From Paraburkholderia flava (GTDB lineage Bacteria; Pseudomonadota; Gammaproteobacteria; Burkholderiales; Burkholderiaceae), in NCBI RefSeq assembly GCF_004359985.1, contig NZ_SMRO01000001.1, forward strand, positions 1,364,001 through 1,428,000: 64,000 bases of DNA, written 5' to 3'. A program made the translations under genes and the position numbers. The notes below the pieces were generated by a model that was given only the letters and a program-made list of their open reading frames with translations, was not told the DNA's origin and made no database searches. How positions within the stretch are numbered: position 1 is the first letter of the stretch; every line of letters begins with the position of its first letter. Positions 1-64,000 of this stretch are shown piece by piece.

Positions 1-1373
1 AACACGTTGTCCTGCGACACGCCCGCAGAAATGATCGGCCCTTCGCCGGACCCATAACCTAAGCCGAGCGAAATCGAACCGGTCGGCTTCTCGGTCACCT
101 TGATGTCGACGTCGACTTCATCGGGCGTGCCTTCGACAGGCACTGTCGTCACATCGACGTCGGTGAAGTAACCCAGGCGATTGATCCGGTCTTTCGACAG
201 CGCGAGCCGCGTCGAGTCGAACCACGCGCCCTCGAACTGACGCATCTCGCGGCGCACGACTTCGTCGCGCGTCCGCGTGTTGCCTTCGATGTTCACGCGC
301 CGCACGTACACGCGTTTGCTCGGATCGATTTGCAGCGTCAGCGCGACCTTGTGATGCACCTGATCGATGTCGGGCACCGCGTTCACGGTCGCGAATGCGT
401 AGCCATATTCGCCGAGCTTGTCGACGAGCGCCTTCGTCGCGGCCTTCAGTTTTTCCGCCGAGAAGCGTTCGCCTGCCTTGATCTTGACCAGCTTGTTCAG
501 CTCGGCCTCGCGGTCGAGCAGATTGCCGGCAAGCTTCAGGCTGGAAATCGTGTACGGCTCGCCTTCATGCACCGTCACCGTCAGGTACATGTCCTTCTTG
601 TCCGGCGACAGCGACACCTGCGTGGACTCGAAACTGAACTCGAGATAACCGCGATTCAGATAGTACGAGCGAACGTTTTCGAGGTCGCCGGTGAGCTTGT
701 CCTTCGAATACAGATCGTTCTTCGTGTACCACGAGAACCAGTTCGGCGTGGACAGCTGCATTTCGTCGCGCAGCGTGTCCGTGCTGAACACCGTGTTGCC
801 GATGAAGTTGACCTGACGGATCTTCGCGCTCGGCCCTTCGATTACCGCGAACAGGATCGCGATGCGGTTGCGGTCGATCGGCGTGATGGTCGTCGTGACT
901 TCGGCTGCGTAATAGCCGCGCGTCAGGTACTGGCGTTTCAGCTCCTGCTCCGCGCGATCGACGAGCGCCTTGTCGTAATAGCGTCCTTGCGACAGACCGA
1001 CCGCGGTCAGCGCCTTAGTCAGGTTGTCCTTGTCGAACTCGTGAATGCCGGAAAAATCGATCGTGCCGATCGCCGGTCTTTCCTGCACCTGCACGATGAC
1101 GACATCGCCTTCGGTCGAGATCTTCACGTCGTTGAAGAAGCCCGTCTCATACAGCTTGCGGATCGCTTCGGAGGCCTTGTCGTCGGTGAAGGTATCACCC
1201 TGCTTGATCGGCAGATACGAAAACACCGTCGTCGGTTCGATGCGGCTCAAGCCTTCGATACGGATGTCGCGCACGACAAATGAATCCGCCGCATGCGCGG
1301 ATAGTGCGAACGTGCCTGCGCCCACCAGGGACAGGGCTTTGGCGCAGCGCGCCGAGAGAGTCTGAAACGTCAT
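1..1373 (-). CDS. BamA-family outer-membrane assembly protein, 5' part (runs off left edge)
   Basis: About 457 residues are visible. An N-terminal signal sequence ends near ALSAHA, followed by five POTRA domains and the start of the barrel (GLGYGSGEGP near the edge). Family motifs include YDKALVDRAEQELKRQYL and LSTPNWFSWYTKNDLYSK. BamA receives unfolded barrel proteins in the periplasm and inserts them into the outer membrane. Start taken at ATG 1373; an upstream in-frame TTG is possible. Housekeeping bamA in this group sits in rseP-bamA-skp-lpxD. Here the upstream gene is an unrelated 132-residue hypothetical, so this may be a second copy. The C-terminal barrel lies outside the window, so completeness cannot be judged. 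Confidence 0.9.
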   Translation of the reverse strand, partial: MTFQTLSARCAKALSLVGAGTFALSAHAADSFVVRDIRIEGLSRIEPTTVFSYLPIKQGDTFTDDKASEAIRKLYETGFFNDVKISTEGDVVIVQVQERPAIGTIDFSGIHEFDKDNLTKALTAVGLSQGRYYDKALVDRAEQELKRQYLTRGYYAAEVTTTITPIDRNRIAILFAVIEGPSAKIRQVNFIGNTVFSTDTLRDEMQLSTPNWFSWYTKNDLYSKDKLTGDLENVRSYYLNRGYLEFSFESTQVSLSPDKKDMYLTVTVHEGEPYTISSLKLAGNLLDREAELNKLVKIKAGERFSAEKLKAATKALVDKLGEYGYAFATVNAVPDIDQVHHKVALTLQIDPSKRVYVRRVNIEGNTRTRDEVVRREMRQFEGAWFDSTRLALSKDRINRLGYFTDVDVTTVPVEGTPDEVDVDIKVTEKPTGSISLGLGYGSGEGPIISAGVSQDNV

Positions 1374-1470
1374 GCAGCGCAGTGAGAAAAGTAACGACGC
1401 AAGCACGCGAACGGCAAGCGTTCGCGTGGGCAACGCGGCACGGGCCGCGCGGAATCGGGTGTTCGCGTCG

Positions 1471-1869
1471 CTATTGCATGCGCACGCCCGCTGGTTTGTG
1501 CGGCTTCGCAAGACCGGTGCTCGCCGCGAGCACTTCGGTCAGATGCGTGGCCTGCGTCCGGTCGATGCGAAACGACAATTCCGCGCCGCCAGGCAGACGG
1601 AACGACAGCACGAGATGCCGCGCACTGCGCACGTCGCCGGCGACCTGCCATGCCTCGCACGGCATCGCAAACTTGCGGCTCTGCTGATGATGACGAATCC
1701 GCTCGGACCAGCCGATCGCATTCGCGAGCGCCGCAAGCAGTTCATGCATCACCGAGCAATGCAGCGCGATGCAGTCGGGCTGGTTGCTTTTCAGCATCAG
1801 GTACTGACCGTCCGCGGTGATTTCGAAACCGTTGAGCGAATCGATGGCGAGTGCGACTGGCGATGACAT
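1471..1869 (-). CDS. conserved hypothetical protein, 132 aa
   Basis: I do not recognise the family. Start chosen at ATG 1869, preceded by GGGAG at good spacing; an in-frame start at 1920 would add 17 Arg-rich residues. The protein has no signal peptide or membrane segment. It looks like a small alpha/beta domain with a cysteine pair in DCIALHCSVMHEL and ends LAKPHKPAGVRMQ. It is read in the same direction as the BamA-like gene 97 bp downstream, so the two could share a transcript. No function is proposed. Confidence 0.6.
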   Translation of the reverse strand: MSSPVALAIDSLNGFEITADGQYLMLKSNQPDCIALHCSVMHELLAALANAIGWSERIRHHQQSRKFAMPCEAWQVAGDVRSARHLVLSFRLPGGAELSFRIDRTQATHLTEVLAASTGLAKPHKPAGVRMQ

Positions 1870-2177
1870 AAGGACACTCCCGTTTCGATACCGACGTGCG
1901 AATGTAGGCACTATCCGCACGCGGATGTTTACCTACGGATTACTGATTTTTTCTTTCACCCAGGTGAGGATTTCGTCGTGCATCGGGCACGCATTACGAG
2001 CCCTTACCCGAAGCATCGAAATGGCTTGCAACGGATTGCATCAAGCTGGATTTACCCGCACCAGATGGAAGAATGAATATCTGCCGCACCCCTGAAATGT
2101 CTGCGAACGGGCGCCTAAACTGAGGGGCATGGCGAAGGTTCGATCGATGAACCTGCTGCACACCTGGGAGTAGTTCG

Positions 2178-3116
2178 ATGGACTTTCTGGAACGCGTGAG
2201 AACGGCACCGGCTATCCTCACGGAAGGCGCGATCGTGACGCGCCTTGTCTATGAGTTCGGGTTGTCGGTGCCCGATTCGGCGAGCTTTGTACAACTGTTT
2301 CAGGACGACGGCCGTCGTGCGCTGACAGCCGTCTATAAAAGCTACATGGCCATCGCCGCGCAATACGACATCCCGATGCAGGTCGGCACCGCGACGTGGC
2401 GCGCCCATCCGGATGGCCTGGTCAAGCAGGGCTTCACGGCGCCTGACGATTTGAAGAGAGTGAATGAGGAAGCGGTGGTCTTTCTGCAGGACCTGCGTCG
2501 CTCGCTTCAGCTGGAGGGGATCGTCTATATCGCCGGCGTGATCGGCCCTCGGGTCGACGGCTACGATGCCGCCGGTGCGCCCAGCGCTGACGACGCCCAT
2601 GCGTACCATGCGGCACAGGCCGAGGTCCTCGCCGCGAGTGGCGTCGACGTTCTGTACGCGCCGACCTTCGCGAGCACCGGGGAACTGGTCGGCCTTTCCA
2701 GGGCCTGCGCCGCGACGACGCTGCCTTACGTCCTTGCTCCGGTCATCAACGCTGCCGGTTATTTGCCGGATGGCGTATCGCTTGTAGATGCCGTTGCACG
2801 GATCGACGCGAGCGTGACGCGGCCGCCGCTGCATTTTCAGGTCGGCTGTGTCCATCCGGCTCATTACCTCGATGCGTCGACCCACCCGACATGGCCTGGC
2901 TCAGCGAGAGTGTTGGGCTTGCAGGCCAACGCATCGGCATTGCCGCCCGAGGAGCTGGAGAAAATCTCGCACGTTGCAGGCGATGATCCCGAGGCGTTCG
3001 CCGAACACATGACAACCCTCTATCGGCGTGGGGCCAGGATTCTCGGAGGATGTTGCGGAACAAGCGAAGCTCATCTCCGCGCATTGGCCCGCCGGCTTGC
3101 GGCGGAAACCGTGTAA
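2178..3116 (+). CDS. homocysteine S-methyltransferase family protein
   Basis: A 312-residue single-domain betaine/S-methylmethionine-homocysteine methyltransferase-type TIM barrel. The C-terminal zinc motif GGCCGT is present near residue 292, with the third Cys ligand in HFQVGCVHP near residue 223. The usual N-terminal glycine motif appears as LTEGAIVTRL. The family moves a methyl group from a donor to homocysteine to make methionine in the cytoplasm. GAG-rich sequence precedes ATG 2178. It stands alone, convergent with the MFS gene. The nearby PLP gamma-synthase/lyase (4444-5586) also belongs to sulfur-amino-acid chemistry, but they are not in one operon. The methyl donor cannot be told from sequence. 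Confidence 0.85.
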   Translation: MDFLERVRTAPAILTEGAIVTRLVYEFGLSVPDSASFVQLFQDDGRRALTAVYKSYMAIAAQYDIPMQVGTATWRAHPDGLVKQGFTAPDDLKRVNEEAVVFLQDLRRSLQLEGIVYIAGVIGPRVDGYDAAGAPSADDAHAYHAAQAEVLAASGVDVLYAPTFASTGELVGLSRACAATTLPYVLAPVINAAGYLPDGVSLVDAVARIDASVTRPPLHFQVGCVHPAHYLDASTHPTWPGSARVLGLQANASALPPEELEKISHVAGDDPEAFAEHMTTLYRRGARILGGCCGTSEAHLRALARRLAAETV

Positions 3117-3165
3117 GGCAAGCAGCGTTTGTCCGCGTTGTCGAGTGCGGTATGACGCGGTCCGT

Positions 3166-4431
3166 TCAGCGCCGCGTAACGTCCGAACGCCGCAGAACCG
3201 GCGCGAATCCGATCAGGCCCAGGATGGGACCAGGCAATAGCAGCCAGGCGGCGTCGAGCCCGATGTGCTCGTACAGATGCGTAATCGCCGATATCGACAC
3301 GACGGTGATCGCAAAGCCGATCGAATTCTGGATCGCCAACGCACTGCCGACCAGTTCGCGCGGACAGGCCTGCGCCGACAACGCCGAGAACTGCGGCGAG
3401 TCGGCGATCACCGATGCGCCCCACGCAATCAGCAACGCAAACAGCGCAACGGGCGGCAAAAAACGCCAGCCCAGTGCAACGATCAGACAGCACGCCCCCG
3501 ACATCGCAAGCGCACCGGCCGCGACCTTCGCGCTGCCGATCCGGCGCGACAGCACACCGCCGAACCAGCACGCGGGCGCGCCGATCGCAATGATGCAGAA
3601 CGATAGCCCCGCAATACCTCCCGCGTGAATGCGAGCAGCAAGCGCAGCGCCCGACACGAACAGCGGCACCACCGTCCAGAACGCGTACAGCTCCCACATG
3701 TGGCCAAAGTAACCGAGCGCTGCGCCACGATAGCCGCGATTGCGAAAGGCATCGAGTACGTGAGGCGGCCTGGCGGTGGACGCGGTCAGCTTGCTCGCGG
3801 AACGAGCGTCGACACGTAGATGCGGACCGTCGCCCAGCGCGTAGATCATCAACGCACCTGCCAGCGCCAGAACCGAAGACGCGTCGATGACCCACTGCCA
3901 CGGCAGATCCGCGCCGGCCACCTTCAACGCATGCGGCAACGCGGTGCCGAGCGTCAGCATCGCGACGAGTTGCGCGAGCGCAGGCCCGGTTCTTTCGGGT
4001 GCCCAGCTGACGATCAGCTTCATCCCCACCGGATAGATGCCCGCGAGGGACACGCCGACCAGAAACCTGAACGCCATTCCGCTCGCCACGTCGTGTGCGA
4101 ACCACGCGAAGCATGCATTGAATAACGCACCGAGAATCGCACTGCACACGAAGATCGAGCTCGCGCGAAAACGGTCCGCGAGACCGCCGATCGATATGCC
4201 GAGCGCACCGGCAATGAAGCCAGCCTGCACGGCGCTCGTCAGCCAGCCGATGTCGGCGGCACTCGCATGCCACGCGTGCATCAGGTCACCGGCTGCGCTG
4301 TTCGCGCTGAACCACAGCGACGTGCCGAACAGCTGCGCGAGCGAAATCGTCGCGACGGGTCCGATCCGGTCGATGAGCCACGTGCGCACGCGGCTTACCC
4401 ATCCAGCGATGCGAGGTCGATGTGTCGTCAC
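3166..4431 (-). CDS. MFS transporter
   Basis: 421 residues with about 12 hydrophobic helices. The loop after helix 2 reads GGLADRFRAS, the MFS signature GxLaDrxGrk in weak form, and a second copy is seen as GGVLSRRIGS. Start GTG 4431, 12 bp after the stop of the PLP enzyme gene, so the two are very probably co-transcribed. That linkage suggests import or export of the enzyme's amino-acid substrate or product (inference). No substrate can be named. Confidence 0.85.
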   Translation of the reverse strand: MTTHRPRIAGWVSRVRTWLIDRIGPVATISLAQLFGTSLWFSANSAAGDLMHAWHASAADIGWLTSAVQAGFIAGALGISIGGLADRFRASSIFVCSAILGALFNACFAWFAHDVASGMAFRFLVGVSLAGIYPVGMKLIVSWAPERTGPALAQLVAMLTLGTALPHALKVAGADLPWQWVIDASSVLALAGALMIYALGDGPHLRVDARSASKLTASTARPPHVLDAFRNRGYRGAALGYFGHMWELYAFWTVVPLFVSGAALAARIHAGGIAGLSFCIIAIGAPACWFGGVLSRRIGSAKVAAGALAMSGACCLIVALGWRFLPPVALFALLIAWGASVIADSPQFSALSAQACPRELVGSALAIQNSIGFAITVVSISAITHLYEHIGLDAAWLLLPGPILGLIGFAPVLRRSDVTRR

Positions 4432-4443
4432 AATCGCAGCCTG

Positions 4444-5586
4444 CTACGCGCGCTCCAACGCCTGGGTCAGATCGTCGATCAGGTCGTCGGCATGCTCGAG
4501 GCCGACCGACACGCGCAACAGTCCTTGCGGTGTCTTGCTGTCCGGTCCCTCGATCGATGCGCGATGCTCGATCAGGCTTTCGGTGCCGCCGAGACTCGTC
4601 GCCCGCGCGAAGATCTCCACATTGCCCGCGACCGCCATCGCAGCGTCCTTGCCGCTCGCCACCTCGAACGACAGCATGCCGCCGAAGTCGCTCATCTGCC
4701 GCGCTGCCAGCGCATGGAACGGATCGTCCGGCAGCCCCGGATAGTGAACCACCGACACCTTCGGATGCTCATGCAAGAAGGCCGCAACCTTGCGCGCGTT
4801 CGCGCAATGCGCCTGCATCCGGTACGGCAGGGTCGGCAGGCTGCGCATCAGGAGCCAGCAGTCGAACGGCGACGGCACGCCTCCGCCCAGCAGTTGTGCC
4901 TGGCGAATCTGCGCAAACACGTCATCGTCGTGCAGCGAGATCACAGCACCGCCGAGCACGTCGCTGCGGCCGCCGAGGTACTTGGTGGTCGAGTGCATCA
5001 CCATGTCGCAACCGAGCGTCAGCGGGCGCTGCAGCGCGGGCGACGCGAACGTATTGTCGGCAATCGCGCGGGCGCCCGCGCGATGCGCAAGCTCGGCCAG
5101 TGCGGCAATATCGACGCATTGCAGCAGCGGATTCGACGGCGTTTCGATCCACACGATGCGCGTGGTCGGACGAATCGCTTCCGCGACGTTATCGAGGCGC
5201 GTCATATCGACGAAACTCGTCGCGATCTGCCACTTCGCGAACAGATGCTTCAGGACGTTCGCCGTGCCGTGATAGATATCGGCGGGCGCGATCACATGGT
5301 CGCCCGGCTGCAGTCCCTGCATGATCGCCGTGACCGCTGCCAGCCCCGAACCGAACGCAGCACTGGCCGCGCCCCCTTCGAGCGCGGCCAGTGCCACTTC
5401 GAGGCTGTTGCGATTCGGGTTGCTGTTGCGCGAGTACAGGAAGCCATGCGGATAGCTGCCGTCCGCATCGCGTTCGAACGTGGTAGACAGATGAATCGGC
5501 GCAGTCACCGCGCCCGTCGTGGGATCGACTCCGTGGCCGGCATGAACGGCCAGCGTTTCGAAGCGATAGCTTTTAGATGTTTTCAC
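4444..5586 (-). CDS. PLP-dependent Cys/Met metabolism enzyme (cystathionine gamma-synthase/gamma-lyase type)
   Basis: 380 residues from GTG 5586, chosen because AGGAG sits 7 nt upstream. The reading frame stays open upstream but the extra residues look non-coding. Family marks: FETLAVHAGHGVDPTTGAV at the N-terminus, the tyrosine region YSRNSNPNRNSLE, and the PLP lysine in MHSTTKYLGGRSD. The C-terminal SLGGTESLIEHRAS is typical of the family. These enzymes do gamma- or beta-elimination/replacement on homoserine esters, cystathionine or methionine. Which one applies is not decidable here. First gene of a two-gene unit with the MFS transporter, divergent from the XRE-cupin regulator. Confidence 0.9.
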   Translation of the reverse strand: MKTSKSYRFETLAVHAGHGVDPTTGAVTAPIHLSTTFERDADGSYPHGFLYSRNSNPNRNSLEVALAALEGGAASAAFGSGLAAVTAIMQGLQPGDHVIAPADIYHGTANVLKHLFAKWQIATSFVDMTRLDNVAEAIRPTTRIVWIETPSNPLLQCVDIAALAELAHRAGARAIADNTFASPALQRPLTLGCDMVMHSTTKYLGGRSDVLGGAVISLHDDDVFAQIRQAQLLGGGVPSPFDCWLLMRSLPTLPYRMQAHCANARKVAAFLHEHPKVSVVHYPGLPDDPFHALAARQMSDFGGMLSFEVASGKDAAMAVAGNVEIFARATSLGGTESLIEHRASIEGPDSKTPQGLLRVSVGLEHADDLIDDLTQALERA

Positions 5587-5706
5587 AGCAAGGATCTCCT
5601 GATGAATAATCGCGCCCGGCGCGTCGAGCGCCGATGCGTCGCAAATCGAGTGGCTGGACGGGTGGATTCTCGAAACGGCACGCCGCGCACATTTCAATTT
5701 AAATCT

Positions 5707-5714
5707 ACTATAGT
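5707..5714. promoter_or_regulatory. candidate operator, ACTATAGT palindrome
   Basis: A perfect 8-bp palindrome in an AT-rich stretch of the 236-bp region between the PLP-MFS operon and the XRE-cupin regulator. A divergent regulator controlling its neighbour is the usual arrangement, so this is the best operator candidate by position. An 8-bp palindrome can occur by chance. Confidence 0.35.
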
Positions 5715-5822
5715 GGATGATCGACCAAAAAAGAAGATGCCCTTTTATTTGCAGTATTCCTGTGAAGCCAGCCGGACGCCCGGCGATGCTTTGATATTTG
5801 TCTGACACATCGAGGAGTTCGA

Positions 5823-6380
5823 GTGACAAGCGATCCGACTGACGCCATCGCCGCACGCATCAAGACCGAACGCACGGGACGCGACTGGTCCCTGGCTGAA
5901 CTCGCGGAACGATCCGGCGTGTCGAAGGCGATGATCAGCAAGATCGAACGCAACGAAGCGAGCCCGACGGCCATCGTGCTCGGCAAGCTGTCGGGTGCTT
6001 TCGGACTGAAACTTTCGACCTTGCTCGCCCTGGCTGAGCAGGCCGACCAGCGGATCAGCCGGGCGCAGACACAACCCCTCTGGCAGGATCCGGAAACCGG
6101 CTATACGCGGCGTGTGGTGTCGCCGTTGAACGGCGCAATACTCGAACTGGTGGAAGTCACCTTGCCCGCGGGCGCGCGAGTCGCTTACCCGACGTCGGCT
6201 TTCACGTTCCAGCATCAGCAGATCTGGGTGACCTCGGGGACACTGACGTTCGAGGAAGGCGACATCGCCCATGTACTGAAGAAGGGGGATTGCCTGCAAC
6301 TGGGGCTGCCGGTGCCGTGCGTATTCGCTAACGAGACCAAAGCGATCTGCGTTTATGTGTTGGGTCTGGTGAAGCGATAG
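5823..6380 (+). CDS. XRE-family regulator with C-terminal cupin domain
   Basis: 185 residues from GTG 5823, with GAGGAG upstream. Residues about 10-65 form an XRE helix-turn-helix (WSLAELAERSGVSKAMISKIE). Residues about 105-180 form a cupin barrel (FTFQHQQIWVTSGTLTFEEGD, GDCLQLGLPVPC). This HTH-cupin architecture regulates amino-acid and small-molecule catabolic or export genes, the cupin sensing the ligand. Its divergent position makes the PLP-MFS operon the likely target. Confidence 0.9.
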   Translation: MTSDPTDAIAARIKTERTGRDWSLAELAERSGVSKAMISKIERNEASPTAIVLGKLSGAFGLKLSTLLALAEQADQRISRAQTQPLWQDPETGYTRRVVSPLNGAILELVEVTLPAGARVAYPTSAFTFQHQQIWVTSGTLTFEEGDIAHVLKKGDCLQLGLPVPCVFANETKAICVYVLGLVKR

Positions 6381-6405
6381 GCCGTTGGGAGAAACTGCGC
6401 CCCAT

Positions 6406-6447
6406 AGGTGACACGAATGAGGTGACGCGAATGAGGTGACACGAACG
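6406..6447. repeat. 3 x 14-bp tandem repeat
   Basis: Three contiguous units of AGGTGACRCGAAYG. Units 1 and 2 differ at one base; unit 3 differs from unit 1 at one base near its end. The repeat starts 26 bp after the XRE-cupin stop codon. It may be a slippage product or a set of protein-binding sites. Confidence 0.85.
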
Positions 6448-6573
6448 ACGCGAAAAATGTCGCACGTACTGCCAGGCACTCGCCTCATCCGTCCCTCACA
6501 CTGCGCCGCAGCACGCCGCAGGTGCGCGCTGTCTCCGCGCGACAACATCGAACACCTGTCACGCAACCGACGT

Positions 6574-6603
6574 TTGCCACGCCGACGAAGTGCCTGCTAG
6601 AAT
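6574..6603 (+). promoter_or_regulatory. sigma70-type promoter candidate for the ABC exporter
   Basis: TTGCCA (6574-6579), an 18-bp spacer and TAGAAT (6598-6603). Both boxes match consensus at four or more positions. Transcription would start near 6610, giving a leader of about 300 nt before ATG 6912. Confidence 0.5.
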
Positions 6604-6911
6604 CGCTGCATGGGCGCTCGTCCCATGTTGTTTTTCCGGTAGTTCAAGCAACAAATCCGGCTTCACATCACTTCACTTCAACGTTCAGGGAGGCGTCAGA
6701 TGCACACAGCAACCATGTCGCCCCCATACGCATCCCGACCTTTCCAATAGGTCCCAGTTCGCGCAGGCTCTTCTTTACTGCCCGCGCCGTTTCCAGCTTC
6801 CCGACAGTCCGTTTTTCGTTTCGCCGGCACATGCCGGCCAGCTTCGTCTGTCGGCGTCCACCACTCTCGAAGGGATAGTCGCGCGACGCGCCACGTCGTG
6901 GGCTATGGCAA

Positions 6912-8813
6912 ATGGCTAACAAAAAACTCGATCTTGGCGGCCAGGCGTTCAAGAACGTCCTCGGCTTCACTTTCCTCCACTGGCGTCGCCAACCGGTGCG
7001 CACCGGCGCGATCGCCGCATTCGCACTGCTCGCCGCCGTCGCCGACGTGCTCACGCCGCTGTTCGCCGGGCGGCTCGTCGATGCGCTTGCGTCAGGCGCA
7101 GCGGGCAAGGCACTCGCATGGAAGGCCGCAATCTCGGCATTCTGGACGCTCGCTTCGCTCGGCGTGACCGCTATGCTGCTGCGCCAGTTCATGTTCATGA
7201 ACATCATCCAGCTGACACTGCGAATGATGAGCAGCATCGCCGCGAACGCGTTTCATCGCGTGCAACGCTTCTCTACCGACTGGCACGCGAACAGCTTCGC
7301 CGGCTCCACGGTCCGCAAGATCACGCGCGGCATGTGGGCGCTCGACCTGCTGAACGACACGCTGCTGATCGCACTGCTGCCGTCGGTCGTGATGCTGGTC
7401 GGCGCGACCGTGCTGCTCGGCATTCACTGGCCGGTGATGGGGCTCGTCGTCGGGGTCGGTTCGATCATCTATGTATCGGTGACGATCGCGCTGTCGCTCG
7501 GGTTCGTCGCGCCTGCCGCACGGCTCGGCAATGCGTGGGACACGCGGATGGGCGGCGCGCTCGCGGATGCAGTGAGCTGCAACGCGGTGGTCAAGGCGTT
7601 CGGCGCGGAAACGCGCGAGGAAACGCGGCTCGATCGCGTGATCCGCAAGTGGAGCAAACGCACGCGGCGCACGTGGGTGCGCGGCACGCTGAACGGCGGT
7701 GTGCAGGGCACGATGCTGGTGCTGATGCAGGCAGCCATTCTTGGCGCGGCGCTGACGTTGTGGGCGGCGGACAAGGCAAGCGTCGGCGGCATCACGTTTG
7801 CGCTGACGATGTTCTTCGTGCTGCAGGGCTATCTGCGCGAAGTAGGGATGCATGTACGTAACCTGCAGCGTTCGGTGAACGACATGGAAGAACTCGTCGC
7901 ACTCGAACGCGAGCCGCTCGGCATCGAAGACAAACCAGGCGCACCGGCAATCGCGATCGGTCGCGGCGAGATCCGCTTCGAGCACGTCACGTTCCGCTAC
8001 GACGCGCACGCGAAACCGCTGTACGACGACTTCTCGGTGCGCATCGCGCCGGGCGAGCGGATCGGGCTCGTCGGGCATTCGGGCTCGGGCAAGACGACGT
8101 TCATCAAGCTGATCCAGCGGCTGTACGACATCGACGGCGGTCGCATCACGATCGACGGCCAGAGCATCGCCGATGTGCAGCAGGCGTCGCTGCGCGCGCA
8201 GCTCGCGATCGTCCAGCAGGAGCCGGTGCTGTTCCACCGCTCGCTCGCGGAGAACATCGCGTATGCGCGGCCGGGCGCGTCGCAGGCGGACATCGAGCGG
8301 GCCGCGCGACTCGCGAGCGCGCACGACTTCATCATGTCGCTGCCGCAGGGCTACGACACGCTCGTCGGCGAGCGCGGCGTGAAGCTGTCGGGCGGCGAGC
8401 GGCAGCGTGTCGCGATCGCGCGCGCGTTCCTCGCGGACGCACCGGTGCTGATCCTCGACGAAGCAACGTCGAGCCTCGACAGCGAAAGCGAAGTGCTGAT
8501 CCAGCAGGCGATGGAACGGCTGATGGTCGGCCGTACTACCCTGGTTGTCGCGCACCGGTTGTCGACGGTGCGTGCGCTGGACCGGCTGCTCGTGATGGAT
8601 CGCGGCAGGATCATCGAGGAAGGCAGTCACGACCGGCTGATCCGTATCGATGGCGGTCTGTACCGGCGGCTCTTCGAACGGCAGGCGCTGGAACTGACGA
8701 AGGGGCTCGTCGAGTACGTGCCGCCGCACCTTGAACCGCGCGGCAATGCGGACGACAGCGACGGCGACGCGTCGGACTACGAAGACGATCCGAGTCTGCT
8801 GGCCGGCAAGTAA
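6912..8813 (+). CDS. ABC transporter, fused permease-ATPase (exporter type)
   Basis: 633 residues. Residues about 25-320 form a six-helix ABC exporter membrane domain. Residues about 350-590 form the ATPase: Walker A GHSGSGKTT, signature LSGGERQRVAIARA, Walker B VLILDEATSSLDSESE and switch His in VVAHRLST. The C-terminal tail after residue 600 is acidic (DDSDGDASDYEDD). It should act as a homodimer or half of a heterodimer, pumping a lipid, peptide or drug outward; the substrate is unknown. ATG 6912 has only a weak ribosome site. Bounded downstream by a bidirectional terminator. Confidence 0.92.
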   Translation: MANKKLDLGGQAFKNVLGFTFLHWRRQPVRTGAIAAFALLAAVADVLTPLFAGRLVDALASGAAGKALAWKAAISAFWTLASLGVTAMLLRQFMFMNIIQLTLRMMSSIAANAFHRVQRFSTDWHANSFAGSTVRKITRGMWALDLLNDTLLIALLPSVVMLVGATVLLGIHWPVMGLVVGVGSIIYVSVTIALSLGFVAPAARLGNAWDTRMGGALADAVSCNAVVKAFGAETREETRLDRVIRKWSKRTRRTWVRGTLNGGVQGTMLVLMQAAILGAALTLWAADKASVGGITFALTMFFVLQGYLREVGMHVRNLQRSVNDMEELVALEREPLGIEDKPGAPAIAIGRGEIRFEHVTFRYDAHAKPLYDDFSVRIAPGERIGLVGHSGSGKTTFIKLIQRLYDIDGGRITIDGQSIADVQQASLRAQLAIVQQEPVLFHRSLAENIAYARPGASQADIERAARLASAHDFIMSLPQGYDTLVGERGVKLSGGERQRVAIARAFLADAPVLILDEATSSLDSESEVLIQQAMERLMVGRTTLVVAHRLSTVRALDRLLVMDRGRIIEEGSHDRLIRIDGGLYRRLFERQALELTKGLVEYVPPHLEPRGNADDSDGDASDYEDDPSLLAGK

Positions 8814-8858
8814 CAACGGCATCCACGACAACGCCCGTGCAAACCGGCGAGCGATAAA

Positions 8859-8896
8859 AAAAGGCTGCGCATCCCGACCTGGATGCGCAGCCTTTT
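8859..8896. terminator. bidirectional Rho-independent terminator
   Basis: A perfect stem AAAAGGCTGCGCATCC / GGATGCGCAGCCTTTT with a 6-nt loop. A-runs on the left and T-runs on the right let it end transcription both ways. It sits between the convergent ABC exporter and autotransporter genes. Confidence 0.9.
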
Positions 8897-8948
8897 CTTC
8901 AAACGCCTCCCTGCAACCGCGCGCCACCGACGCGCGTTCAACCCACCC

Positions 8949-11900
8949 TCAGAACCGCCACCAGAAATTCCCCGAGATCGCGTTGTCGTGCGAACCGCCG
9001 CCGTACTGGCCGCTATACGCGACACCAAGCGTGATGTTCTTCGTCACGTTCGCGTCGAGCCCCAGCTCAAGCACCGCGGTATCGCGCGCGATCGGCACGC
9101 CCGTCACCTGGAACGACGAGCCGCCCGTGACGAACGACAGCGTCGACGTCGGTTGCGCGTTGCCGAACGCATGGCGCCAGCCGGCCATCGCGTGCGCGCT
9201 GAACGCGGCCTGCGGGATCGAGCCGAGACGCGTCGAGATGCGCAGACCCAACGTCGAGAAGCCGACGTTCTCGGAATCCGTGCCGCTCTGCAGCGCTGCA
9301 CCGCCGCCGTTTTCGGTGAAGCCGTCGGTATGCAGGTTCACGTAGGCCAGGCCCGCGAACGGTTCGATCGCAAAGCGCTGGAACGGGATCGCGTAACCCA
9401 CTTCGCCGAACACCTGCGCGGTCTGCGCGTTGTAGCTCGAGCCGTTGTGATCCGTGAAGCCGGCGAAGTTCTGGTAACGGTCCATGCTGATGTCGTTCCA
9501 CGTGTACGACGTCCCGAGCCGCACGCCGATCGGGCCGTACTGCGCGCCGCCGTACAACGCGACGTGGTAGCTGTCGATCGATGCGGACGAACTCAGATCG
9601 TTGTCGAGCGAGCTGTGCGCGAAGCCGCCCGCGACACCGACGCGCCACGTATCGTTGAGCGCCATGTCCGCGCCGCCGACGAAGCCCGTCGTGCTGCGGT
9701 CGATGCCCGATGCGTTGTTGTCGCCCGCGAGCTTGCTGCTTGCACCGTATGCCTGCGCCCACACGACCGGCTTGTACGGCCGGCTGTCGACGCATGCGTC
9801 ACGCGAACCGCGATGCCCCGGATCGTTCGCGTTCTGCTGCAGCACACCCTGGCCGAGACTGCTGTCGCACAAGGCTGAGCCCGCCGACATCGACGACAGC
9901 GGCCCCGACGTCGGCGCGAGTCCTTCACGCAGACGGTCGGTCACCGCGTCACGCAGATAGCGGCTGTCGAGCAGCAGCATCGTCTTCGTGCTCGCATGCA
10001 GTTCGCCGTCGAGCGTGGAGAACGCGCGCTGCGCGGTCGGCGCATCGGTGGACAGCAGCGCCGACGCCACCGCACTGTTCGCCGGCAGCGTGCCGAGCGC
10101 GGCTGCCACCGCGCGCTGGTTCGGCGTGACCGCGACCTGCGTGAACTGCACCGAGTTGCGCGCGAGCAGCAGGTACACGTTGTTCGCGTCGTAGTTCAGC
10201 GACGGCGTGAGGAACGCGAGGTTCGACGTGACGCCGCTGAACGTGCCGTTCACGCCGCTGGTTGCGGAGAGGATCTTGTACTGCGTCGACGGCGCATAGG
10301 TGCCCTGGTTGGCCAGCACCTGCACCGCGCCGCCGCCGATCTGCGCGGTGCCGCCCGCGGCGACCACGCCGGCCTGCTGCTGCGCGTTCGCCGCGATCTG
10401 GTACGTCGAGCCCGGCTGGAACGCGACGTTGCCGGTCACGTTCAGCTGCTGCCCAGGCTGCGCGATCGACGACGTGCCGCCCGTCTGCACGACCAGCCCG
10501 CCGATCGTCCCGACACCCGTCAACGTCGCACCGGTCTGCACGGTCACCGTCGAATTCGCCACCGAGCCGTTCACCGCCAGCGTACCGGCGGTCACTGTCG
10601 TCGGGCCGCTGTAGGTGTTGTTACCCGACAGCGTCAACAGGTCGTTGCCGGTCTTGGTCACGGCGCCGGTGCCGGCCAGTACGCCCGCATACGTGCCGCC
10701 GCCGTTGATCGTCAGATTGCCGGTGCCGAGATTCAGCGTGCCGCCAGCCGCACCGTTCAGCGAATTGACCGCGATGTTCGTGTTGGCGCCATTGACCGTG
10801 CCGCCGTTCAGCGTGAGACCGCCGGTGCCGAGCGCGCCGGCGTTGCCGAGCGTCAGCGTGCCCGCGTTCATCACCGTGCCGCCGCTGAACGTGTTGTTGC
10901 CGGTGATCGTCAGCTCTGCGCCGCCGTTTTTCACGAGACCGCCGGTGCCCGACACGAGGCCGGACAGCGTGACGTTCTGCGTGCCGCCGAGCGTGGCCGT
11001 CGAGTTCAGGTTGAGCGGGTTCGTGAGCGTGACCGCCGTGTTCGCATCGAGTGTCGACGGCGCGTTCACCGTCACCGCGCCGGTGCCGAGTGCGCCGCTG
11101 TTGCCGACCACCAGCGAGCCGCCCGCGAGCGTCGTGCCGCCGCTGTACGTGTTCGCGGTGCCGAGCGTCTGCGTGCCCGCGCCCGACTTGATGATGCCGC
11201 CGGTGCCCGCGATCGTCCCGTCGAAGCTGCCGTTCGCGCCGCCGCCGAGCGTCAGCGAGTTCGCGCCGAGCGACACGTTCGTGCCCGCGCCGCCGCTCAG
11301 TGCGCCGATGGTCGGCGTGCCGGTCGCGCCGCTCACGTCGAGCGACACACCCGCGTTCGCGAGATTCACATTGGTGCCCGCGCCGAGCGATCCACCGCCC
11401 GCGAGCGCGAGCGTGCCTGCGTTGACGGTGGTAGTGCCGGTGAGCGCACTCGTGCCGGTCAGCGTTTCGGTGCCGGTGCCGTTCTTCACAATGCCGCCGG
11501 TGCCGGTGAAGCCGCCGCCGAAGGTCTGGTTGGTCGCGTCGCCGAACGTCAGATTGTTCGCGCCGAGTGCTACCGTGCCTGCTGTACCCGACAACGCGCC
11601 GATCGTCTGACCGCCCGTCGATCCGCTGATGTCGAGACTTGCGCCCGCGCCGCCCAACGTCACCGAACCACTGGCCGCAAGACTGCCGCCCGCGCCGAGC
11701 GCGAGCGTGCCGCCGTCGATCGTCGTGCCGCCGGTGAAGGTGCTCGCGCCGCCGAGCGTCAGCGTGCCGTTGCCTGTCTTCGTGAGACCGCCGGTGCCCG
11801 ACACGCTGCCGTTCAACGTGAGGCCGTTGGCGCCCGCGACAGTCAGTCCCGCGTTCAGCACGACGTTGTTGCCGAGCGTAGCCGAGTTGCCGCCGATCGT

Positions 11901-14900
11901 CGCCGCGCCGTCGACGGTCAGCGCGCCGGTGCCGAGCGCCGTGTTGTTGCCGAAGATCAAACCGCCCGCGTTGATCGTCGTGCCGCCGCTGTAGGTGCTC
12001 GCGCCGTTCAACGTGGTCGTGCCGCTGCCGTCCTTGACGATCCCGCCGGTGCCCGCGATGCCGCCGCCGAACGTCTGATCGGTGTTGTCGCCGAAGGTCA
12101 GGTTGTTCGCGCCGAGCGTGACCGTCCCGCCGGTGCCGGCCAGCGCACCGATGGTCTGGCCGCCGAGCGCGCCGCTGATATCGAAGCCCGACCCTGCGCC
12201 GTTGAGCGTCACGCCGCCGCCTGCCGCGAGCGTGCCGCCCGCACCCAACGCGAGTGTGCCGCCGTTGATCGTCGTGCCGCCGGTGTACGTGTTCGTGCCC
12301 GTCAGCATTTCGGTGCCGGTGCCCTGCTTGACGATGCCGCCGGTGCCGCCGATCGTGCCCGCGAAGTTGCCGCTCGTTGCTCCGCCGAGCGTCAGCGTGT
12401 TGCCGCCCAGCGTCACGCTGGTGCCGACGATGCCGGTCAGCGTGCCGATCGTCGGCGCGGCTGTCGCGCCGCTGATGTCGAGACCCGCGCCGAGGCCCGC
12501 GAGGTTCACGTCGGTCCCTGCCGACAGCGAGCCCGCACCCGACAACGCGAGCGTGCCCGCGTTGACCGTCGCTCCTCCGGTGAACGTGCTCGCGCCGGTC
12601 AGCGTTTCGGTGCCGGCGCCCTGCTTCACGATGCCGCCCGTGCCGGTGATGCTGCCGCCGAAGGTCTGGTTCGTCGCGTCGCCGAAGGTCAGGTTGTTCG
12701 CGCCGAGTGCGACCGTGCCGGCCGTGCCCGACAGCGCACCGATCGTCTGGCCGCCCGTCGCACCGCCGATGTCGAACGTCGCACCCGTGCCACCCAGCGT
12801 CACTGCGCCGGTCGCCGCGAGGCTGCCGCCCGCGCCGAGCGCGAGCGTGCCGTCGGTGATCGTCGTGCCGCCGGTAAACGTGTTTGCACTGGTCAGCGTT
12901 TCCTTGCCGCTGCCCTGCTTGACGATGCCGCCCGTGCCGCTGATCGTGCCGCCGAAGATCTGGCTCGTCGCGTCGCCGAACGTGAGGTTGTTGCCGCCGA
13001 GCGTCACCGTGCCGCCGTTGCCATTCAACGCGCCGATCGTCTGGTTCGCGCCCGACGCACTGATGTCGAAGCCTGCGTTCGGACCGTTGATCGTCAGACC
13101 GCCGGTCGCCGCGAGGCTGCCGCCTGCGCCGAGTGCGAGCGTGCCGCCGTTGATCGTCGTGCCGCCGGTGAAGGTGCTCGCACCCGTCAGCGTTTCGGTG
13201 CCGCTTCCGGTCTTCACGAGACTGCCGGTGCCGCCGATCGAACCGCTGAACGTGCCGTTGGTCGCATCGCCGAGCGTGAGCGCATTCGCGCCGAGATTCA
13301 CCGTGCCGCCGCCGACCAGCGTGCCGAACGTCTGCTGACCGCTACCGGCCGACAGATCGAACGTCGCACCCGTCGCCAGATTGACGACGCCGTTCGCCGA
13401 CAGGCTCGCGTTCGCGCCGAGCGCGAGCGTGCCTGTGTTGATGTTGGTGCCGCCGGTGTAGGTGTTGGTGCCGTTCAGTGTCAGCGTCGCGGCGCCGGCT
13501 TTGGTCAGGCTGCCGGTGCCCGAGATCGAGCCGTTCAGCGTGAGGTCGTTAGTGCCGTTGACCGTCAGCCCCGCGTTCAGCACGACGTCGTTGCCGAGCG
13601 TCGTCGCCGTGCTGCTGTCGAGCGTCGCCGCGCCGCCGACCGTCAACGCACCGGTGCCGAGCGCCGAGTTGTTGCCGACGATCAACCCGCCTGCGTTCAG
13701 CGTCGTGCCGCCGGTATAGGTGTTCGCGCCCGTCAGCGTTTCGGTGCCGCTGCCCTGCTTGACGATGCCACCCGTTCCGCCGATCGTGCCGCTGAAAGTC
13801 TTGTCGGTCGCGTCGCCGAACGTCAGCGACTTCGAGCCCAGCGCGACCGTGCTGCCCGCCGTGCCCTTAAGCGATCCGATGGTCTGGTTGCCCGTCGATC
13901 CGCTGATGTCGAGCCCGGCACCCGCGCCCGCGAGAATCACCGCGCCGCTCGCCGACAGACTGCCCGCGCCCGACAGCGCAAGCGTGCCGCTGTTGACCGT
14001 CGTGCCGCCGGTGAACGTGCTCGCGCCGGTGAGCGTCTGTGTACCGGTGCCCTGCTTGACGATGCCGCCGGTGCCCGCAATCGAGCCGCCGAATGTCTGG
14101 TTCGTGTTATCGCCGAACGTCAGCGAGTTCGCGCCGAGTCCGACCGTCGTGCCGCCCACGCCGGAGAGCGAACCGATCGTCTGGTTGCCGCCCGATGCGC
14201 TGATGTCGAAGCCCGCGCCCGAGTTCGCGAGATTCACCGAACCGCTCGCCGCGAGACTGCCGCCCGCGCCGAGCGCGAGCGTGCCGGCGTTGACCGTCGC
14301 GCCGCCGCTGAACGTGTTCGTACCGGTCAGCGTCTGCGTGCCGCTGCCTTGCTTGACGATGCCGCCGGTGCCCGTGATCGCGCCGCCGAATGCCTGGTTC
14401 GTGCCGTCGCCGAAAGTCAGCATGCTCGCGCCAAGCGCGAGCGTCGAGCCCGCGATGCCGGACAGCGCGCCGATCGTCTGGTTGGCTGTCGCGCCGCTCA
14501 GGTCGAGCGTGGCACCCGCGCCATTGAGCGAGACCGCCGTGGTCGCCGCGAAGCTGCCGCCGCCACCGAGCGCGATCGTGCCCGCGTTGATCGTCGCGCC
14601 GCCGGTGAACGTGTGCGCGCCGGTCAGCGTTTCCTTGCCCGCGCCCTGCTTGACGATGCCGCCGGTGCCGGTGATCGATCCGCCGAAGGTCTGGTCGGTT
14701 GCGTCGCCGAAGGTCAGCGTGTGTGCGCCGAGCGCGACCGTCGTGTCCGCGACGCCGGTCAGCTCGCCGATCGTCGGCGTGGCAGTGGACGCGCTGATGT
14801 CGAGCGTCGCGCCGGTGCCCGCGAGATTCACCGCGCCGGTTATCGGCAGACTCGCCGCGCCGGACAGCGCGAGCGTGCCCGCCTGGATCGTCGTGTTGCC

Positions 14901-16709
14901 GGTGAAGGTGTTGGGACCGGTCAGCGTTTCGGTGCCGGTGCCGAGCTTCGTGATGCCGCCCGTGCCGCTGATCGTGCCGCCGAAGGTCTGGTTCGTCGCG
15001 TCGCCGAACGACACGTTGTGCGCGCCGAGCACGAGGTTGCCCGCCGTGCCGAGCAGCTGACCGAAAGTCTGGTCCGCGCCCGATGCGCTGATGTCGAAGG
15101 TCGCGCCCGCTCCCCCGAGATTGAGCGCCGCGTTCGCGCCGAGCGTGCCGCCCGCGCCGAGCGCGAGCGTGCCTGCGTTGACGGTCGTGCTGCCGCCGAT
15201 CGCGTTCACGCCGGTCAGCGTGACCGTGCTCGCGCCGTTCTTCGCGAGATTGCCCGCGCCGCTGATCGTGCCGGCAAGCGTGAGCGCGTTGCTGCCGCCG
15301 AGCGTCAGCGTATTACCCGCTGCGCCGAGATTGATCTGCGTGCCGAGCGTGAGGCCTGCGGCGCTCGTGTCGAGCGTTCCTGCGCCGCCGACGTTCAGTG
15401 CGCCCGTCCCCAGCGCATTCGCGTTGCCGAGTATCAGCGAGCCCGCGTTCAGGTTCGTGCCGCCGCCATATGTGTTCACGCCGGTGAGCGTGACCGCGCT
15501 GGTATCGCTCTTCGTCAGCGCACCGCTGCCGCTGATCACACCGGACAGCGTCAGCGTGTTCGTGCCCTGCACCGTGAGGCCACCCGCGCCGAGCGTGATC
15601 GCATTGCCGATGCCGAGCCCCGCCGATGCCGAGCCCAGACCGCCACCGTTCCCCGTGATCGTGCCGGCACCGAACGACGCCGCATTGTCCGCGAGCGCGA
15701 CGCCGCCGTTGAGCGTCGCATCGGCCACGGTCGACGCACCGCTCACCGTCCATGTGCCGCTGTTGACGTTCAGGTGCTGGAAGTTGATGTAGTTAGGATT
15801 CGAGATCGTTCCGGTGGCGGGACCGCCGCCGGCCTGCTGCAGCACCAGCGTGTTGTTGCCGCCCGCGCCGCCGTCTACGTTGCCCGCCGCCGCGAAGCCG
15901 AGCGACAACCCGACGACGCCCAGCAGATTGCCCGACGCACCGAGACCCGCGGTCACCGTCGAACCCGTGTCCGCAGTAAATTTATTGGTGCTGCCCGCAC
16001 CCATCGACACGCTGCCCGTGATGGTGCCGCTGTTCTCGAACGTGTTGCCGGTGCCCGGCGTGCCCGACGCCTGAAACGCGACGCGTCCGTTGATCGTGCC
16101 GTTGTTGACGAAGTTGACCTGGCCGCCGCCGTAGATCGCGACCGCAGGAAGATCGCCGGTGCCGAGCGACACGCCCAGCAGCGCGCTCGAACCGATCGTG
16201 CCGGTCGCCGTGTTCGTGATGTTCGATACGCCGCCGGTGCCGTTCTGCACCGCGAGCGCCATGCCGGTCAGATTGTTGAGGTTCAGGCCGAGTAACCCCG
16301 ACGTGCCCTTCATCGTGCCGCTGTTATTCACGGTGACCGTGCTGGCCGATGCGTTACCGATCGACGTGCCGCTCGACAACAGACTCAGCAGTCCGAGCAG
16401 CGACGGATCGATCGTGCCGGCATTGTTCAGCGTCACGTTGTTGCCGGTCAGCGTCAACGCGGTGCCGCCAAGCCCGAGCAGCACACCGATACTGCTGGTC
16501 GCGTCGGCATTCACCGTGAGGTTGTTGCCCGCATTCGAATAGCTCGGCGCGAGAGGGTTTGCCGCCCCCGAGCAGGTGACGGTCGTGCCCGCGGCCGTAC
16601 ACACCGCCTGTGCGTTTCCAATCCCGGCACCGAACAGCGCGAGGAAAACACCCATGACAGGGACGATTTTCTGCAGATCGTATGCGCTTTGATTGTCGGC
16701 GTTTTTCAC
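8949..16709 (-). CDS. giant repeat-rich autotransporter (type Va secretion), 2586 aa
   Basis: Starts at GTG 16709, with GAGGG 8 nt upstream; an ATG 7 bp upstream is out of frame. Residues 1-35 look like a signal peptide (hydrophobic core VMGVFLALFGAGIG, cleavage after AQA). The passenger carries about 18 copies of the autotransporter-associated beta-strand repeat, core GTGGIVKQGSGTETLTG followed by NTYTGGTT, at about 99-residue spacing. It should form a long beta-helix. Roughly the last 275 residues are the autotransporter barrel, from VVWAQAYGAS to the terminal GNFWWRF with C-terminal Phe. Only two Cys are near the N-terminus. Likely role: surface adhesion or aggregation (inference). No protease motif was seen. 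Confidence 0.93.
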   Translation of the reverse strand: MKNADNQSAYDLQKIVPVMGVFLALFGAGIGNAQAVCTAAGTTVTCSGAANPLAPSYSNAGNNLTVNADATSSIGVLLGLGGTALTLTGNNVTLNNAGTIDPSLLGLLSLLSSGTSIGNASASTVTVNNSGTMKGTSGLLGLNLNNLTGMALAVQNGTGGVSNITNTATGTIGSSALLGVSLGTGDLPAVAIYGGGQVNFVNNGTINGRVAFQASGTPGTGNTFENSGTITGSVSMGAGSTNKFTADTGSTVTAGLGASGNLLGVVGLSLGFAAAGNVDGGAGGNNTLVLQQAGGGPATGTISNPNYINFQHLNVNSGTWTVSGASTVADATLNGGVALADNAASFGAGTITGNGGGLGSASAGLGIGNAITLGAGGLTVQGTNTLTLSGVISGSGALTKSDTSAVTLTGVNTYGGGTNLNAGSLILGNANALGTGALNVGGAGTLDTSAAGLTLGTQINLGAAGNTLTLGGSNALTLAGTISGAGNLAKNGASTVTLTGVNAIGGSTTVNAGTLALGAGGTLGANAALNLGGAGATFDISASGADQTFGQLLGTAGNLVLGAHNVSFGDATNQTFGGTISGTGGITKLGTGTETLTGPNTFTGNTTIQAGTLALSGAASLPITGAVNLAGTGATLDISASTATPTIGELTGVADTTVALGAHTLTFGDATDQTFGGSITGTGGIVKQGAGKETLTGAHTFTGGATINAGTIALGGGGSFAATTAVSLNGAGATLDLSGATANQTIGALSGIAGSTLALGASMLTFGDGTNQAFGGAITGTGGIVKQGSGTQTLTGTNTFSGGATVNAGTLALGAGGSLAASGSVNLANSGAGFDISASGGNQTIGSLSGVGGTTVGLGANSLTFGDNTNQTFGGSIAGTGGIVKQGTGTQTLTGASTFTGGTTVNSGTLALSGAGSLSASGAVILAGAGAGLDISGSTGNQTIGSLKGTAGSTVALGSKSLTFGDATDKTFSGTIGGTGGIVKQGSGTETLTGANTYTGGTTLNAGGLIVGNNSALGTGALTVGGAATLDSSTATTLGNDVVLNAGLTVNGTNDLTLNGSISGTGSLTKAGAATLTLNGTNTYTGGTNINTGTLALGANASLSANGVVNLATGATFDLSAGSGQQTFGTLVGGGTVNLGANALTLGDATNGTFSGSIGGTGSLVKTGSGTETLTGASTFTGGTTINGGTLALGAGGSLAATGGLTINGPNAGFDISASGANQTIGALNGNGGTVTLGGNNLTFGDATSQIFGGTISGTGGIVKQGSGKETLTSANTFTGGTTITDGTLALGAGGSLAATGAVTLGGTGATFDIGGATGGQTIGALSGTAGTVALGANNLTFGDATNQTFGGSITGTGGIVKQGAGTETLTGASTFTGGATVNAGTLALSGAGSLSAGTDVNLAGLGAGLDISGATAAPTIGTLTGIVGTSVTLGGNTLTLGGATSGNFAGTIGGTGGIVKQGTGTEMLTGTNTYTGGTTINGGTLALGAGGTLAAGGGVTLNGAGSGFDISGALGGQTIGALAGTGGTVTLGANNLTFGDNTDQTFGGGIAGTGGIVKDGSGTTTLNGASTYSGGTTINAGGLIFGNNTALGTGALTVDGAATIGGNSATLGNNVVLNAGLTVAGANGLTLNGSVSGTGGLTKTGNGTLTLGGASTFTGGTTIDGGTLALGAGGSLAASGSVTLGGAGASLDISGSTGGQTIGALSGTAGTVALGANNLTFGDATNQTFGGGFTGTGGIVKNGTGTETLTGTSALTGTTTVNAGTLALAGGGSLGAGTNVNLANAGVSLDVSGATGTPTIGALSGGAGTNVSLGANSLTLGGGANGSFDGTIAGTGGIIKSGAGTQTLGTANTYSGGTTLAGGSLVVGNSGALGTGAVTVNAPSTLDANTAVTLTNPLNLNSTATLGGTQNVTLSGLVSGTGGLVKNGGAELTITGNNTFSGGTVMNAGTLTLGNAGALGTGGLTLNGGTVNGANTNIAVNSLNGAAGGTLNLGTGNLTINGGGTYAGVLAGTGAVTKTGNDLLTLSGNNTYSGPTTVTAGTLAVNGSVANSTVTVQTGATLTGVGTIGGLVVQTGGTSSIAQPGQQLNVTGNVAFQPGSTYQIAANAQQQAGVVAAGGTAQIGGGAVQVLANQGTYAPSTQYKILSATSGVNGTFSGVTSNLAFLTPSLNYDANNVYLLLARNSVQFTQVAVTPNQRAVAAALGTLPANSAVASALLSTDAPTAQRAFSTLDGELHASTKTMLLLDSRYLRDAVTDRLREGLAPTSGPLSSMSAGSALCDSSLGQGVLQQNANDPGHRGSRDACVDSRPYKPVVWAQAYGASSKLAGDNNASGIDRSTTGFVGGADMALNDTWRVGVAGGFAHSSLDNDLSSSASIDSYHVALYGGAQYGPIGVRLGTSYTWNDISMDRYQNFAGFTDHNGSSYNAQTAQVFGEVGYAIPFQRFAIEPFAGLAYVNLHTDGFTENGGGAALQSGTDSENVGFSTLGLRISTRLGSIPQAAFSAHAMAGWRHAFGNAQPTSTLSFVTGGSSFQVTGVPIARDTAVLELGLDANVTKNITLGVAYSGQYGGGSHDNAISGNFWWRF

Positions 16710-17275
16710 TTTTCATTCCCTCGAACGCTGAATTTAAACGTCTGTCGAAAAAGCACGCCGCAATTCATCCAGATTCAAAAGGCAATAAAAATCCATCACC
16801 GGATTCGCAATCGAATCGGCGACATTCGCTTTGAATATGGCGCGCAGGCGCACGCCGGCACACGCAGATAAAACGCAGGGCGAACGAAACCCCGACGCTT
16901 AAGCCTGCGCGTCACCCGGCAAACCGGCACAGATTAAAAAAAGGCGCGACCCCGCGCGATCATGAGATGGTCATGGATCTACTGCCCTCCGGATTATTTC
17001 TCTCTCAGTAAAGTAATTCTCTTTTTTGTGCCTTCGCGGCAATCATCAGCTTATATCAAACTTACGCCATTTCAAGAAGCAAGCTTTTGAAATTTCTTTA
17101 TAACGATGCGGATTGGAAAAATACTCAACACAATATGTTGTTTGAATTGCGGTGCCGCATAGGCGAATTGCCGCACGGCCGACCATCGCGGAAACAGTGG
17201 AGAAAAAGCGCGATCGCGAACGCTGTGCAACGCAGCGACGTGCGTGCAGCCAGGCGTTCGCTGCGTTCGTGATGC
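16710..17275. other. 566-bp region upstream of the autotransporter with leader elements
   Basis: Between the HAD gene and the autotransporter, both on the minus strand. It is clearly AT-richer than its surroundings, especially 17030-17150. It holds a palindrome CAACA-N5-TGTTG (17126-17140), a hairpin CATGA-N5-TCATG (16961-16975) and a minus-strand terminator (16936-16957). A ribosome-site-like GGAGGG on the minus strand precedes a four-codon reading frame (16974-16960). A promoter for the autotransporter is probably in the AT-rich part, but I cannot place it firmly. Confidence 0.5.
16936..16957 (-). terminator. Rho-independent terminator inside the autotransporter leader
   Basis: Read on the minus strand: GCGCG, loop GGGT, CGCGC, then C and seven T. 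It lies 319 bp past the HAD stop codon and 227 bp before the autotransporter start. It could end the dehydratase-RidA-HAD transcript, a small RNA, or act as an attenuator for the autotransporter. Confidence 0.7.
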
Positions 17276-17953
17276 CTAGCGCGGCGTGGCCGCGAGCGAT
17301 GCGAGATCGGCGGGGAGGGAATCGAGTGTCGGGCGCATCGCGAACGGCGCGGGCGCGCCGTCGGGCATCGGCAGACCGACGCGGTTGTGCCAGTACGTGC
17401 GCAGCCCGAGCTTCGCGGTACCGAACAGATCGTAGGCCGAGCCCGCGACGAATGCGGCGCGGTCCGCGTGCACGCCGAGCTTGTCGAGTGCTAATTGATA
17501 CGGCGCCGGGTCCGGCTTGTAGAAGCCCGCTTCTTCGGACGTCACCACGACGTCGAATGCGACACCGGGGATCAATGCAGCGAGATGCCCGAGCGTCGTC
17601 GAGCAGTTCGTGACGACGCCGAGACGATAGTGCTGCTTAAGCTGCGCGAGCACGGCCGGCGCTTCGGGCCATGCGCGCAGTTCGCCCCAACGGCTCGCGA
17701 GCGAGGCTGCGTAACCGGCGTCGAGCCCGACGCTCGCCGCTGCCTGCTCGACCAGCGTTTCGTAGCTGACGTAGCGCCCGCATCCATACGTGAGCTTCAG
17801 ATAGGCCATGCGCCAGCGTCGGCCCATTTCCTCCGAGCCGGCGACGTCGTTCCACAGCGTCCATGAATCGAGCACGGCCGTGAGCAGATCGAACAGCACG
17901 ACTTCGACGTGCTGTCCTTCGGATGACGATGTGTGTGACTGCAGGGTATTCAT
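17276..17953 (-). CDS. HAD-superfamily hydrolase (haloacid dehalogenase-like)
   Basis: 225 residues with all four HAD motifs: nucleophile Asp in VVLFDLLTAVLD (about residue 22), Thr/Ser in VVTNCS, Lys in YKPDP and acidic residues in FVAGSAYDLFG. An alpha-helical cap lies between motifs I and II, as in type II haloacid dehalogenases and related phosphatases. The substrate is unknown. ATG 17953 lies 3 bp after the RidA stop codon, so it is the last gene of the dehydratase-RidA-HAD operon. Confidence 0.88.
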   Translation of the reverse strand: MNTLQSHTSSSEGQHVEVVLFDLLTAVLDSWTLWNDVAGSEEMGRRWRMAYLKLTYGCGRYVSYETLVEQAAASVGLDAGYAASLASRWGELRAWPEAPAVLAQLKQHYRLGVVTNCSTTLGHLAALIPGVAFDVVVTSEEAGFYKPDPAPYQLALDKLGVHADRAAFVAGSAYDLFGTAKLGLRTYWHNRVGLPMPDGAPAPFAMRPTLDSLPADLASLAATPR

Positions 17954-17956
17954 CGT

Positions 17957-18346
17957 TCAGCCCTCGTTGTGCGCGCGCACTTCGGCGACCGCGTTGATTT
18001 CGATCAGCGCGCCGTGATGCAGTTCGGGAACCGGCACCACCGTGCGCGCCGGACGGTGATCGCCGAGAAACGCTGCGTACACGCGGTTGATATCGGGCCA
18101 TCGTTCGATACCGACGATGAACAGCTGCACGCTGACGAGTCCCTGCACCGACGATCCGGCGGCTTCGAGAATCGCCTGAACGTTCTGCAACGCGCGCAGG
18201 GCCTGCGCGTCGATGCCTTCGGGGATCGCGCGGGTCGCAGGATCGATCGGCAACTGGCCGGCGACGTAGACGAAGCCGCCCGACACGATGCCTTGCGAGT
18301 AATGTCCCGCGGGCGTCGGCGCGCGGTCGGTCGAAACGGTTTGCAT
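17957..18346 (-). CDS. RidA family enamine/imine deaminase
   Basis: 129 residues from ATG 18346, with AAAGGAGA upstream. It carries the YjgF/YER057c/UK114 fold: HYSQGIVSGGFVYVAGQLP near the N-terminus and the RPARTVVPVPELHHGALIEI region, where the conserved Arg binds the substrate carboxylate. RidA proteins hydrolyse reactive enamines such as 2-aminoacrylate, made by PLP dehydratases. The gene upstream (43 bp) encodes such a dehydratase, which makes the role here specific and plausible. Confidence 0.93.
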   Translation of the reverse strand: MQTVSTDRAPTPAGHYSQGIVSGGFVYVAGQLPIDPATRAIPEGIDAQALRALQNVQAILEAAGSSVQGLVSVQLFIVGIERWPDINRVYAAFLGDHRPARTVVPVPELHHGALIEINAVAEVRAHNEG

Positions 18347-18389
18347 GGATGTTCTCCTTTGTTGTGAACAGGTAGCCTCGTCGCGCGGA

Positions 18390-19529
18390 TCACCAGCCGG
18401 CGATGCGCGGCCAGTAAGCAACTTCCTGCTGTGCGTCGAGCACGTGATAGCCCGCGTGCTGCGCGGACGTCGCGCATGCGTGATTCGGCAGGATGCGCAG
18501 CTGCGTGCCGACCGGAAAATGCGTTGTCGGCGCGCCGTCGCTGCTGCCGGGACGCCGCGCGATGATCCCGTGTTCCTGGTTCGCGGCAATCACGATCAAG
18601 TCGTCGAGCGGCGTGCCGTCGACGCCGCACACCACCCCGTAGCCCTGATCGACCGCCTGCTTCGCGGTGCCGCGATCGCGCGACAGCGCCATCCAGCCCG
18701 CGTCGACGATGGTCCAGCCTTTTTCCTGCTGATGCCCGATCACGCTGGTCAGCACCGACACCGCGATATCCGCCTGACGGCACACGCCGAGCCCCGCCAT
18801 CACCAGATCGAAGAACACGAATACGCCCGCGCGCACCTCGGTAACGCCAGTGAGATCGTCGGCGAACAGCGCGGTCGGCGTCGACCCGACGCTGACGACC
18901 GGTGCCGCGAACCCCGCATTGCGCAGCAGCTGCACGGCAGCAACGACCGCATCGCGCTCCTGCCCTGCGTAGCGCAGGATTTCGTCGGTGGAACGGCTGT
19001 CGTATGAGTTGCCCGCATGCGTCATCACGCCCTGCACGTCGATGCCGCCGGCCTGCAACGTGCGTGCGATGTCGACGATCAGCGGCGACGTCGGCGGCAG
19101 ACCCGAGCGGTGTCCGTCGCAATCGATCTCGAGCAGCACATCGAACGGTTGTGCATGCGCGCGCGCGTAATCCGCGAGTAACGCGGCTGTTTCGACGCTG
19201 TCGAGCACGAGCTTCAGCTTTGCGCCCGCGCGGATCAGTTCCTCTGCCTGCGCAAAACGGTTCGGCGCGATCGCGACGCCGTACAGGATGTCGGTCAGCC
19301 CATGCTCGAAGAAATAGCGCGCTTCGCGAAGCGTCGACACCGTGATCGGCCCGGTGCCGCCGTCGAACAGCCGACCCGTCGCGTCGATGGACTTGTTGGT
19401 CTTCACATGCGGACGCATCCGCACACCGAGCGAGGCGAGATGCGTACGCATCCGCGCGATATTCGCATCCATGCGGCCGCGCTCGAGCAGCAGCGCGGGG
19501 GTTTCGATCGAGGACAATGACGCCGACAT
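18390..19529 (-). CDS. D-serine/D-threo-3-hydroxyaspartate dehydratase-like PLP enzyme (DSD1 family)
   Basis: 379 residues of fold-type III (alanine-racemase-like) PLP enzyme. The PLP lysine lies in RPHVKTNKS near residue 43. The C-terminal LPNHACATS provides the His and Cys zinc ligands (HxC) typical of eukaryote-type D-serine dehydratases. These enzymes remove water and ammonia from D-3-hydroxy amino acids through an enamine. RidA follows directly in the operon and a LysR regulator is divergent. Exact substrate (D-serine, D-threonine or D-threo-3-hydroxyaspartate) is not decidable. Start ATG 19529 has GGAGA upstream. Confidence 0.88.
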   Translation of the reverse strand: MSASLSSIETPALLLERGRMDANIARMRTHLASLGVRMRPHVKTNKSIDATGRLFDGGTGPITVSTLREARYFFEHGLTDILYGVAIAPNRFAQAEELIRAGAKLKLVLDSVETAALLADYARAHAQPFDVLLEIDCDGHRSGLPPTSPLIVDIARTLQAGGIDVQGVMTHAGNSYDSRSTDEILRYAGQERDAVVAAVQLLRNAGFAAPVVSVGSTPTALFADDLTGVTEVRAGVFVFFDLVMAGLGVCRQADIAVSVLTSVIGHQQEKGWTIVDAGWMALSRDRGTAKQAVDQGYGVVCGVDGTPLDDLIVIAANQEHGIIARRPGSSDGAPTTHFPVGTQLRILPNHACATSAQHAGYHVLDAQQEVAYWPRIAGW

Positions 19530-19624
19530 ATTCGTCTCCAGTAGAGACGTTAGGATAAACTCGGCAGTGTGTGTTTTGATTTAGCCAGATTGATTCCTGA
19601 GTTTAGATTAACTGAACTTAAAAA

Positions 19625-20533
19625 ATGAAAGACTCCGCCGACCTGCGCTTTCTGCTGACGATTCGTGCGAGCGCCAGCCTGCTCGATGCCGCGCGCAAGA
19701 TGGGGCTCACGCCGTCGGCGGTCACGCAGCGGCTGCAGCAGATCGAACGGATGCTCGGCGTGCGGCTCGTCGACCGTTCGTCGCGGCGCCTGCGCTTTAC
19801 TGAAGAGGGCGAACTGCTGTGTGCGGGTGGCCGCGAAGTGATCGAGCGCTTCGATGCGCTGCTCGACGATCTGCACACCCGCCGGGGCGGCATGGTCGGC
19901 ACGCTGAAGATCAACGCGCCGTTCGGTTTCGGCCGACGATATGTCGCGGCGGCGGCGTCGCGGTTTCAGGAACTGCATCCGGAGGTGAACGTCGCGCTCA
20001 CGCTGTCGGATGCGCCGCTGACCGAAATCGCCGATCGCTTCGACGTGGTCGTGCATATCGGCGAGTTGCGGCTGTCGAATCTGGTTGGCTATGCGGTCGC
20101 GCCGAACGCGCGGTTTCTGTGCGCGTCGCCGGCATTCGTCGAACGGCATGGCTTGCCCGAGACGCCCGAGGATCTCGCCGCGTTGCCGTGCATCGCGCTG
20201 CGCGAGAACAACGAAGACGTCACGCTATGGCATTTGAGCAAGGGACGCGTCGCGCGCAGCGTGCGCGTGCCGGCGCGGCTGAGCAGCAACGATGGCGACG
20301 TGATCCGCGAATGGGCGTATGAAGGGCGCGGCGCGATCGTGCGTTCGGAATGGGACGTTGCCGAGGATCTCGCACGCGGGACACTGGTGCGCCTGCTGCC
20401 CGCGTGGAAGCTGCCCGATGCGAACGTGATCGCGCTGACGCATCAGCGTACCGGTCTGCCGATGCGCACGAAGATGTTCATGAAGCATCTGCAGGAGCGT
20501 TTCCGGCCGGTGCCGCCGTGGCGGGCGCGTTGA
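19625..20533 (+). CDS. LysR-family regulator (divergent from DSD1 operon)
   Basis: 302 residues. Residues 1-60 hold the winged HTH (LLDAARKMGLTPSAVTQRLQQIE), followed by a LysR effector domain. It lies 95 bp from the dehydratase start and is divergent, so it probably controls that operon and itself. Codons 185-302 lie inside direct repeat A. A second copy of exactly that part, encoding identical residues but with about ten synonymous differences, lies at 26665-27021. Confidence 0.92.
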   Translation: MKDSADLRFLLTIRASASLLDAARKMGLTPSAVTQRLQQIERMLGVRLVDRSSRRLRFTEEGELLCAGGREVIERFDALLDDLHTRRGGMVGTLKINAPFGFGRRYVAAAASRFQELHPEVNVALTLSDAPLTEIADRFDVVVHIGELRLSNLVGYAVAPNARFLCASPAFVERHGLPETPEDLAALPCIALRENNEDVTLWHLSKGRVARSVRVPARLSSNDGDVIREWAYEGRGAIVRSEWDVAEDLARGTLVRLLPAWKLPDANVIALTHQRTGLPMRTKMFMKHLQERFRPVPPWRAR

Positions 20534-20678
20534 GTCCGGGTCAGGCTTCGTTCAACGTGCTCGCGCGCGTGTAACGTGCGAGCACGTTGCAGCCACGGCC
20601 CAGCGACATGCCGACCAGCAAGCCCCACGCGACAAATGAAAACAGCAGGAACGCTTCGCTGTGCGCCCACGCGCCGTG
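20177..20678. repeat. direct repeat A, 502 bp (left flank of the 6-kb insertion)
   Basis: Matches 26665-27166 base for base with no indels. I count 23 mismatches (about 95% identity). Repeat A covers LysR codons 185-302, the short gap, and the last 45 codons of the membrane-protein gene. On its left the LysR gene continues intact; on its right homology stops abruptly at 20678, inside the membrane-protein coding sequence. Confidence 0.95.
20541..20678 (-). pseudogene. 3' fragment of the DUF6622-like membrane-protein gene
   Basis: Encodes the last 45 residues (AHSEAFLLFSFVAWGLLVG to RYTRASTLNEA) plus stop. It has two substitutions against the intact gene at 27029-27526 (V for I, L for F). It has no start codon of its own and is cut at the junction with the inserted DNA. 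Confidence 0.9.
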
Positions 20679-21069
20679 ACAAGACCAGCGCGCTGCGGAC
20701 TCCGAAGGCACGCTTCGAATAGTTCCTTCTCTTTGGCAATCCGCTGTTCGAACGGAAGCTCGACCGCTGCCCGCACGGCTTCAATAATCTTGCGTGGCGC
20801 GAAGAGTCCGCGGTTCTTGCACGCAGTGCCTCCTCGACCTCTGCAATATCAGTGTTGCCACAAAACGCGCGGCCGCTGCCGACAATGACAACGCCCATCA
20901 CATCGGAGTCGGAATTCGCGCGCTCCATCGCAGCCATCAGGTCTTGCCGAACAGGCACGCTCAGCGCATTGACCGGCGCATGGTTGATGGTGACGATAAG
21001 AATGCCGTCTGTCACCTGCATGAGAACCGCGTCGAAAGAAGCGTTGGTGATGAGATTGGTGTCGGACAT
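20679..21069 (-). pseudogene. enoyl-CoA hydratase (crotonase) remnant
   Basis: Begins at ATG 21069 with a good crotonase N-terminus (MQVTDGILIVTINHAPVNAL, then VVIVGSGRAFCGNTDIAEVEE). The central crotonase region (substrate loop and second catalytic half) is missing. Near 20800 the reading shifts frame into what looks like a later segment of a FadB-type crotonase domain (KIIEAVRAAVELPFEQRIAK, FEACLRSPQ). The gene is then cut at 20678/20679, where repeat A starts. So it has an internal deletion with frameshift and a 3' truncation, and is not functional. Confidence 0.82.
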
Positions 21070-21181
21070 GAGGTTCGAAAGCTTGATGCTTGATGCAAAG
21101 AAAAATTCGCTTGCTGAGGCCGGACCACAGCAGGATTACCACGCATCGACCCGCGTATTCTTCTGCGTGCCGATGCGTCTG

Positions 21182-22498
21182 TCACTCCGGCACGACAACC
21201 GTCGCCGGCGAGCGGACGTCTGATTTTTTTGTCTGCAGACCCAGTAAACAGAGCAAAGATACCGCGGCAAGTGCACTGTAGAAGGCCGCCAGCGGCCACC
21301 ACCGTCCTGGCCAGGCATGCGCGAGCACGGTTCCGATGATTGGGGTCAGGCCTCCCGCCAGCGCAGCACACGACTGATACGACAGTGAAATGGCCGAGTA
21401 GCGGTATCGCACGTCGAAGGCATCTGTCATCAGTCCGGCCATCACGGCATACGAGCCCGACATGCACATCACGGCAATGGCGATGCCGACAACGATGGCG
21501 AGGGGTTTGCCTGTCGACACCAGGATGAACATCGGATACGGAGATAGCATGGCCAGCCCTGCAGCCCAAGCGAGAAACTTTTTCGCTCCGACACGCTGCG
21601 CCAGCCATCCCGAGAGGAGCTGGTTGAAGAAGTGCACGAAAGCGACGATGAAGAGGCAGTCGAGCATCAGCGAGCGGCTGATTCCAAGCGTTTCCGTCGT
21701 GAAACTCAGCATGAACGTGTTGCAGAACCATGCGCCTGCGACACCGATGACGTTGGCGCCAAGGCAGAGAAGCACCTTGCCCCATGCGTTGCTCAGCACG
21801 TCGAGGATGGGAAGACGAGGAGGTTTTGCGCGCCCGGCCGCTGCGGCGAACTCGGGCGACTCGGAGACACCCGAGCGGATAAATATGCCCACGATCAGCA
21901 AGACCGCGCTGAGCAGGAACGGGATGCGCCAACCCCAATCCATCAGCTGTTCTTTCGGCATATGCCCGACCGTGCGGAACGCGAGCAGCGCGAGAATCAG
22001 GCCGGCCGGGCTGCCCAGCTGTGCAAACGAGGCCAGGAATGTGCGCCTGGCTTTGGGCGCATGTTCGCCCGCCATCAGGACCGCGCCACCCCATTCGCCA
22101 CCAATCGCAATGCCCTGCGCGACTCGCAACAGCACAAGCAGAACGGGAGCAAGCGCGCCAGCAGAAGCATAGGTCGGCAGGAAGCCAATGCCCACCGTGC
22201 CAATCCCCATGATGGCAAGCGTCGCGACGAGCGCCTTCTTTCGCCCGAGTCGGTCACCCAGGTGACCAAAGATGAGGCCGCCAAAGGGTCGAGCGAAGAA
22301 CCCTACTGCGAACGTGCCGAACGAAGCGAGCGTACTGTAGAACGGGTCGCCCTGAGGGAAGAACAGCTTGCCAAACACGAGCGCCGAAGCCGTCGCGTAG
22401 ATGTAGAAGTCGTACCACTCAATGGTAGTACCAACAAAGGCGGCGAAGGCCGCGCGAGCAGGCTGGCGTGTCGGACTTTCTTGCACGGTGGTTTGCAT
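21182..22498 (-). CDS. MFS transporter, metabolite:H+ symporter (MHS) type
   Basis: 438 residues, about 12 helices. N-terminal marks of the ShiA/ProP/KgtP group are present: FVGTTIEWYDFYIYATASAL, and GGLIFGHLGDRLGRKKAL after helix 2, then RVAQGIAIGGEWGGA. Such proteins import organic acids with protons. ATG 22498 has AGGAGA upstream. It lies 68 bp after the CoA-transferase gene, so it is likely the third gene of that operon and imports the acid that the CoA-transferase activates (inference). Confidence 0.92.
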   Translation of the reverse strand: MQTTVQESPTRQPARAAFAAFVGTTIEWYDFYIYATASALVFGKLFFPQGDPFYSTLASFGTFAVGFFARPFGGLIFGHLGDRLGRKKALVATLAIMGIGTVGIGFLPTYASAGALAPVLLVLLRVAQGIAIGGEWGGAVLMAGEHAPKARRTFLASFAQLGSPAGLILALLAFRTVGHMPKEQLMDWGWRIPFLLSAVLLIVGIFIRSGVSESPEFAAAAGRAKPPRLPILDVLSNAWGKVLLCLGANVIGVAGAWFCNTFMLSFTTETLGISRSLMLDCLFIVAFVHFFNQLLSGWLAQRVGAKKFLAWAAGLAMLSPYPMFILVSTGKPLAIVVGIAIAVMCMSGSYAVMAGLMTDAFDVRYRYSAISLSYQSCAALAGGLTPIIGTVLAHAWPGRWWPLAAFYSALAAVSLLCLLGLQTKKSDVRSPATVVVPE

Positions 22499-22566
22499 CG
22501 AATGTCTCCTGAAGATTTCCGGTCTGGGTCGCCGGTTTAGTTCGAATGCCTGATTGTTGCCGGACG

Positions 22567-23757
22567 TCAGCCCTTAAGCACTCCGGCCTCGAACAGACGC
22601 TGTTGTGTGGCATCGTCGATACCGAGTTCGTCGAGCACCGCGCGCGTATCTCCGCCCAGCGCAGGTGGCGCCGAGCGATACGTAGCCGGTGTCCGGGACA
22701 ACTTGATTGGCGTGCCCGTGCCGCGATACGAGCCGATTTCAACAATCAGTTCGCGGTGAAGCGTGTGCGGGTGGTTGGCGACGGCGTCCACGGTGTGGAC
22801 AGGACCACACGGCACACCACCGCGAATCAGCGCCGTGGCGAGTGACTCGCAATCGAGCGATTGCATCAAGCCTTCGAGCACCTCTTTGAGTTCGCCGCGA
22901 TGCGCGCAACGGCTCTTGTTATCGACGAAGCGCGCGTCTTGCGCAAGTTCGGGCGCGTTCAGATGGTTAGCCAGCTTCGCGAACTGCCGGTCGTTCCCCA
23001 CCGCAAGGAAAATAGGAGCGGTCGCGGTTCGATAGCTGTCGTACGGCGTGATATTCGGATGCGCGTTCCCGCTACGCTGTGGCGTACGTCCATTACCGAA
23101 GTAGTTCGGGAGATGCGGATGCAGGAGCGAGATGCCACTGTCGTACAGCGCAATATCGAGCGATTGACCTCGGCCGCTCTTCTCCCGCTCCGCCAGGGCG
23201 AGCAGAATACCAGCCAGCGCATTGAGCCCGGTCACCATGTCGACGACGGGTAGCCCGACGCGCAGCGCAGGACCATCGGGCTCCCCGTTCACGCTCATCA
23301 ACCCCGCCATCGCTTGAATTGCTGCGTCGTAGCCAGGCAGCCCGCCGAGGGGGCCATCCGGCCCGAAGCCGGAAATCGCGCAATGAATCAGCGTCGGGAA
23401 TCGTTTCGAAAGGCGAGCGTAGTCCATGCCCCAACGTTCAAGCGTTCCAGGCTTGAAATTCTCGACAAGTACATCCGCGCCTTCGAGCAGTTGCCAGAGG
23501 ATGTTGCGGCCCTCTTCGGACGACAGGTCGACGCAGATACCTTGCTTATTGCGATTCACACCCACGAAATACGACGCGGTCTCGCCGACAAACGGAGGAC
23601 CCCAGCCGCGGGTTTCGTCTCCGTTAGGCGGTTCGAGCTTGATGACTTGCGCACCGTGGTCCGCCAATGCCTGCGTGCAGTACGGCCCACCCAGCACGCG
23701 GCTCAAATCGATAACGCGAAGTCCCTGAAGTGCGCCCGTAACCGGATTTGCACTCAT
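22567..23757 (-). CDS. CaiB/BaiF class III CoA-transferase
   Basis: 396 residues. Family marks: VIDLSRVLGGPYCTQALADHG, KLEPPNGDETRGWGPP, the VNRNKQGICVDL segment, and the catalytic Asp in GGLPGYDAAIQAMAG (about residue 165). It moves CoA between an acyl-CoA and a free carboxylate in the cytoplasm. ATG 23757 shares its A with the stop TGA of the dehydrogenase gene (TGATG), so translation is probably coupled; an in-frame GTG lies 3 bp upstream. The acid substrate is unknown. Confidence 0.92.
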   Translation of the reverse strand: MSANPVTGALQGLRVIDLSRVLGGPYCTQALADHGAQVIKLEPPNGDETRGWGPPFVGETASYFVGVNRNKQGICVDLSSEEGRNILWQLLEGADVLVENFKPGTLERWGMDYARLSKRFPTLIHCAISGFGPDGPLGGLPGYDAAIQAMAGLMSVNGEPDGPALRVGLPVVDMVTGLNALAGILLALAEREKSGRGQSLDIALYDSGISLLHPHLPNYFGNGRTPQRSGNAHPNITPYDSYRTATAPIFLAVGNDRQFAKLANHLNAPELAQDARFVDNKSRCAHRGELKEVLEGLMQSLDCESLATALIRGGVPCGPVHTVDAVANHPHTLHRELIVEIGSYRGTGTPIKLSRTPATYRSAPPALGGDTRAVLDELGIDDATQQRLFEAGVLKG

Positions 23758-25508
23758 CACGCGGTCTCCAGGCTCACCGGCATGAGCGACATTGCTTCTT
23801 CGAGCGTCATCGGTACCTCGTCGACGAGCTTGCGCATCACGCCTGCGTCGGCACTGACATTCGCCGGAGCCAACGGATCGCGCGGCATGAGCTTGTGTTT
23901 GACGATAAGGTGAGCAAGCGCCAACCGACGGTAGTCATTTCCAACACGTGCGGCCTCCGTCGCCATGAATATGGCGCTCGTTGCGTTATAGACAGCACTC
24001 GCTGCTTCACGCACGCTTTCATCGCGGCCGCACTCGGCGACGCTGTCCATCGCGGCGCTCGCGCGCTTAAAGACATCACGCAACAACCGGACCGACTCTT
24101 CGGGCAACGCGGCCTCTTCGAGTTGAGCATTGAGATACTGCCCGAGCGATTCGAGGGAGCCTTCACGGCGCGTGGCGCGAGCCACGTCGAGAGAGACGAT
24201 GTTGCTCGTCCCTTCCCAGATGGAGCCGAGGTGGGAATCGCGCACGAGCCGAGGGTCGGCCCATTCTTCGATGTAGCCAACGCCACCGCGAACTTCCATC
24301 GCGTCACCCGTTGCCTTTCTCGCGTCACGGCATGCGCGGAATTTCACCAACGGAGTAAGGATGCGAACACACCTGGCCGCGAGCGCCTCGCCACTGTCGG
24401 ACTTTGGCAGCAGTGTCGCAATCTGCATGAACATCGAACGGGCCTGTTCGGCGGACAGCATCATCTTCATCAATTGCCGTTGCATCAGCGGCATCTCGAT
24501 GAGCTTGCGACCAAATGCCGAGCGGTTGCGCGCGACATGCAGTGCTTCGGTAAGCGCGCGACGCATCAGCCCTGCGGCACGCACGCCATTCGAAAGGCGC
24601 GACATGTTAATCATGTCCGCCATCTGGTGGAAACCACGCCCGACCTCGCCGATCAGGTACGCCTCGGCGCCTTCGAGAACGATTTCTCCGCTGGCCATCG
24701 AGCGGCTGCCGAGTTTGTCCTTCAGCCGAACGATGTGATACGCGTTACGCGCTCCGTCTTCAAGCACCTTGGGAAGAAGGAACAGCGCAAGGCCCTTGAT
24801 TCCTTCAGGTGCGTCATCAGGGCGAGCCAGGACCATTGCGAGGTCGGCGTCCGCGTTGGAACAGAACCACTTGTCACCCGTCAGCTTCCAGATTTCGTTG
24901 CCGTTCGCGTCGACGCTGCGCGTGGCGCGCGTGATCGTGCGACCGGTGTCGGAGCCTGCCGCTTGCTCCGTCATGAACATCGCACCCTGGAAGAGCGTGT
25001 CGAAGTCCTGCGAGGCAAGCATCGGGAGATAGCGGTCGACCAGTTCCTTCGACCCAAACTTTCGCAGCGTGCGAGTGAGCGAATCGGTCATGCTCACAGG
25101 GCAGCAGAGACCGAACTCAGCTTGCACGAAGAGGTACGTCAAAGCGTACTTCACCAGCGGCGGCGGGGCGTCGCTCCGATGGCTCATCGAAGCAAGTCCG
25201 AGCTCGCTGTACGCAACGCGTTCGAGCGCGACGTAGTCCGGATGCTTTTCGATGCGCTGGACGGCCTCACCGCGCCGGGTCCGCTGCATCAATACCGGAG
25301 GATTGTGGTCGGCACTCGTTGCCCAAACGTCGAGTTCATCCGAAGCGCGCTGACCCAGGTCGGCCAGACGGTCTTTGACGCCGCTGTACGTGCTTTCGCC
25401 CAGAAAGCTCCTGAGCAACGGGCCAAACGAGGGGTCGCAGGTAAAGAAATTGATGCCACGGCTGTCGGGAATATTCGAAGTGGCGGGCTCTTGCCGTTGG
25501 TCGGCCAT
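23757..25508 (-). CDS. acyl-CoA dehydrogenase, AidB-like
   Basis: 583 residues, longer than ordinary acyl-CoA dehydrogenases (about 380) and close to the AidB group. FAD/substrate marks are GAMFMTEQAAGSDTG, WKLTGDKWFCSNADADL and LGSRSMASGEIVLEGA. The C-terminal VRGGVGYIEEWADPRLVRD, then SIWEGTSNIVSLDV, resembles AidB and its relatives. It probably oxidises a branched or aromatic acyl-CoA; the physiological substrate is unknown. First gene of the dehydrogenase, CoA-transferase, transporter operon, ahead of the crotonase remnant. ATG 25508 has AGGAGA upstream. Confidence 0.9.
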   Translation of the reverse strand: MADQRQEPATSNIPDSRGINFFTCDPSFGPLLRSFLGESTYSGVKDRLADLGQRASDELDVWATSADHNPPVLMQRTRRGEAVQRIEKHPDYVALERVAYSELGLASMSHRSDAPPPLVKYALTYLFVQAEFGLCCPVSMTDSLTRTLRKFGSKELVDRYLPMLASQDFDTLFQGAMFMTEQAAGSDTGRTITRATRSVDANGNEIWKLTGDKWFCSNADADLAMVLARPDDAPEGIKGLALFLLPKVLEDGARNAYHIVRLKDKLGSRSMASGEIVLEGAEAYLIGEVGRGFHQMADMINMSRLSNGVRAAGLMRRALTEALHVARNRSAFGRKLIEMPLMQRQLMKMMLSAEQARSMFMQIATLLPKSDSGEALAARCVRILTPLVKFRACRDARKATGDAMEVRGGVGYIEEWADPRLVRDSHLGSIWEGTSNIVSLDVARATRREGSLESLGQYLNAQLEEAALPEESVRLLRDVFKRASAAMDSVAECGRDESVREAASAVYNATSAIFMATEAARVGNDYRRLALAHLIVKHKLMPRDPLAPANVSADAGVMRKLVDEVPMTLEEAMSLMPVSLETA

Positions 25509-25610
25509 AGCGTGTCTCCTGGTTTATCTGCGGCGCGCCAATCCGCCGCTGTCGTTAAATTCAGGTTACGAAGCCCTTCGATAATCGTCCAATACAATCG
25601 ATGGCATGTG

Positions 25611-25629
25611 CGATAACATGTCTTTATCG
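25611..25629. promoter_or_regulatory. candidate LysR operator CGATAA-N7-TTATCG
   Basis: A perfect 6-bp-arm inverted repeat containing a T-N11-A motif, the usual LysR box. It lies 17 bp before the LysR start codon and about 100 bp before the divergent dehydrogenase gene, fitting autoregulation and control of the operon. Confidence 0.5.
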
Positions 25630-25646
25630 TTGAGGAGCGGCGGCCG

Positions 25647-26528
25647 ATGGAACTCAGACAACTCAGGTACTTCGTTGCGGTCGCCGAAGAGCTGCATTTC
25701 GGGCGTGCGGCGCGTCGGCTGTTTATCTCCCAACCGGCGCTTAGCTTTGATATCAAGCGCTTCGAAGAACAGTTGGACGTGCAGCTCCTTGAGCGCAGCA
25801 GCAAGTCGGTCGCGCTGACCAACGCCGGGCAGGTCCTGCTAGGGGAGGCTCAAAGGCTATTGCAGCAGGCAGACGAAGTGGCCAAGGTCACAATCCAGTC
25901 CGCACATGGGCTGGCTGGCCGTCTTCGGATTGGGTTCGTGAATTCGATGCTCTATCGGGATTTGCCCGAGGCAGTAGAGCGCTTCGAGGCCGAGCATCCG
26001 GCCGTTGAGATTGTTCTCAAGGAGATGAATACCGCCGAGCAGATTCGAGCGCTTCAGCAGCTCCAGATTGATTTAGGGTTCGCGCACTGGGGTCACTACC
26101 CGGCTGAGATTGAGACGCAGCTATGGATGTCCGAGGCATTTCTGTGCTGTCTGCCAGTCAATCACAAGCTTGCCAGGAAAAAGCGCATCGACCTGTGTAA
26201 CCTGCAAAACGAACCCTTCATACTTTTTCCGCGGGCGGTCTCGCCGCACTACCACGACCAGATCATCGCCGCGTGCGTCGAAGCTGGCTTTAGTCCAAGA
26301 ATCAGGCATGAAGCTCGTCTATGGCAGACCGTCGTCACCATGGTTGAGTTCGGGATGGGGGTGGCGCTTGTGCCTCAAGCGCTCGCACGCACCCAATCGC
26401 AGCGAGCCGTGTTCATTCCGCTGGAGCGCAATCCGTTCTCGTCCGAAATTCTGCGGCTGACGCGCACGGGTGGTCAAATGGCGCTCACTGAGAGCTTCCT
26501 CGAAGCGCTCGAACGCGGTCACCAGTAG
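25647..26528 (+). CDS. LysR-family regulator of the island's acyl-CoA operon
   Basis: 293 residues from ATG 25647 with GAGGAG upstream. HTH at residues about 1-60 (MELRQLRYFVAVAEELHFGR, ISQPALSFDIKRFEEQL), then an effector domain of the CatR/BenM/HcaR-like group. It is not related closely to the LysR gene at 19625. Divergent from the dehydrogenase gene with 138 bp between, so the acyl-CoA operon is the likely target and an acyl-CoA or aromatic acid the likely inducer (inference). Confidence 0.92.
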   Translation: MELRQLRYFVAVAEELHFGRAARRLFISQPALSFDIKRFEEQLDVQLLERSSKSVALTNAGQVLLGEAQRLLQQADEVAKVTIQSAHGLAGRLRIGFVNSMLYRDLPEAVERFEAEHPAVEIVLKEMNTAEQIRALQQLQIDLGFAHWGHYPAEIETQLWMSEAFLCCLPVNHKLARKKRIDLCNLQNEPFILFPRAVSPHYHDQIIAACVEAGFSPRIRHEARLWQTVVTMVEFGMGVALVPQALARTQSQRAVFIPLERNPFSSEILRLTRTGGQMALTESFLEALERGHQ

Positions 26529-26664
26529 AAATGGTTATCTGGGCGTCCGCCCTTCGCGTCGCTCTCGTACATGCGCGAAAAGGCCGGGGCCATCCGAGTG
26601 AGCGCGTCGTTCATCTATTGCCGAATCGGTCGCAACGAGTGATTGGCCGGAACGAAGTCATCCA

Positions 26665-27021
26665 GCCGCGTTGCCGTGCATCGCGCTGCGCGAGAACAAC
26701 GAGGACGTCACGTTATGGCATTTGAGCAAGGGACGCGTCGCGCGCAGCGTGCGCGTGCCGGCGCGGCTGAGCAGCAACGACGGCGACGTGATCCGCGAAT
26801 GGGCGTATGAAGGGCGCGGCGCGATCGTGCGTTCGGAATGGGACGTCGCGGAGGATCTCGCACGCGGGACGCTGGTGCGCTTGCTGCCCGCGTGGAAACT
26901 GCCCGACGCGAACGTGATCGCGCTGACGCATCAGCGTACGGGTCTGCCGATGCGCACGAAGATGTTCATGAAGCATCTGCAGGAGCGTTTCCGGCCGGTG
27001 CCGCCGTGGCGGGCGCGTTGA
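26665..27021 (+). pseudogene. 3' fragment of the divergent-type LysR gene (copy of 20177-20533)
   Basis: Encodes residues 185-302 of the LysR protein at 19625-20533 with no amino-acid change. It lacks the DNA-binding domain and the first half of the effector domain. An internal ATG at 26695 or an alternative start near 26671 would give only about 110 residues. Treated as a remnant, not a gene. Confidence 0.9.
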
Positions 27022-27166
27022 GTCTGGGTCAGGCTTCGTTCAACGTGCTCGCACGCGTATAGCGCGCAAACACGTTGCATCCGCGGCCCAGCGACATGCC
27101 GATCAGCAAGCCCCACGCGACGAATGAAAACAGCAGGAACGCTTCGCTGTGCGCCCACGCACCATG
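26665..27166. repeat. direct repeat B, 502 bp (right flank of the 6-kb insertion)
   Basis: Partner of repeat A at 20177-20678, constant offset 6488. Homology begins abruptly at 26665 inside LysR codon 185 and continues on the right into the intact membrane-protein gene. The ten differences in the LysR part are all silent. The other 13 fall in the short gap and membrane-protein part and give two amino-acid changes. Confidence 0.95.
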
Positions 27167-27526
27167 CGATTCGATCTCGTAGTGCATCAGGAATTCAACT
27201 GCGAAAGCAGCAAGCAGCACGACCAGCAACGCCGGGTCTCCCGGCACGCGCACGAGCCCGTTGGGCGCATCGATACGCAGACGCCAGCGCGACGCATGCA
27301 TCCAGCCCATCGACGCCCCCACCGCGAGCGCGACCAGCAGCGCAACGGCATCGGCCCACGTGGCGGACGGAAAGAGCTTCGGCATGTTCATGCCGCCGAG
27401 CATCGCCATCACGAGTGGAAACACGAACAGCCGGGTGGGCCGCAGCGTACGCGCATAGCAGCGGCGAACGCCGAGCACGATCAGGATCGCGAAAACAACG
27501 ATCGAATAGGTTGGAATGTGCAGCAC
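27029..27526 (-). CDS. multi-helix membrane protein (DUF6622-like)
   Basis: 165 residues from GTG 27526 with GGGAGCG upstream. Four to five hydrophobic helices: IVVFAILIVLGV, FVFPLVMAMLGG, AVALLVALAVGASMGWM, LVVLLAAFAVEFLM and FLLFSFVAWGLLIGMSLGRG. I think it belongs to the DUF6622 group common in Burkholderiales, but this is from memory of the pattern. Function unknown. A 3'-terminal fragment of a diverged copy survives at 20541-20678. Confidence 0.75.
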   Translation of the reverse strand: MLHIPTYSIVVFAILIVLGVRRCYARTLRPTRLFVFPLVMAMLGGMNMPKLFPSATWADAVALLVALAVGASMGWMHASRWRLRIDAPNGLVRVPGDPALLVVLLAAFAVEFLMHYEIESHGAWAHSEAFLLFSFVAWGLLIGMSLGRGCNVFARYTRASTLNEA

Positions 27527-27544
27527 CGCGCGCTCCCGGTAGAT

Positions 27545-27572
27545 TCAACGTAGATGAGTCAACGTAGATGAG
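27545..27572. repeat. 2 x 14-bp perfect tandem repeat
   Basis: TCAACGTAGATGAG occurs twice with no gap, 18 bp upstream of the membrane-protein start and about 200 bp upstream of the LytS-type kinase. It could be a pair of regulator sites or simple slippage. Confidence 0.85.
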
Positions 27573-27770
27573 TCCGCGGCCCATTTTAGGACTGCCGTGT
27601 CGCGCCGCACGCCGGTTGCGACGAACCGCATGCGGTAGCGACAGGACGCACATTGCGCGGATAAATGGCCGGCACGTCCCGCCGAAAATGGCCGCCACGG
27701 CCGCAGGCAGACGCGCTACCATCGACGGGCCTGTTCGATGCCTTCACGGCCACCGCTTCGCTCCCGAACC

Positions 27771-28829
27771 ATGCCCTTCGCTTCGACCTTTCTTTCGCTC
27801 AGAGATTCGGCACGCAGCAATCTGCTCGCGCGGAGACTGGCATACGTGCTGTTGCTGAGTTGTGCGCTCGGGTCGTGCTTCTGGGTGGTGTCGCGAAGCG
27901 TGACGCTCGGGTCGTCGCTGTTCACGGCGAACGCTATCGGCTTCAGCGCATTCGTGTTCGGACGGTTGCTCGCCAGATTGACCGGCGGCCGCTTTGCGGT
28001 CGCGGTACGCGCATTGATCGTCGCGCCGCTCAGCGTGATCGTCGGCACCAAACTGGCTGCGCTGGGCGGCAACGACGGCGCGATACGTCTGCTGCACAGC
28101 ACGCCCGCCCAATGGATTGCGCTTGCGCCGACGTTCCTGGTCGTCGCGATCGCTTACGCGTTCGCGACCGTGCACATCCAGTCGCTGCAGGTGCGCACCG
28201 CGCTCGAAAAACAGCGGCGTGAAGCGGCTGAACTGCGACAGTCGGAAACCGCCGCACGGCTCGCGTTGCTGCAGGCGCAGATCGAACCGCATTTTCTGTT
28301 CAACACGCTCGCCAACGTGCGCAGCCTGATCGAACGCGACCAGGCCGGCGCATCGGCGATGCTCGATCATCTGAACCGCTATCTGCGCGCGAGCCTCGGA
28401 CGTACGCGCAAACCGGTTTCGTCGCTGGAGGAGGAGCTGGAACTGATCGACGCGTTACTGTCGATTGCCGCAATGCGGCTCGGCGATCGTCTGCGCTACT
28501 CGGTCGATCTGCCGCATGCGTTGCGCCAGTTGCCGCTGCCGCCGCTGTTGCTACAACCGCTCGTCGAAAACGCGCTGATTCACGGCATCGAACCGGCGAT
28601 CGAAGGCGGCGACATCCGCATCGAAATCGCACGGGAAGCAGACATGCTGAGCCTCGCGGTCATCGATACCGGCGTAGGGCTCGGCAAGGTCAGCACGTTG
28701 CACGGCGGCGTCGGGCTCGCGAACGTGCGGGCCCGCCTGGCCGCGCTGTACGGCGATGCCGCGCGACTATCGATCGAATCGAACGCCACGCGCGGCGTCA
28801 CCGCGCGTCTTCTCCTTCCCCTGCACTGA
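27771..28829 (+). CDS. LytS/YpdA-type sensor histidine kinase
   Basis: 352 residues from ATG 27771; an in-frame ATG at 27738 would add 11. Residues about 15-135 hold four membrane helices. A short coiled coil (residues about 140-165) follows. The phosphoacceptor lies in LLQAQIEPHFLFNTLANVRSL (His_kinase family PF06580). The ATPase domain has LLLQPLVENALIHGIEPA (N box) and DTGVGLG, then GGVGLANVRARL. One base separates its stop from the next start, so it is paired with the LytTR regulator. The signal is unknown. Confidence 0.9.
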   Translation: MPFASTFLSLRDSARSNLLARRLAYVLLLSCALGSCFWVVSRSVTLGSSLFTANAIGFSAFVFGRLLARLTGGRFAVAVRALIVAPLSVIVGTKLAALGGNDGAIRLLHSTPAQWIALAPTFLVVAIAYAFATVHIQSLQVRTALEKQRREAAELRQSETAARLALLQAQIEPHFLFNTLANVRSLIERDQAGASAMLDHLNRYLRASLGRTRKPVSSLEEELELIDALLSIAAMRLGDRLRYSVDLPHALRQLPLPPLLLQPLVENALIHGIEPAIEGGDIRIEIAREADMLSLAVIDTGVGLGKVSTLHGGVGLANVRARLAALYGDAARLSIESNATRGVTARLLLPLH

Positions 28830-28830
28830 C

Positions 28831-29562
28831 ATGCCCACCGCCCTCATCGCCGACGACGAACCGAACCTCTCGACCGAGCTCGCCGCGCGCCTCGCGCATT
28901 TCTGGCCGGAACTCGACATCGTCGGGATGCCGCGCAACGGCGTGGACGCGCTCGCGCAGATCAACGCGAAGCAACCCGACTTCGCGTTTCTCGACATCCG
29001 CATGCCGGGGCTCGACGGATTGCAGATCGCGCAGTCGGTGCCGCATCTGCGCATCGTGTTCGTCACGGCTTACGACGAATATGCGGTGCGTGCATTCGAT
29101 ATCGCTGCGGCCGACTATCTGATGAAGCCACTCACCGACGACCGACTGCTGAAATGCATCGCGAAGCTGCAACGCGGCAGCCGCCCGGCACGCGACGAAG
29201 AAACGCTAACCGCTGCGGGCGCGCTCAACGATGCGCCGCTGATTCAATGGCTCACCGTCGGACATCGCGACGCGACGCACCTCGTGTCTATCGACGACGT
29301 CCACTACTTCCAGGCCACCGACAAGTACACCGAAGTCGTCACCGCGACGCACCGTCACATCATCCGCACGCCGCTGAAGGAACTGCTGTCGCGCCTCGAC
29401 CCGACGCGTTTCGTGCAGGTGCATCGCAGCGTGATCGTGTCGCTGGCGCAGATCGAACGTATCGAGCGCGATCTGCTCGGACGGCAACGCATTCATTTGC
29501 GGCAGCATGACGAGACGCTGCCGGTGAGCCGGAGTTATGGGGCGGTGTTCCGGCAGATGTGA
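28831..29562 (+). CDS. LytTR-family response regulator
   Basis: 243 residues. Residues 1-120 are a receiver domain: acidic pair ADDEPN, phosphoacceptor Asp in FAFLDIRMPGLDG, Thr in VFVTAYDEYAVRAFD and Lys in YLMKPL. Residues about 140-243 are a LytTR DNA-binding domain (VSIDDVHYFQATDKYTEV, LDPTRFVQVHRSVIVSL). It is the partner of the kinase just upstream. LytTR proteins bind pairs of short direct repeats; a direct repeat lies at 27545-27572, though its 14-bp period is shorter than usual for this family. Confidence 0.93.
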   Translation: MPTALIADDEPNLSTELAARLAHFWPELDIVGMPRNGVDALAQINAKQPDFAFLDIRMPGLDGLQIAQSVPHLRIVFVTAYDEYAVRAFDIAAADYLMKPLTDDRLLKCIAKLQRGSRPARDEETLTAAGALNDAPLIQWLTVGHRDATHLVSIDDVHYFQATDKYTEVVTATHRHIIRTPLKELLSRLDPTRFVQVHRSVIVSLAQIERIERDLLGRQRIHLRQHDETLPVSRSYGAVFRQM

Positions 29563-29669
29563 CGAAGAGAGATACCGCTTGCTTGATCGACGTTTCAGCA
29601 CAGCCTGAAACATTCATGCGCCCGCGCGGAGGAAACTGATGTTTCTCCCACTGCATCGAGGCCGCCGTC

Positions 29670-30008
29670 ATGACGATCACCTGCTTTATCCGCTATGAAA
29701 TCGATCCGTTCAGGAAGGACCTGTTCAAGACGTATGCGGACAACTGGGCAAGCATCATTCCTCGCTGTGGTGGTCATCTGCTGGGCTATTTTCTGCCGCA
29801 CGAGGGCACCAATTACGAAGCGTGGGGGCTCGTCGCGTTTGCCGATCTCGCGGCCTATGAGATCTACCGGAAGCGATTGAAGGAAGACGAGAAGGCGTGC
29901 GCGAACTTCGCGTTTGCGGTGCGTGAGCGGTTTATTCTGAAAGAGGAGAGGACTTTTCCGGAGGTCGTCGATTCGACCTGGTTGAAGGCGCCGGTAGCGC
30001 CTGCATAA
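29670..30008 (+). CDS. NIPSNAP family protein
   Basis: 112 residues with the NIPSNAP-type dimeric alpha/beta barrel fold: [52 protein letters not shown]. Bacterial members are small cytoplasmic proteins of unsettled function, sometimes near catabolic genes. It stands alone 107 bp after the LytTR gene and before a terminator hairpin. Confidence 0.85.
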
Positions 30009-30028
30009 AAGGGCTTTTGCGGTTCTGG

Positions 30029-30051
30029 GCGTGTGCGCTGAACGCACACGC
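30029..30051. terminator. hairpin between convergent NIPSNAP and binding-protein genes
   Basis: A perfect 9-bp stem GCGTGTGCG / CGCACACGC with a 5-nt loop, ending 1 bp before the minus-strand gene's stop. No long T-run follows, so termination is likely but not certain. Confidence 0.55.
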
Positions 30052-30052
30052 G

Positions 30053-31030
30053 TTACGCCAACCCCGGCGGCGCAGCGCGCGCAACTTCAATCGCCTTCGG
30101 CAACAGCTTCAACTGCAGAAACGCATCGGCGATCCGCTGCTGATCGGCGAGCGCGTCGCGCGAAATCGGCTCGACGCCATAACGCAGACGCTGCAATGCC
30201 ACGTCGACGACATCGTGCGGTAGCCCCCACAACCGCGAGAATTCGTCGGCGGCTGCAGAGCGGTTCGACTCGATCCACTTGTCGAGCGCGATCAGTTCCG
30301 CGAGCGCGACGCGCAGCACGTCGTCGTTTTTCTCGGCATAGCGCTGCGACGTGAAGTAGTACGCGCGATTGCCGACCACGCCGGTGCCGTCGGCGACGAT
30401 GCGCGCGTTCGCCGTCTTCTGCGCGACGGCGAGAAACGGATCCCAGATAGCCCATGCATCGACGGCGCGCGTTTCGAATGCGGCGCGCGCATCGGACGGC
30501 GATAGCCATACCGGTGTCACGTCGCGATAGTCGAGCTTCGCGGCCGCCAGCAATCGCACCAACAGGAAGTGCGTATTCGAGCCTTTGGTGAGCGCAATCC
30601 GCTTGCCCTTCAAATCCCGAATCGACGTAATCGGCGAATTCGCCGGCACGATCACGGCCTCGCTCGCTGGACGCTTCGCGGTCTGCCCGTAATAGACGAT
30701 CGGCGCGCCGGCCGCCTGCGCGAAAATCGGCGGCGCTTCGCCGACGTCGCCGAAATCGATCGACCCGACGTTGAGCGCTTCGAGCTGCGGCGGCCCTGAC
30801 GGAAACTCGGTCCATTCGACTCGGGTGCCGCTCGCGGCGAGCCGCTTTTCGAGCGTGCCGCGCGCCTTCAGGATGCTGAGCGATCCCTTCTGATAACCGA
30901 TGCGCAGCACGCGTCCGGTCGATGCGTTTGCGCCCTGCGCACGCGCGCCCGGTAGCGTTGCGCCCAGCGCAAGCGCGGCGAGTCCGGTGCCGATGAAGCC
31001 GCGACGGCTCGTCGATCTAAAACGCGTCAT
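30053..31030 (-). CDS. aliphatic sulfonate-type ABC substrate-binding protein (SsuA-like)
   Basis: 325 residues from ATG 31030 (GAGAG upstream). The N-terminus TSRRGFIGTGLAALALG is a twin-arginine signal ending near ARA. The mature protein is a SsuA/NrtA-type two-lobed binding protein: RIGYQKGSLSILKARGTLEK, FGDVGEAPPIFAQAAG, AIWDPFLAVA. It would catch an alkanesulfonate, taurine or similar ligand in the periplasm. No cognate permease or ATPase is next to it, so it either works with a transporter elsewhere or is an orphan. Confidence 0.88.
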   Translation of the reverse strand: MTRFRSTSRRGFIGTGLAALALGATLPGARAQGANASTGRVLRIGYQKGSLSILKARGTLEKRLAASGTRVEWTEFPSGPPQLEALNVGSIDFGDVGEAPPIFAQAAGAPIVYYGQTAKRPASEAVIVPANSPITSIRDLKGKRIALTKGSNTHFLLVRLLAAAKLDYRDVTPVWLSPSDARAAFETRAVDAWAIWDPFLAVAQKTANARIVADGTGVVGNRAYYFTSQRYAEKNDDVLRVALAELIALDKWIESNRSAAADEFSRLWGLPHDVVDVALQRLRYGVEPISRDALADQQRIADAFLQLKLLPKAIEVARAAPPGLA

Positions 31031-31217
31031 GGATGCACTCTCTCGAAGATGAATAAGCAGCGGCCCACGCCGCACGAATCGCTGCCGATACTACGGCGAC
31101 GCTTCCGGCGATGGAACGAATTCATTTCGAAATGCTTATCTGCGGACTGTCGATACTCGTTCGTCGCGATGATCGATCGTGCGCACAATGCGCTGCGTTC
31201 GCCGAAAGCATTACCGG

Positions 31218-32213
31218 CTAGTTCCCTCTCCCGTCGGAAGGGGCGTCGAGTTCGGCTTTATAGCGGCGGTTGATCGTATCCGCATCGACACCGGCAATCC
31301 TCCCAGTATGTTCGTCCTCATCCCAACCTACCTCATAGAACTGGTCGCCGCGCGAAAAATACATATGCTTCGGCTCAATGAAAGTAAACGCATCTGGAGG
31401 TGCCATGTCCTTGAACACTGCCGCGCCGTCGAGACGCAGATACACGAGATCATTTCCTGTTCGTGCGAGCATGCCGTTCATTCCGAACGAACCGGAATTC
31501 GGGTCGATCGTGAGTGTCGCGTCAAACCCATAGTCGATGCCGCGCCCCGGCTGGCTGACAAACTTCAATAATTCGAAGTGGGCGAAATCGATCTCCGGCA
31601 TCGGTTCGCCATTCACAAACAGCTTTCCGCGGCTGCGCGAGAAATGAAAATTGCGCCACTGTTCCTCCTTGAATGGAAAAACAAGGGAGAAATCCTTCGG
31701 GTCAGCGCCTTCGATTTTCTTGTTTTCGAAATACACGGACGAGTCGTCTGCCGCGAAATATTCGAACTGGTCGCGCTGCCAATCTTCGTGGGATGCCACA
31801 CCGTCGTTCGGAATACGGTGGAATGCCGGTGTGAGCGTAGTCATCAGTGTCAAATCGCGGTCTTCACGTTGAACCTCCGGACTGCCGCGAGAAAGAATGT
31901 CCATATAGGAATAGCTGGTCATCCAGTAGACAAGATCTTTCTGCACCACATAGTTCTTCGAGAGGAAGCGCGTATTCGCCGCACAGGTCTGGGTTTTTCC
32001 CTGCGTCCAGGTCACCTGACCCGGCTGGGTGAATTTGCCGTGGCGCGTCTCATGACAGATACCCACTTCGTATTGCCCGGACGCATCCCGGTATCCGGCA
32101 CTCTGGTATCCGCCATCGCTGCTGAATACCGATCCAAGGAATGCAATAAGCCCGCTGGCGATCGCCAGCAGCAAGACACCTATGATCAGCGTACGAAGCC
32201 GGGGTATTTTCAT
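31218..32213 (-). CDS. DKNYY-family membrane-anchored protein
   Basis: 331 residues. A single N-terminal membrane helix (TLIIGVLLLAIASGLIAFLG) precedes a periplasmic domain. That domain shows repeats of the DKNYY type, for example FAADDSSVYFENKKIEGADP and DAFTFIEPKHMYFSRGDQFYEV. In this family each unit is thought to form a beta structure of unknown binding role. It is read divergently from a frameshifted membrane gene about 100 bp away. Codon use here is less G+C-biased than in neighbours, which suggests transfer (by eye). Confidence 0.78.
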   Translation of the reverse strand: MKIPRLRTLIIGVLLLAIASGLIAFLGSVFSSDGGYQSAGYRDASGQYEVGICHETRHGKFTQPGQVTWTQGKTQTCAANTRFLSKNYVVQKDLVYWMTSYSYMDILSRGSPEVQREDRDLTLMTTLTPAFHRIPNDGVASHEDWQRDQFEYFAADDSSVYFENKKIEGADPKDFSLVFPFKEEQWRNFHFSRSRGKLFVNGEPMPEIDFAHFELLKFVSQPGRGIDYGFDATLTIDPNSGSFGMNGMLARTGNDLVYLRLDGAAVFKDMAPPDAFTFIEPKHMYFSRGDQFYEVGWDEDEHTGRIAGVDADTINRRYKAELDAPSDGRGN

Positions 32214-32318
32214 TTTTCTGACTGGATCCTGTTGATCCGCCTATCGGATGACGCCATTGACCATACCGATCGCTTCGCGCATATTCGCACCGATCGATCA
32301 GACAACACAGCATCCTAT

Positions 32319-32952
32319 ATGAGTCGAAAGAGTCCTGAGAGGAAGGCATGGCGCAAGAGCGCGGTGGAAGCCAGGGCACGCGAAGCCGCGACTTCCCCTT
32401 CGGTTGCGGCTGTCAATCGCAGGCCTGCCCTATTCGGTGCACGAACCCGGATGCTCGCCCCGCTGCTTGTCACAGTGGGATGTGCGTACATACTGCTCAA
32501 GGGAATGGTGTGGGCGGCCAATCGCATCGGCATGCGTAACGTGGGTTCACTACGACTATCCCGTCGCTCGCACGACATATCTGAACCACAGTCCATACAC
32601 GACGCTCGTCAGCAGCGAGTACACGTGGAGCTGGAAGCTGCTCGCCCTCCTGTCCCTTGCACTTGGGTCTTTCGCGGGACGCTGTGTCTGGCACGGCACC
32701 GTTCGCGCGGCGTTCACGCGACGCGCCCTCTGGCTCATGACCGGTTGGATTCTAGGCATCGCATTGCTGATTGCCGAAATCGAGCTGGCATTTCGAGGCC
32801 TCATACCGTTCATCCCGCGTATTTCGGGTTGGGGATGGGACGTATTTGGCATTGCATGGCTGCTTTCCGGCCTTCAGTTCTGCGCATTGTGGGGTTGGCT
32901 GATGAGTCGTTGCGGCGTTCCGAAAGAGGACATCTTTACACGCGATTCCTGA
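32319..32952 (+). pseudogene. small membrane protein, probably frameshifted
   Basis: From ATG 32319 the frame gives a basic N-terminus and a helix (MLAPLLVTVGCAYILLKGMV, then WAANRIGMRN). It then becomes nonsense. A shift of one base at the GGG run 32543-32545 continues into VHYDYPVARTTYLNHSPYTT and three more good helices (LLALLSLALGSFAG, ALWLMTGWILGIALLIAEIE, FGIAWLLSGLQFCALWGWL), ending at 32952. Removing one G would give a 210-residue, four-helix protein. Either a real disruption or a base error in the assembly. No family recognised. Confidence 0.6.
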
Positions 32953-33416
32953 TGACCTCGTCTGAAAGAATCCGGGAAATGGGAGCCACGCACCGGCAAT
33001 ACGCTGCAACGCGACCTGCAACTGCCCATGCTTGACGCCCGTCTGACAATGTGTTTCCATGTCGCACCATGTACGCATCCCAAGCCCTCCTGTCGCTAAG
33101 CCTACTAGCCCGCTCTTCCGGGCCTGGTCTGCTACTGCGCGCGTACATCGTCTGATTTTTCCGAAGCACCGCTAAATCCCCAGTTTGCTGACCTTGCCCC
33201 GGTTTCCGACCGGCGGCGATGTTGTTTCGTTTGCGTCATCCGGTCGACTTTCACGCTTTGAACTGTCGCCCTGTCGATGACCATGAACACCGAATACCTC
33301 AACACTTTTCGTCTGACCCGCCGACCCAGTCCCGGCGGCGCCTGCGCGCGCCCTCAACGCCGCAACACCGCATCGAACACCCCACCGCATTTCACTCATT
33401 GAGCGAGACCGTCACC
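32953..33416. other. 464-bp leader region of leuA
   Basis: No conserved gene is visible between the frameshifted membrane gene and leuA. It contains a 41-codon open frame (33277-33402) ending 14 bp before the leuA start, and G+C-rich stretches able to form hairpins. No classical sigma70 promoter stands out. Confidence 0.5.
33277..33402 (+). CDS. possible upstream (leader) peptide of leuA, 41 aa
   Basis: ATG ACC ATG AAC at 33277, stop TGA at 33400-33402, 14 bp before the leuA ATG. The peptide begins [17 protein letters not shown] and is rich in Arg, Thr, Asn and Pro. It has only two Leu, so it is not a standard leucine attenuator peptide. It is reported because its position in front of an amino-acid biosynthesis gene is suggestive. 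It could also be chance. Confidence 0.3.
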
Positions 33417-35159
33417 ATGTTGAAGAACCCTGCCGTCAAATACCGCCCCTTTACGCCCGTCAATTTGCCGGACCGCACGTGGCCCTCGCGCACCATCACG
33501 CGTGCGCCGATCTGGATGAGCACCGATCTGCGCGACGGCAACCAGGCGCTGTTCGAACCGATGAATGCGCAGCGCAAGATGCGCATGTTCAAGACGCTGG
33601 TGGCGATCGGCTTCAAGGAAATCGAGGTCGCGTTTCCGTCTGCATCGCAGACCGATTTCAACTTCGTGCGCGAACTGATCGAGGGCGGTCACATTCCCGA
33701 CGACGTGACGATCGAAGTGCTCACGCAGGCGCGCGACGATCTGATCGAGCGCACGTTCGAATCGCTGCGCGGCGTGCCGCGCGCGATCGTCCATCTGTAC
33801 AACGCGACCGCGCCGGAATTCCGCAAGATGGTGTTCGGACTCGACCGCGACGGCGTGAAGGCGCTCGCAGTGAACGCGGCGCGCACCGTGAAGCGTCTCG
33901 CGGATGCCGCGACCGACACGCAATTCACGCTGCAATACAGCCCCGAAACGTTCACCGCGACTGAACTCGATTTCGCGAAGGAAGTCTGCGATGCCGTGTT
34001 CGACGTATGGCAACCGACGCCGCAACGCAAAGCGATCGTCAACCTGCCGGCCACCGTCGAAGTGGGCACGCCGAATTTCTACGCGGACCAGATCGAGTGG
34101 ATGCATCGCAACCTCGCGCGCCGCGATTCGTTGATCGTGTCGGTGCATCCGCATAACGATCGCGGCACCGCCGTCGCCGCCGCAGAACTCGCGGTGATGG
34201 CCGGCGCGGATCGCGTCGAAGGCTGTCTGTTCGGCAACGGCGAGCGCACCGGCAACGTCGATCTCGTCACGCTCGCGCTGAACCTGTACTCGCAGGGCGT
34301 CGATCCGGGCCTCGACTTCTCGAACGTCAACGAAGTCGCGCGCACCGCCGAGGAATGCACGCAGTTGCCGGTGCATCCGCGTCATCCGTATGTCGGCGAT
34401 CTCGTGTTTACCGCTTTCTCCGGTTCGCATCAGGACGCGATCAAGAAAGGCTTCGCGCAGCAAAAGCCCGACGCGATCTGGGAAATGCCGTACCTGCCGG
34501 TCGATCCGAGCGATCTCGGCCGCACGTACGATTCGATCATTCGCGTGAACAGTCAGTCGGGCAAGGGCGGCATCGCGTATCTGCTCGAACAGTCGTACGG
34601 CATCGTGCTGCCGCGCCGGTTGCAGGTCGATTTCAGCGCGGCCGTGCAGCGCCTCACCGACGACAGCGGCCACGAAGTCACCCCGCAGCAGATTTTCACG
34701 CTGTTCGAGCGCGAATACGTCGATTCGAACACGCCGGTGCGCTACGTGTCGCACAGTCTCACCGAGCAGGGGGGGCGCGAGCGCATCCGGTTGACGGTCG
34801 ACCTTCACGGCGAACGGACGGTCGTCAGCGGCGAGGGCAATGGCCCGCTCGATGCATTGATGCACGCACTGCGCACGCCCGTGCGAATCCAGCATTACGA
34901 AGAACGCGCGCTCACGCAGGGTGCGGACGCGCGTGCGATCGCGATCGCGGAGATGGCGGGCAGCCATGTGGTCGGTAACGCGTTCGGCGTCAGTGTCGAT
35001 GCGAATCTGGTGACGGCGTCGATCCGCGCGGTGATCAGCGGTATCAACCGTGCATATGCGCGCTGCGAGCACGATGCGCAGCAGCATTTCTTCGATGCGG
35101 TACTGCGTGAAGCGAATGATGCCGATGCGCATCGGCAAGCGGCGGTGAATGAAGAGTAA
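33417..35159 (+). CDS. leuA: 2-isopropylmalate synthase (long type)
   Basis: 580 residues from ATG 33417. N-terminal TIM barrel with metal and acyl-CoA marks ([43 protein letters not shown]). A linker region has [13 protein letters not shown], and the C-terminal leucine-sensing regulatory domain begins near residue 440 ([20 protein letters not shown]). It condenses acetyl-CoA with 2-oxoisovalerate, the first committed step to leucine. It stands alone, away from ilvBHC, and may be a second copy of leuA in this genome. A strong terminator follows. Confidence 0.93.
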
Positions 35160-35499
35160 CGCGGGGAATGATCTTCGCGTAACACGCTGAAAGTTTCGCT
35201 CAGTAAAAGAGGGTGTCCGCGCATGCGGACACCCTCTTTATTTGCACAAGCCGTAATTTATCGGCGCGCAAAACCAAAACTTTAGCCTCAACCCCCGATT
35301 ATTTTCGACAATAAATATATCGCAACGAAAGCATCGCGACGCACGCGATTCATCAGAAGGATTAACGTTTCTGTCATGCAGCAGCGCTAATTTCGCCTGC
35401 GCTGCGCCGTTTCCCGCATCTCGTCCCTGCACCGTCCGCTCGCGGCGTGTGCGCGAAAACCGCCGGCACCCTCCGACTTTCGCAGCGACGAGACCTCTC
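35160..35499. other. 340-bp intergenic region, leuA terminator and siaA-like promoter zone
   Basis: Holds the leuA terminator (35206-35239). A clear AT-rich stretch around 35295-35330 (AATAAATATAT) is the most likely promoter area for the siaABC-like genes. No small gene is seen. Confidence 0.5.
35206..35239 (+). terminator. Rho-independent terminator of leuA
   Basis: A perfect 15-bp stem AAAGAGGGTGTCCGC / GCGGACACCCTCTTT with a GCAT loop, followed by a T-containing run. It lies 47 bp after the leuA stop codon. Confidence 0.93.
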
Positions 35500-36810
35500 A
35501 TGGCAAGCATCGAACAGCTGTACAGCGTGCTGGCAACCGCCAGTTCCGATCAACAGGACGCCGCGCAACCCGCGCTCGTCGTCCACGCAGGGCAGATCGC
35601 GGTCGACACGCCCGCGGTCGCGTCCGACATGACCAACGCGGAACTGCAGAACTGGTTTCTCGAAGAGCAGGAGGTCGAAGCCGTCGCGATCGTCAAAGAC
35701 AACGTGCCCGTCGCGCTCGTGAACCGCAACGTGTTCATGGAGCAATACGGTCGTCCGTTCAGCCGCGAAGTGTTCGGCAAGCGTAGCTGTCTGTCGTTTG
35801 CGAACCAGGAGCCGCTGGTCGTCGGCGACGACACGCCGATCGAAATGGTCGTGCGCGCCGCCGTCGAACCCGACTCGCGCGTGATGAAAGACGGCTTCAT
35901 CTGCAATCGCAACGGCCAGTATTTCGGCATCGGCAGCGGGATGGCGCTGATCCGCGCGATGTCGGACATCGAAGCTGCGAAGACGCGTCAACTGCTGTCG
36001 AGCATCGAATACGCGTCCGCAATCCAGCAATCGAACCTGCGCAACTCGCAGACCGAACTCGCCGCGTGCCTGCCGTCCGCACGCCTCGAATGGCTGCCGC
36101 GCGATGTCGTCGGCGGCGACTGCTACTTCTTTCGCGCGACGCGCAACGGGCTGTTCGGCGCGATCGTCGACTGTACCGGTCACGGCGTGCCGGGCGCGTT
36201 CATGACGCTGATCACGCTGTCGTTCCTCGAAAATCGCGTGACGACGGGCAGCGAAGAACCGGACCCCGCCGTCGTGCTGTCCGATCTCAATAGCTACATC
36301 AAGAAGGTGTTGGGCCAGCAGGCGTCGGCGAAAAGCGGCGACGCAGCGCACGTGGTCCGCGAAGGCAAATCGGACGACGGCCTCGACGCGTTCATGTTCG
36401 TGCTGACCGGCAATGGCCTCGATCTGCAATACGCGAGCGCTCGCCTTGAAATGGCGGTGCTCGACGGCGCTGCCGGTCCCGCCGATTCAACCGACGTCCA
36501 GATTCTCGAAGGCGACCGGATGGGTGTCGGCTACAGCGACACGCCCGACGATTTCGCATTCACGACGCGCAACCATACGCTGAAGCCGAACTATCGCGCG
36601 TTCATCACGACCGACGGCGTGATCGATCAGGTCGGTGGCCCGAAGAAAATCGCGCATGGCCGCAAGCGTCTGTACAAGCTGTTCGCCGAACGTCGCGACG
36701 AGTTGCCGCAGCAGTTCGGCGACACGCTGCTCGACAGCTTCGCGCAATGGCAAGGCGACCAGCACCGTCGCGACGACGTGTGCTTCTTCGTATTCACGAA
36801 CGAGGTCTGA
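35500..36810 (+). CDS. SiaA-like PP2C/SpoIIE-type protein phosphatase
   Basis: 436 residues from ATG 35500. Residues about 20-150 look like a CBS-pair-type sensor module (VALVNRNVFMEQYGRPFSRE, MKDGFICNRNGQYFGIGSG). A short coil (about 150-190) follows, then a SpoIIE/PP2C phosphatase with metal-binding motifs (WLPRDVVGGDCYFF, IVDCTGHGVPGAFMTL, ITTDGVIDQVGG). In Pseudomonas aeruginosa SiaA dephosphorylates SiaC; that SiaA is membrane-bound with HAMP. This one has no membrane helices and a soluble sensor instead. First gene of a three-gene unit with SiaB- and SiaC-like genes. Confidence 0.88.
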   Translation: MASIEQLYSVLATASSDQQDAAQPALVVHAGQIAVDTPAVASDMTNAELQNWFLEEQEVEAVAIVKDNVPVALVNRNVFMEQYGRPFSREVFGKRSCLSFANQEPLVVGDDTPIEMVVRAAVEPDSRVMKDGFICNRNGQYFGIGSGMALIRAMSDIEAAKTRQLLSSIEYASAIQQSNLRNSQTELAACLPSARLEWLPRDVVGGDCYFFRATRNGLFGAIVDCTGHGVPGAFMTLITLSFLENRVTTGSEEPDPAVVLSDLNSYIKKVLGQQASAKSGDAAHVVREGKSDDGLDAFMFVLTGNGLDLQYASARLEMAVLDGAAGPADSTDVQILEGDRMGVGYSDTPDDFAFTTRNHTLKPNYRAFITTDGVIDQVGGPKKIAHGRKRLYKLFAERRDELPQQFGDTLLDSFAQWQGDQHRRDDVCFFVFTNEV

Positions 36811-36812
36811 CG

Positions 36813-37388
36813 ATGGATTTCCGCGCTTTCGAAACCTTCAGCGACGCCGCCGGCGACGCGGGGATGGTCTATTACTACGCCGGACACTTCGACGAAGACG
36901 TACGGCGCGCGCTGTCCGCGAATCTGAAGAGCCGGCTCGAAGTAGAAGGCGTCGGCAGCCCCGCGAAACGCAAGCTGTTCTCGACGTTCATGGAAATGGC
37001 GCAGAACGTATTGCATTACGGCGGCTGCGTCGACACGCCAGACAACGCCGAACGCGCAGGCCCCGAGAAACCCGGCGCGATCGCGGTAGGACGCGACGCG
37101 ACGTCGTACTGGATCGTCTGCAGCAATCTCGTGCCGGTCGAACACATGTCGCGCATCGCGGGCAAGCTCGATCAGTTGAAGCAGATGTCGCTCGACGAGA
37201 TCAAGACCGCCTACCGCGAACAGCTCGCGAACGACGAACACGCGGAAACCGATACGGTCAGCAAAGGCGCGGGACTCGGCCTGCTGACCATCGCCCGCGA
37301 CAGCATCCAGCCGGTCGAATACGCGTTCCGCAACGACGAATCGTCGGGCGGCCGTTTCGCCCGCTTCACCATCAAGGCTTTTGTCTAA
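36813..37388 (+). CDS. SiaB family protein kinase
   Basis: 191 residues from ATG 36813, two bases after the phosphatase stop. It has a GHKL-like ATP fold with conserved Asn in STFMEMAQNVLHYGG and glycine motif in VSKGAGLGLLTIARDS. The SiaB family (DUF6272) phosphorylates SiaC on Ser/Thr and opposes the SiaA phosphatase. The order phosphatase-kinase-target matches siaA-siaB-siaC. Confidence 0.9.
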   Translation: MDFRAFETFSDAAGDAGMVYYYAGHFDEDVRRALSANLKSRLEVEGVGSPAKRKLFSTFMEMAQNVLHYGGCVDTPDNAERAGPEKPGAIAVGRDATSYWIVCSNLVPVEHMSRIAGKLDQLKQMSLDEIKTAYREQLANDEHAETDTVSKGAGLGLLTIARDSIQPVEYAFRNDESSGGRFARFTIKAFV

Positions 37389-37403
37389 CCCCGAGGCTTC
37401 AAC

Positions 37404-37796
37404 ATGACGCCGATCAAACTACCCCGTACCGACTTCACTCCGCAAATCGAATTCTCGCCGGCCGACGCCAGCCTGTTCGTCGAAGGCGAGTGCCACCCGG
37501 AAAATCCGAATACGTTCTTCGGTCCGATCCTGCAACTGATCGGCACGTATCTGCAGACCGCTGCGCCGCCGCGCTTCCTGATGCGCGTACGGCTCACGTA
37601 CATCAACAGCGCATCGACGAAAGCGATGCGTCAGCTGTTCATGGTGCTCAGCGATGCATCGAAGCGCGGCTGCAACGTCGACATCGACTGGGAATTCGAT
37701 CCGGACGACGACGCGATCCAGGAGCTCGGACAGGACTTGCTGTACGGGCTCGGCGCAACGACGGTGATGTTCAACGAAGTGTTGATCGAAACCTGA
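37404..37796 (+). CDS. SiaC family regulatory phosphoprotein (DUF1987)
   Basis: 130 residues. It carries the DUF1987 pattern: a beta-rich N-terminus (FVEGECHPENPNTFFGPILQ) and the switch site in LTYINSASTKAMRQLF, where SiaC is phosphorylated on Thr in Pseudomonas. C-terminal WEFDPDDDAIQELGQD is typical. Unphosphorylated SiaC activates the diguanylate cyclase SiaD. No GGDEF gene is present here; the next gene is pobA on the other strand. Confidence 0.92.
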   Translation: MTPIKLPRTDFTPQIEFSPADASLFVEGECHPENPNTFFGPILQLIGTYLQTAAPPRFLMRVRLTYINSASTKAMRQLFMVLSDASKRGCNVDIDWEFDPDDDAIQELGQDLLYGLGATTVMFNEVLIET

Positions 37797-37809
37797 GCGC
37801 AGTTCGTAG

Positions 37810-39301
<1,492 letters not shown>

Positions 39302-39332
39302 CGTCGTCTCCTTGCCATTCAGGCTTATTGGC

Positions 39333-41054
39333 TTATGCCGCGTGTCGAACGTCTGGCGTTATCGCGAGCGCGCGTTCGAGTGCCTGCGTGACGCTGTGTA
39401 CGTCGACGCTGCGCCAGCGCGCGCATACGTGCTGATCGGGGCGCACCAGATAGAACGTGTCCGGCGATGCGTCATAGCGCGTGGCGGCGAGACCTTCTAC
39501 GTCGAGTGCGATCGTTGCATACGGCAAACGGCGCGCTAACGTCGCCACGTTGTTACGCGCGGTGGCGTTCATCACGAGCACGAGCTTAAACGGCACTGAT
39601 GCACGAGTTAACACATCGACCGCAGCAAGCGTCGCCGCATCCACATCGTCTTCACAAAACAGCACACCCGTGAACTGCTGCCCCAGTTGCGGCAACAGCC
39701 ATGCACGTTCGCCATCGATCTCCAACGGCGCATCGCAACACGACGCACCCGGCGCCATTCGACCGCTAAACGACTCACTGCCTGCTGTATTCAGCACCGA
39801 ATCGCACAGCACCGCAGGCACCGACAACCGCCCACTATTCACAAGCTGCCGCGCGAACGCATGATCGCGCGCAAGCGTCAGCACAGCATCACGAAACACA
39901 CGACTCGCCGCGCTCTTCGGCGTGATGAAATCGGTCGAATGCGTCGAATGGCGAATGTTTTCGTCGGCTGCGTATTCGCGTTCCATCGCGTACGTGTCGA
40001 GCAACGCATCGGGCGCGCGGCCCGTCGCGACCAGCGCGAGTTTCCACGCGAGGTTGTCCGCATCCTGCACGCCGCTGTTCGCGCCGCGTGCGCCGAACGG
40101 CGACACGCCGTGCGCGGCATCGCCCGCGAACAGCACGTTACCGTGCCGGAAGCGCTCCATCCGCTGACACGAAAACGTATAGACGCTCACCCATTGCAGT
40201 TCGAACTTCGCATCGGGCCCGAGCAATGCACGCACGCGCGGGATCACACGTTCGGGCGTTTTCTCGGCTACAGGATCCGCGTCCCAGCCCAGCTGAAAAT
40301 CGATCCGCCACACGTTATCCGGCTGACGATGCAGCAGCACCGACTGGTTCGGATGAAACGGTGGATCGAACCAGAACCAGCGCTCGGCGGGAAATGGTGC
40401 GTCCATTTTCACGTCGGCGATCAGGAAACGATCCTTGAACGTGCGACCGTGGCTGTCGAGCCCCATCAGCGTGCGGATCGGGCTGCGCGAACCGTCGGCG
40501 GCGACCACGTAGCGGCCGTGCAATGCGTACGGACCGTCGGGCGTGTCGACGGTCAGCGTCACAACAGCGTCCGGTCCATCGCTCTGACGAATACCCGTCA
40601 CGCGATTCTTCCAGCGAATCTCCAGATTCGGCAGCTCACGCGCGCGTTCGAGCAGATACCCTTCAACGTAATACTGCTGCAGATTCACGAACGCAGGCCG
40701 TCGATGCCCGCTCTCCGGCAGCAGATCGAATGAATAGACGAGGTCGTCGCGCAGAAAGACTTTGCCGACATTCCAGCTCACGCCCTTCGCGGCCATCCGT
40801 TCGCCGCAGCCAAGCCGATCGAAAATGTCGAGCGTGCGTTTCGCGAAGCAGATCGCGCGCGAGCCGGTGGACAGCGTGCAGTCGTCATCGACGAGCACGA
40901 CCGGCAAACCCTGCTGCGCGAGATCGATCGCCGCAGCGAGGCCCACAGGCCCCGCGCCGACGACGATCACCGGATGCACCCGCGCATCGCCCTGTTCCCG
41001 CTGCTCGCGACACGGCACGTAGTCGAACGACAGCGTCTGATAATCGATGTCCAT
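39333..41054 (-). CDS. FAD-dependent aromatic monooxygenase (class A flavoprotein)
   Basis: 573 residues. FAD Rossmann motif PVIVVGAGPVGLAAAIDLA near residue 30, DG motif in YVVAADGSRSPIRTLMG and GD motif in NVLFAGDAAHGVSPFGARGA. The C-terminal thioredoxin-like domain (residues about 420-560) is as in phenol hydroxylase, MhpA and TfdB relatives. It should hydroxylate a phenolic acid using NAD(P)H. The substrate is unknown. It starts 12 bp after the MBL gene and is followed by DUF2783. Confidence 0.9.
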   Translation of the reverse strand: MDIDYQTLSFDYVPCREQREQGDARVHPVIVVGAGPVGLAAAIDLAQQGLPVVLVDDDCTLSTGSRAICFAKRTLDIFDRLGCGERMAAKGVSWNVGKVFLRDDLVYSFDLLPESGHRRPAFVNLQQYYVEGYLLERARELPNLEIRWKNRVTGIRQSDGPDAVVTLTVDTPDGPYALHGRYVVAADGSRSPIRTLMGLDSHGRTFKDRFLIADVKMDAPFPAERWFWFDPPFHPNQSVLLHRQPDNVWRIDFQLGWDADPVAEKTPERVIPRVRALLGPDAKFELQWVSVYTFSCQRMERFRHGNVLFAGDAAHGVSPFGARGANSGVQDADNLAWKLALVATGRAPDALLDTYAMEREYAADENIRHSTHSTDFITPKSAASRVFRDAVLTLARDHAFARQLVNSGRLSVPAVLCDSVLNTAGSESFSGRMAPGASCCDAPLEIDGERAWLLPQLGQQFTGVLFCEDDVDAATLAAVDVLTRASVPFKLVLVMNATARNNVATLARRLPYATIALDVEGLAATRYDASPDTFYLVRPDQHVCARWRSVDVHSVTQALERALAITPDVRHAA

Positions 41055-41066
41055 CGCGCTCTCGCG

Positions 41067-42026
41067 TCAGCTTTGCAGCGCGCTCCACATCTCCTGATCG
41101 CGCTGCGCGGTCCAGATGCGCGGATGCGCGATACCGCTCGCTTCGTCGAATGCACGCGATACGTCGAACGGCAGGCAATGCTCGTAGATGAACACGTCGC
41201 CGAACTTCGGATCCATCGACTTGCGCGCATGCGCCATCGCCGCTTTCAGATCGAGTTTCTGCGCGACCGCTTCGCGTCCGCTTTGCAGCAGCGTCGTGAC
41301 GAAATCCTTCGTGTAGTCGAGGCCCTTGTTCACATCGTCCGGCGTGGTCAATGCAGGACCGCGGCCCGGCACGAGTTTCTGCGCACCGAGCGCGCGCAGC
41401 GCTTCGAGTGTCGCGGGCCACTGTTCGAGTTGCGCGTCGCCGCAATAGCACGCGGCGTCGTATTCGACGAGATCGCCGGAAAACAGCACCTTCTGCGACG
41501 GCAGCCACACGACGGTATCGCCTTTCGTGTGCCCTGCGCCGAGATGCGCGATGCGTACTTCGAGCTTGCCGAGAAACAGCGTGATTTCGCGCTCGAATAC
41601 GAGCGTCGGCCACGTCAGGCCCGGCACCGTTTCGACACCGGCGAACAGACGCGGAAAACGTTCGATCTCCGACTTCATGTCCGCCTCACCGCGCTCGACG
41701 ATCATCTCGTACGTGCCGCGACTCGCAATCACCTGCTGCGCACCTTCCGCAAAATACGCGGATGCACCGAGCACGCGCACTGCGTGGTAGTGCGACAGCA
41801 CGACGTATTTGATCGGTTTGTCAGTGACCGTACGGATCTTCGCGATCAGATCCTGGGCCATCGCGGGCGTCGCGGTCGTATCGACGATCAGCACGCCGTC
41901 GTCGCCGACGATCACGCCGGAATTCGGATCGCCCTCAGCCGTGTACGCATACGCGTTCTCGGACAACTGCGTGAACGTGATCTTTTTCGCTTCGAGATCG
42001 GCCTGCGATGCGAATGCCTTTGCCAT
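41067..42026 (-). CDS. MBL-fold metallo-hydrolase with altered HxHxDH motif
   Basis: 319 residues from ATG 42026, chosen for the perfect AAGGAGG. The frame stays open upstream but the extra residues look non-coding. MBL fold: GVIVGDDGVLIVDTTATP, LGAGHTKGDTVVWLP and LFSGDLVEYDAACYCGD. The first metal motif reads SHYHAVRVLGAS: the first two His are there but the Asp-His pair is replaced by Val-Arg. One metal site is therefore probably lost or changed. My memory is that close relatives share this change. First gene of the monooxygenase operon, facing the IclR pair. Confidence 0.88.
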   Translation of the reverse strand: MAKAFASQADLEAKKITFTQLSENAYAYTAEGDPNSGVIVGDDGVLIVDTTATPAMAQDLIAKIRTVTDKPIKYVVLSHYHAVRVLGASAYFAEGAQQVIASRGTYEMIVERGEADMKSEIERFPRLFAGVETVPGLTWPTLVFEREITLFLGKLEVRIAHLGAGHTKGDTVVWLPSQKVLFSGDLVEYDAACYCGDAQLEQWPATLEALRALGAQKLVPGRGPALTTPDDVNKGLDYTKDFVTTLLQSGREAVAQKLDLKAAMAHARKSMDPKFGDVFIYEHCLPFDVSRAFDEASGIAHPRIWTAQRDQEMWSALQS

Positions 42027-42346
42027 GTCTGCCTCCTTGGGGATCGATCGTGCAGGAGGCAAGACGGCACGCGGATGCGGCGCTGCGGCAGGGCGTGGGT
42101 CGCCCCGGTCTCGCCCCGCGTTGATTGTGTGCGACGTGTTCTGACGGCTATAGGTGTCGGGGTGAGGCCATGTTAGGAGCGCGTCGTTTAATTTGTCAAT
42201 AGCGAAAAACATCGCTATACGCAAATCATGAGCGGCGTACGATAAGGGTCATGCAGGCTGTGAAACTCCGTCCAGCCGCGGCTTAAATTCCATTTGCTCC
42301 TCGGCTAACATGGCGTTTTTCTTGAACCACACAAACCATACGACCG
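42027..42346. other. 320-bp divergent control region
   Basis: Lies between the MBL-monooxygenase operon and the IclR pair. The right half is AT-rich and holds the palindrome at 42199-42218. Promoters for both directions are expected here; I cannot fix their hexamers. Confidence 0.5.
42199..42218. promoter_or_regulatory. candidate IclR operator ATAGCGA-N6-TCGCTAT
   Basis: A perfect 7-bp-arm palindrome with a 6-nt A-rich spacer, 20 bp in all. It is 128 bp from the first IclR gene and 173 bp from the MBL gene, in the control region between them. IclR proteins bind palindromes of about this size. Confidence 0.5.
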
Positions 42347-43186
42347 GTGAAACCCGTTAAAGACGCAGCGCGACCGCAACGCGGCATCCAGAGCGTCGAA
42401 GTCGGCGGACGGTTGCTCGACGCGCTCGCCCGTGCCCGCACGCCGCTCGCGCTGTCCGACCTCGCGGCAAGCGCCGCGCTGCCGCCGGGTCAAGCGCATG
42501 CGTACGTCGTGAGCCTCGCGCGGCTCGGTCTCATCAAGCGCGATGAAATCTCCGGCCGCTACGAGCCGGGGCCGCTCGCGCTGCGGCTCGGTTTACTGCA
42601 TCTCGAACAACAGCCCGCGTTTCGCGCGACGGTGCCGCGCGTCGTCGCGCTCGCGGAAACGCTCGGCCTCAGTATCGCAATCTGCATCGCAGGACCACAA
42701 GGCCCGACGATCGTGCGCTACGAGCACGCCGGTTTTCCGCTGCATGTGAACCTGCATGTCGGCACCGTGATGTCGTTGCCGGCCACGTCGACGGGTCGCG
42801 TGTTCTGCGCGTATCTGCCTGCCTCCCAATTGCAGGCGATGTGGGCGAACCAGAGCGGCGCGCCGCGTTCGGGGCGTTCCATTCAATCGATGGTTCCCGC
42901 CGCACAACGCACTGAATTCGATGCAACGCTCGCATCGATCCGCACACGTGGCCTCGAACGCGGCGTCGATGCGCCGAGCCCCGGCATCAGCAGCCTGAGC
43001 GTGCCGGTGTGCGATGCGACGGGCAGTCTACTGCTCGCGTTGACGGCGATCGGCACGACCGGTTCGATTGACGTCGCGTGGCAGGGTCCGATTGCACGCG
43101 CGTTGCGCGACACGGCCCGCGCGATCACGGCCGATCTCGCGCGCGACAACACCGACGTGCCAGCAATGGAGGCACAGTCACGATGA
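42347..43186 (+). CDS. IclR-family regulator (first of a pair)
   Basis: 279 residues from GTG 42347. Residues about 12-75 form the winged HTH (RGIQSVEVGGRLLDALARA, VVSLARLGLIKRDE). Residues about 90-265 form the IclR ligand domain (LGLSIAICIAGPQGPTIVRY, LHVNLHVGTVMSLPATSTGRV, SPGISSLSVPVCDATGSLLLA). Its stop overlaps the next IclR gene's start by 4 bp. The ligand is probably an aromatic acid used by the divergent monooxygenase operon (inference). Confidence 0.92.
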   Translation: MKPVKDAARPQRGIQSVEVGGRLLDALARARTPLALSDLAASAALPPGQAHAYVVSLARLGLIKRDEISGRYEPGPLALRLGLLHLEQQPAFRATVPRVVALAETLGLSIAICIAGPQGPTIVRYEHAGFPLHVNLHVGTVMSLPATSTGRVFCAYLPASQLQAMWANQSGAPRSGRSIQSMVPAAQRTEFDATLASIRTRGLERGVDAPSPGISSLSVPVCDATGSLLLALTAIGTTGSIDVAWQGPIARALRDTARAITADLARDNTDVPAMEAQSR

Positions 43187-43998
43187 GCAAAACCACTCCC
43201 GACGCGAAATCGCAGCGCGGCATCCAGTCGCTCGACAACACCGGCGCACTGCTCGCCGCGCTTGCCGATGCAGGCGTGCCGCTCGCGCTGCGCGATCTCG
43301 CCGTGGCCGCCGACATGCCGCCCGCAAAAGCCTTCCCGCATCTGGTCAGCCTGCAAAAAATCGGCCTCGTGATGCGCGACGAAGCGGGCCGTTTCGAAGC
43401 GGGGCCGCTCGCGCTGGAACTCGGGCTGATCGGTTTGCAGCGCCTGTCGCCGACCCGCGAAGCCGAAGCCGAGATCGTCGAGCTGGCGGCTGCAACCGGT
43501 ATGAGCGTCGCGATGGCCGTGCTCGGGCCACTCGGGCCGACCGTCGTGCGGCTCGAAGAATCGCCACGACCGTTGCACGTGAGTCTGCGCATCGGCACGG
43601 TGATGTCGCTCGTCCATACCGCGCTCGGTCGCGTGTTCGCCGCGTACGTCGCCGATGACGTGCGCCGCGATCTGCTCGATCAGGATCATCTGCGGCTCGC
43701 CGGTGCGTCGCGTGCAGAAGTATTCGCCGCGCCGAACACACTCGAACCCGGCTACGCGCAACGGCTCGCGCAGATCCGCACGCACGGCATCGACCACGCG
43801 CTGAATAAACCGATCCCCGGCATTCACACGCTCGCCGCGCCGGTGTTCGATCACACCGGCAGTCTGTGCGTCGCGATCGCGATCATGGGGCCGGCGGGCA
43901 GTTTCGACAGCGGTACGATGGGCAGTGCCGCGACGACGTTGCGCGCCGCGACGCAGCGGCTGTCGCATCGTTTCGGCTATTCGCCGGGCAGTGTCTGA
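43183..43998 (+). CDS. IclR-family regulator (second of a pair)
   Basis: 271 residues from ATG 43183, overlapping the previous stop (ATGA). Same layout as its neighbour: RGIQSLDNTGALLAALADAG, LVSLQKIGLVMRDEAGRFEA, LHVSLRIGTVMSLVHTALGRV, PIPGIHTLAAPVFDHTGSLCV. The two are clearly paralogous in sequence and probably arose by tandem duplication. Coupled translation suggests a fixed ratio, perhaps a heteromeric regulator. Confidence 0.92.
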   Translation: MSKTTPDAKSQRGIQSLDNTGALLAALADAGVPLALRDLAVAADMPPAKAFPHLVSLQKIGLVMRDEAGRFEAGPLALELGLIGLQRLSPTREAEAEIVELAAATGMSVAMAVLGPLGPTVVRLEESPRPLHVSLRIGTVMSLVHTALGRVFAAYVADDVRRDLLDQDHLRLAGASRAEVFAAPNTLEPGYAQRLAQIRTHGIDHALNKPIPGIHTLAAPVFDHTGSLCVAIAIMGPAGSFDSGTMGSAATTLRAATQRLSHRFGYSPGSV

Positions 43999-44051
43999 AC
44001 GCATTCACCCACACCATCACTTCAACGACAGCACCCCAAGGAGATCGACCC

Positions 44052-45062
44052 GTGAGCGACCAGCCCTTCGGACGTACCCGCCGCGATTTCATGCGCCTCG
44101 CCGTGACGGCCGGCGCCACCGCATCGCTGCCGTGGATGCAGCAGGCCGATGCGCAAACGGCAGCGCCTGCTGCCCCTGCTGCAACGGCGAACACGCTACC
44201 CACTAAAGACATCAAGCAAGGCACGAAGCTCGTGCTGTTAGGCACAAAAGGCGGCCCCACCCCATCCGATCTGCGCGCGGCACCAGCCAACGTGCTGGTC
44301 GTCGATGGCCAGCCGTACGTGGTCGATTGCGGCAACGGCGTCGCACTGCAACTGACAAAGGCCGGTATCAAACTGCCCGCGCTGCGCGACATTTTCATCA
44401 CGCATCATCATTCGGATCACAACGCCGACCTCGGCAACCTCGTGTTCCTCGCGTGGGCCACCGGGCTGCATACGCCGGTCAATCTGTACGGACCGCCGCG
44501 CATCACGAAGATGATCGACGACTTCGTCGACATGAACGCGATCGATCTCGACGTGCGGATGCGCGAAGAAGGCCGGCCCGCCATGCGACCGCTGATCAAC
44601 ATCCATGAGTTCGACGGGCCGCGCGTCGTGATGCAGGACGATCGCGTGCGCGTGACCGCGACGCTCGTCGATCACTACACGATCAAGCCCGCGTTCGCGT
44701 ACCGCTTCGAAACGCGCGACCGCACCATCGTGTTCTCCGGCGACACGACGTACTACCCCGCCCTCGCCGATTTCGCGAAAGGCGCGGACGTGCTGGTCCA
44801 CGAAGTGATGTACCTGCCCGCGCTCGAAAAGCTGATGAAGACCGTCGACAACGCGCCGACCTTGCTCGACCACCTCGTGAAAAGCCACACGACGACCGAA
44901 CAGGTCGGCAAGATCGCAGCCGCAGCAGGCGTGAAGACGCTTGTACTGAGCCACTTCGTGCCGGGCGGCGACCCCGCGATCACCGACGACATGTGGGCCG
45001 CCGACGCGCGCCGCCACTTCAGTGGCGAAGTGATCGTCGGACGCGATCTGCAGGTGATATGA
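44052..45062 (+). CDS. Tat-exported MBL-fold hydrolase (arylsulfatase/tRNase Z-like group)
   Basis: 336 residues from GTG 44052, chosen for AAGGAGA upstream. The N-terminus FGRTRRDFMRLAVTAGATAS is a twin-arginine signal, with cleavage near ADAQ. The MBL metal motif is complete (ITHHHSDHNADLGNL), with later ligands in VFSGDTTYYPALADF, VLVHEVMYLP and VLSHFVPGG. The arrangement is that of the AtsA arylsulfatase/RNase Z-like group. It acts in the periplasm after being folded and metal-loaded in the cytoplasm. Substrate unknown. Overlaps the CobW gene by 4 bp. Confidence 0.9.
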   Translation: MSDQPFGRTRRDFMRLAVTAGATASLPWMQQADAQTAAPAAPAATANTLPTKDIKQGTKLVLLGTKGGPTPSDLRAAPANVLVVDGQPYVVDCGNGVALQLTKAGIKLPALRDIFITHHHSDHNADLGNLVFLAWATGLHTPVNLYGPPRITKMIDDFVDMNAIDLDVRMREEGRPAMRPLINIHEFDGPRVVMQDDRVRVTATLVDHYTIKPAFAYRFETRDRTIVFSGDTTYYPALADFAKGADVLVHEVMYLPALEKLMKTVDNAPTLLDHLVKSHTTTEQVGKIAAAAGVKTLVLSHFVPGGDPAITDDMWAADARRHFSGEVIVGRDLQVI

Positions 45063-46099
45063 GCACGCAGATTCCGGTCACGCTGCTCACCGGCTTTCTC
45101 GGCTCGGGCAAGACGACGTTGCTCAACCGTCTGTTGCCGCAGCCCGCGATGGGTCGCTGCGCGGTCGTGATCAACGAGCTGGGGTCGATCGGTCTCGATC
45201 ATCTGCTGGTCGGCGCGATGCGCGACGACACGATCGCGCTGCTCGAAAACGGTTGCCTCTGCTGCGGCGTCCGCGACGGTCTCGCCGAAACGGTCGCGAC
45301 GCTGTTCGAGCGGCGCGACCGAGGCGAGATTCCACCGTTCGAGCGGTTGCTGATCGAAACGACCGGGCTCGCGCGGCCGGGTCCGGTGATTTCGCTGCTG
45401 CTCGGCGACGAAGCGCTCATAGAGCGGGTACGGCTCGACGGCGTTGTAGCCACCGTCGATGCGAAGCACGGCGCGGCGCAGTTAGCGCGTCACGAAGAAT
45501 CGCGTCAACAGGTCGCGGTTGCGGACCGTCTACTACTGACGAAGGCCGATCTCGTCGACGCTACGACGCTCGCCGAACTCGAAGCCACGCTCGCTGGATT
45601 GAACCCGGGCGCAGCACGCGTCACGGTGCGCGACGGCACGATCGACGCCGCACAGATTCTCGACATCCTCACACCGCGCGCACTGCGTCCGTGGCTGCGC
45701 ACGCAACCCGCTGCACGCTCATTGATGCGCGGAGCCGCAACGACAGCGACAGCGACACGTCACGCGCATCCGGACATCGAAACCTTCTGCCTCAGCTACG
45801 CCGACCCGTTGCCGATGCAGGCACTCGAAACCGCGCTGACCGTGCTGCTCGGCTATCACGGCGAACACATCCTGCGACTCAAGGGCATTGCGAACCTGGC
45901 CGGCGAAACGCGGCCTGTCGTACTGCACGGCGTCCAGCAATGGCTGCACGAACCGCTACGCCTCGACGCATGGCCCGACGACGATCGCGCGACGCGGCTC
46001 GTCTTCATCGTCCAGGATCTCGACGCATCGATCGTAGAGCAAACGATTGCCCACTTCCTGCGCGAAGCGGGCGTGCACTGCAAGGCGAGCATCGGCTGA
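45059..46099 (+). CDS. CobW/COG0523-family GTPase metallochaperone
   Basis: 346 residues from ATG 45059 (ATGA overlap). G1 motif TGFLGSGKTTLLNRLL, Cys motif GCLCCGV, Glu-rich switch in LIETTGLARPGPV, NKxD-like TKADL, then the CobW C-terminal domain (HILRLKGIANLAGETRPVVL). The family uses GTP to deliver zinc, cobalt or other metals to client enzymes. The overlap with a Tat-exported metalloenzyme suggests that enzyme is the client (inference). No long His stretch is seen. Confidence 0.92.
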   Translation: MSTQIPVTLLTGFLGSGKTTLLNRLLPQPAMGRCAVVINELGSIGLDHLLVGAMRDDTIALLENGCLCCGVRDGLAETVATLFERRDRGEIPPFERLLIETTGLARPGPVISLLLGDEALIERVRLDGVVATVDAKHGAAQLARHEESRQQVAVADRLLLTKADLVDATTLAELEATLAGLNPGAARVTVRDGTIDAAQILDILTPRALRPWLRTQPAARSLMRGAATTATATRHAHPDIETFCLSYADPLPMQALETALTVLLGYHGEHILRLKGIANLAGETRPVVLHGVQQWLHEPLRLDAWPDDDRATRLVFIVQDLDASIVEQTIAHFLREAGVHCKASIG

Positions 46100-46409
46100 T
46101 GCAATCGCCTGCAATGGCGGACAGGCATCGAAAAAACGCCGGACTGAGAACCATTGTCATAGCATCGCCATCGCGCCGTTGTCCCTGAAATTCAACGCGG
46201 TATCACCCTATTCCTCGTAATACAGCGTAACCTGACGGACCTTGACAACGGGACGCACGATGCGGGTTTTTCTGCGTCAACCGTTAGTAAGGAATGCCGT
46301 TATATAAAAGTCGGCGGCGCTGTTTCTGCCTGCCGATTCGCTGTTTACACCGCTCTTGCCAGACCGGAGCCGCGCGGCATGGACCGCGCAGGCCATACGA
46401 AAGAAATCT
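46100..46409. other. 310-bp intergenic region before the DUF4118 gene
   Basis: No gene is visible. An AT-rich TATATAAAAG lies at 46301-46310, about 100 bp before the start of the next gene, and a TTGACA at 46242-46247. The two are too far apart to pair with each other, so no promoter is called. Confidence 0.45.
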
Positions 46410-47195
46410 ATGCATGTCCAAAACGCTCGCCGCTGGGCACCGCGCGGCGTCCGCCCGTGGCTCGCCGCGGTGGCCGCACTCGTGATCGCCGCCGCGATCC
46501 GGTTAATGCTGCACCCATTACTCGGCCCGATCATGCCGGGCACCGCGTTCTGCATCGCGGCCGCGCTGATCGAGTATTACTTCGGGCTTGCGCCCGCGCT
46601 GACCGTGATGCTGCTCGGGCTCGGGCTCGCCGACTACCTGTTCGTGCCGCCCTACGCGCAGATCGACGTCTTCAACCGCGCCGACCTGATCCTGGTGATC
46701 TCGTACCCGGTCGTCACGCTGATCGTGATCGTGTTGATCGAGCGTCTGCGGCGCGCACAGTTTCGCGCGGAGCTGATCGCGTCGGTTGCGCAGTCGCGCT
46801 ACGAAATGCTGCTGCGGCACGACAACGAACGCATGCTCGCGCGACGCGCGGTCGATGAAACGCATCGTCTGCTGCGCCATCTCGCGCATTACAACAAGAC
46901 CTTCATCCTGATCCAGGCGCTCGAACGTCACGCGGTCGTGCAGGCGAGCGGCGACGCTTCTGCATCCTCGCCTGCAGGTGCAACCGCACGCGCGCTGCCG
47001 AGCGAAATCGCGCCGGGCCCGCGCTTCACCGACGTCCATCCCGAAGACATCCAGCGCTTCTGGAACGGCCTGCGGCCCGGCAGTCATCGCGTGCGGATGG
47101 AATCGGACGACGGCATGTCGAAGCTCGTCGATTGCGTCTGCGAACGCTTCACGACGCATGCGGGGGATTTCCTCGTGCTGCGCATCGGAGACTGA
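46410..47195 (+). CDS. DUF4118 membrane sensor protein without a kinase domain
   Basis: 261 residues from ATG 46410; an in-frame ATG at 46356 would add 18. Residues about 15-110 hold four helices of the KdpD-type DUF4118 domain (LAAVAALVIAAAIRLMLHP, ALIEYYFGLAPALTVML, YLFVPPYAQI). A coil with His (residues about 120-165) follows, then a short C-terminal domain (GPRFTDVHPEDIQRFWNGLR). In KdpD this membrane unit precedes a histidine kinase; here none is present. First of a three-gene overlapping set. Confidence 0.8.
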   Translation: MHVQNARRWAPRGVRPWLAAVAALVIAAAIRLMLHPLLGPIMPGTAFCIAAALIEYYFGLAPALTVMLLGLGLADYLFVPPYAQIDVFNRADLILVISYPVVTLIVIVLIERLRRAQFRAELIASVAQSRYEMLLRHDNERMLARRAVDETHRLLRHLAHYNKTFILIQALERHAVVQASGDASASSPAGATARALPSEIAPGPRFTDVHPEDIQRFWNGLRPGSHRVRMESDDGMSKLVDCVCERFTTHAGDFLVLRIGD

Positions 47196-48082
47196 TCATC
47201 GAACGCGCGACCACACTCTTCAACGCCGGCGATCATCACGCGGTGCTGATGCTGCACGGACTGTCCAGCTCGCCGCTCGAACTCCGCTATCTCGCCCGCT
47301 ATCTGAACAACGAAGGCTTCACGACCTGCGCGCCGGTACTCGACGGCTACAGCGCCGGCACCGTCGAGCAGCGGATGGAACGCTGGCTCGATGCGGCGAT
47401 CGCCGAATACGACGCGCTCGCGAGCCGCTATGCGCGCGTGTCGATCTGCGGACTGTCGATCGGTGCGGCACTCGCGCTGGCGCTCGCACGCCGCCGGCCG
47501 AACGCGCAGTCGCTGGTGCTGCTGTCGCTGACGCTGTCGTACGACGGCTGGGCGATCCCGTGGTATCGCTTTCTGCTGAACTGGGCGTATTTCACGCCGC
47601 TGCGCTCGCGCTGGCGTTATCGCGAGTCGGAGCCGTTCGGTCTGCGTAACGAAGCGCTGCGCACGAAGATCGCGCGCGCGATGCAGCGCAACGATTTCAG
47701 CGAAGTCGGTCCGTCGACGATCTCGCTGCCCGCGCTGCACGAAGCCAGCCGGCTCGCGGGTAACGTGCGCGCGAATCTGCACGAGATCCGCAACGACTGC
47801 CTGATCGTCCACGCAATCGACGACGAAACCGCCAGCCCGCGCAACGCACACGAGGTCGCGGCGAAGCTCGGCACGAGCTTTCTGCGCACGATCTGGCTCG
47901 ACGATTCGTACCACATGATTACCTCCGACAACGAGCGCGAAGTCGTCGCGCGCGAGACCGCCGCGTTCCTGCGCGAAAGCGAGATCGCGCACAACGGCGA
48001 CCATTCGCGCGTGCCGGTCGTATCGAAAGCGCTCGCGCGCCGGCTGCGTCAGCTGTCCGCGCTCGGCAAGGAAAACGCATGA
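47132..48082 (+). CDS. alpha/beta hydrolase, carboxylesterase-like
   Basis: Up to 316 residues. Start is uncertain: TTG 47132 overlaps the upstream gene by 64 bp and the true start may lie nearer 47190. Marks: LMLHGLSSSPLELRYLARYL (oxyanion region), nucleophile GLSIG in SICGLSIGAALALA, acid in VHAIDDETASPRNAHEV and His in LDDSYHMITSDNE. This triad layout resembles Est30-type esterases. A hydrophobic patch (WYRFLLNWAYFTPL) may touch the membrane. Its stop overlaps the MipA gene start. Confidence 0.85.
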   Translation: MRLRTLHDACGGFPRAAHRRLIIERATTLFNAGDHHAVLMLHGLSSSPLELRYLARYLNNEGFTTCAPVLDGYSAGTVEQRMERWLDAAIAEYDALASRYARVSICGLSIGAALALALARRRPNAQSLVLLSLTLSYDGWAIPWYRFLLNWAYFTPLRSRWRYRESEPFGLRNEALRTKIARAMQRNDFSEVGPSTISLPALHEASRLAGNVRANLHEIRNDCLIVHAIDDETASPRNAHEVAAKLGTSFLRTIWLDDSYHMITSDNEREVVARETAAFLRESEIAHNGDHSRVPVVSKALARRLRQLSALGKENA

Positions 48083-48903
48083 CTGTGTCTATCTTTCGCG
48101 TCGCGCTGCTGTGCGCGGCGTTCCTGTTCGGAGCGGCAACCGTTACGACCGCGCATGCGGACGACACCACTCCGTCGAGTAGCAGTAGCAACAGCAGCAG
48201 TAGCACCCCGCCCGACAGCAAGTGGAAAATCGCGATCGGCCCGGGCCTGTTCATCACGCCCGCGTACCCCGGCTCGAGCAAGCTGAAGTTCTACCCGTTT
48301 CCCGCACTCGACATTTCCTGGGACGACCGCTTCTTCTCGCAAGGTCCTGACGTACTCGGCGTGAACGTGCTGCGCAGCCCCGCGTATCACCTCGGTGCCG
48401 CGCTCAGCTTCGACTTCCAGTCGCGCAGCGATTCCGACGACGGCCGTCTGCGCGGCCTCGGCGACGTGCACTCGAGTCCGAAGCTGAAACTGTTCGGCGA
48501 CTACACGTGGTGGGCGTTCACCGGCTCGGTCGCGATGTATCAGGACATAGCCGGACATGGGCAGGGCAAGACGGTCGTCAGCGATCTCTATGCATCGCTG
48601 CCGCTCGACAACTGGCTGTTCTCGGTCGGCCCCGGCTTCACGTGGGCCGACGCGGAGTACACGCGGACGTTCTTCGGCGTGTCGCCGCAGCAGAGCGCCG
48701 CATCGGGGCTGCCCGCGTTCAATACCAGCTCCGGCATTCGCGATGTGCATCTGAACGTCTACGTCAGCCACGATTTCTCGAAGCACTGGACGAGTTCGGT
48801 GTCGATCGTCGCGGGCCGGTTGCAGCACTATGCGGCGAACAGTCCGATCACGTCGCGCCGCTTCGAACTCAATTCGCTCGCGGCGGTTTACTACCGCTTC
48901 TGA
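48079..48903 (+). CDS. MipA/OmpV family outer-membrane protein
   Basis: 274 residues from ATG 48079, overlapping the hydrolase stop (ATGA). Signal peptide FRVALLCAAFLFGAATV with cleavage near AHA. A Ser/Asn-rich linker (residues about 30-45) precedes a MipA/OmpV barrel: IAIGPGLFITPAYPGSSKL, ISWDDRFFSQGPDVLGV, and a C-terminal NSLAAVYYRF with terminal Phe. Family members bind murein-synthesis enzymes or act as porin-like proteins. The operon mates suggest an envelope role (inference). Confidence 0.9.
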   Translation: MTVSIFRVALLCAAFLFGAATVTTAHADDTTPSSSSSNSSSSTPPDSKWKIAIGPGLFITPAYPGSSKLKFYPFPALDISWDDRFFSQGPDVLGVNVLRSPAYHLGAALSFDFQSRSDSDDGRLRGLGDVHSSPKLKLFGDYTWWAFTGSVAMYQDIAGHGQGKTVVSDLYASLPLDNWLFSVGPGFTWADAEYTRTFFGVSPQQSAASGLPAFNTSSGIRDVHLNVYVSHDFSKHWTSSVSIVAGRLQHYAANSPITSRRFELNSLAAVYYRF

Positions 48904-48907
48904 CGGC

Positions 48908-49729
48908 TTACGCAGACGGAAACCGCGCCCGCATGAACTCGATATACGCCTGATCGTCGAGCGTGCGGCGCGCACGCACGAATCCGCGCGCATCGTCGCC
49001 GACGAGGTAGCGCAACCGGTCGGTACCGTCGGTCGCGGCTTCGTGGATCACGGCAGCGATGTCGTCGGCGGTCATGTTGCTCGCGGCCATCATTCCGGCG
49101 AACGCTTCGTTGGTCCGTGCGACGAATGCGTCGTAGTCATGCAACGTCGGGTTGCCCTGCGCGCTTTCGGCCGTCCGCGCGTTGAAGCGCGTGCTCGTCA
49201 CGCCGCCGTGCGGATCGACCAGCTTCACGCCGATCCCCTGCGACGCCAGCTCGTACGACAGCGCCTCGCTAAAGCCTTCGAGCGCGAACTTGCTCGCGCA
49301 ATAGAGCGAGACGAGCGGCAGGCCGAAGATGCCCGCGCCCGACCCCACGTTGACGATCGTACCCGCGCGCCGCGCCCGAAAATGCGGCAGCACCGCGCGC
49401 GTGACGTCCATCACGCCGAACACGTTGACGTCGAACTGCGCCTGGATCTGCTCGCGCGACAGCGCTTCGAACAATCCCCACTGACCGTAGCCCGCGTTGT
49501 TGACCAGCACGTCGAGCGTGCCGAAACGCGCGATGCCTGCGTCGACCGCACTGACTATGCTGTCGTGATCCTGGAGATCCAGCCGCTCGACCAGCACGTT
49601 GTCCGCCGCGAGCGACGCGTCGGGTTCGCGCATCGTCGCGACGACGTTCCATCCTTCGGCCGCGAAGCGCTGCGCGGTAGCACGTCCGATGCCTGACGAC
49701 GCACCGGTAATCAAAACTGTTCTGCTCAT
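48908..49729 (-). CDS. short-chain dehydrogenase/reductase (SDR)
   Basis: 273 residues from ATG 49729 with GGGAGAG upstream. NAD(P) motif VLITGASSGIGRATAQRFA, NNAG motif in LVNNAGYGQWG, and catalytic Ser/Tyr/Lys in VNVGSGAGIFGLPLVSLYCASKFALEGF. The longer C-terminus (YLVGDDARGFVRARRTL) is typical of classical SDRs of the oxidoreductase YbbO/DHRS type. Substrate unknown. A divergent LysR gene lies 106 bp away. Confidence 0.9.
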   Translation of the reverse strand: MSRTVLITGASSGIGRATAQRFAAEGWNVVATMREPDASLAADNVLVERLDLQDHDSIVSAVDAGIARFGTLDVLVNNAGYGQWGLFEALSREQIQAQFDVNVFGVMDVTRAVLPHFRARRAGTIVNVGSGAGIFGLPLVSLYCASKFALEGFSEALSYELASQGIGVKLVDPHGGVTSTRFNARTAESAQGNPTLHDYDAFVARTNEAFAGMMAASNMTADDIAAVIHEAATDGTDRLRYLVGDDARGFVRARRTLDDQAYIEFMRARFPSA

Positions 49730-49835
49730 CTGTTGCTCTCCCTGTGAGGTCTTACGAGATTCGAGCAAGATAGCAACGGGGTATCGATGCGACAATACGC
49801 CGCCGATTGCACAGGTTGATGCAGGGAACAGCACA

Positions 49836-50780
49836 ATGAACCGGACTGCCTTATCCGAACTGACCGCCGTCGAAGCCGTCGCCGCGCATCGCAGCTTTCG
49901 CGGCGCCGCGAAGGAACTCGGCATATCGCCATCCGCGCTCAGCCACTCGGTGGCCGCGCTCGAACAGCGGATGGGCGTACGTCTCTTTCATCGCACGACA
50001 CGCAGCGTGTCGCTGACCGAAGCCGGCGAGCAGTTTCTCGCGCGTGTCACACCGGCGCTGCGCGAGATCTCCGCCGCGATCGACGAAGCGAACACGCATC
50101 GGGCGACGCCGGCCGGCACATTGCGCATCAATACATCGGAAGCCGCCGCGCTGCGCCTGATGAACCCGGCCGTCTACGAATTCCTGCGGCGCTGTCCGGA
50201 CATGAAGCTCGATCTCGTCACCGATGCGCGGCTCGTCGATATCGTCGCCGAGGGGTTCGACGCGGGCGTGCGGCAGATCGGGCACGTGCCGCACGACATG
50301 ATCGCGGTGCCGTGCAGTACGCCGGTGCGCTTCGTCGTCGTGGGCTCGCCCGCGTATTTCGCGCAGCACACAAAGCCGCGCGTCCCCGACGATCTGCGCA
50401 CGCACGCGTGCATTCGCGCGCGGCTGCCGGGCAGTGCACCGTACAAGTGGGAATTCGCGAAACGTGGCGAACGCGTGCAGATCGACGTGAACGGCGCACT
50501 GATGCTCGACAGCCCGCATTTGATTCTCGACGCCGCGTTGCACGGCGTCGGTCTCGCATGGATGAGCGAATGGGCCGTGGCCCGGGCGGTCGCGGCCGGC
50601 GATCTCGTCACCGTGCTCGACGACTGGGCCGAAGAAGCACCGGGGCTGTGTCTGTATTACCCCGGACACCGGCACGTACCGGCGGGACTACGTGCGTTTA
50701 TCGACGTCCTGCGCGAGAAAGCGCGCGAAACACCGGTGGAGCAGGAGGAGTACGGACAGCCGGTCATGACGTCCACGTGA
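49836..50780 (+). CDS. LysR-family regulator (divergent from SDR)
   Basis: 314 residues from ATG 49836. HTH FRGAAKELGISPSALSHSVA, then VRLFHRTTRSVSLTEAGEQF; effector domain with VAEGFDAGVRQIGHVPHDM and the VGLAWMSEWAVARAVAAGDL region. It resembles the group of LysR proteins that control divergent SDR genes. Likely regulates the SDR and itself. Confidence 0.92.
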   Translation: MNRTALSELTAVEAVAAHRSFRGAAKELGISPSALSHSVAALEQRMGVRLFHRTTRSVSLTEAGEQFLARVTPALREISAAIDEANTHRATPAGTLRINTSEAAALRLMNPAVYEFLRRCPDMKLDLVTDARLVDIVAEGFDAGVRQIGHVPHDMIAVPCSTPVRFVVVGSPAYFAQHTKPRVPDDLRTHACIRARLPGSAPYKWEFAKRGERVQIDVNGALMLDSPHLILDAALHGVGLAWMSEWAVARAVAAGDLVTVLDDWAEEAPGLCLYYPGHRHVPAGLRAFIDVLREKARETPVEQEEYGQPVMTST

Positions 50781-50798
50781 CGTCGGCGTGTCAGTGCG

Positions 50799-51665
50799 TC
50801 AGCTCTCGCCTGCCGCCGGCTCCGCTTCGTGCCCGAGCCGCGCCTTTGCGTGACGCATCTTCTCCAGCGTCTTCGGTCCGAGCCGCAATGCCACGCCGAT
50901 CGCCAGTGCATCCATGATGCACAGATGCACGAGCCGCGACACGCCCGGCGTATTCGGATCGATCGGACTCGCGACGCGCAGCAGCAGCGGAATATCGACG
51001 AGCCACGCAAGCCGCGACCCGACGTTGGTCAGCGCGATCGTCGTCGCGCCGCGTTCCTTCGCGATCTGGATGCTCTCGTTCACTTCGATGCTGCGCCCCG
51101 CATGCGAAATCGCGAACGCGACGTCGCCGGGTTCCATCAAGCCCGCATAAAGACGCTGCAGATGACCGTCGGTGAAGGCGTTCGCCGCGAGATCGAGGCG
51201 CAGGAAACGCAGTGCCGCGTCCTGCGCAACGAGACCCGAGCCCGAACCGACACCGAAGAAAAACACGCGCCGCGCATGCGCAATCGCGGCGATCGCCGCA
51301 TCGACTGCTACGGGATCGAGTGCGCCGCGCGCATGCGTGATGCCGTCGACGGCTGCTTTACCGACCTTGTCGAGCAGGGTCTCGATGTCGTCGTCGCGTG
51401 CGACCGCGGTCGATGCATACGGCAGCCCGCCCGCGACGCTCTGCGCGAGCTGCATCTTGAAGTCACGCAGACCGTGCGCGCCGACCGCGCGGCAGAAGCG
51501 TGTCACGGAAGGCTCGGACACGTCGGCCCGCTGCGCGAGTTCGGTGATACTCCCGCGCATCGCGAAGTCGACGTCCGAGAGCACCATGTCGGCGACCTTG
51601 CGCTCGGCCGGCCGCAACGACGTCAGCGCACTGCGGATGTGGGGAATCAGATTCGGTGCGGACAC
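50799..51665 (-). CDS. MurR/RpiR (HexR-like) sugar-responsive regulator
   Basis: 288 residues from GTG 51665. An N-terminal RpiR HTH (LRPAERKVADMVLSDVDF, ITELAQRADVSEPSVTRFCR) and a C-terminal SIS domain (VFFFGVGSGSGLVAQDAALR, AISHAGRSIEVNESIQIAKE) that binds sugar phosphates. It is the third gene read leftward after the SDR and the ABC ATPase. It is the likely regulator of this transport cluster. Confidence 0.92.
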   Translation of the reverse strand: MSAPNLIPHIRSALTSLRPAERKVADMVLSDVDFAMRGSITELAQRADVSEPSVTRFCRAVGAHGLRDFKMQLAQSVAGGLPYASTAVARDDDIETLLDKVGKAAVDGITHARGALDPVAVDAAIAAIAHARRVFFFGVGSGSGLVAQDAALRFLRLDLAANAFTDGHLQRLYAGLMEPGDVAFAISHAGRSIEVNESIQIAKERGATTIALTNVGSRLAWLVDIPLLLRVASPIDPNTPGVSRLVHLCIMDALAIGVALRLGPKTLEKMRHAKARLGHEAEPAAGES

Positions 51666-51756
51666 CCGTGCGTTCCTTATGGCTTGAGGGCTGGAATCCG
51701 CGTGTCGTGAGCGGTGCCGGTCGAAATCCGACCGACCCGCGTATCACGCGACGGTA

Positions 51757-52839
51757 TCAGTCGATCCTCCGTCCACTCTCCGTGTCGAACAGGTGAAGAT
51801 GCTCGGCCGGCAGGCGCAACGTCACGCGCTGGCCGGGCTCGAATGCGGTGCGCCGGCGGCTCGTGACGCACCACGTCGCGCCGCCGATCTTGCCGTACAG
51901 ATGCGTTTCCGCACCGGTCGGCTCGACGACTTCGATGTTCATCGCGACGCCTCCCGCTGAAGCGGCAGCATCGAGTTCGATATGTTCGGGCCGCACGCCT
52001 AGCGTGAGCTTCGCGCCGACTGCGGCCTGCGCAGCGACCGCGCCGGGCAGCGCGACTTCGGCACCGTCGAACGTCAGCGCCGGTCCCTGCGCGCCGGCCG
52101 TCACGACGCCCTCGACAAAATTCATCGAAGGCGAACCGAGAAAGCTCGCGACAAACAGATTCGCGGGCCGGTCGTACAGATCGAGCGGCCGGCCGATCTG
52201 CTCGATACGTCCTGCGTTCATCACGACGATGCGATCGGCCATCGTCATCGCTTCGATCTGGTCGTGCGTCACGTAGATCACAGTGTTTTTCAGCCGCTGA
52301 TGCAGCGCCTTGATCTCGGTACGCATCTGCACGCGCAGCTTCGCGTCGAGGTTCGACAGCGGCTCGTCGAACAGGAACAGCGACGGCTCGCGCACCACCG
52401 CGCGGCCCATCGCGACGCGCTGCCGCTGACCGCCCGACAGCGCACGCGGCAACCGGTCCAGATAACCGCCGAGGTTCAGCATCTTCGCGGCCGCTTCGAT
52501 ACGCGGCTTGAAGTTCGCGACCGACTCTTTGCGGATACGCGGACCGAACGCGATGTTCTCGTACACCGACAGATGCGGATACAGCGCGTAGCTCTGGAAC
52601 ACCATCGAAATATTGCGCTGCTGCGGCGCGAGACTGTTCGCACGCGTGCCGCCGATCAGCAAATCGCCGCCGCTGATTTCCTCGAGACCCGCGACCATCC
52701 GCATCAGCGTGCTCTTGCCGCAACCCGACGGGCCGACCAGCACGACGAATTCGCCGTCGTCGATATCGAGGTCGATGCCGTGCACGACCTGGGTTTCGCC
52801 GTAGCGCTTGAAGATGCCGCTCAGTTGCACTGCTGCCAT
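51757..52839 (-). CDS. CUT1-type sugar ABC transporter ATPase (UgpC/MsmK-like)
   Basis: 360 residues. Walker A VGPSGCGKST, Q-loop SMVFQSYALYPHLSVYENIAF, signature LSGGQRQRVAMGRAVVR, Walker B FLFDEPLSNLDAKLR and H-loop VTHDQIEAMTMAD. C-terminal TOBE/MalK-type regulatory domain (residues about 245-350, GVRPEHIEL). It powers the two permeases at 55331-57099. It is split from them by the divergent promoter region but clearly part of the same system. Confidence 0.93.
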   Translation of the reverse strand: MAAVQLSGIFKRYGETQVVHGIDLDIDDGEFVVLVGPSGCGKSTLMRMVAGLEEISGGDLLIGGTRANSLAPQQRNISMVFQSYALYPHLSVYENIAFGPRIRKESVANFKPRIEAAAKMLNLGGYLDRLPRALSGGQRQRVAMGRAVVREPSLFLFDEPLSNLDAKLRVQMRTEIKALHQRLKNTVIYVTHDQIEAMTMADRIVVMNAGRIEQIGRPLDLYDRPANLFVASFLGSPSMNFVEGVVTAGAQGPALTFDGAEVALPGAVAAQAAVGAKLTLGVRPEHIELDAAASAGGVAMNIEVVEPTGAETHLYGKIGGATWCVTSRRRTAFEPGQRVTLRLPAEHLHLFDTESGRRID

Positions 52840-52904
52840 GCTGTCCTCGTGACGGGTTTTACGTGTTGCGCAGTGAATCGCTTCAACGTGATCTCACAGC
52901 GATT

Positions 52905-53678
52905 TCACAGCGGTTCAAGCGTCAGTTCCTCGGTCATCGGCCGGTTGCCCGCCATCAGGCCGCCGTCCACCGGCAACGCAACGCCGGTGATCACGCGCGC
53001 CATCGGCGACGCGAGGAACAGCACCGCATCGGCGATATCGTCGGGCGTCGCGAAATCGCGCAACGGGTACCACTTGCGCAGGTTTTCGAACACCTGCGGA
53101 TTCTTTTCGACGCGCGCTTTCCACGCCTTCGTCTGCACCGTGCCCGGACAGACGATGTTCGCGCGGATGCCGAAGCGACCCAGCTCAATAGCGAGCGATT
53201 TCGTGTAGCTGATGAGGCCGGCCTTCGCTGCGCTGTATGCGGGATGACCGAGCGACGTCAAACCGTTGACCGAGCCGATCAGCACCATCGCGCCGCGCTG
53301 CCGCTCGATCATCGATGCGCGCACCGACTCGACCACGTGGTACGTGCCGTTCAGGTTCAGATGCACATCGCGATGCCAGCTGGCGACGTCCGTGGTCGCG
53401 AGCGTCGCGCTCTTGGCGCCGCCCGCGTTCGCGACCAGCACGTCGACCGGACCGCGCACCGCGACGGCCGCATCCACCGCCGCACGCACGGCAGCCGCAT
53501 CGCCGATATCGGCCGCGACCGGCGTCACGTGCGCCGCACCAAGTTCGGCGACCAGCGCATCGAGCCCGGCAGCATCGACGTCCAGCGCGAGCACCGTGTC
53601 GCCTTCCGCGACGAACCGCCTGCACAGCACGCTGCCGATCCCGCCGCCCGCTCCCGTCACCAGTACGACCCGCTTCAT
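52905..53678 (-). CDS. SDR-family dehydrogenase of the sugar transport cluster
   Basis: 257 residues from ATG 53678 (GGGAG upstream). NAD motif VLVTGAGGGIGSVLCRRFV, VANAGGAKSATL, catalytic Ser/Tyr/Lys in VLIGSVNGLTSLGHPAYSAAKAGL and C-terminal GVALPVDGGLMAGN. It is a typical enoyl-reductase-like SDR. First gene of the leftward unit (SDR, ATPase, RpiR). It probably oxidises the imported sugar or polyol (inference). Confidence 0.92.
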   Translation of the reverse strand: MKRVVLVTGAGGGIGSVLCRRFVAEGDTVLALDVDAAGLDALVAELGAAHVTPVAADIGDAAAVRAAVDAAVAVRGPVDVLVANAGGAKSATLATTDVASWHRDVHLNLNGTYHVVESVRASMIERQRGAMVLIGSVNGLTSLGHPAYSAAKAGLISYTKSLAIELGRFGIRANIVCPGTVQTKAWKARVEKNPQVFENLRKWYPLRDFATPDDIADAVLFLASPMARVITGVALPVDGGLMAGNRPMTEELTLEPL

Positions 53679-53883
53679 GTTCGCTCCCGCGTGTGCCCGA
53701 GCCGGTGGCCAGGCCTGTAAATTTCCAACATATGGGTTCATGCGCCGTGGTGGTGGAGGTCCTAGGGTAAACCCTGGTCGATCCTCGCAAAGCACACGAT
53801 ACCCCTGCTTTTACAGCATCTTATGCACAAATCGCTCCGAGAAAAAATATCGCCAACCCTACGTGACAACATTTTTTTCGTCC

Positions 53884-53898
53884 TGTAGGATTTTTACA
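53884..53898. promoter_or_regulatory. candidate RpiR/HexR-type operator TGTA-N7-TACA
   Basis: A 15-bp dyad with TGTA/TACA arms, 60 bp before the binding-protein ATG. It agrees with the HexR consensus as I recall it (TGTARTWWWAYTACA) at 13 of 15 positions. The cluster's own RpiR regulator is the natural candidate to bind it. Confidence 0.5.
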
Positions 53899-53958
53899 AA
53901 CAAGAATTCCAACCCAGCGGCCGGTTGCCGGCGGCAGACCACCCCAAGGAGAGTCGAA

Positions 53959-55191
53959 ATGTCGTTGCATGCACGTGCTTCCCTCGTGCTCGGCAGGATT
54001 GCCGTAGCACTCGCATTTGCAGGTATCGCCCATGCGGCGCAGGCCGACACGGTCCGCGTCACCGTCGCGCACTACAGCGACGCGACGGCGCCGTACTTCG
54101 AGAAGATGGCCAAAAACTTCGAGAAGGCGAATCCTGGCACCACGATCAAGATCGAAGATGTGAACTGGGACACGCTGCAGCAGAAACTGCAGACGGACAT
54201 CTCGGGCGGCGCCAACGCCGACCTCGCGATCGTCGGCACGCGCTGGCTGCTCGACTTCGTGAAGGACGACGTCGCCGAGCCGCTCGACGGCTACATGGAC
54301 CCGAGCTTCAAGAACCGCTTCATCGGGCCGTTCCTGGCCCCTGGCGAGATCAACGGCAAGGTCTACGGCCTGCCGATCGCCGCATCCGCACGCGCGCTGT
54401 ACTACAACAAGGACCTGCTCGCGAAGGCCGGCTTCCCGAACGGACCGAAGACCTGGGACGACGTGATCGCCGCATCGAAGAAGCTGAAGTCGATGGGTGT
54501 CGCGGGCTTCGGTCTGCAGGGCAAGGAAATCGAAACGGACGTGTACTGGTACTACGCGCTGTGGACGAACGGCGGCGACGTGGTCGGCAAGGACGGCAAA
54601 GCCGCGTTCAATTCGCCGGCCGGCATCAAGGCCGCGACGCTGTACAAGACGCTGATCGACGACGGTCTCACGCAACCCGGCGTGACCGGCTACAGCCGCG
54701 AGGACGTGCAGAATCTGTTCAAGCAGGGCCGCGTCGCGATGGTGATCTCCGCGCCGTTCCTCTCGAAGCAGATCAAGAAGGAAGCGCCGACGCTTAAATA
54801 CGGCATCGATCCGATCCCGATGGGCACGACGCACGCCACCTACGCGGTGACCGATTCGATCGTGATGTTCAAGAACTCGAAGGTGAAGAAGAGCGCGTGG
54901 AAGTTCCTCGACTATCTGTTCACGAAGGAACCGCGCGTCGAGTTCACGAGCACCGAAGGCTTCCTGCCGACGACGAAGGCCGAAGCCACCGATCCGGCCT
55001 TCAACGATCCGGACACGAAGGCATTCGTCGCACTGCTGCCGACCGCGAAGTTCGCACCGACCATCACCGGTTGGGAAGACACCGCGAAGGCCGTATCGAA
55101 TGCGATGCAGTCGATCTACCTCGGCAAGGCGAAGCCCGCCGACGCGCTGAACGCTGCTGCAACCGAAGCGAACAAGGCGCTCGGCCACTGA
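53959..55191 (+). CDS. ABC sugar-binding protein (CUT1 family)
   Basis: 410 residues from ATG 53959, AAGGAGAG upstream. Signal peptide ends near AHAAQA. Mature protein of extracellular binding protein family 1: VRVTVAHYSDATAPYFEKMA, WDTLQQKLQTDISGGANADL, VYGLPIAASARALYYNKDLL, ASTEG-like FTSTEGFLPTTKAEA. It catches a sugar, polyol or glycerol-phosphate-type ligand in the periplasm. First gene of the rightward unit with two permeases. Confidence 0.94.
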   Translation: MSLHARASLVLGRIAVALAFAGIAHAAQADTVRVTVAHYSDATAPYFEKMAKNFEKANPGTTIKIEDVNWDTLQQKLQTDISGGANADLAIVGTRWLLDFVKDDVAEPLDGYMDPSFKNRFIGPFLAPGEINGKVYGLPIAASARALYYNKDLLAKAGFPNGPKTWDDVIAASKKLKSMGVAGFGLQGKEIETDVYWYYALWTNGGDVVGKDGKAAFNSPAGIKAATLYKTLIDDGLTQPGVTGYSREDVQNLFKQGRVAMVISAPFLSKQIKKEAPTLKYGIDPIPMGTTHATYAVTDSIVMFKNSKVKKSAWKFLDYLFTKEPRVEFTSTEGFLPTTKAEATDPAFNDPDTKAFVALLPTAKFAPTITGWEDTAKAVSNAMQSIYLGKAKPADALNAAATEANKALGH

Positions 55192-55330
55192 TGTAGTGCG
55201 GGCGGTTCTGTCCGCCGCGTCGCGCATGTAACGTGCGCGACGCGGCATCTGCCCTTTCTGTCGCGCCGGCCGCACATTGCTGTACGTCGCCGAACCTCGC
55301 CGGACCGGCGCTTCCCGAGATCGAACCCGC

Positions 55331-56257
55331 ATGAGCCGTTCCAGCCTCTCCAGTCTTCCCGGCATTGCTGCCCCCACCGCGAGGCGTCGCCTGCCGGTGG
55401 CATGGCTGCTGATCGCGCCGAGTCTGATCCTCGCGCTGTTCATCATCAGCTACCCGATCTACAACATCGTGTTCCAGTCGATGCACGAGGTGTCGCGCTT
55501 CGGTGCGATTCGCGGCTTTAACGGGATCGCGAATTTCACTGCGGTGTTTTCCGATCCGGTGTTCGCCGAGGCGGCGCAACGCACGGTCGTGTGGACCGCC
55601 GCGGTGGTCGGCGGCACGGTGCTGATCTCGGTGCCGGTCGCGCTCGTGCTGAACCAGGATTTTTACGGCCGTGGCGTCGCACGGACGATCGTGATGCTGC
55701 CGTGGTCCGTATCGCTGACGATGACGGCGGTGGTATGGCGCTGGGCGTTCAACGACGACTACGGGATGGTCAACGTCACGCTGCAACGTCTTGGTTTGAT
55801 CGGCGGTCCGATTCACTGGCTCGCCACACCTGAATTCGCGTTCCCCGTCGAGATCGCAGTCGGCATTCTCGTGTCGATTCCGTTCACGGTGACGATTCTG
55901 CTCGGCGGGTTGTCGTCGGTGCCTGGCGACATCTACGAAGCGGCGCGCATCGACGGCGCGAGCGCATGGCAGCAGTTCCGCAAGCTGACGCTGCCGCTGC
56001 TGCGGCCGTTCATCAACATGGCGATCCTGCTGAACGTGATCTACGTGTTCAACTCGTTTCCGATCATCTGGGTGATGACGCAGGGCGGCCCCGACAACGG
56101 CACGCATATCCTCGTCACGTACCTGTACGAACTCGGCTTCCGGCTCGGCCGGCCGGGCGAAGCCGCAGCCGTCTCGATCATCATGCTCGTGATGCTGTTC
56201 GTGTTCTCGATTGCGTACCTGCGCATGCTGCCGCAGAAGGAAGGAGACACGGCATGA
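55331..56257 (+). CDS. CUT1 ABC transporter permease (MalF/UgpA-like)
   Basis: 308 residues, six helices. First helix AWLLIAPSLILALFIISYPI. EAA loop EAARIDGASAWQQFRKLTLP near residue 215 contacts the ATPase. It lies 139 bp after the binding protein and overlaps the next permease start by 4 bp. Confidence 0.93.
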   Translation: MSRSSLSSLPGIAAPTARRRLPVAWLLIAPSLILALFIISYPIYNIVFQSMHEVSRFGAIRGFNGIANFTAVFSDPVFAEAAQRTVVWTAAVVGGTVLISVPVALVLNQDFYGRGVARTIVMLPWSVSLTMTAVVWRWAFNDDYGMVNVTLQRLGLIGGPIHWLATPEFAFPVEIAVGILVSIPFTVTILLGGLSSVPGDIYEAARIDGASAWQQFRKLTLPLLRPFINMAILLNVIYVFNSFPIIWVMTQGGPDNGTHILVTYLYELGFRLGRPGEAAAVSIIMLVMLFVFSIAYLRMLPQKEGDTA

Positions 56258-57099
56258 GTTCGAAAATGAAGCGCACGCTGTGGTGCTGGATCGCGCTCGC
56301 GCCGCTCGTCGTGCTGGTGCTGTTTCCGTTCGCGGTGATGCTGTTCACGTCGCTGAAACCCGCGAACGAAGTGTTCGTCTATCCGGCGCGCTGGCTGCCG
56401 GTGCACTGGCACTGGCAGAATTTCGCGGACATGTGGGAAGCGGCGAATTTCGGCGTCGCGCTGCGCAACAGCGCGGTCATCAGCGTGCTGTCCACCGCGC
56501 TCGCACTCGCGGTCAGCCTGCCCGCCGCGTACGCGCTCGCACGCTTTCCGTTTCGCGGACGCAGCACGTATCGTCAGTTCCTGCTCGTTACGCAGATGCT
56601 GTCGCCGATCCTGCTGGTGGTCGGCCTGTTCCGCCTCGCTGCGATGATCCCGTACGGCGACGGCAACCTCGTCGATTCGAAGATCGGCGTGATCGTGTCG
56701 TACGCGGCGTTCAACATTGCGTTCGCGGTGTGGATGCTGTCGTCGTATTTCCAGACCGTGCCGCGCGATCTCGAAGAAGCCGCATGGCTTGAAGGATGCA
56801 GCCGTACGCGTGCAGTGTTCCGCGTGTTCCTGCCGCTCGCAGTGCCCGCGATCGTCGTCACCGCGATCTTCACGTTCATCAATGCGTGGAATGAATTCGC
56901 GGTGGTGTACACGCTGATCCGCTCGCCTGAGAACAAGACGCTCACCGTGCAGGTGACCGACATGGTCGCCGGGAAGTACACGGTCGAATGGCATCTCGTG
57001 ATGGCGGCGACGCTGTGCGCAACGCTGCCGGTGTCGATCGTGTTCGCGTGGTTGCAGCGGTATATGGTGAAGGGGCTCGCGCTCGGCGCGGTGAAGTAA
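56254..57099 (+). CDS. CUT1 ABC transporter permease (MalG/UgpE-like)
   Basis: 281 residues from ATG 56254 (ATGA overlap with the preceding stop). Six helices; N-terminal WIALAPLVVLVLFPFAVMLF and LPAAYALARFPFRGR. EAA loop EEAAWLEGCSRTRAVFRVFL near residue 185. It pairs with the previous permease and the ATPase at 51757. Confidence 0.93.
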   Translation: MSSKMKRTLWCWIALAPLVVLVLFPFAVMLFTSLKPANEVFVYPARWLPVHWHWQNFADMWEAANFGVALRNSAVISVLSTALALAVSLPAAYALARFPFRGRSTYRQFLLVTQMLSPILLVVGLFRLAAMIPYGDGNLVDSKIGVIVSYAAFNIAFAVWMLSSYFQTVPRDLEEAAWLEGCSRTRAVFRVFLPLAVPAIVVTAIFTFINAWNEFAVVYTLIRSPENKTLTVQVTDMVAGKYTVEWHLVMAATLCATLPVSIVFAWLQRYMVKGLALGAVK

Positions 57100-57128
57100 C
57101 GAGTGTTTTGTACGCTAGTTACGTTGCA

Positions 57129-58721
57129 TCACCCGCCGCGTTTGTGAGCGACGACGTTCGCTTTCGGCCGCATTTCGAACAGCCCGATCAACGCATCCAG
57201 TTCGACCGGCTTCACCAGATGATGATCGAAGCCCGCGTCGGAAGCGCGCTTCACATCGTCGACCTGACCGTAACCGGTGATCGCGATCAGCATCGCGTTG
57301 CGTGTCGCCGGATTCGCGCGCAGCGCACGCGCAACGTCATAGCCGTCCATCCCCGGCAAACCGATGTCGAGCAGCACGACGTCGGTCCGATGATGGAGGC
57401 AGTGGTCGAGCGCGCCGTGTCCGTCGGACGCCATGCAGACGCGGTGTCCGCGCATCTCGAGCAGCATCGTCAGCGATTCGGCGGCGTCGACGTTGTCGTC
57501 TACCACCAGGATGTCGAGCGGCCGGTCGGGCATCGTGGAGCGAGGCTTGCGCGAGATGGCGTCCAGTGCACGCGCGTGTATCACCGGCAACTGCACGCGC
57601 ACCCGCGTGCCGCGTCCGTAGCCTTCGCTCGATAGTTCAATCGTGCCGTCGTGCATCGCGACGAGCGACTGCACGACCGACAGTCCGATCCCGAGTCCAC
57701 CCTGCGCGCGGTCCAGCGAACGGTTCGCCTGGCTGAACAGTTCGAAGACATGCGGCAGTTCGTCGGCGGCGATGCCGAGTCCATCGTCGGTGACGTAGAC
57801 CGATGCGTGGCCGTCATCGAGCGTCACGCCGATCTCGATGTGGCCGCCTTCCGGCGTGTACTTCGCGGCGTTGTCGAGCAGGTTGCCGAAGATCTGCACG
57901 AGCCGCGTGGGATCGCCCCATATGTGCAACGGCACCTCGGGCAGCGCAATCGCAAAGTGGTGCCGGCGCGCATCGATCATCGGACGCGACACCTCGACCG
58001 CGCGCGAGAGCACGACGCCCAGCTCGATTTCCGATTTCTTCAGCGTGATCTTGCCGGTCGTGATCCGCGATACGTCGAGCAGATCCTCCAGCAGATTCGT
58101 CAGATGACGGCTTTGCCGCTCGATCAGTTCGCGTGCCCAGCGCACGCGATCGGGCAAACCGGTTTCGACCATCTTCAGCGCCTCGGCGGCGTTGCGGATC
58201 GGCGCGAGCGGATTGCGCAGTTCGTGCGCGAGCATCGCGAGAAATTCGTCCTTGCGACGATCGGCTTGCTGCAGACGCTCGGCCGTCTCCGCACGCTCGA
58301 CGAGCAGCGCGCGCGCCGAGTATTGCCGGCGCCGCGCACGCGACGCGCCGCGCGCGATACTGACGAGCGTGTCGCCGTGCACAGGTCGCTCGACCAGCAC
58401 AACATTACCCAGTTGCCGCACGCCGCGCGCCGCCGCGTCGAACACACTGTTGCGGCCCTTGCCCACCAGCAGCACGAACGGAAAATCCGACCACAGCGGC
58501 TGCGTCTGGATCCATCCGGCCAGCAGATCGAGCGTCGCTTCGCTCGCTGCTTCCTCGGCGATCAACGCGCAGGCCGCGCCGAGCGCGAGCCCTTCGAGCA
58601 GATCGCCGATCTCGTCGCAGACGTGGCTCTCCAGGCCTTCCTTCGCGAGGAGGCTCTCGATGACGCGGGCATCGCGTCCGTACGGTGCGAGGATCAGTAT
58701 CCGGTCTTCCACGATGGTCAC
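57129..58721 (-). CDS. hybrid histidine kinase with N- and C-terminal receiver-like domains
   Basis: 530 residues from GTG 58721. Residues about 1-130 are a receiver-like domain that seems degenerate (MTIVEDRILILAPYGRDARV, FPFVLLVGKGRNSVF, no clear acceptor Asp). HisKA around residue 166 (FLAMLAHELRNPLAPIRNAA). ATPase domain (GNLLDNAAKYTPEGGHIEI, VTDDGLGIAADEL, GGLGIGLSVV). A full receiver at about 405-520 has Asp in VVLLDIGLPGMDGYDV and Lys in HLVKPVE. No membrane helix, so it is cytoplasmic. Its start overlaps the stop of the KaiC-like gene (GTGA). Confidence 0.93.
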   Translation of the reverse strand: MTIVEDRILILAPYGRDARVIESLLAKEGLESHVCDEIGDLLEGLALGAACALIAEEAASEATLDLLAGWIQTQPLWSDFPFVLLVGKGRNSVFDAAARGVRQLGNVVLVERPVHGDTLVSIARGASRARRRQYSARALLVERAETAERLQQADRRKDEFLAMLAHELRNPLAPIRNAAEALKMVETGLPDRVRWARELIERQSRHLTNLLEDLLDVSRITTGKITLKKSEIELGVVLSRAVEVSRPMIDARRHHFAIALPEVPLHIWGDPTRLVQIFGNLLDNAAKYTPEGGHIEIGVTLDDGHASVYVTDDGLGIAADELPHVFELFSQANRSLDRAQGGLGIGLSVVQSLVAMHDGTIELSSEGYGRGTRVRVQLPVIHARALDAISRKPRSTMPDRPLDILVVDDNVDAAESLTMLLEMRGHRVCMASDGHGALDHCLHHRTDVVLLDIGLPGMDGYDVARALRANPATRNAMLIAITGYGQVDDVKRASDAGFDHHLVKPVELDALIGLFEMRPKANVVAHKRGG

Positions 58722-60235
58722 TTGCTGGCGCCGCCCCTATCAGCCAGCAGCGGCATCGTTCCACGATAGGTCGTGAGGCCGGCCAGCACGCCGTCGAAAT
58801 CGCGCAGCGGCTCGCCCACCTGCACACCGCGCGGGCCGATGCGGAATTCGCGGATCGTCCGTTCGTGCGCGCTCGTGCGGCTCTTCAGCACCGACACCGC
58901 GGACAGCACCTCGCCCGCGCATTCGAAGAAACGGAACAGCAGCAGCGCGTCGCTCAGGTAGCTCAGATCGATATCGGTTGCCACGTTGCCGATCACGCCG
59001 TGCTGACCGAGCACGAGCAACGTCACGACGCCCTGCTGGTTCAGATAGCTCAGCAGTTCGTGCATCTGCAGCGTCAGGTAGCGCTGACCCGGCATCGCCT
59101 GCAGGTACGCGTTCAGACTGTCGATCACGACCGTCGACACGCCGCTCTGCTCGACCGCCACGCGCACGCGGCTCGCGAACTGCCCCGGCGACAGCTCCGC
59201 CGGATCGATCTGCTGGATCAGCAGGCGGCCCTCTTCGATGTAGCGCGCGAACGGCATGCCGATCGCGTCCGCGCGTGCCAGCATGGTGCGCAGCGTCTCG
59301 TCGAACAGGAAGTAGATCGCCCGTTCGCCGCGCTCGATGGCGCTCTGCGTGCAACGCATCGCGGTCGTCGTCTTGCCGACACCGGACGGTCCCACCAGCA
59401 ACGTGTTGGTGCCGGTGGGAAGCCCGCCGCCAAAGAGCGCATCGAGTCCTTCGATGCCGGTCGAATGCGTGGCCGCCACGAATTCGCGATGATGGTCGGA
59501 CGCGACGAGACGCGGAAAGACCTTGACGCCGCCGGTCTCGATATCGAAGTCGTGATGGCCGCCGACGAACCTCATCCCGCGCATCTTCGCGATCCTCAGG
59601 CGCCGGCGTTCGGCGCCGTAGTCGGGCTGAACGTGATCGAGACTGACGACGCCATGACAGATGCTGTGCAACTGCAGATCGCCGGGCTCGGAAGTCTTGT
59701 CGTCGAGCAGCCATACCGTGCACTGGCGACTCGAAAAAAACTGCTTCAGCACGAGCACCTGACGGCGGTATTTCAGCGCGTCCTGCGCGAGCAGCCGCAT
59801 CTCCGACAGGCTGTCGAAGACGATCCGCTTCGGCGCATGATCGAGCACCTTGCGCATCACCTCGCCGACAGTCTCGCCGAGTTCGATCTCGGACGGATGC
59901 AGGATCGACTGCCCTTCGTCCGGACTCAGCCGCTCTTCGCTGACGAGTTCGTGCACGTGCAGCCCGTCGAGCGTCCAGCCGTGCGACGTCGCAACCGCGC
60001 GCAGCTCGTCGGCGGTCTCGGACAGCGTGATGTACAGCCCAGGCTCGCCGCGCCGTAGGCCTTCGAGCAGAAATTGCAGGGCGAGTGTAGTTTTACCCGC
60101 CCCCGGGGCCCCTTCGACGAGATAGACCCGATTGTCGACAAGGCCGCCCAGCAGCACTTCATCCAGTCCCGATACGCCGGTGGAGACACGTTCCTGTTGC
60201 GGAATGTCCATTAGCGATTTGACCCGATCGTTCAT
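58718..60235 (-). CDS. KaiC-like double-domain ATPase
   Basis: 505 residues with two RecA/KaiC domains. Domain 1 has Walker A VEGAPGAGKTTLALQF near residue 41 and Walker B-type IVFDSLSEMRLL. Domain 2 has LLVGPSGVGKTTTAMRC near residue 280 and VVIDSLNAYLQAM. The acidic catalytic positions appear as TLSET and FDET. The length is near cyanobacterial KaiC (519), but KaiA/KaiB genes are absent nearby. KaiC-like proteins without KaiA/B act in stress or phase-dependent signalling in several bacteria. It is translationally coupled to the downstream histidine kinase, a plausible output partner. Confidence 0.9.
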   Translation of the reverse strand: MNDRVKSLMDIPQQERVSTGVSGLDEVLLGGLVDNRVYLVEGAPGAGKTTLALQFLLEGLRRGEPGLYITLSETADELRAVATSHGWTLDGLHVHELVSEERLSPDEGQSILHPSEIELGETVGEVMRKVLDHAPKRIVFDSLSEMRLLAQDALKYRRQVLVLKQFFSSRQCTVWLLDDKTSEPGDLQLHSICHGVVSLDHVQPDYGAERRRLRIAKMRGMRFVGGHHDFDIETGGVKVFPRLVASDHHREFVAATHSTGIEGLDALFGGGLPTGTNTLLVGPSGVGKTTTAMRCTQSAIERGERAIYFLFDETLRTMLARADAIGMPFARYIEEGRLLIQQIDPAELSPGQFASRVRVAVEQSGVSTVVIDSLNAYLQAMPGQRYLTLQMHELLSYLNQQGVVTLLVLGQHGVIGNVATDIDLSYLSDALLLFRFFECAGEVLSAVSVLKSRTSAHERTIREFRIGPRGVQVGEPLRDFDGVLAGLTTYRGTMPLLADRGGASK

Positions 60236-60587
60236 GACCCCCTCACGTTGTTTTGCAATGCCGCCAGATGCTGCAAAAACGGTGCCAGCGTGCGTCGGGA
60301 ACCGCCCGACGCCCCGGCTGTCGCAGGCCGCGCGGCGCCAATTCCGCTGTACATCGACGCCAGACCGCGTAGCATGGGGTCAAGTCCGGCGCCGCTTTTT
60401 AGGGTTGCCTTTTGTATTTGCCGTTTCATTTGCCTGCACTCCGGCCCACCGGCCGCCTTTCTATCCGACACGGCGCGCCCTCCTGTCCATCGCCGTTCGA
60501 TGCAGCCGTGCATGTGCAGCACGCGCAGGTTGTGCAGATCGTCGCCTCTATTCCTACAGGCCGCGCATGCGGCCACCGGAGTTCGTC
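60236..60587. other. 352-bp divergent region
   Basis: Between the KaiC-like gene (leftward) and the small-protein pair (rightward). Open frames cross it but none looks coding. I see no clear palindrome or promoter. Confidence 0.45.
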
Positions 60588-60872
60588 ATGGCAACCGCCT
60601 CCCGCCATTACCGCGGTTTCGAGATCTATCCGCTCGTGTACCCGCACCAAGCCACGCAGACCGGATTCGGCCACAACTACGACGAGGGCTTCGATGCATC
60701 CGTGCGCATCAGCCAGCCGGACGAGACCGGTGCGCCGCCGCGCAGCCGCGTGTTCCATGTGCCCGTCGAGCGGCCGTTCGAAAGCGCGGGCGAAGCGCGG
60801 CGCGCGTCGTCGATCTACGCGGAACAGCTGATCGACGAAGGCGGCCTCGACCACACGGTGTGGGAGCGCTAG
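60588..60872 (+). CDS. small conserved hypothetical protein, 94 aa
   Basis: ATG 60588 with CGGAG 6 nt upstream. The sequence begins YRGFEIYPLVYPHQATQTG after a short head and has a basic/acidic mix (FHVPVERPFESAGEARRASS, YAEQLIDEGGLDHTVWER). No membrane helix or known domain. The pattern of coding and the good ribosome site suggest a real gene. Followed within 2 bp by the next small gene. Confidence 0.65.
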   Translation: MATASRHYRGFEIYPLVYPHQATQTGFGHNYDEGFDASVRISQPDETGAPPRSRVFHVPVERPFESAGEARRASSIYAEQLIDEGGLDHTVWER

Positions 60873-60874
60873 GC

Positions 60875-61126
60875 ATGCAACGCGCGCAACACGGATTCGA
60901 TATGGAACTCGCGATTCAACCCTGCGTGCCGTGCGCCGAACTGCACGGCCAGCCCTCCACCGCCGAGATGCACGCGGACCTGCGCCCGCTGACGCTGGCC
61001 GGCTCGGACACCGCGCGCGCGACTGAACACTATCGCTGCCGGCGCTGTCATGCGGAGTTCGTGCGGGTGCTCGAGGGGAGGGAGAGTCAGACGGTGTGGA
61101 TGCTGATCAATGCGGGGCAGCATTGA
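60875..61126 (+). CDS. small zinc-ribbon-like protein, 83 aa
   Basis: ATG 60875; an in-frame ATG at 60902 (MELAIQPC) is an alternative. Two Cys pairs, CVPC near residue 17 and CRRC near residue 56, separated by about 38 residues, look like a zinc ribbon or rubredoxin-like knuckle. Probably co-transcribed with the preceding small gene. Function unknown. Confidence 0.6.
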   Translation: MQRAQHGFDMELAIQPCVPCAELHGQPSTAEMHADLRPLTLAGSDTARATEHYRCRRCHAEFVRVLEGRESQTVWMLINAGQH

Positions 61127-61148
61127 CGGTGAATGCAGCTGGGTTCGC

Positions 61149-62474
61149 TTATAGCCCCGCCACCGACACGCAGAGCCCTGGCCCCGGCTGGTTATTGCGT
61201 ATCGACAGCGTGAGTCCCTGGCGTTCCGCGATGCGCGCGACGATCGAGAGCCCGAGACCACTGCCCTGCCCCTGCGCACCCTCGCCGCGATAGAAGCGGT
61301 CGAACACGCGCTCCAGTTCCGGCTCGGGAATGCCTGCACCCGTATCGATCACGTCGAAACCCATGCCGGTGTCCGTGCGCGTCAGCACGACGTCGACCTT
61401 GCCGCCGGCCGGCGTGTGACGGATCGCGTTGTCGATCAGATTGTTCAGCAGCACCGCGAGCGAATGCGGCTCCGCAAAAATCTGACACGTGTCCGCCTGC
61501 GTCAACGGCGCGCGAAATTCCAGACCTAGATCGACCTGCTTCGCCTCCGCGATCAGCGAGAAATCGCTGACGGCCTGCTCGCCAATACGCCGCAGACTCA
61601 CCGGTTCCTTCATCGTCGCAGGCCGCGCATCTTCACGCGCGAGCGTCAGCAGCTGTTGTACGAGGTGGATGATCCGGTTGAGCCGGCCCTCGACGCGTTC
61701 GAGCGTCTGCCCTTCGCCCTTCAACGTGCCGTCGCGCGACGCAGCCTGCAATTGCAGCTTCAATGCAGCGAGCGGCGAACGCAGTTCATGTGCGGCATCG
61801 GCGACGAACGTGCGCTGCGCCTGCGAGGCCGCATTGAGTCGCAGCAGCAGATCGTCGAGTGCATCGACGAGCGGGCGGATTTCCACCGGCACCGGACCAC
61901 CGGGTTGCAACGGTTCGAGCGAATCCATCGAACGCGTCGCGAGCGCGCGCGACAATCCGCCGATCGGTGCAAGCCCACGCGCGACGACGAGCAGCACCAG
62001 CACGATCGTCACCGGCACCAGCAACGACAGCGGCCACAGCGTGTGCAACGCGAGCTGCAGCGCAAGTTCTTCGCGCACGGAAATCGGCTGCGCGACCTGC
62101 ACGAAACGATCGGCCTGCTCGAGCCCGAACACGCGCCAGTGATTGCCGCCGCGCTCGACCGTACGCAGACCGACTAGCATCCGGTCGAGCAACGGCGGAC
62201 GCTGCGAGTGATAGACGAGCGCGCCGTTGCGATCCCAGATCTCGATGACGATGCGATCGTCCGACAGACTGCCGAAGTCGGGTGCGTGATGTTCGGCGGT
62301 GGGTGACGTGCCGATGTTCGACGGCAGCGACGTCGCGACGGTACGCAGTTCGTAGTCGAACAGTTCGCCGGCCTCCTCCTGCGCCGTGTGAAAAATGCCG
62401 AACGCCGCGATCCCCGACGCGGCAGCGAGCCCAAAGATCAGCCACCCCAGCAGCCAGCGGCGAATCGATTTCAT
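61149..62474 (-). CDS. sensor histidine kinase (QseC/TctE/IrlS-like)
   Basis: 441 residues from ATG 62474, overlapping the regulator stop (ATGA). Two membrane helices (LLGWLIFGLAAASGIAAFGI and LSLLVPVTIVLVLLVVARG) flank a periplasmic sensor of about 120 residues. Then comes HAMP, HisKA with His in FVADAAHELRSPLAALKL and ATPase motifs (LNNLIDNAIRHTPAGG, DTGAGIPEPELERVF, GSGLGLSIV). The next gene encodes an efflux outer-membrane protein, which suggests metal or drug sensing (inference). Confidence 0.93.
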   Translation of the reverse strand: MKSIRRWLLGWLIFGLAAASGIAAFGIFHTAQEEAGELFDYELRTVATSLPSNIGTSPTAEHHAPDFGSLSDDRIVIEIWDRNGALVYHSQRPPLLDRMLVGLRTVERGGNHWRVFGLEQADRFVQVAQPISVREELALQLALHTLWPLSLLVPVTIVLVLLVVARGLAPIGGLSRALATRSMDSLEPLQPGGPVPVEIRPLVDALDDLLLRLNAASQAQRTFVADAAHELRSPLAALKLQLQAASRDGTLKGEGQTLERVEGRLNRIIHLVQQLLTLAREDARPATMKEPVSLRRIGEQAVSDFSLIAEAKQVDLGLEFRAPLTQADTCQIFAEPHSLAVLLNNLIDNAIRHTPAGGKVDVVLTRTDTGMGFDVIDTGAGIPEPELERVFDRFYRGEGAQGQGSGLGLSIVARIAERQGLTLSIRNNQPGPGLCVSVAGL

Positions 62475-63133
62475 TCGCCCCTCTTGAGCCGGTAGCCGAC
62501 GCCGCGCACGGTGACGATCTGCTCCGCGCCGATCTTGCGCCGCAGGCTGTGCACATGAACCTCGATCGTGTTGCTGCCGACTTCCTCGCCCCATCCGTAC
62601 AGCTTGTCCTCCAGCTCCGCTTTCGTGAACACGCGCGTCGGTTCTTCGATCAGCGCCTGCAGCAATGCGAATTCGCGCGGCACGAGTGATACGGGCACGC
62701 CCGCCTTCGTCACTTCGTGTGCGGCGGGATCGAGCGTCAGTTCGCCGTGCGCGTAGACCGGCTGCTTTTGACCAGTACGACGGCGCAGCAGCGCACGCAC
62801 GCGCGCGGCGAGTTCGTCGAGATCGAATGGTTTGATCAGGTAGTCGTCCGCGCCCGCATCGAGACCGCGAATGCGGTCGTCGATTGCGTCGCGCGCGGTC
62901 AGGATGATCACCGGCGCTTCGCCGTCACGTTTGCGATAGCTGTCGAGCACGGCGATGCCGTCGAGCTTCGGCAGCCCGAGATCGAGCAGCACGAGGTCGT
63001 ACACGCCATTGCCCAGCGACAGTTCGGCCTCGCGGCCATCGCGTGCCCAGTCGACCGCATAGCCCGCGCGGCGCATCGATTCCTGCACCGTTTCCGCAAT
63101 CATTTCGTCGTCTTCCACCAGCAGCAGACGCAT
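62471..63133 (-). CDS. OmpR-family response regulator
   Basis: 220 residues from ATG 63133, AAGGGAGA upstream. Receiver with acidic pair VEDDEM, Asp in LVLLDLGLPKLDG, Thr in VIILTARDAIDDRIRG and Lys in YLIKPFD. C-terminal winged helix (VSLVPREFALLQALIEEPTR, VEVHVHSLRRKIG-like motif IEVHVHSLRRKIG). QseB/TctD/CzcR-type. Likely activates the divergent efflux gene and its own operon. Confidence 0.94.
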   Translation of the reverse strand: MRLLLVEDDEMIAETVQESMRRAGYAVDWARDGREAELSLGNGVYDLVLLDLGLPKLDGIAVLDSYRKRDGEAPVIILTARDAIDDRIRGLDAGADDYLIKPFDLDELAARVRALLRRRTGQKQPVYAHGELTLDPAAHEVTKAGVPVSLVPREFALLQALIEEPTRVFTKAELEDKLYGWGEEVGSNTIEVHVHSLRRKIGAEQIVTVRGVGYRLKRGE

Positions 63134-63196
63134 CGTTTTCTCTCCCTTCTGCGCTTCTTTGCACACGTATAGGGGCACATTGTCGCGGATAACGGG

Positions 63197-63212
63197 TTAA
63201 GGCAGCCTTAAG
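63197..63212. promoter_or_regulatory. candidate response-regulator box TTAAG-N6-TTAAG
   Basis: Two TTAAG copies with an 11-bp period, in the 151-bp region between the OmpR-type regulator and the outer-membrane gene. It also reads as the palindrome TTAAGG-N3-CCTTAA (63197-63211). Direct repeats of this kind are bound by PmrA/QseB/CzcR-type regulators. Confidence 0.6.
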
Positions 63213-63284
63213 CGCTCCATCGGCAGAATCGGCGGCCTGTCCTGCGTGCATATCGCCGCGCACCGCTTATTCAGGAGCCCGAGC

Positions 63285-64000
63285 TTGGCTGTCAGGAAAC
63301 TGCTTACCGCTGTTAGTGCGTCGCGCGTGATGCGTAGGGTCGCATGCATCGCCATCGCTACGTTAGCCTCCGGATGCACGTGGTACCGGCCTGCACCGTT
63401 ATCTACGGGCGATACGTCGACATCGGCGACCGCGCTCGAACACGTGCAGATCGACCCCGCGACAATGCCGCTGCCCGAACTCGCTACGCATCGTTTCGAT
63501 CCGTCGGATGGTCTCGACATCGAAGAAGTCGCGATGCTCGCGGTGGCTAACAATCCCGATCTGAAGCTCGCTCGCGACGATCTCGGCATGGCACGCGCAC
63601 AGGCGTTTTCCGCGGGCCTGCTGCCCGACCCGCAACTGAGCGTGTCGAGCGACTACCCCGGCGCGCCCGGCACCACGCGCGCGTTCAATTATGGCTTGAG
63701 CATGGACGTGATGGCGATCGTTACGCGCGGCGCGAACAAAAAATCCGCCGATGCAACCGTCGTTAAAACCGATCTCACGCTGTTGTGGCAGGAATGGCAG
63801 ATCGTCGCGCAGGCGAAGCAGCTGTTTCTGAAAGCGCGCTTCGAAGAAGTAACGCTGCCGCTGCTGCAACGGCAACTCGATCTCGCACGAACGCGCTACG
63901 AGCGCATGGCGAGTGCGCAGCGCGACGGCAATTTGACATCCGATGCGACGACCGCCGCGCTCACGTCGTACGCAGACGCACGCAAGCCATACACCGACGC
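63285..64000 (+). CDS. TolC/CusC-type outer-membrane efflux lipoprotein (3' end outside window)
   Basis: Starts at TTG 63285 (AGGAG 7 nt upstream) or ATG 63330. Lipoprotein signal RRVACIAIATLASGC with a possible lipidated Cys (Ala at -3 is not ideal). Then the outer-membrane factor N-terminus: EEVAMLAVANNPDLKLARDD, AGLLPDPQLSVSSDYPGAPG, and long helices (QLDLARTRYERMASAQRDGN). Probably the outer-membrane part of an RND metal or drug pump whose other genes lie to the right. The divergent two-component pair is its likely regulator. Confidence 0.9.
   Translation, partial: MAVRKLLTAVSASRVMRRVACIAIATLASGCTWYRPAPLSTGDTSTSATALEHVQIDPATMPLPELATHRFDPSDGLDIEEVAMLAVANNPDLKLARDDLGMARAQAFSAGLLPDPQLSVSSDYPGAPGTTRAFNYGLSMDVMAIVTRGANKKSADATVVKTDLTLLWQEWQIVAQAKQLFLKARFEEVTLPLLQRQLDLARTRYERMASAQRDGNLTSDATTAALTSYADARKPYTD

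Follow-up and report, generated by a model that had tools for sequence, protein, structure and literature searches.

The window analyzed is a stretch of 64,000 nucleotides of the genome of the soil bacterium Paraburkholderia flava, in which a small group of genes is enclosed by two long direct repeats, A and B (Table 1). The repeats align over 502 bp without gaps and with 23 mismatches (about 5% divergence, 95% identity), and their starts lie 6,488 bp apart; the coordinates, length, and number of mismatches given in the original prediction proved exact on alignment. Both edges are sharp: the bases just beyond the aligned stretch agree at 5 of 24 positions (left) and 2 of 25 (right). The first mismatch falls at position 39 of the repeat and the last at position 500, so that the first 38 bp of B are the same as in A, while positions 497 and 500 differ; identical runs between the two reach 84 bp. 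Each repeat joins the chromosome continuously on one side and is broken on the other, as had been predicted from the reading frames: repeat A belongs to a full LysR gene and holds the last codons only of the small convergent gene, and repeat B is the reverse. A LysR substrate-domain match (Pfam) was still obtained with the headless fragment in B. The foreign DNA between the repeats, designated insert X, thus has direct repeats of the target sequence at both its ends.

Table 1. Features of the locus (positions in the window).
Feature	Position	Strand	Remarks
LysR-family regulator, intact	19625..20533	+	ORF; Pfam HTH_1 and LysR_substrate; 3' end inside repeat A
Repeat A	20177..20678	+	Resident LysR gene (intact), 3' part; convergent gene, cut tail
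Junction J1	20678..20679	.	Convergent-gene tail against broken 3-hydroxyacyl-CoA dehydrogenase gene
Insert X	20679..26664	.	5986 bp, foreign
3-hydroxyacyl-CoA dehydrogenase, middle piece, cut at J1	20679..20845	-	Stretch without homology in G398
Enoyl-CoA hydratase, N-terminal piece	20852..21069	-	Pfam ECH_1; G398 protein 83% identical (77 aa)
MFS transporter, intact	21182..22498	-	Best NCBIfam model metabolite/H+ symporter, below cut-off
Class III CoA-transferase, intact	22567..23760	-	Best NCBIfam model succinate-glutarate CoA-transferase, below cut-off
Acyl-CoA dehydrogenase, AidB-type N-terminus, intact	23757..25508	-	
Second LysR-family regulator, intact	25647..26528	+	Different protein from the LysR of the repeats
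IS5-family transposase gene shard	26540..26664	-	125 bp, internal, with stop codon
Junction J2	26664..26665	.	IS5 shard against LysR fragment; up to 3 bp (GGC) common
Repeat B	26665..27166	+	Headless LysR 3' fragment and 3' part of the intact convergent gene
Small convergent gene, intact	27029..27526	-	ORF; "membrane-protein gene" of the original prediction; no Pfam match

The genome was surveyed for other such repeats over 1.6 Mb of its 6.97 Mb (C1, 600001–1800000; C2, 1–400000) using blastn (E 1e-10), keeping pairs on the same strand, no more than 40 kb apart, that measured 100 bp or more and were 80% identical or more. Of the six pairs found, A/B alone was longer than 240 bp, and no other exceeded 90% identity; this pair is not a product of chance. 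No second comparable pair was present in these 1.6 Mb of 6.97 Mb, and a recurrent mechanism in this genome was rejected. The 502-bp sequence matched the genome in its two copies, A and B, and in one weak match of 138 bp (72%). A false assembly join of two co-cultured strains, which could well differ by about 5%, is scarcely credible: the reported completeness of the genome is 100% and its contamination 0.07%, the copies are separated by foreign cargo and an IS shard, and the surveyed part holds no other pair of this kind.

For most of its length, insert X is 88–90% identical at the DNA level to three genomes from a different genus within the family (genus g10: G398, G426, G453), and its four intact proteins were 94–97% identical to theirs. 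The search that gave these g10 matches scored 363 of 398 genomes, of which 290 matched to some extent. Within its own genus, DNA identity reached 73% across the stretch of four genes and 77% when the CoA-transferase was taken by itself. Third-position G+C content was 69–73% in X versus 78–82% in six neighbouring genes. These protein identities and the lower third-position G+C content mark X as foreign to this genome. In G398, the cluster is neighboured by GlaH (glutarate dioxygenase), L-2-hydroxyglutarate oxidase, and 3-oxoadipyl-CoA thiolase, all above NCBIfam cut-offs; this neighbourhood suggests that X serves the breakdown of dicarboxylic acids. A search of the P. flava genome for glaH, the neighbour of the cluster in G398, found no such gene. 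A plasmid carrying X was also sought and rejected: 362 plasmid records matched at 60–90% identity, and none covered 80% of X in one place.

At the left end of X, the 39-aa dehydrogenase piece was 64% identical to annotated 3-hydroxyacyl-CoA dehydrogenases (E 8e-10); a PDB search with this piece (38–39 aa) gave no useful support. The hydratase and dehydrogenase pieces probably derive from one fusion gene, with sequence missing between them. At the right end, homology to the g10 genomes stops at position 26529 (G398, G453) or 26539 (G426), and the IS5 shard fills the space up to repeat B. The shard corresponds to codons ~17–58 of an annotated relative, its front and rear being absent, and is 91% identical to a sequence of P. 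phymatum pBPHY01 and 81% to an annotated IS5-family transposase of Pandoraea. Junction J2 therefore falls within the transposase gene and not at the end of an IS. The GGC at J2 is common to the P. phymatum IS relative and the LysR edge; the Pandoraea relative shares GC only. A search of the genome with the shard matched one place, the shard itself.

The short target duplication and terminal inverted repeats that, according to the original prediction, would have pointed to a transposon were looked for at the insert ends and were absent. No exact inverted match of at least 7 bp was found between the two 60-bp ends, which agreed at 6 of 20 positions in register, and the target duplication is 502 bp, not short as for transposons. 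Transposition by IS5 was rejected, the shard being without its ends and the insert ends without inverted repeats. One inverted pair between A and B (20553–20589 and 27041–27077) was also set aside as near-palindromic and located inside the repeats, not at the insert ends; it was the only A–B pair among the 25 of 30 inverted pairs listed (minimum 20 nt).

The original prediction held that no integrase is needed, and none of the nine insert reading frames scanned (5 + 4) matched an integrase or recombinase family. This finding bears on another origin of the locus, as a decayed genomic island that entered by means of a site-specific integrase, its attachment site carrying spare 3' ends of both genes. 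Islands residing in gene 3' ends often bear a spare end with silent divergence, which counts for this origin; usual attachment sites are far shorter than the 502-bp repeat, which, together with the lack of an integrase in the frames scanned, makes it very unlikely.

The 23 mismatches fall into three regions: 10 lie in the LysR coding part, 1 in the intergenic space, and 12 in the convergent gene, within its reading frame. As the original prediction had stated, every one of the 10 LysR differences is silent (dN 0, dS 0.12; 33% silent expected without selection, P ~1e-5). In the convergent gene, 10 of the 12 differences are silent and in third positions (dN 0.02, dS 0.38, P 6e-4); the two amino acid changes between A and B are F/L and I/V. 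With G001 and G055 as outgroups, four of the LysR differences were derived in A, of which one rests on a single outgroup, four were derived in B, and two remained without resolution. By this pattern, neither A nor B appears as a decaying copy. The LysR piece of B and the convergent-gene piece of A are remnants, and nearly all their differences are silent; the alleles thus evidently diverged while functional, on separate chromosomes, and the marks of selection still seen in the remnants make their divergence older than their coming together. The insertion would consequently be young relative to that split. The silent pattern in the gene remnants is strong evidence against a duplication whose copies diverged where they now lie, a candidate ruled out on this ground. 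The argument that 5% divergence speaks against a fresh duplication, already made in the original prediction, holds, since the silent differences indicate a divergence that predates the duplication.

Silent divergence is uneven between the two halves of the repeat (dS 0.12 versus 0.38, P 0.02 with a rough site count), and so is the raw density of mismatches (LysR half versus convergent-gene half, P 0.0045). This may reflect an older exchange between the alleles or gene-specific rates; it is not predicted by a simple story of one inserted ring. The unevenness also hints at more than one exchange, as would be expected if X had first inserted with an identical 502-bp duplication and a diverged allele of a related strain had later replaced one repeat with its flank. 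The 38 identical bases at the beginning of B leave room for an endpoint of such an exchange. However, a replacement of B would have to end inside these 38 bp, and a replacement of A no more than 2 bp from the insert, as positions 497 and 500 differ; two events would be needed, and the 502-bp target duplication would stay without explanation. We regard this sequence of events as improbable.

The 502-bp sequence was matched somewhere in 106 of 144 same-genus genomes, its own included. The nearest of the 143 others was 84% identical, in the LysR part only. Among the matches listed, the good ones in these 143 genomes end at or just past the LysR stop, at position 362 at the most; the sole match well past that junction is a marginal one in G079 (~58 bases, positions 330–395, E 8e-4), and a few short matches sit wholly elsewhere. 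The uninterrupted pair of LysR gene and membrane-protein gene that the original prediction expected in strains lacking the segment was not encountered among these listed matches. The two nearest relatives, G001 (a 354-bp stretch of which is identical to P. acidicola ATCC 31363) and G055, have other sequence after the LysR gene. In G001, ~76 bp follow the LysR gene before the sequence of window position 33031 begins; in G055, ~785 bp of unmatched sequence lie in between. Position 33031 corresponds to the front of a gene resembling leuA. As both relatives run from the LysR gene to the 33031 sequence, block 27022–33030 is itself accessory, and alleles A and B evidently both come from lineages that own at least the beginning of this block. 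Protein relatives of the convergent gene, 50–55% identical, were found in G015 and G043 and also in other genera.

A phylogenetic tree in which each species had one genome was built from 21 rows, namely A, B, and the 19 loci retained out of 30. The two repeats were sisters (support 99/90) next to G001 and G055. Formally, this is the arrangement, A and B as sisters with no outside donor clade, that the original prediction had named as favouring another mechanism; a tree with one genome per species is blind to a donor from within the species. The predicted donor, a related Burkholderiales strain, has to be split into two sources: with dS of 0.12 in LysR, the 502-bp allele seems to stem from a very close relative, and the cargo X, judged from its g10 matches, is ultimately of another genus.

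A non-replicating ring of ~6.5 kb, carrying X and one 502-bp allele and inserted by a single crossover, is the explanation to which we give somewhat better than even chances. The ring would probably derive from a linear piece of donor chromosome on which the IS5 remnant and X were already set against the LysR tail (J2); ligation of the two ends of this piece to each other would have closed it and produced J1. This ring, containing the genes of X and one 502-bp stretch of LysR and convergent gene from a closely related strain, would then have entered an ancestor of P. flava, and one RecA-type crossover within the 502 bp would have inserted it whole, leaving one copy of the stretch at each end and yielding exactly the geometry seen. 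Each repeat would then be a mosaic, resident followed by donor in A and donor followed by resident in B. A molecule bringing its own full 502-bp allele needs no lucky endpoints of exchange. The donor and resident alleles are both complete across all 502 bp, and differences spread over positions 39–500 mean two full-length alleles, as predicted by a single-crossover insertion. We infer the ring, its origin, and the position of the crossover alike. The single crossover of a circle, as originally predicted, is partly supported by the older divergence, the two full-length alleles, the absence of transposon ends and an integrase, and a precedent in E. coli; the circle itself is the most likely vehicle, as yet unproven.

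The genome contains genes for Ku (matched in 1 of 14 control genomes) and ComEC (10 of 14 control genomes). The presence of ComEC does not prove competence; end joining by Ku and DNA uptake through ComEC are conceivable in this strain. X showed no gene for replication or transfer, and the ring leaves its delivery without explanation. A linear molecule joined at one end could also give the same sequence: a fragment with X, the IS remnant, and the LysR and convergent-gene ends would have recombined on the right by homology and been joined illegitimately on the left at 20678, the resident copy being kept as A. Two diverged alleles and random-looking ends would be accounted for, and the microhomology of up to 3 bp at J2 and the presence of Ku suit such a joining. 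The authors of PMC3240628 note that species with natural competence may see one-sided events more often. Nevertheless, homology-facilitated illegitimate recombination is described with deletion of the target and not with duplication; such deletion at the illegitimate end is absent here, the 502 bp being duplicated. In the E. coli experiments of the same source, just 4 of 60 clones seemed to be true one-sided illegitimate events, with the target deleted. This linear route is thus rather unlikely, and the ring stays our preferred reading. An extension of it, in which X is a metastable mobile unit without an integrase that excises as a 6.49-kb ring through its 95% identical repeats and re-enters other strains at the same place, is very doubtful; if true, the unit would use 0.5 kb of chromosome as its address.

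The event is of a known kind, unusually legible and well preserved. Recombination scars are usually identical or lost, which makes gene gain without mobility genes hard to see; here, the differences found in two gene remnants are almost all silent, which places the divergence before the insertion and keeps the scar readable. The single-crossover route is known mainly from laboratory plasmids. If the mosaic proposed here is true, it would be a natural case of this route, with cargo of another genus arriving on the DNA of a near relative.

In the literature on diverged repeats and islands, no parallel was apparent from titles and the beginnings of abstracts. The locus resembles site-specific genomic islands in that direct repeats at the 3' ends of genes enclose its foreign genes; it differs from them in the 502-bp length of the repeat, and no integrase was found in the frames scanned. 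As in merodiploids formed by transformation of Streptococcus pneumoniae (PMC3784515), partly homologous incoming DNA would have led to direct duplications; those described in that work are, however, tandem, ~100–900 kb long, and formed by exchange between sister chromatids. With homology-facilitated illegitimate recombination, the locus shares that one homologous and one illegitimate junction would suffice, unlike the products described in PMC3240628, which delete their target. In the same study, a diagnostic PCR product indicated a partial duplication in 56 of 60 E. coli clones, and the 14 that were sequenced had duplications of 109–950 bp. Its authors ascribe these to a circular molecule, most likely formed after partial degradation and recircularisation, which lacked part of the homology and went in by a single crossover; this precedent relied on a conjugated plasmid. 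In comparison with these pJA2 clones of the Campbell type, our locus lies in a natural chromosome, has 5% diverged repeats and a catabolic cargo, and its circle is a presumed one; in both cases, foreign DNA sits between partial duplications of the target, of 109–950 bp there and 502 bp here, inserted with no integrase.

The divergence between the 502-bp direct repeats A and B was uneven. In the part occupied by the small convergent gene (20540–20678 in A and 27029–27166 in B), silent divergence between the copies was approximately three times that of the part belonging to the LysR regulator gene, and 8 A/B differences fell within 31 bp at repeat positions 389–419. Preservation of the near-palindrome found in both repeats was higher within A than between copies A and B; this element is possibly a shared terminator.

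The headless LysR fragment in repeat B encoded half a substrate domain, the DNA-binding part being absent. The accessory block located to the right of LysR was not found next to the LysR gene in the two nearest relatives (G001 and G055).

Features of the repeats and of the adjacent region
Feature	Window position	Strand	Remarks
LysR fragment open frame	26671–27021	+	Possible TTG start
Accessory block	27022–33030		Convergent gene, His-kinase, LytTR response regulator, NIPSNAP protein, NMT1-like binding protein, DKNYY-family protein
Near-palindromic 37-nt stretch	20553–20589 and 27041–27077		Convergent-gene end, within both repeats

In G398 (locus L134, from 11880), a genome of another genus carrying a relative of the insert's gene cluster, the enoyl-CoA hydratase frame adjoining the cluster stopped after 110 residues, of which approximately the first 77 were homologous to the window; thus, this frame is broken as in the window. 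The cluster may break easily at its hydratase end.

Elsewhere in the window, a giant open frame of 2586 aa (8949–16709, minus strand) was built of repeated glycine-rich units and presumably resembles an autotransporter.
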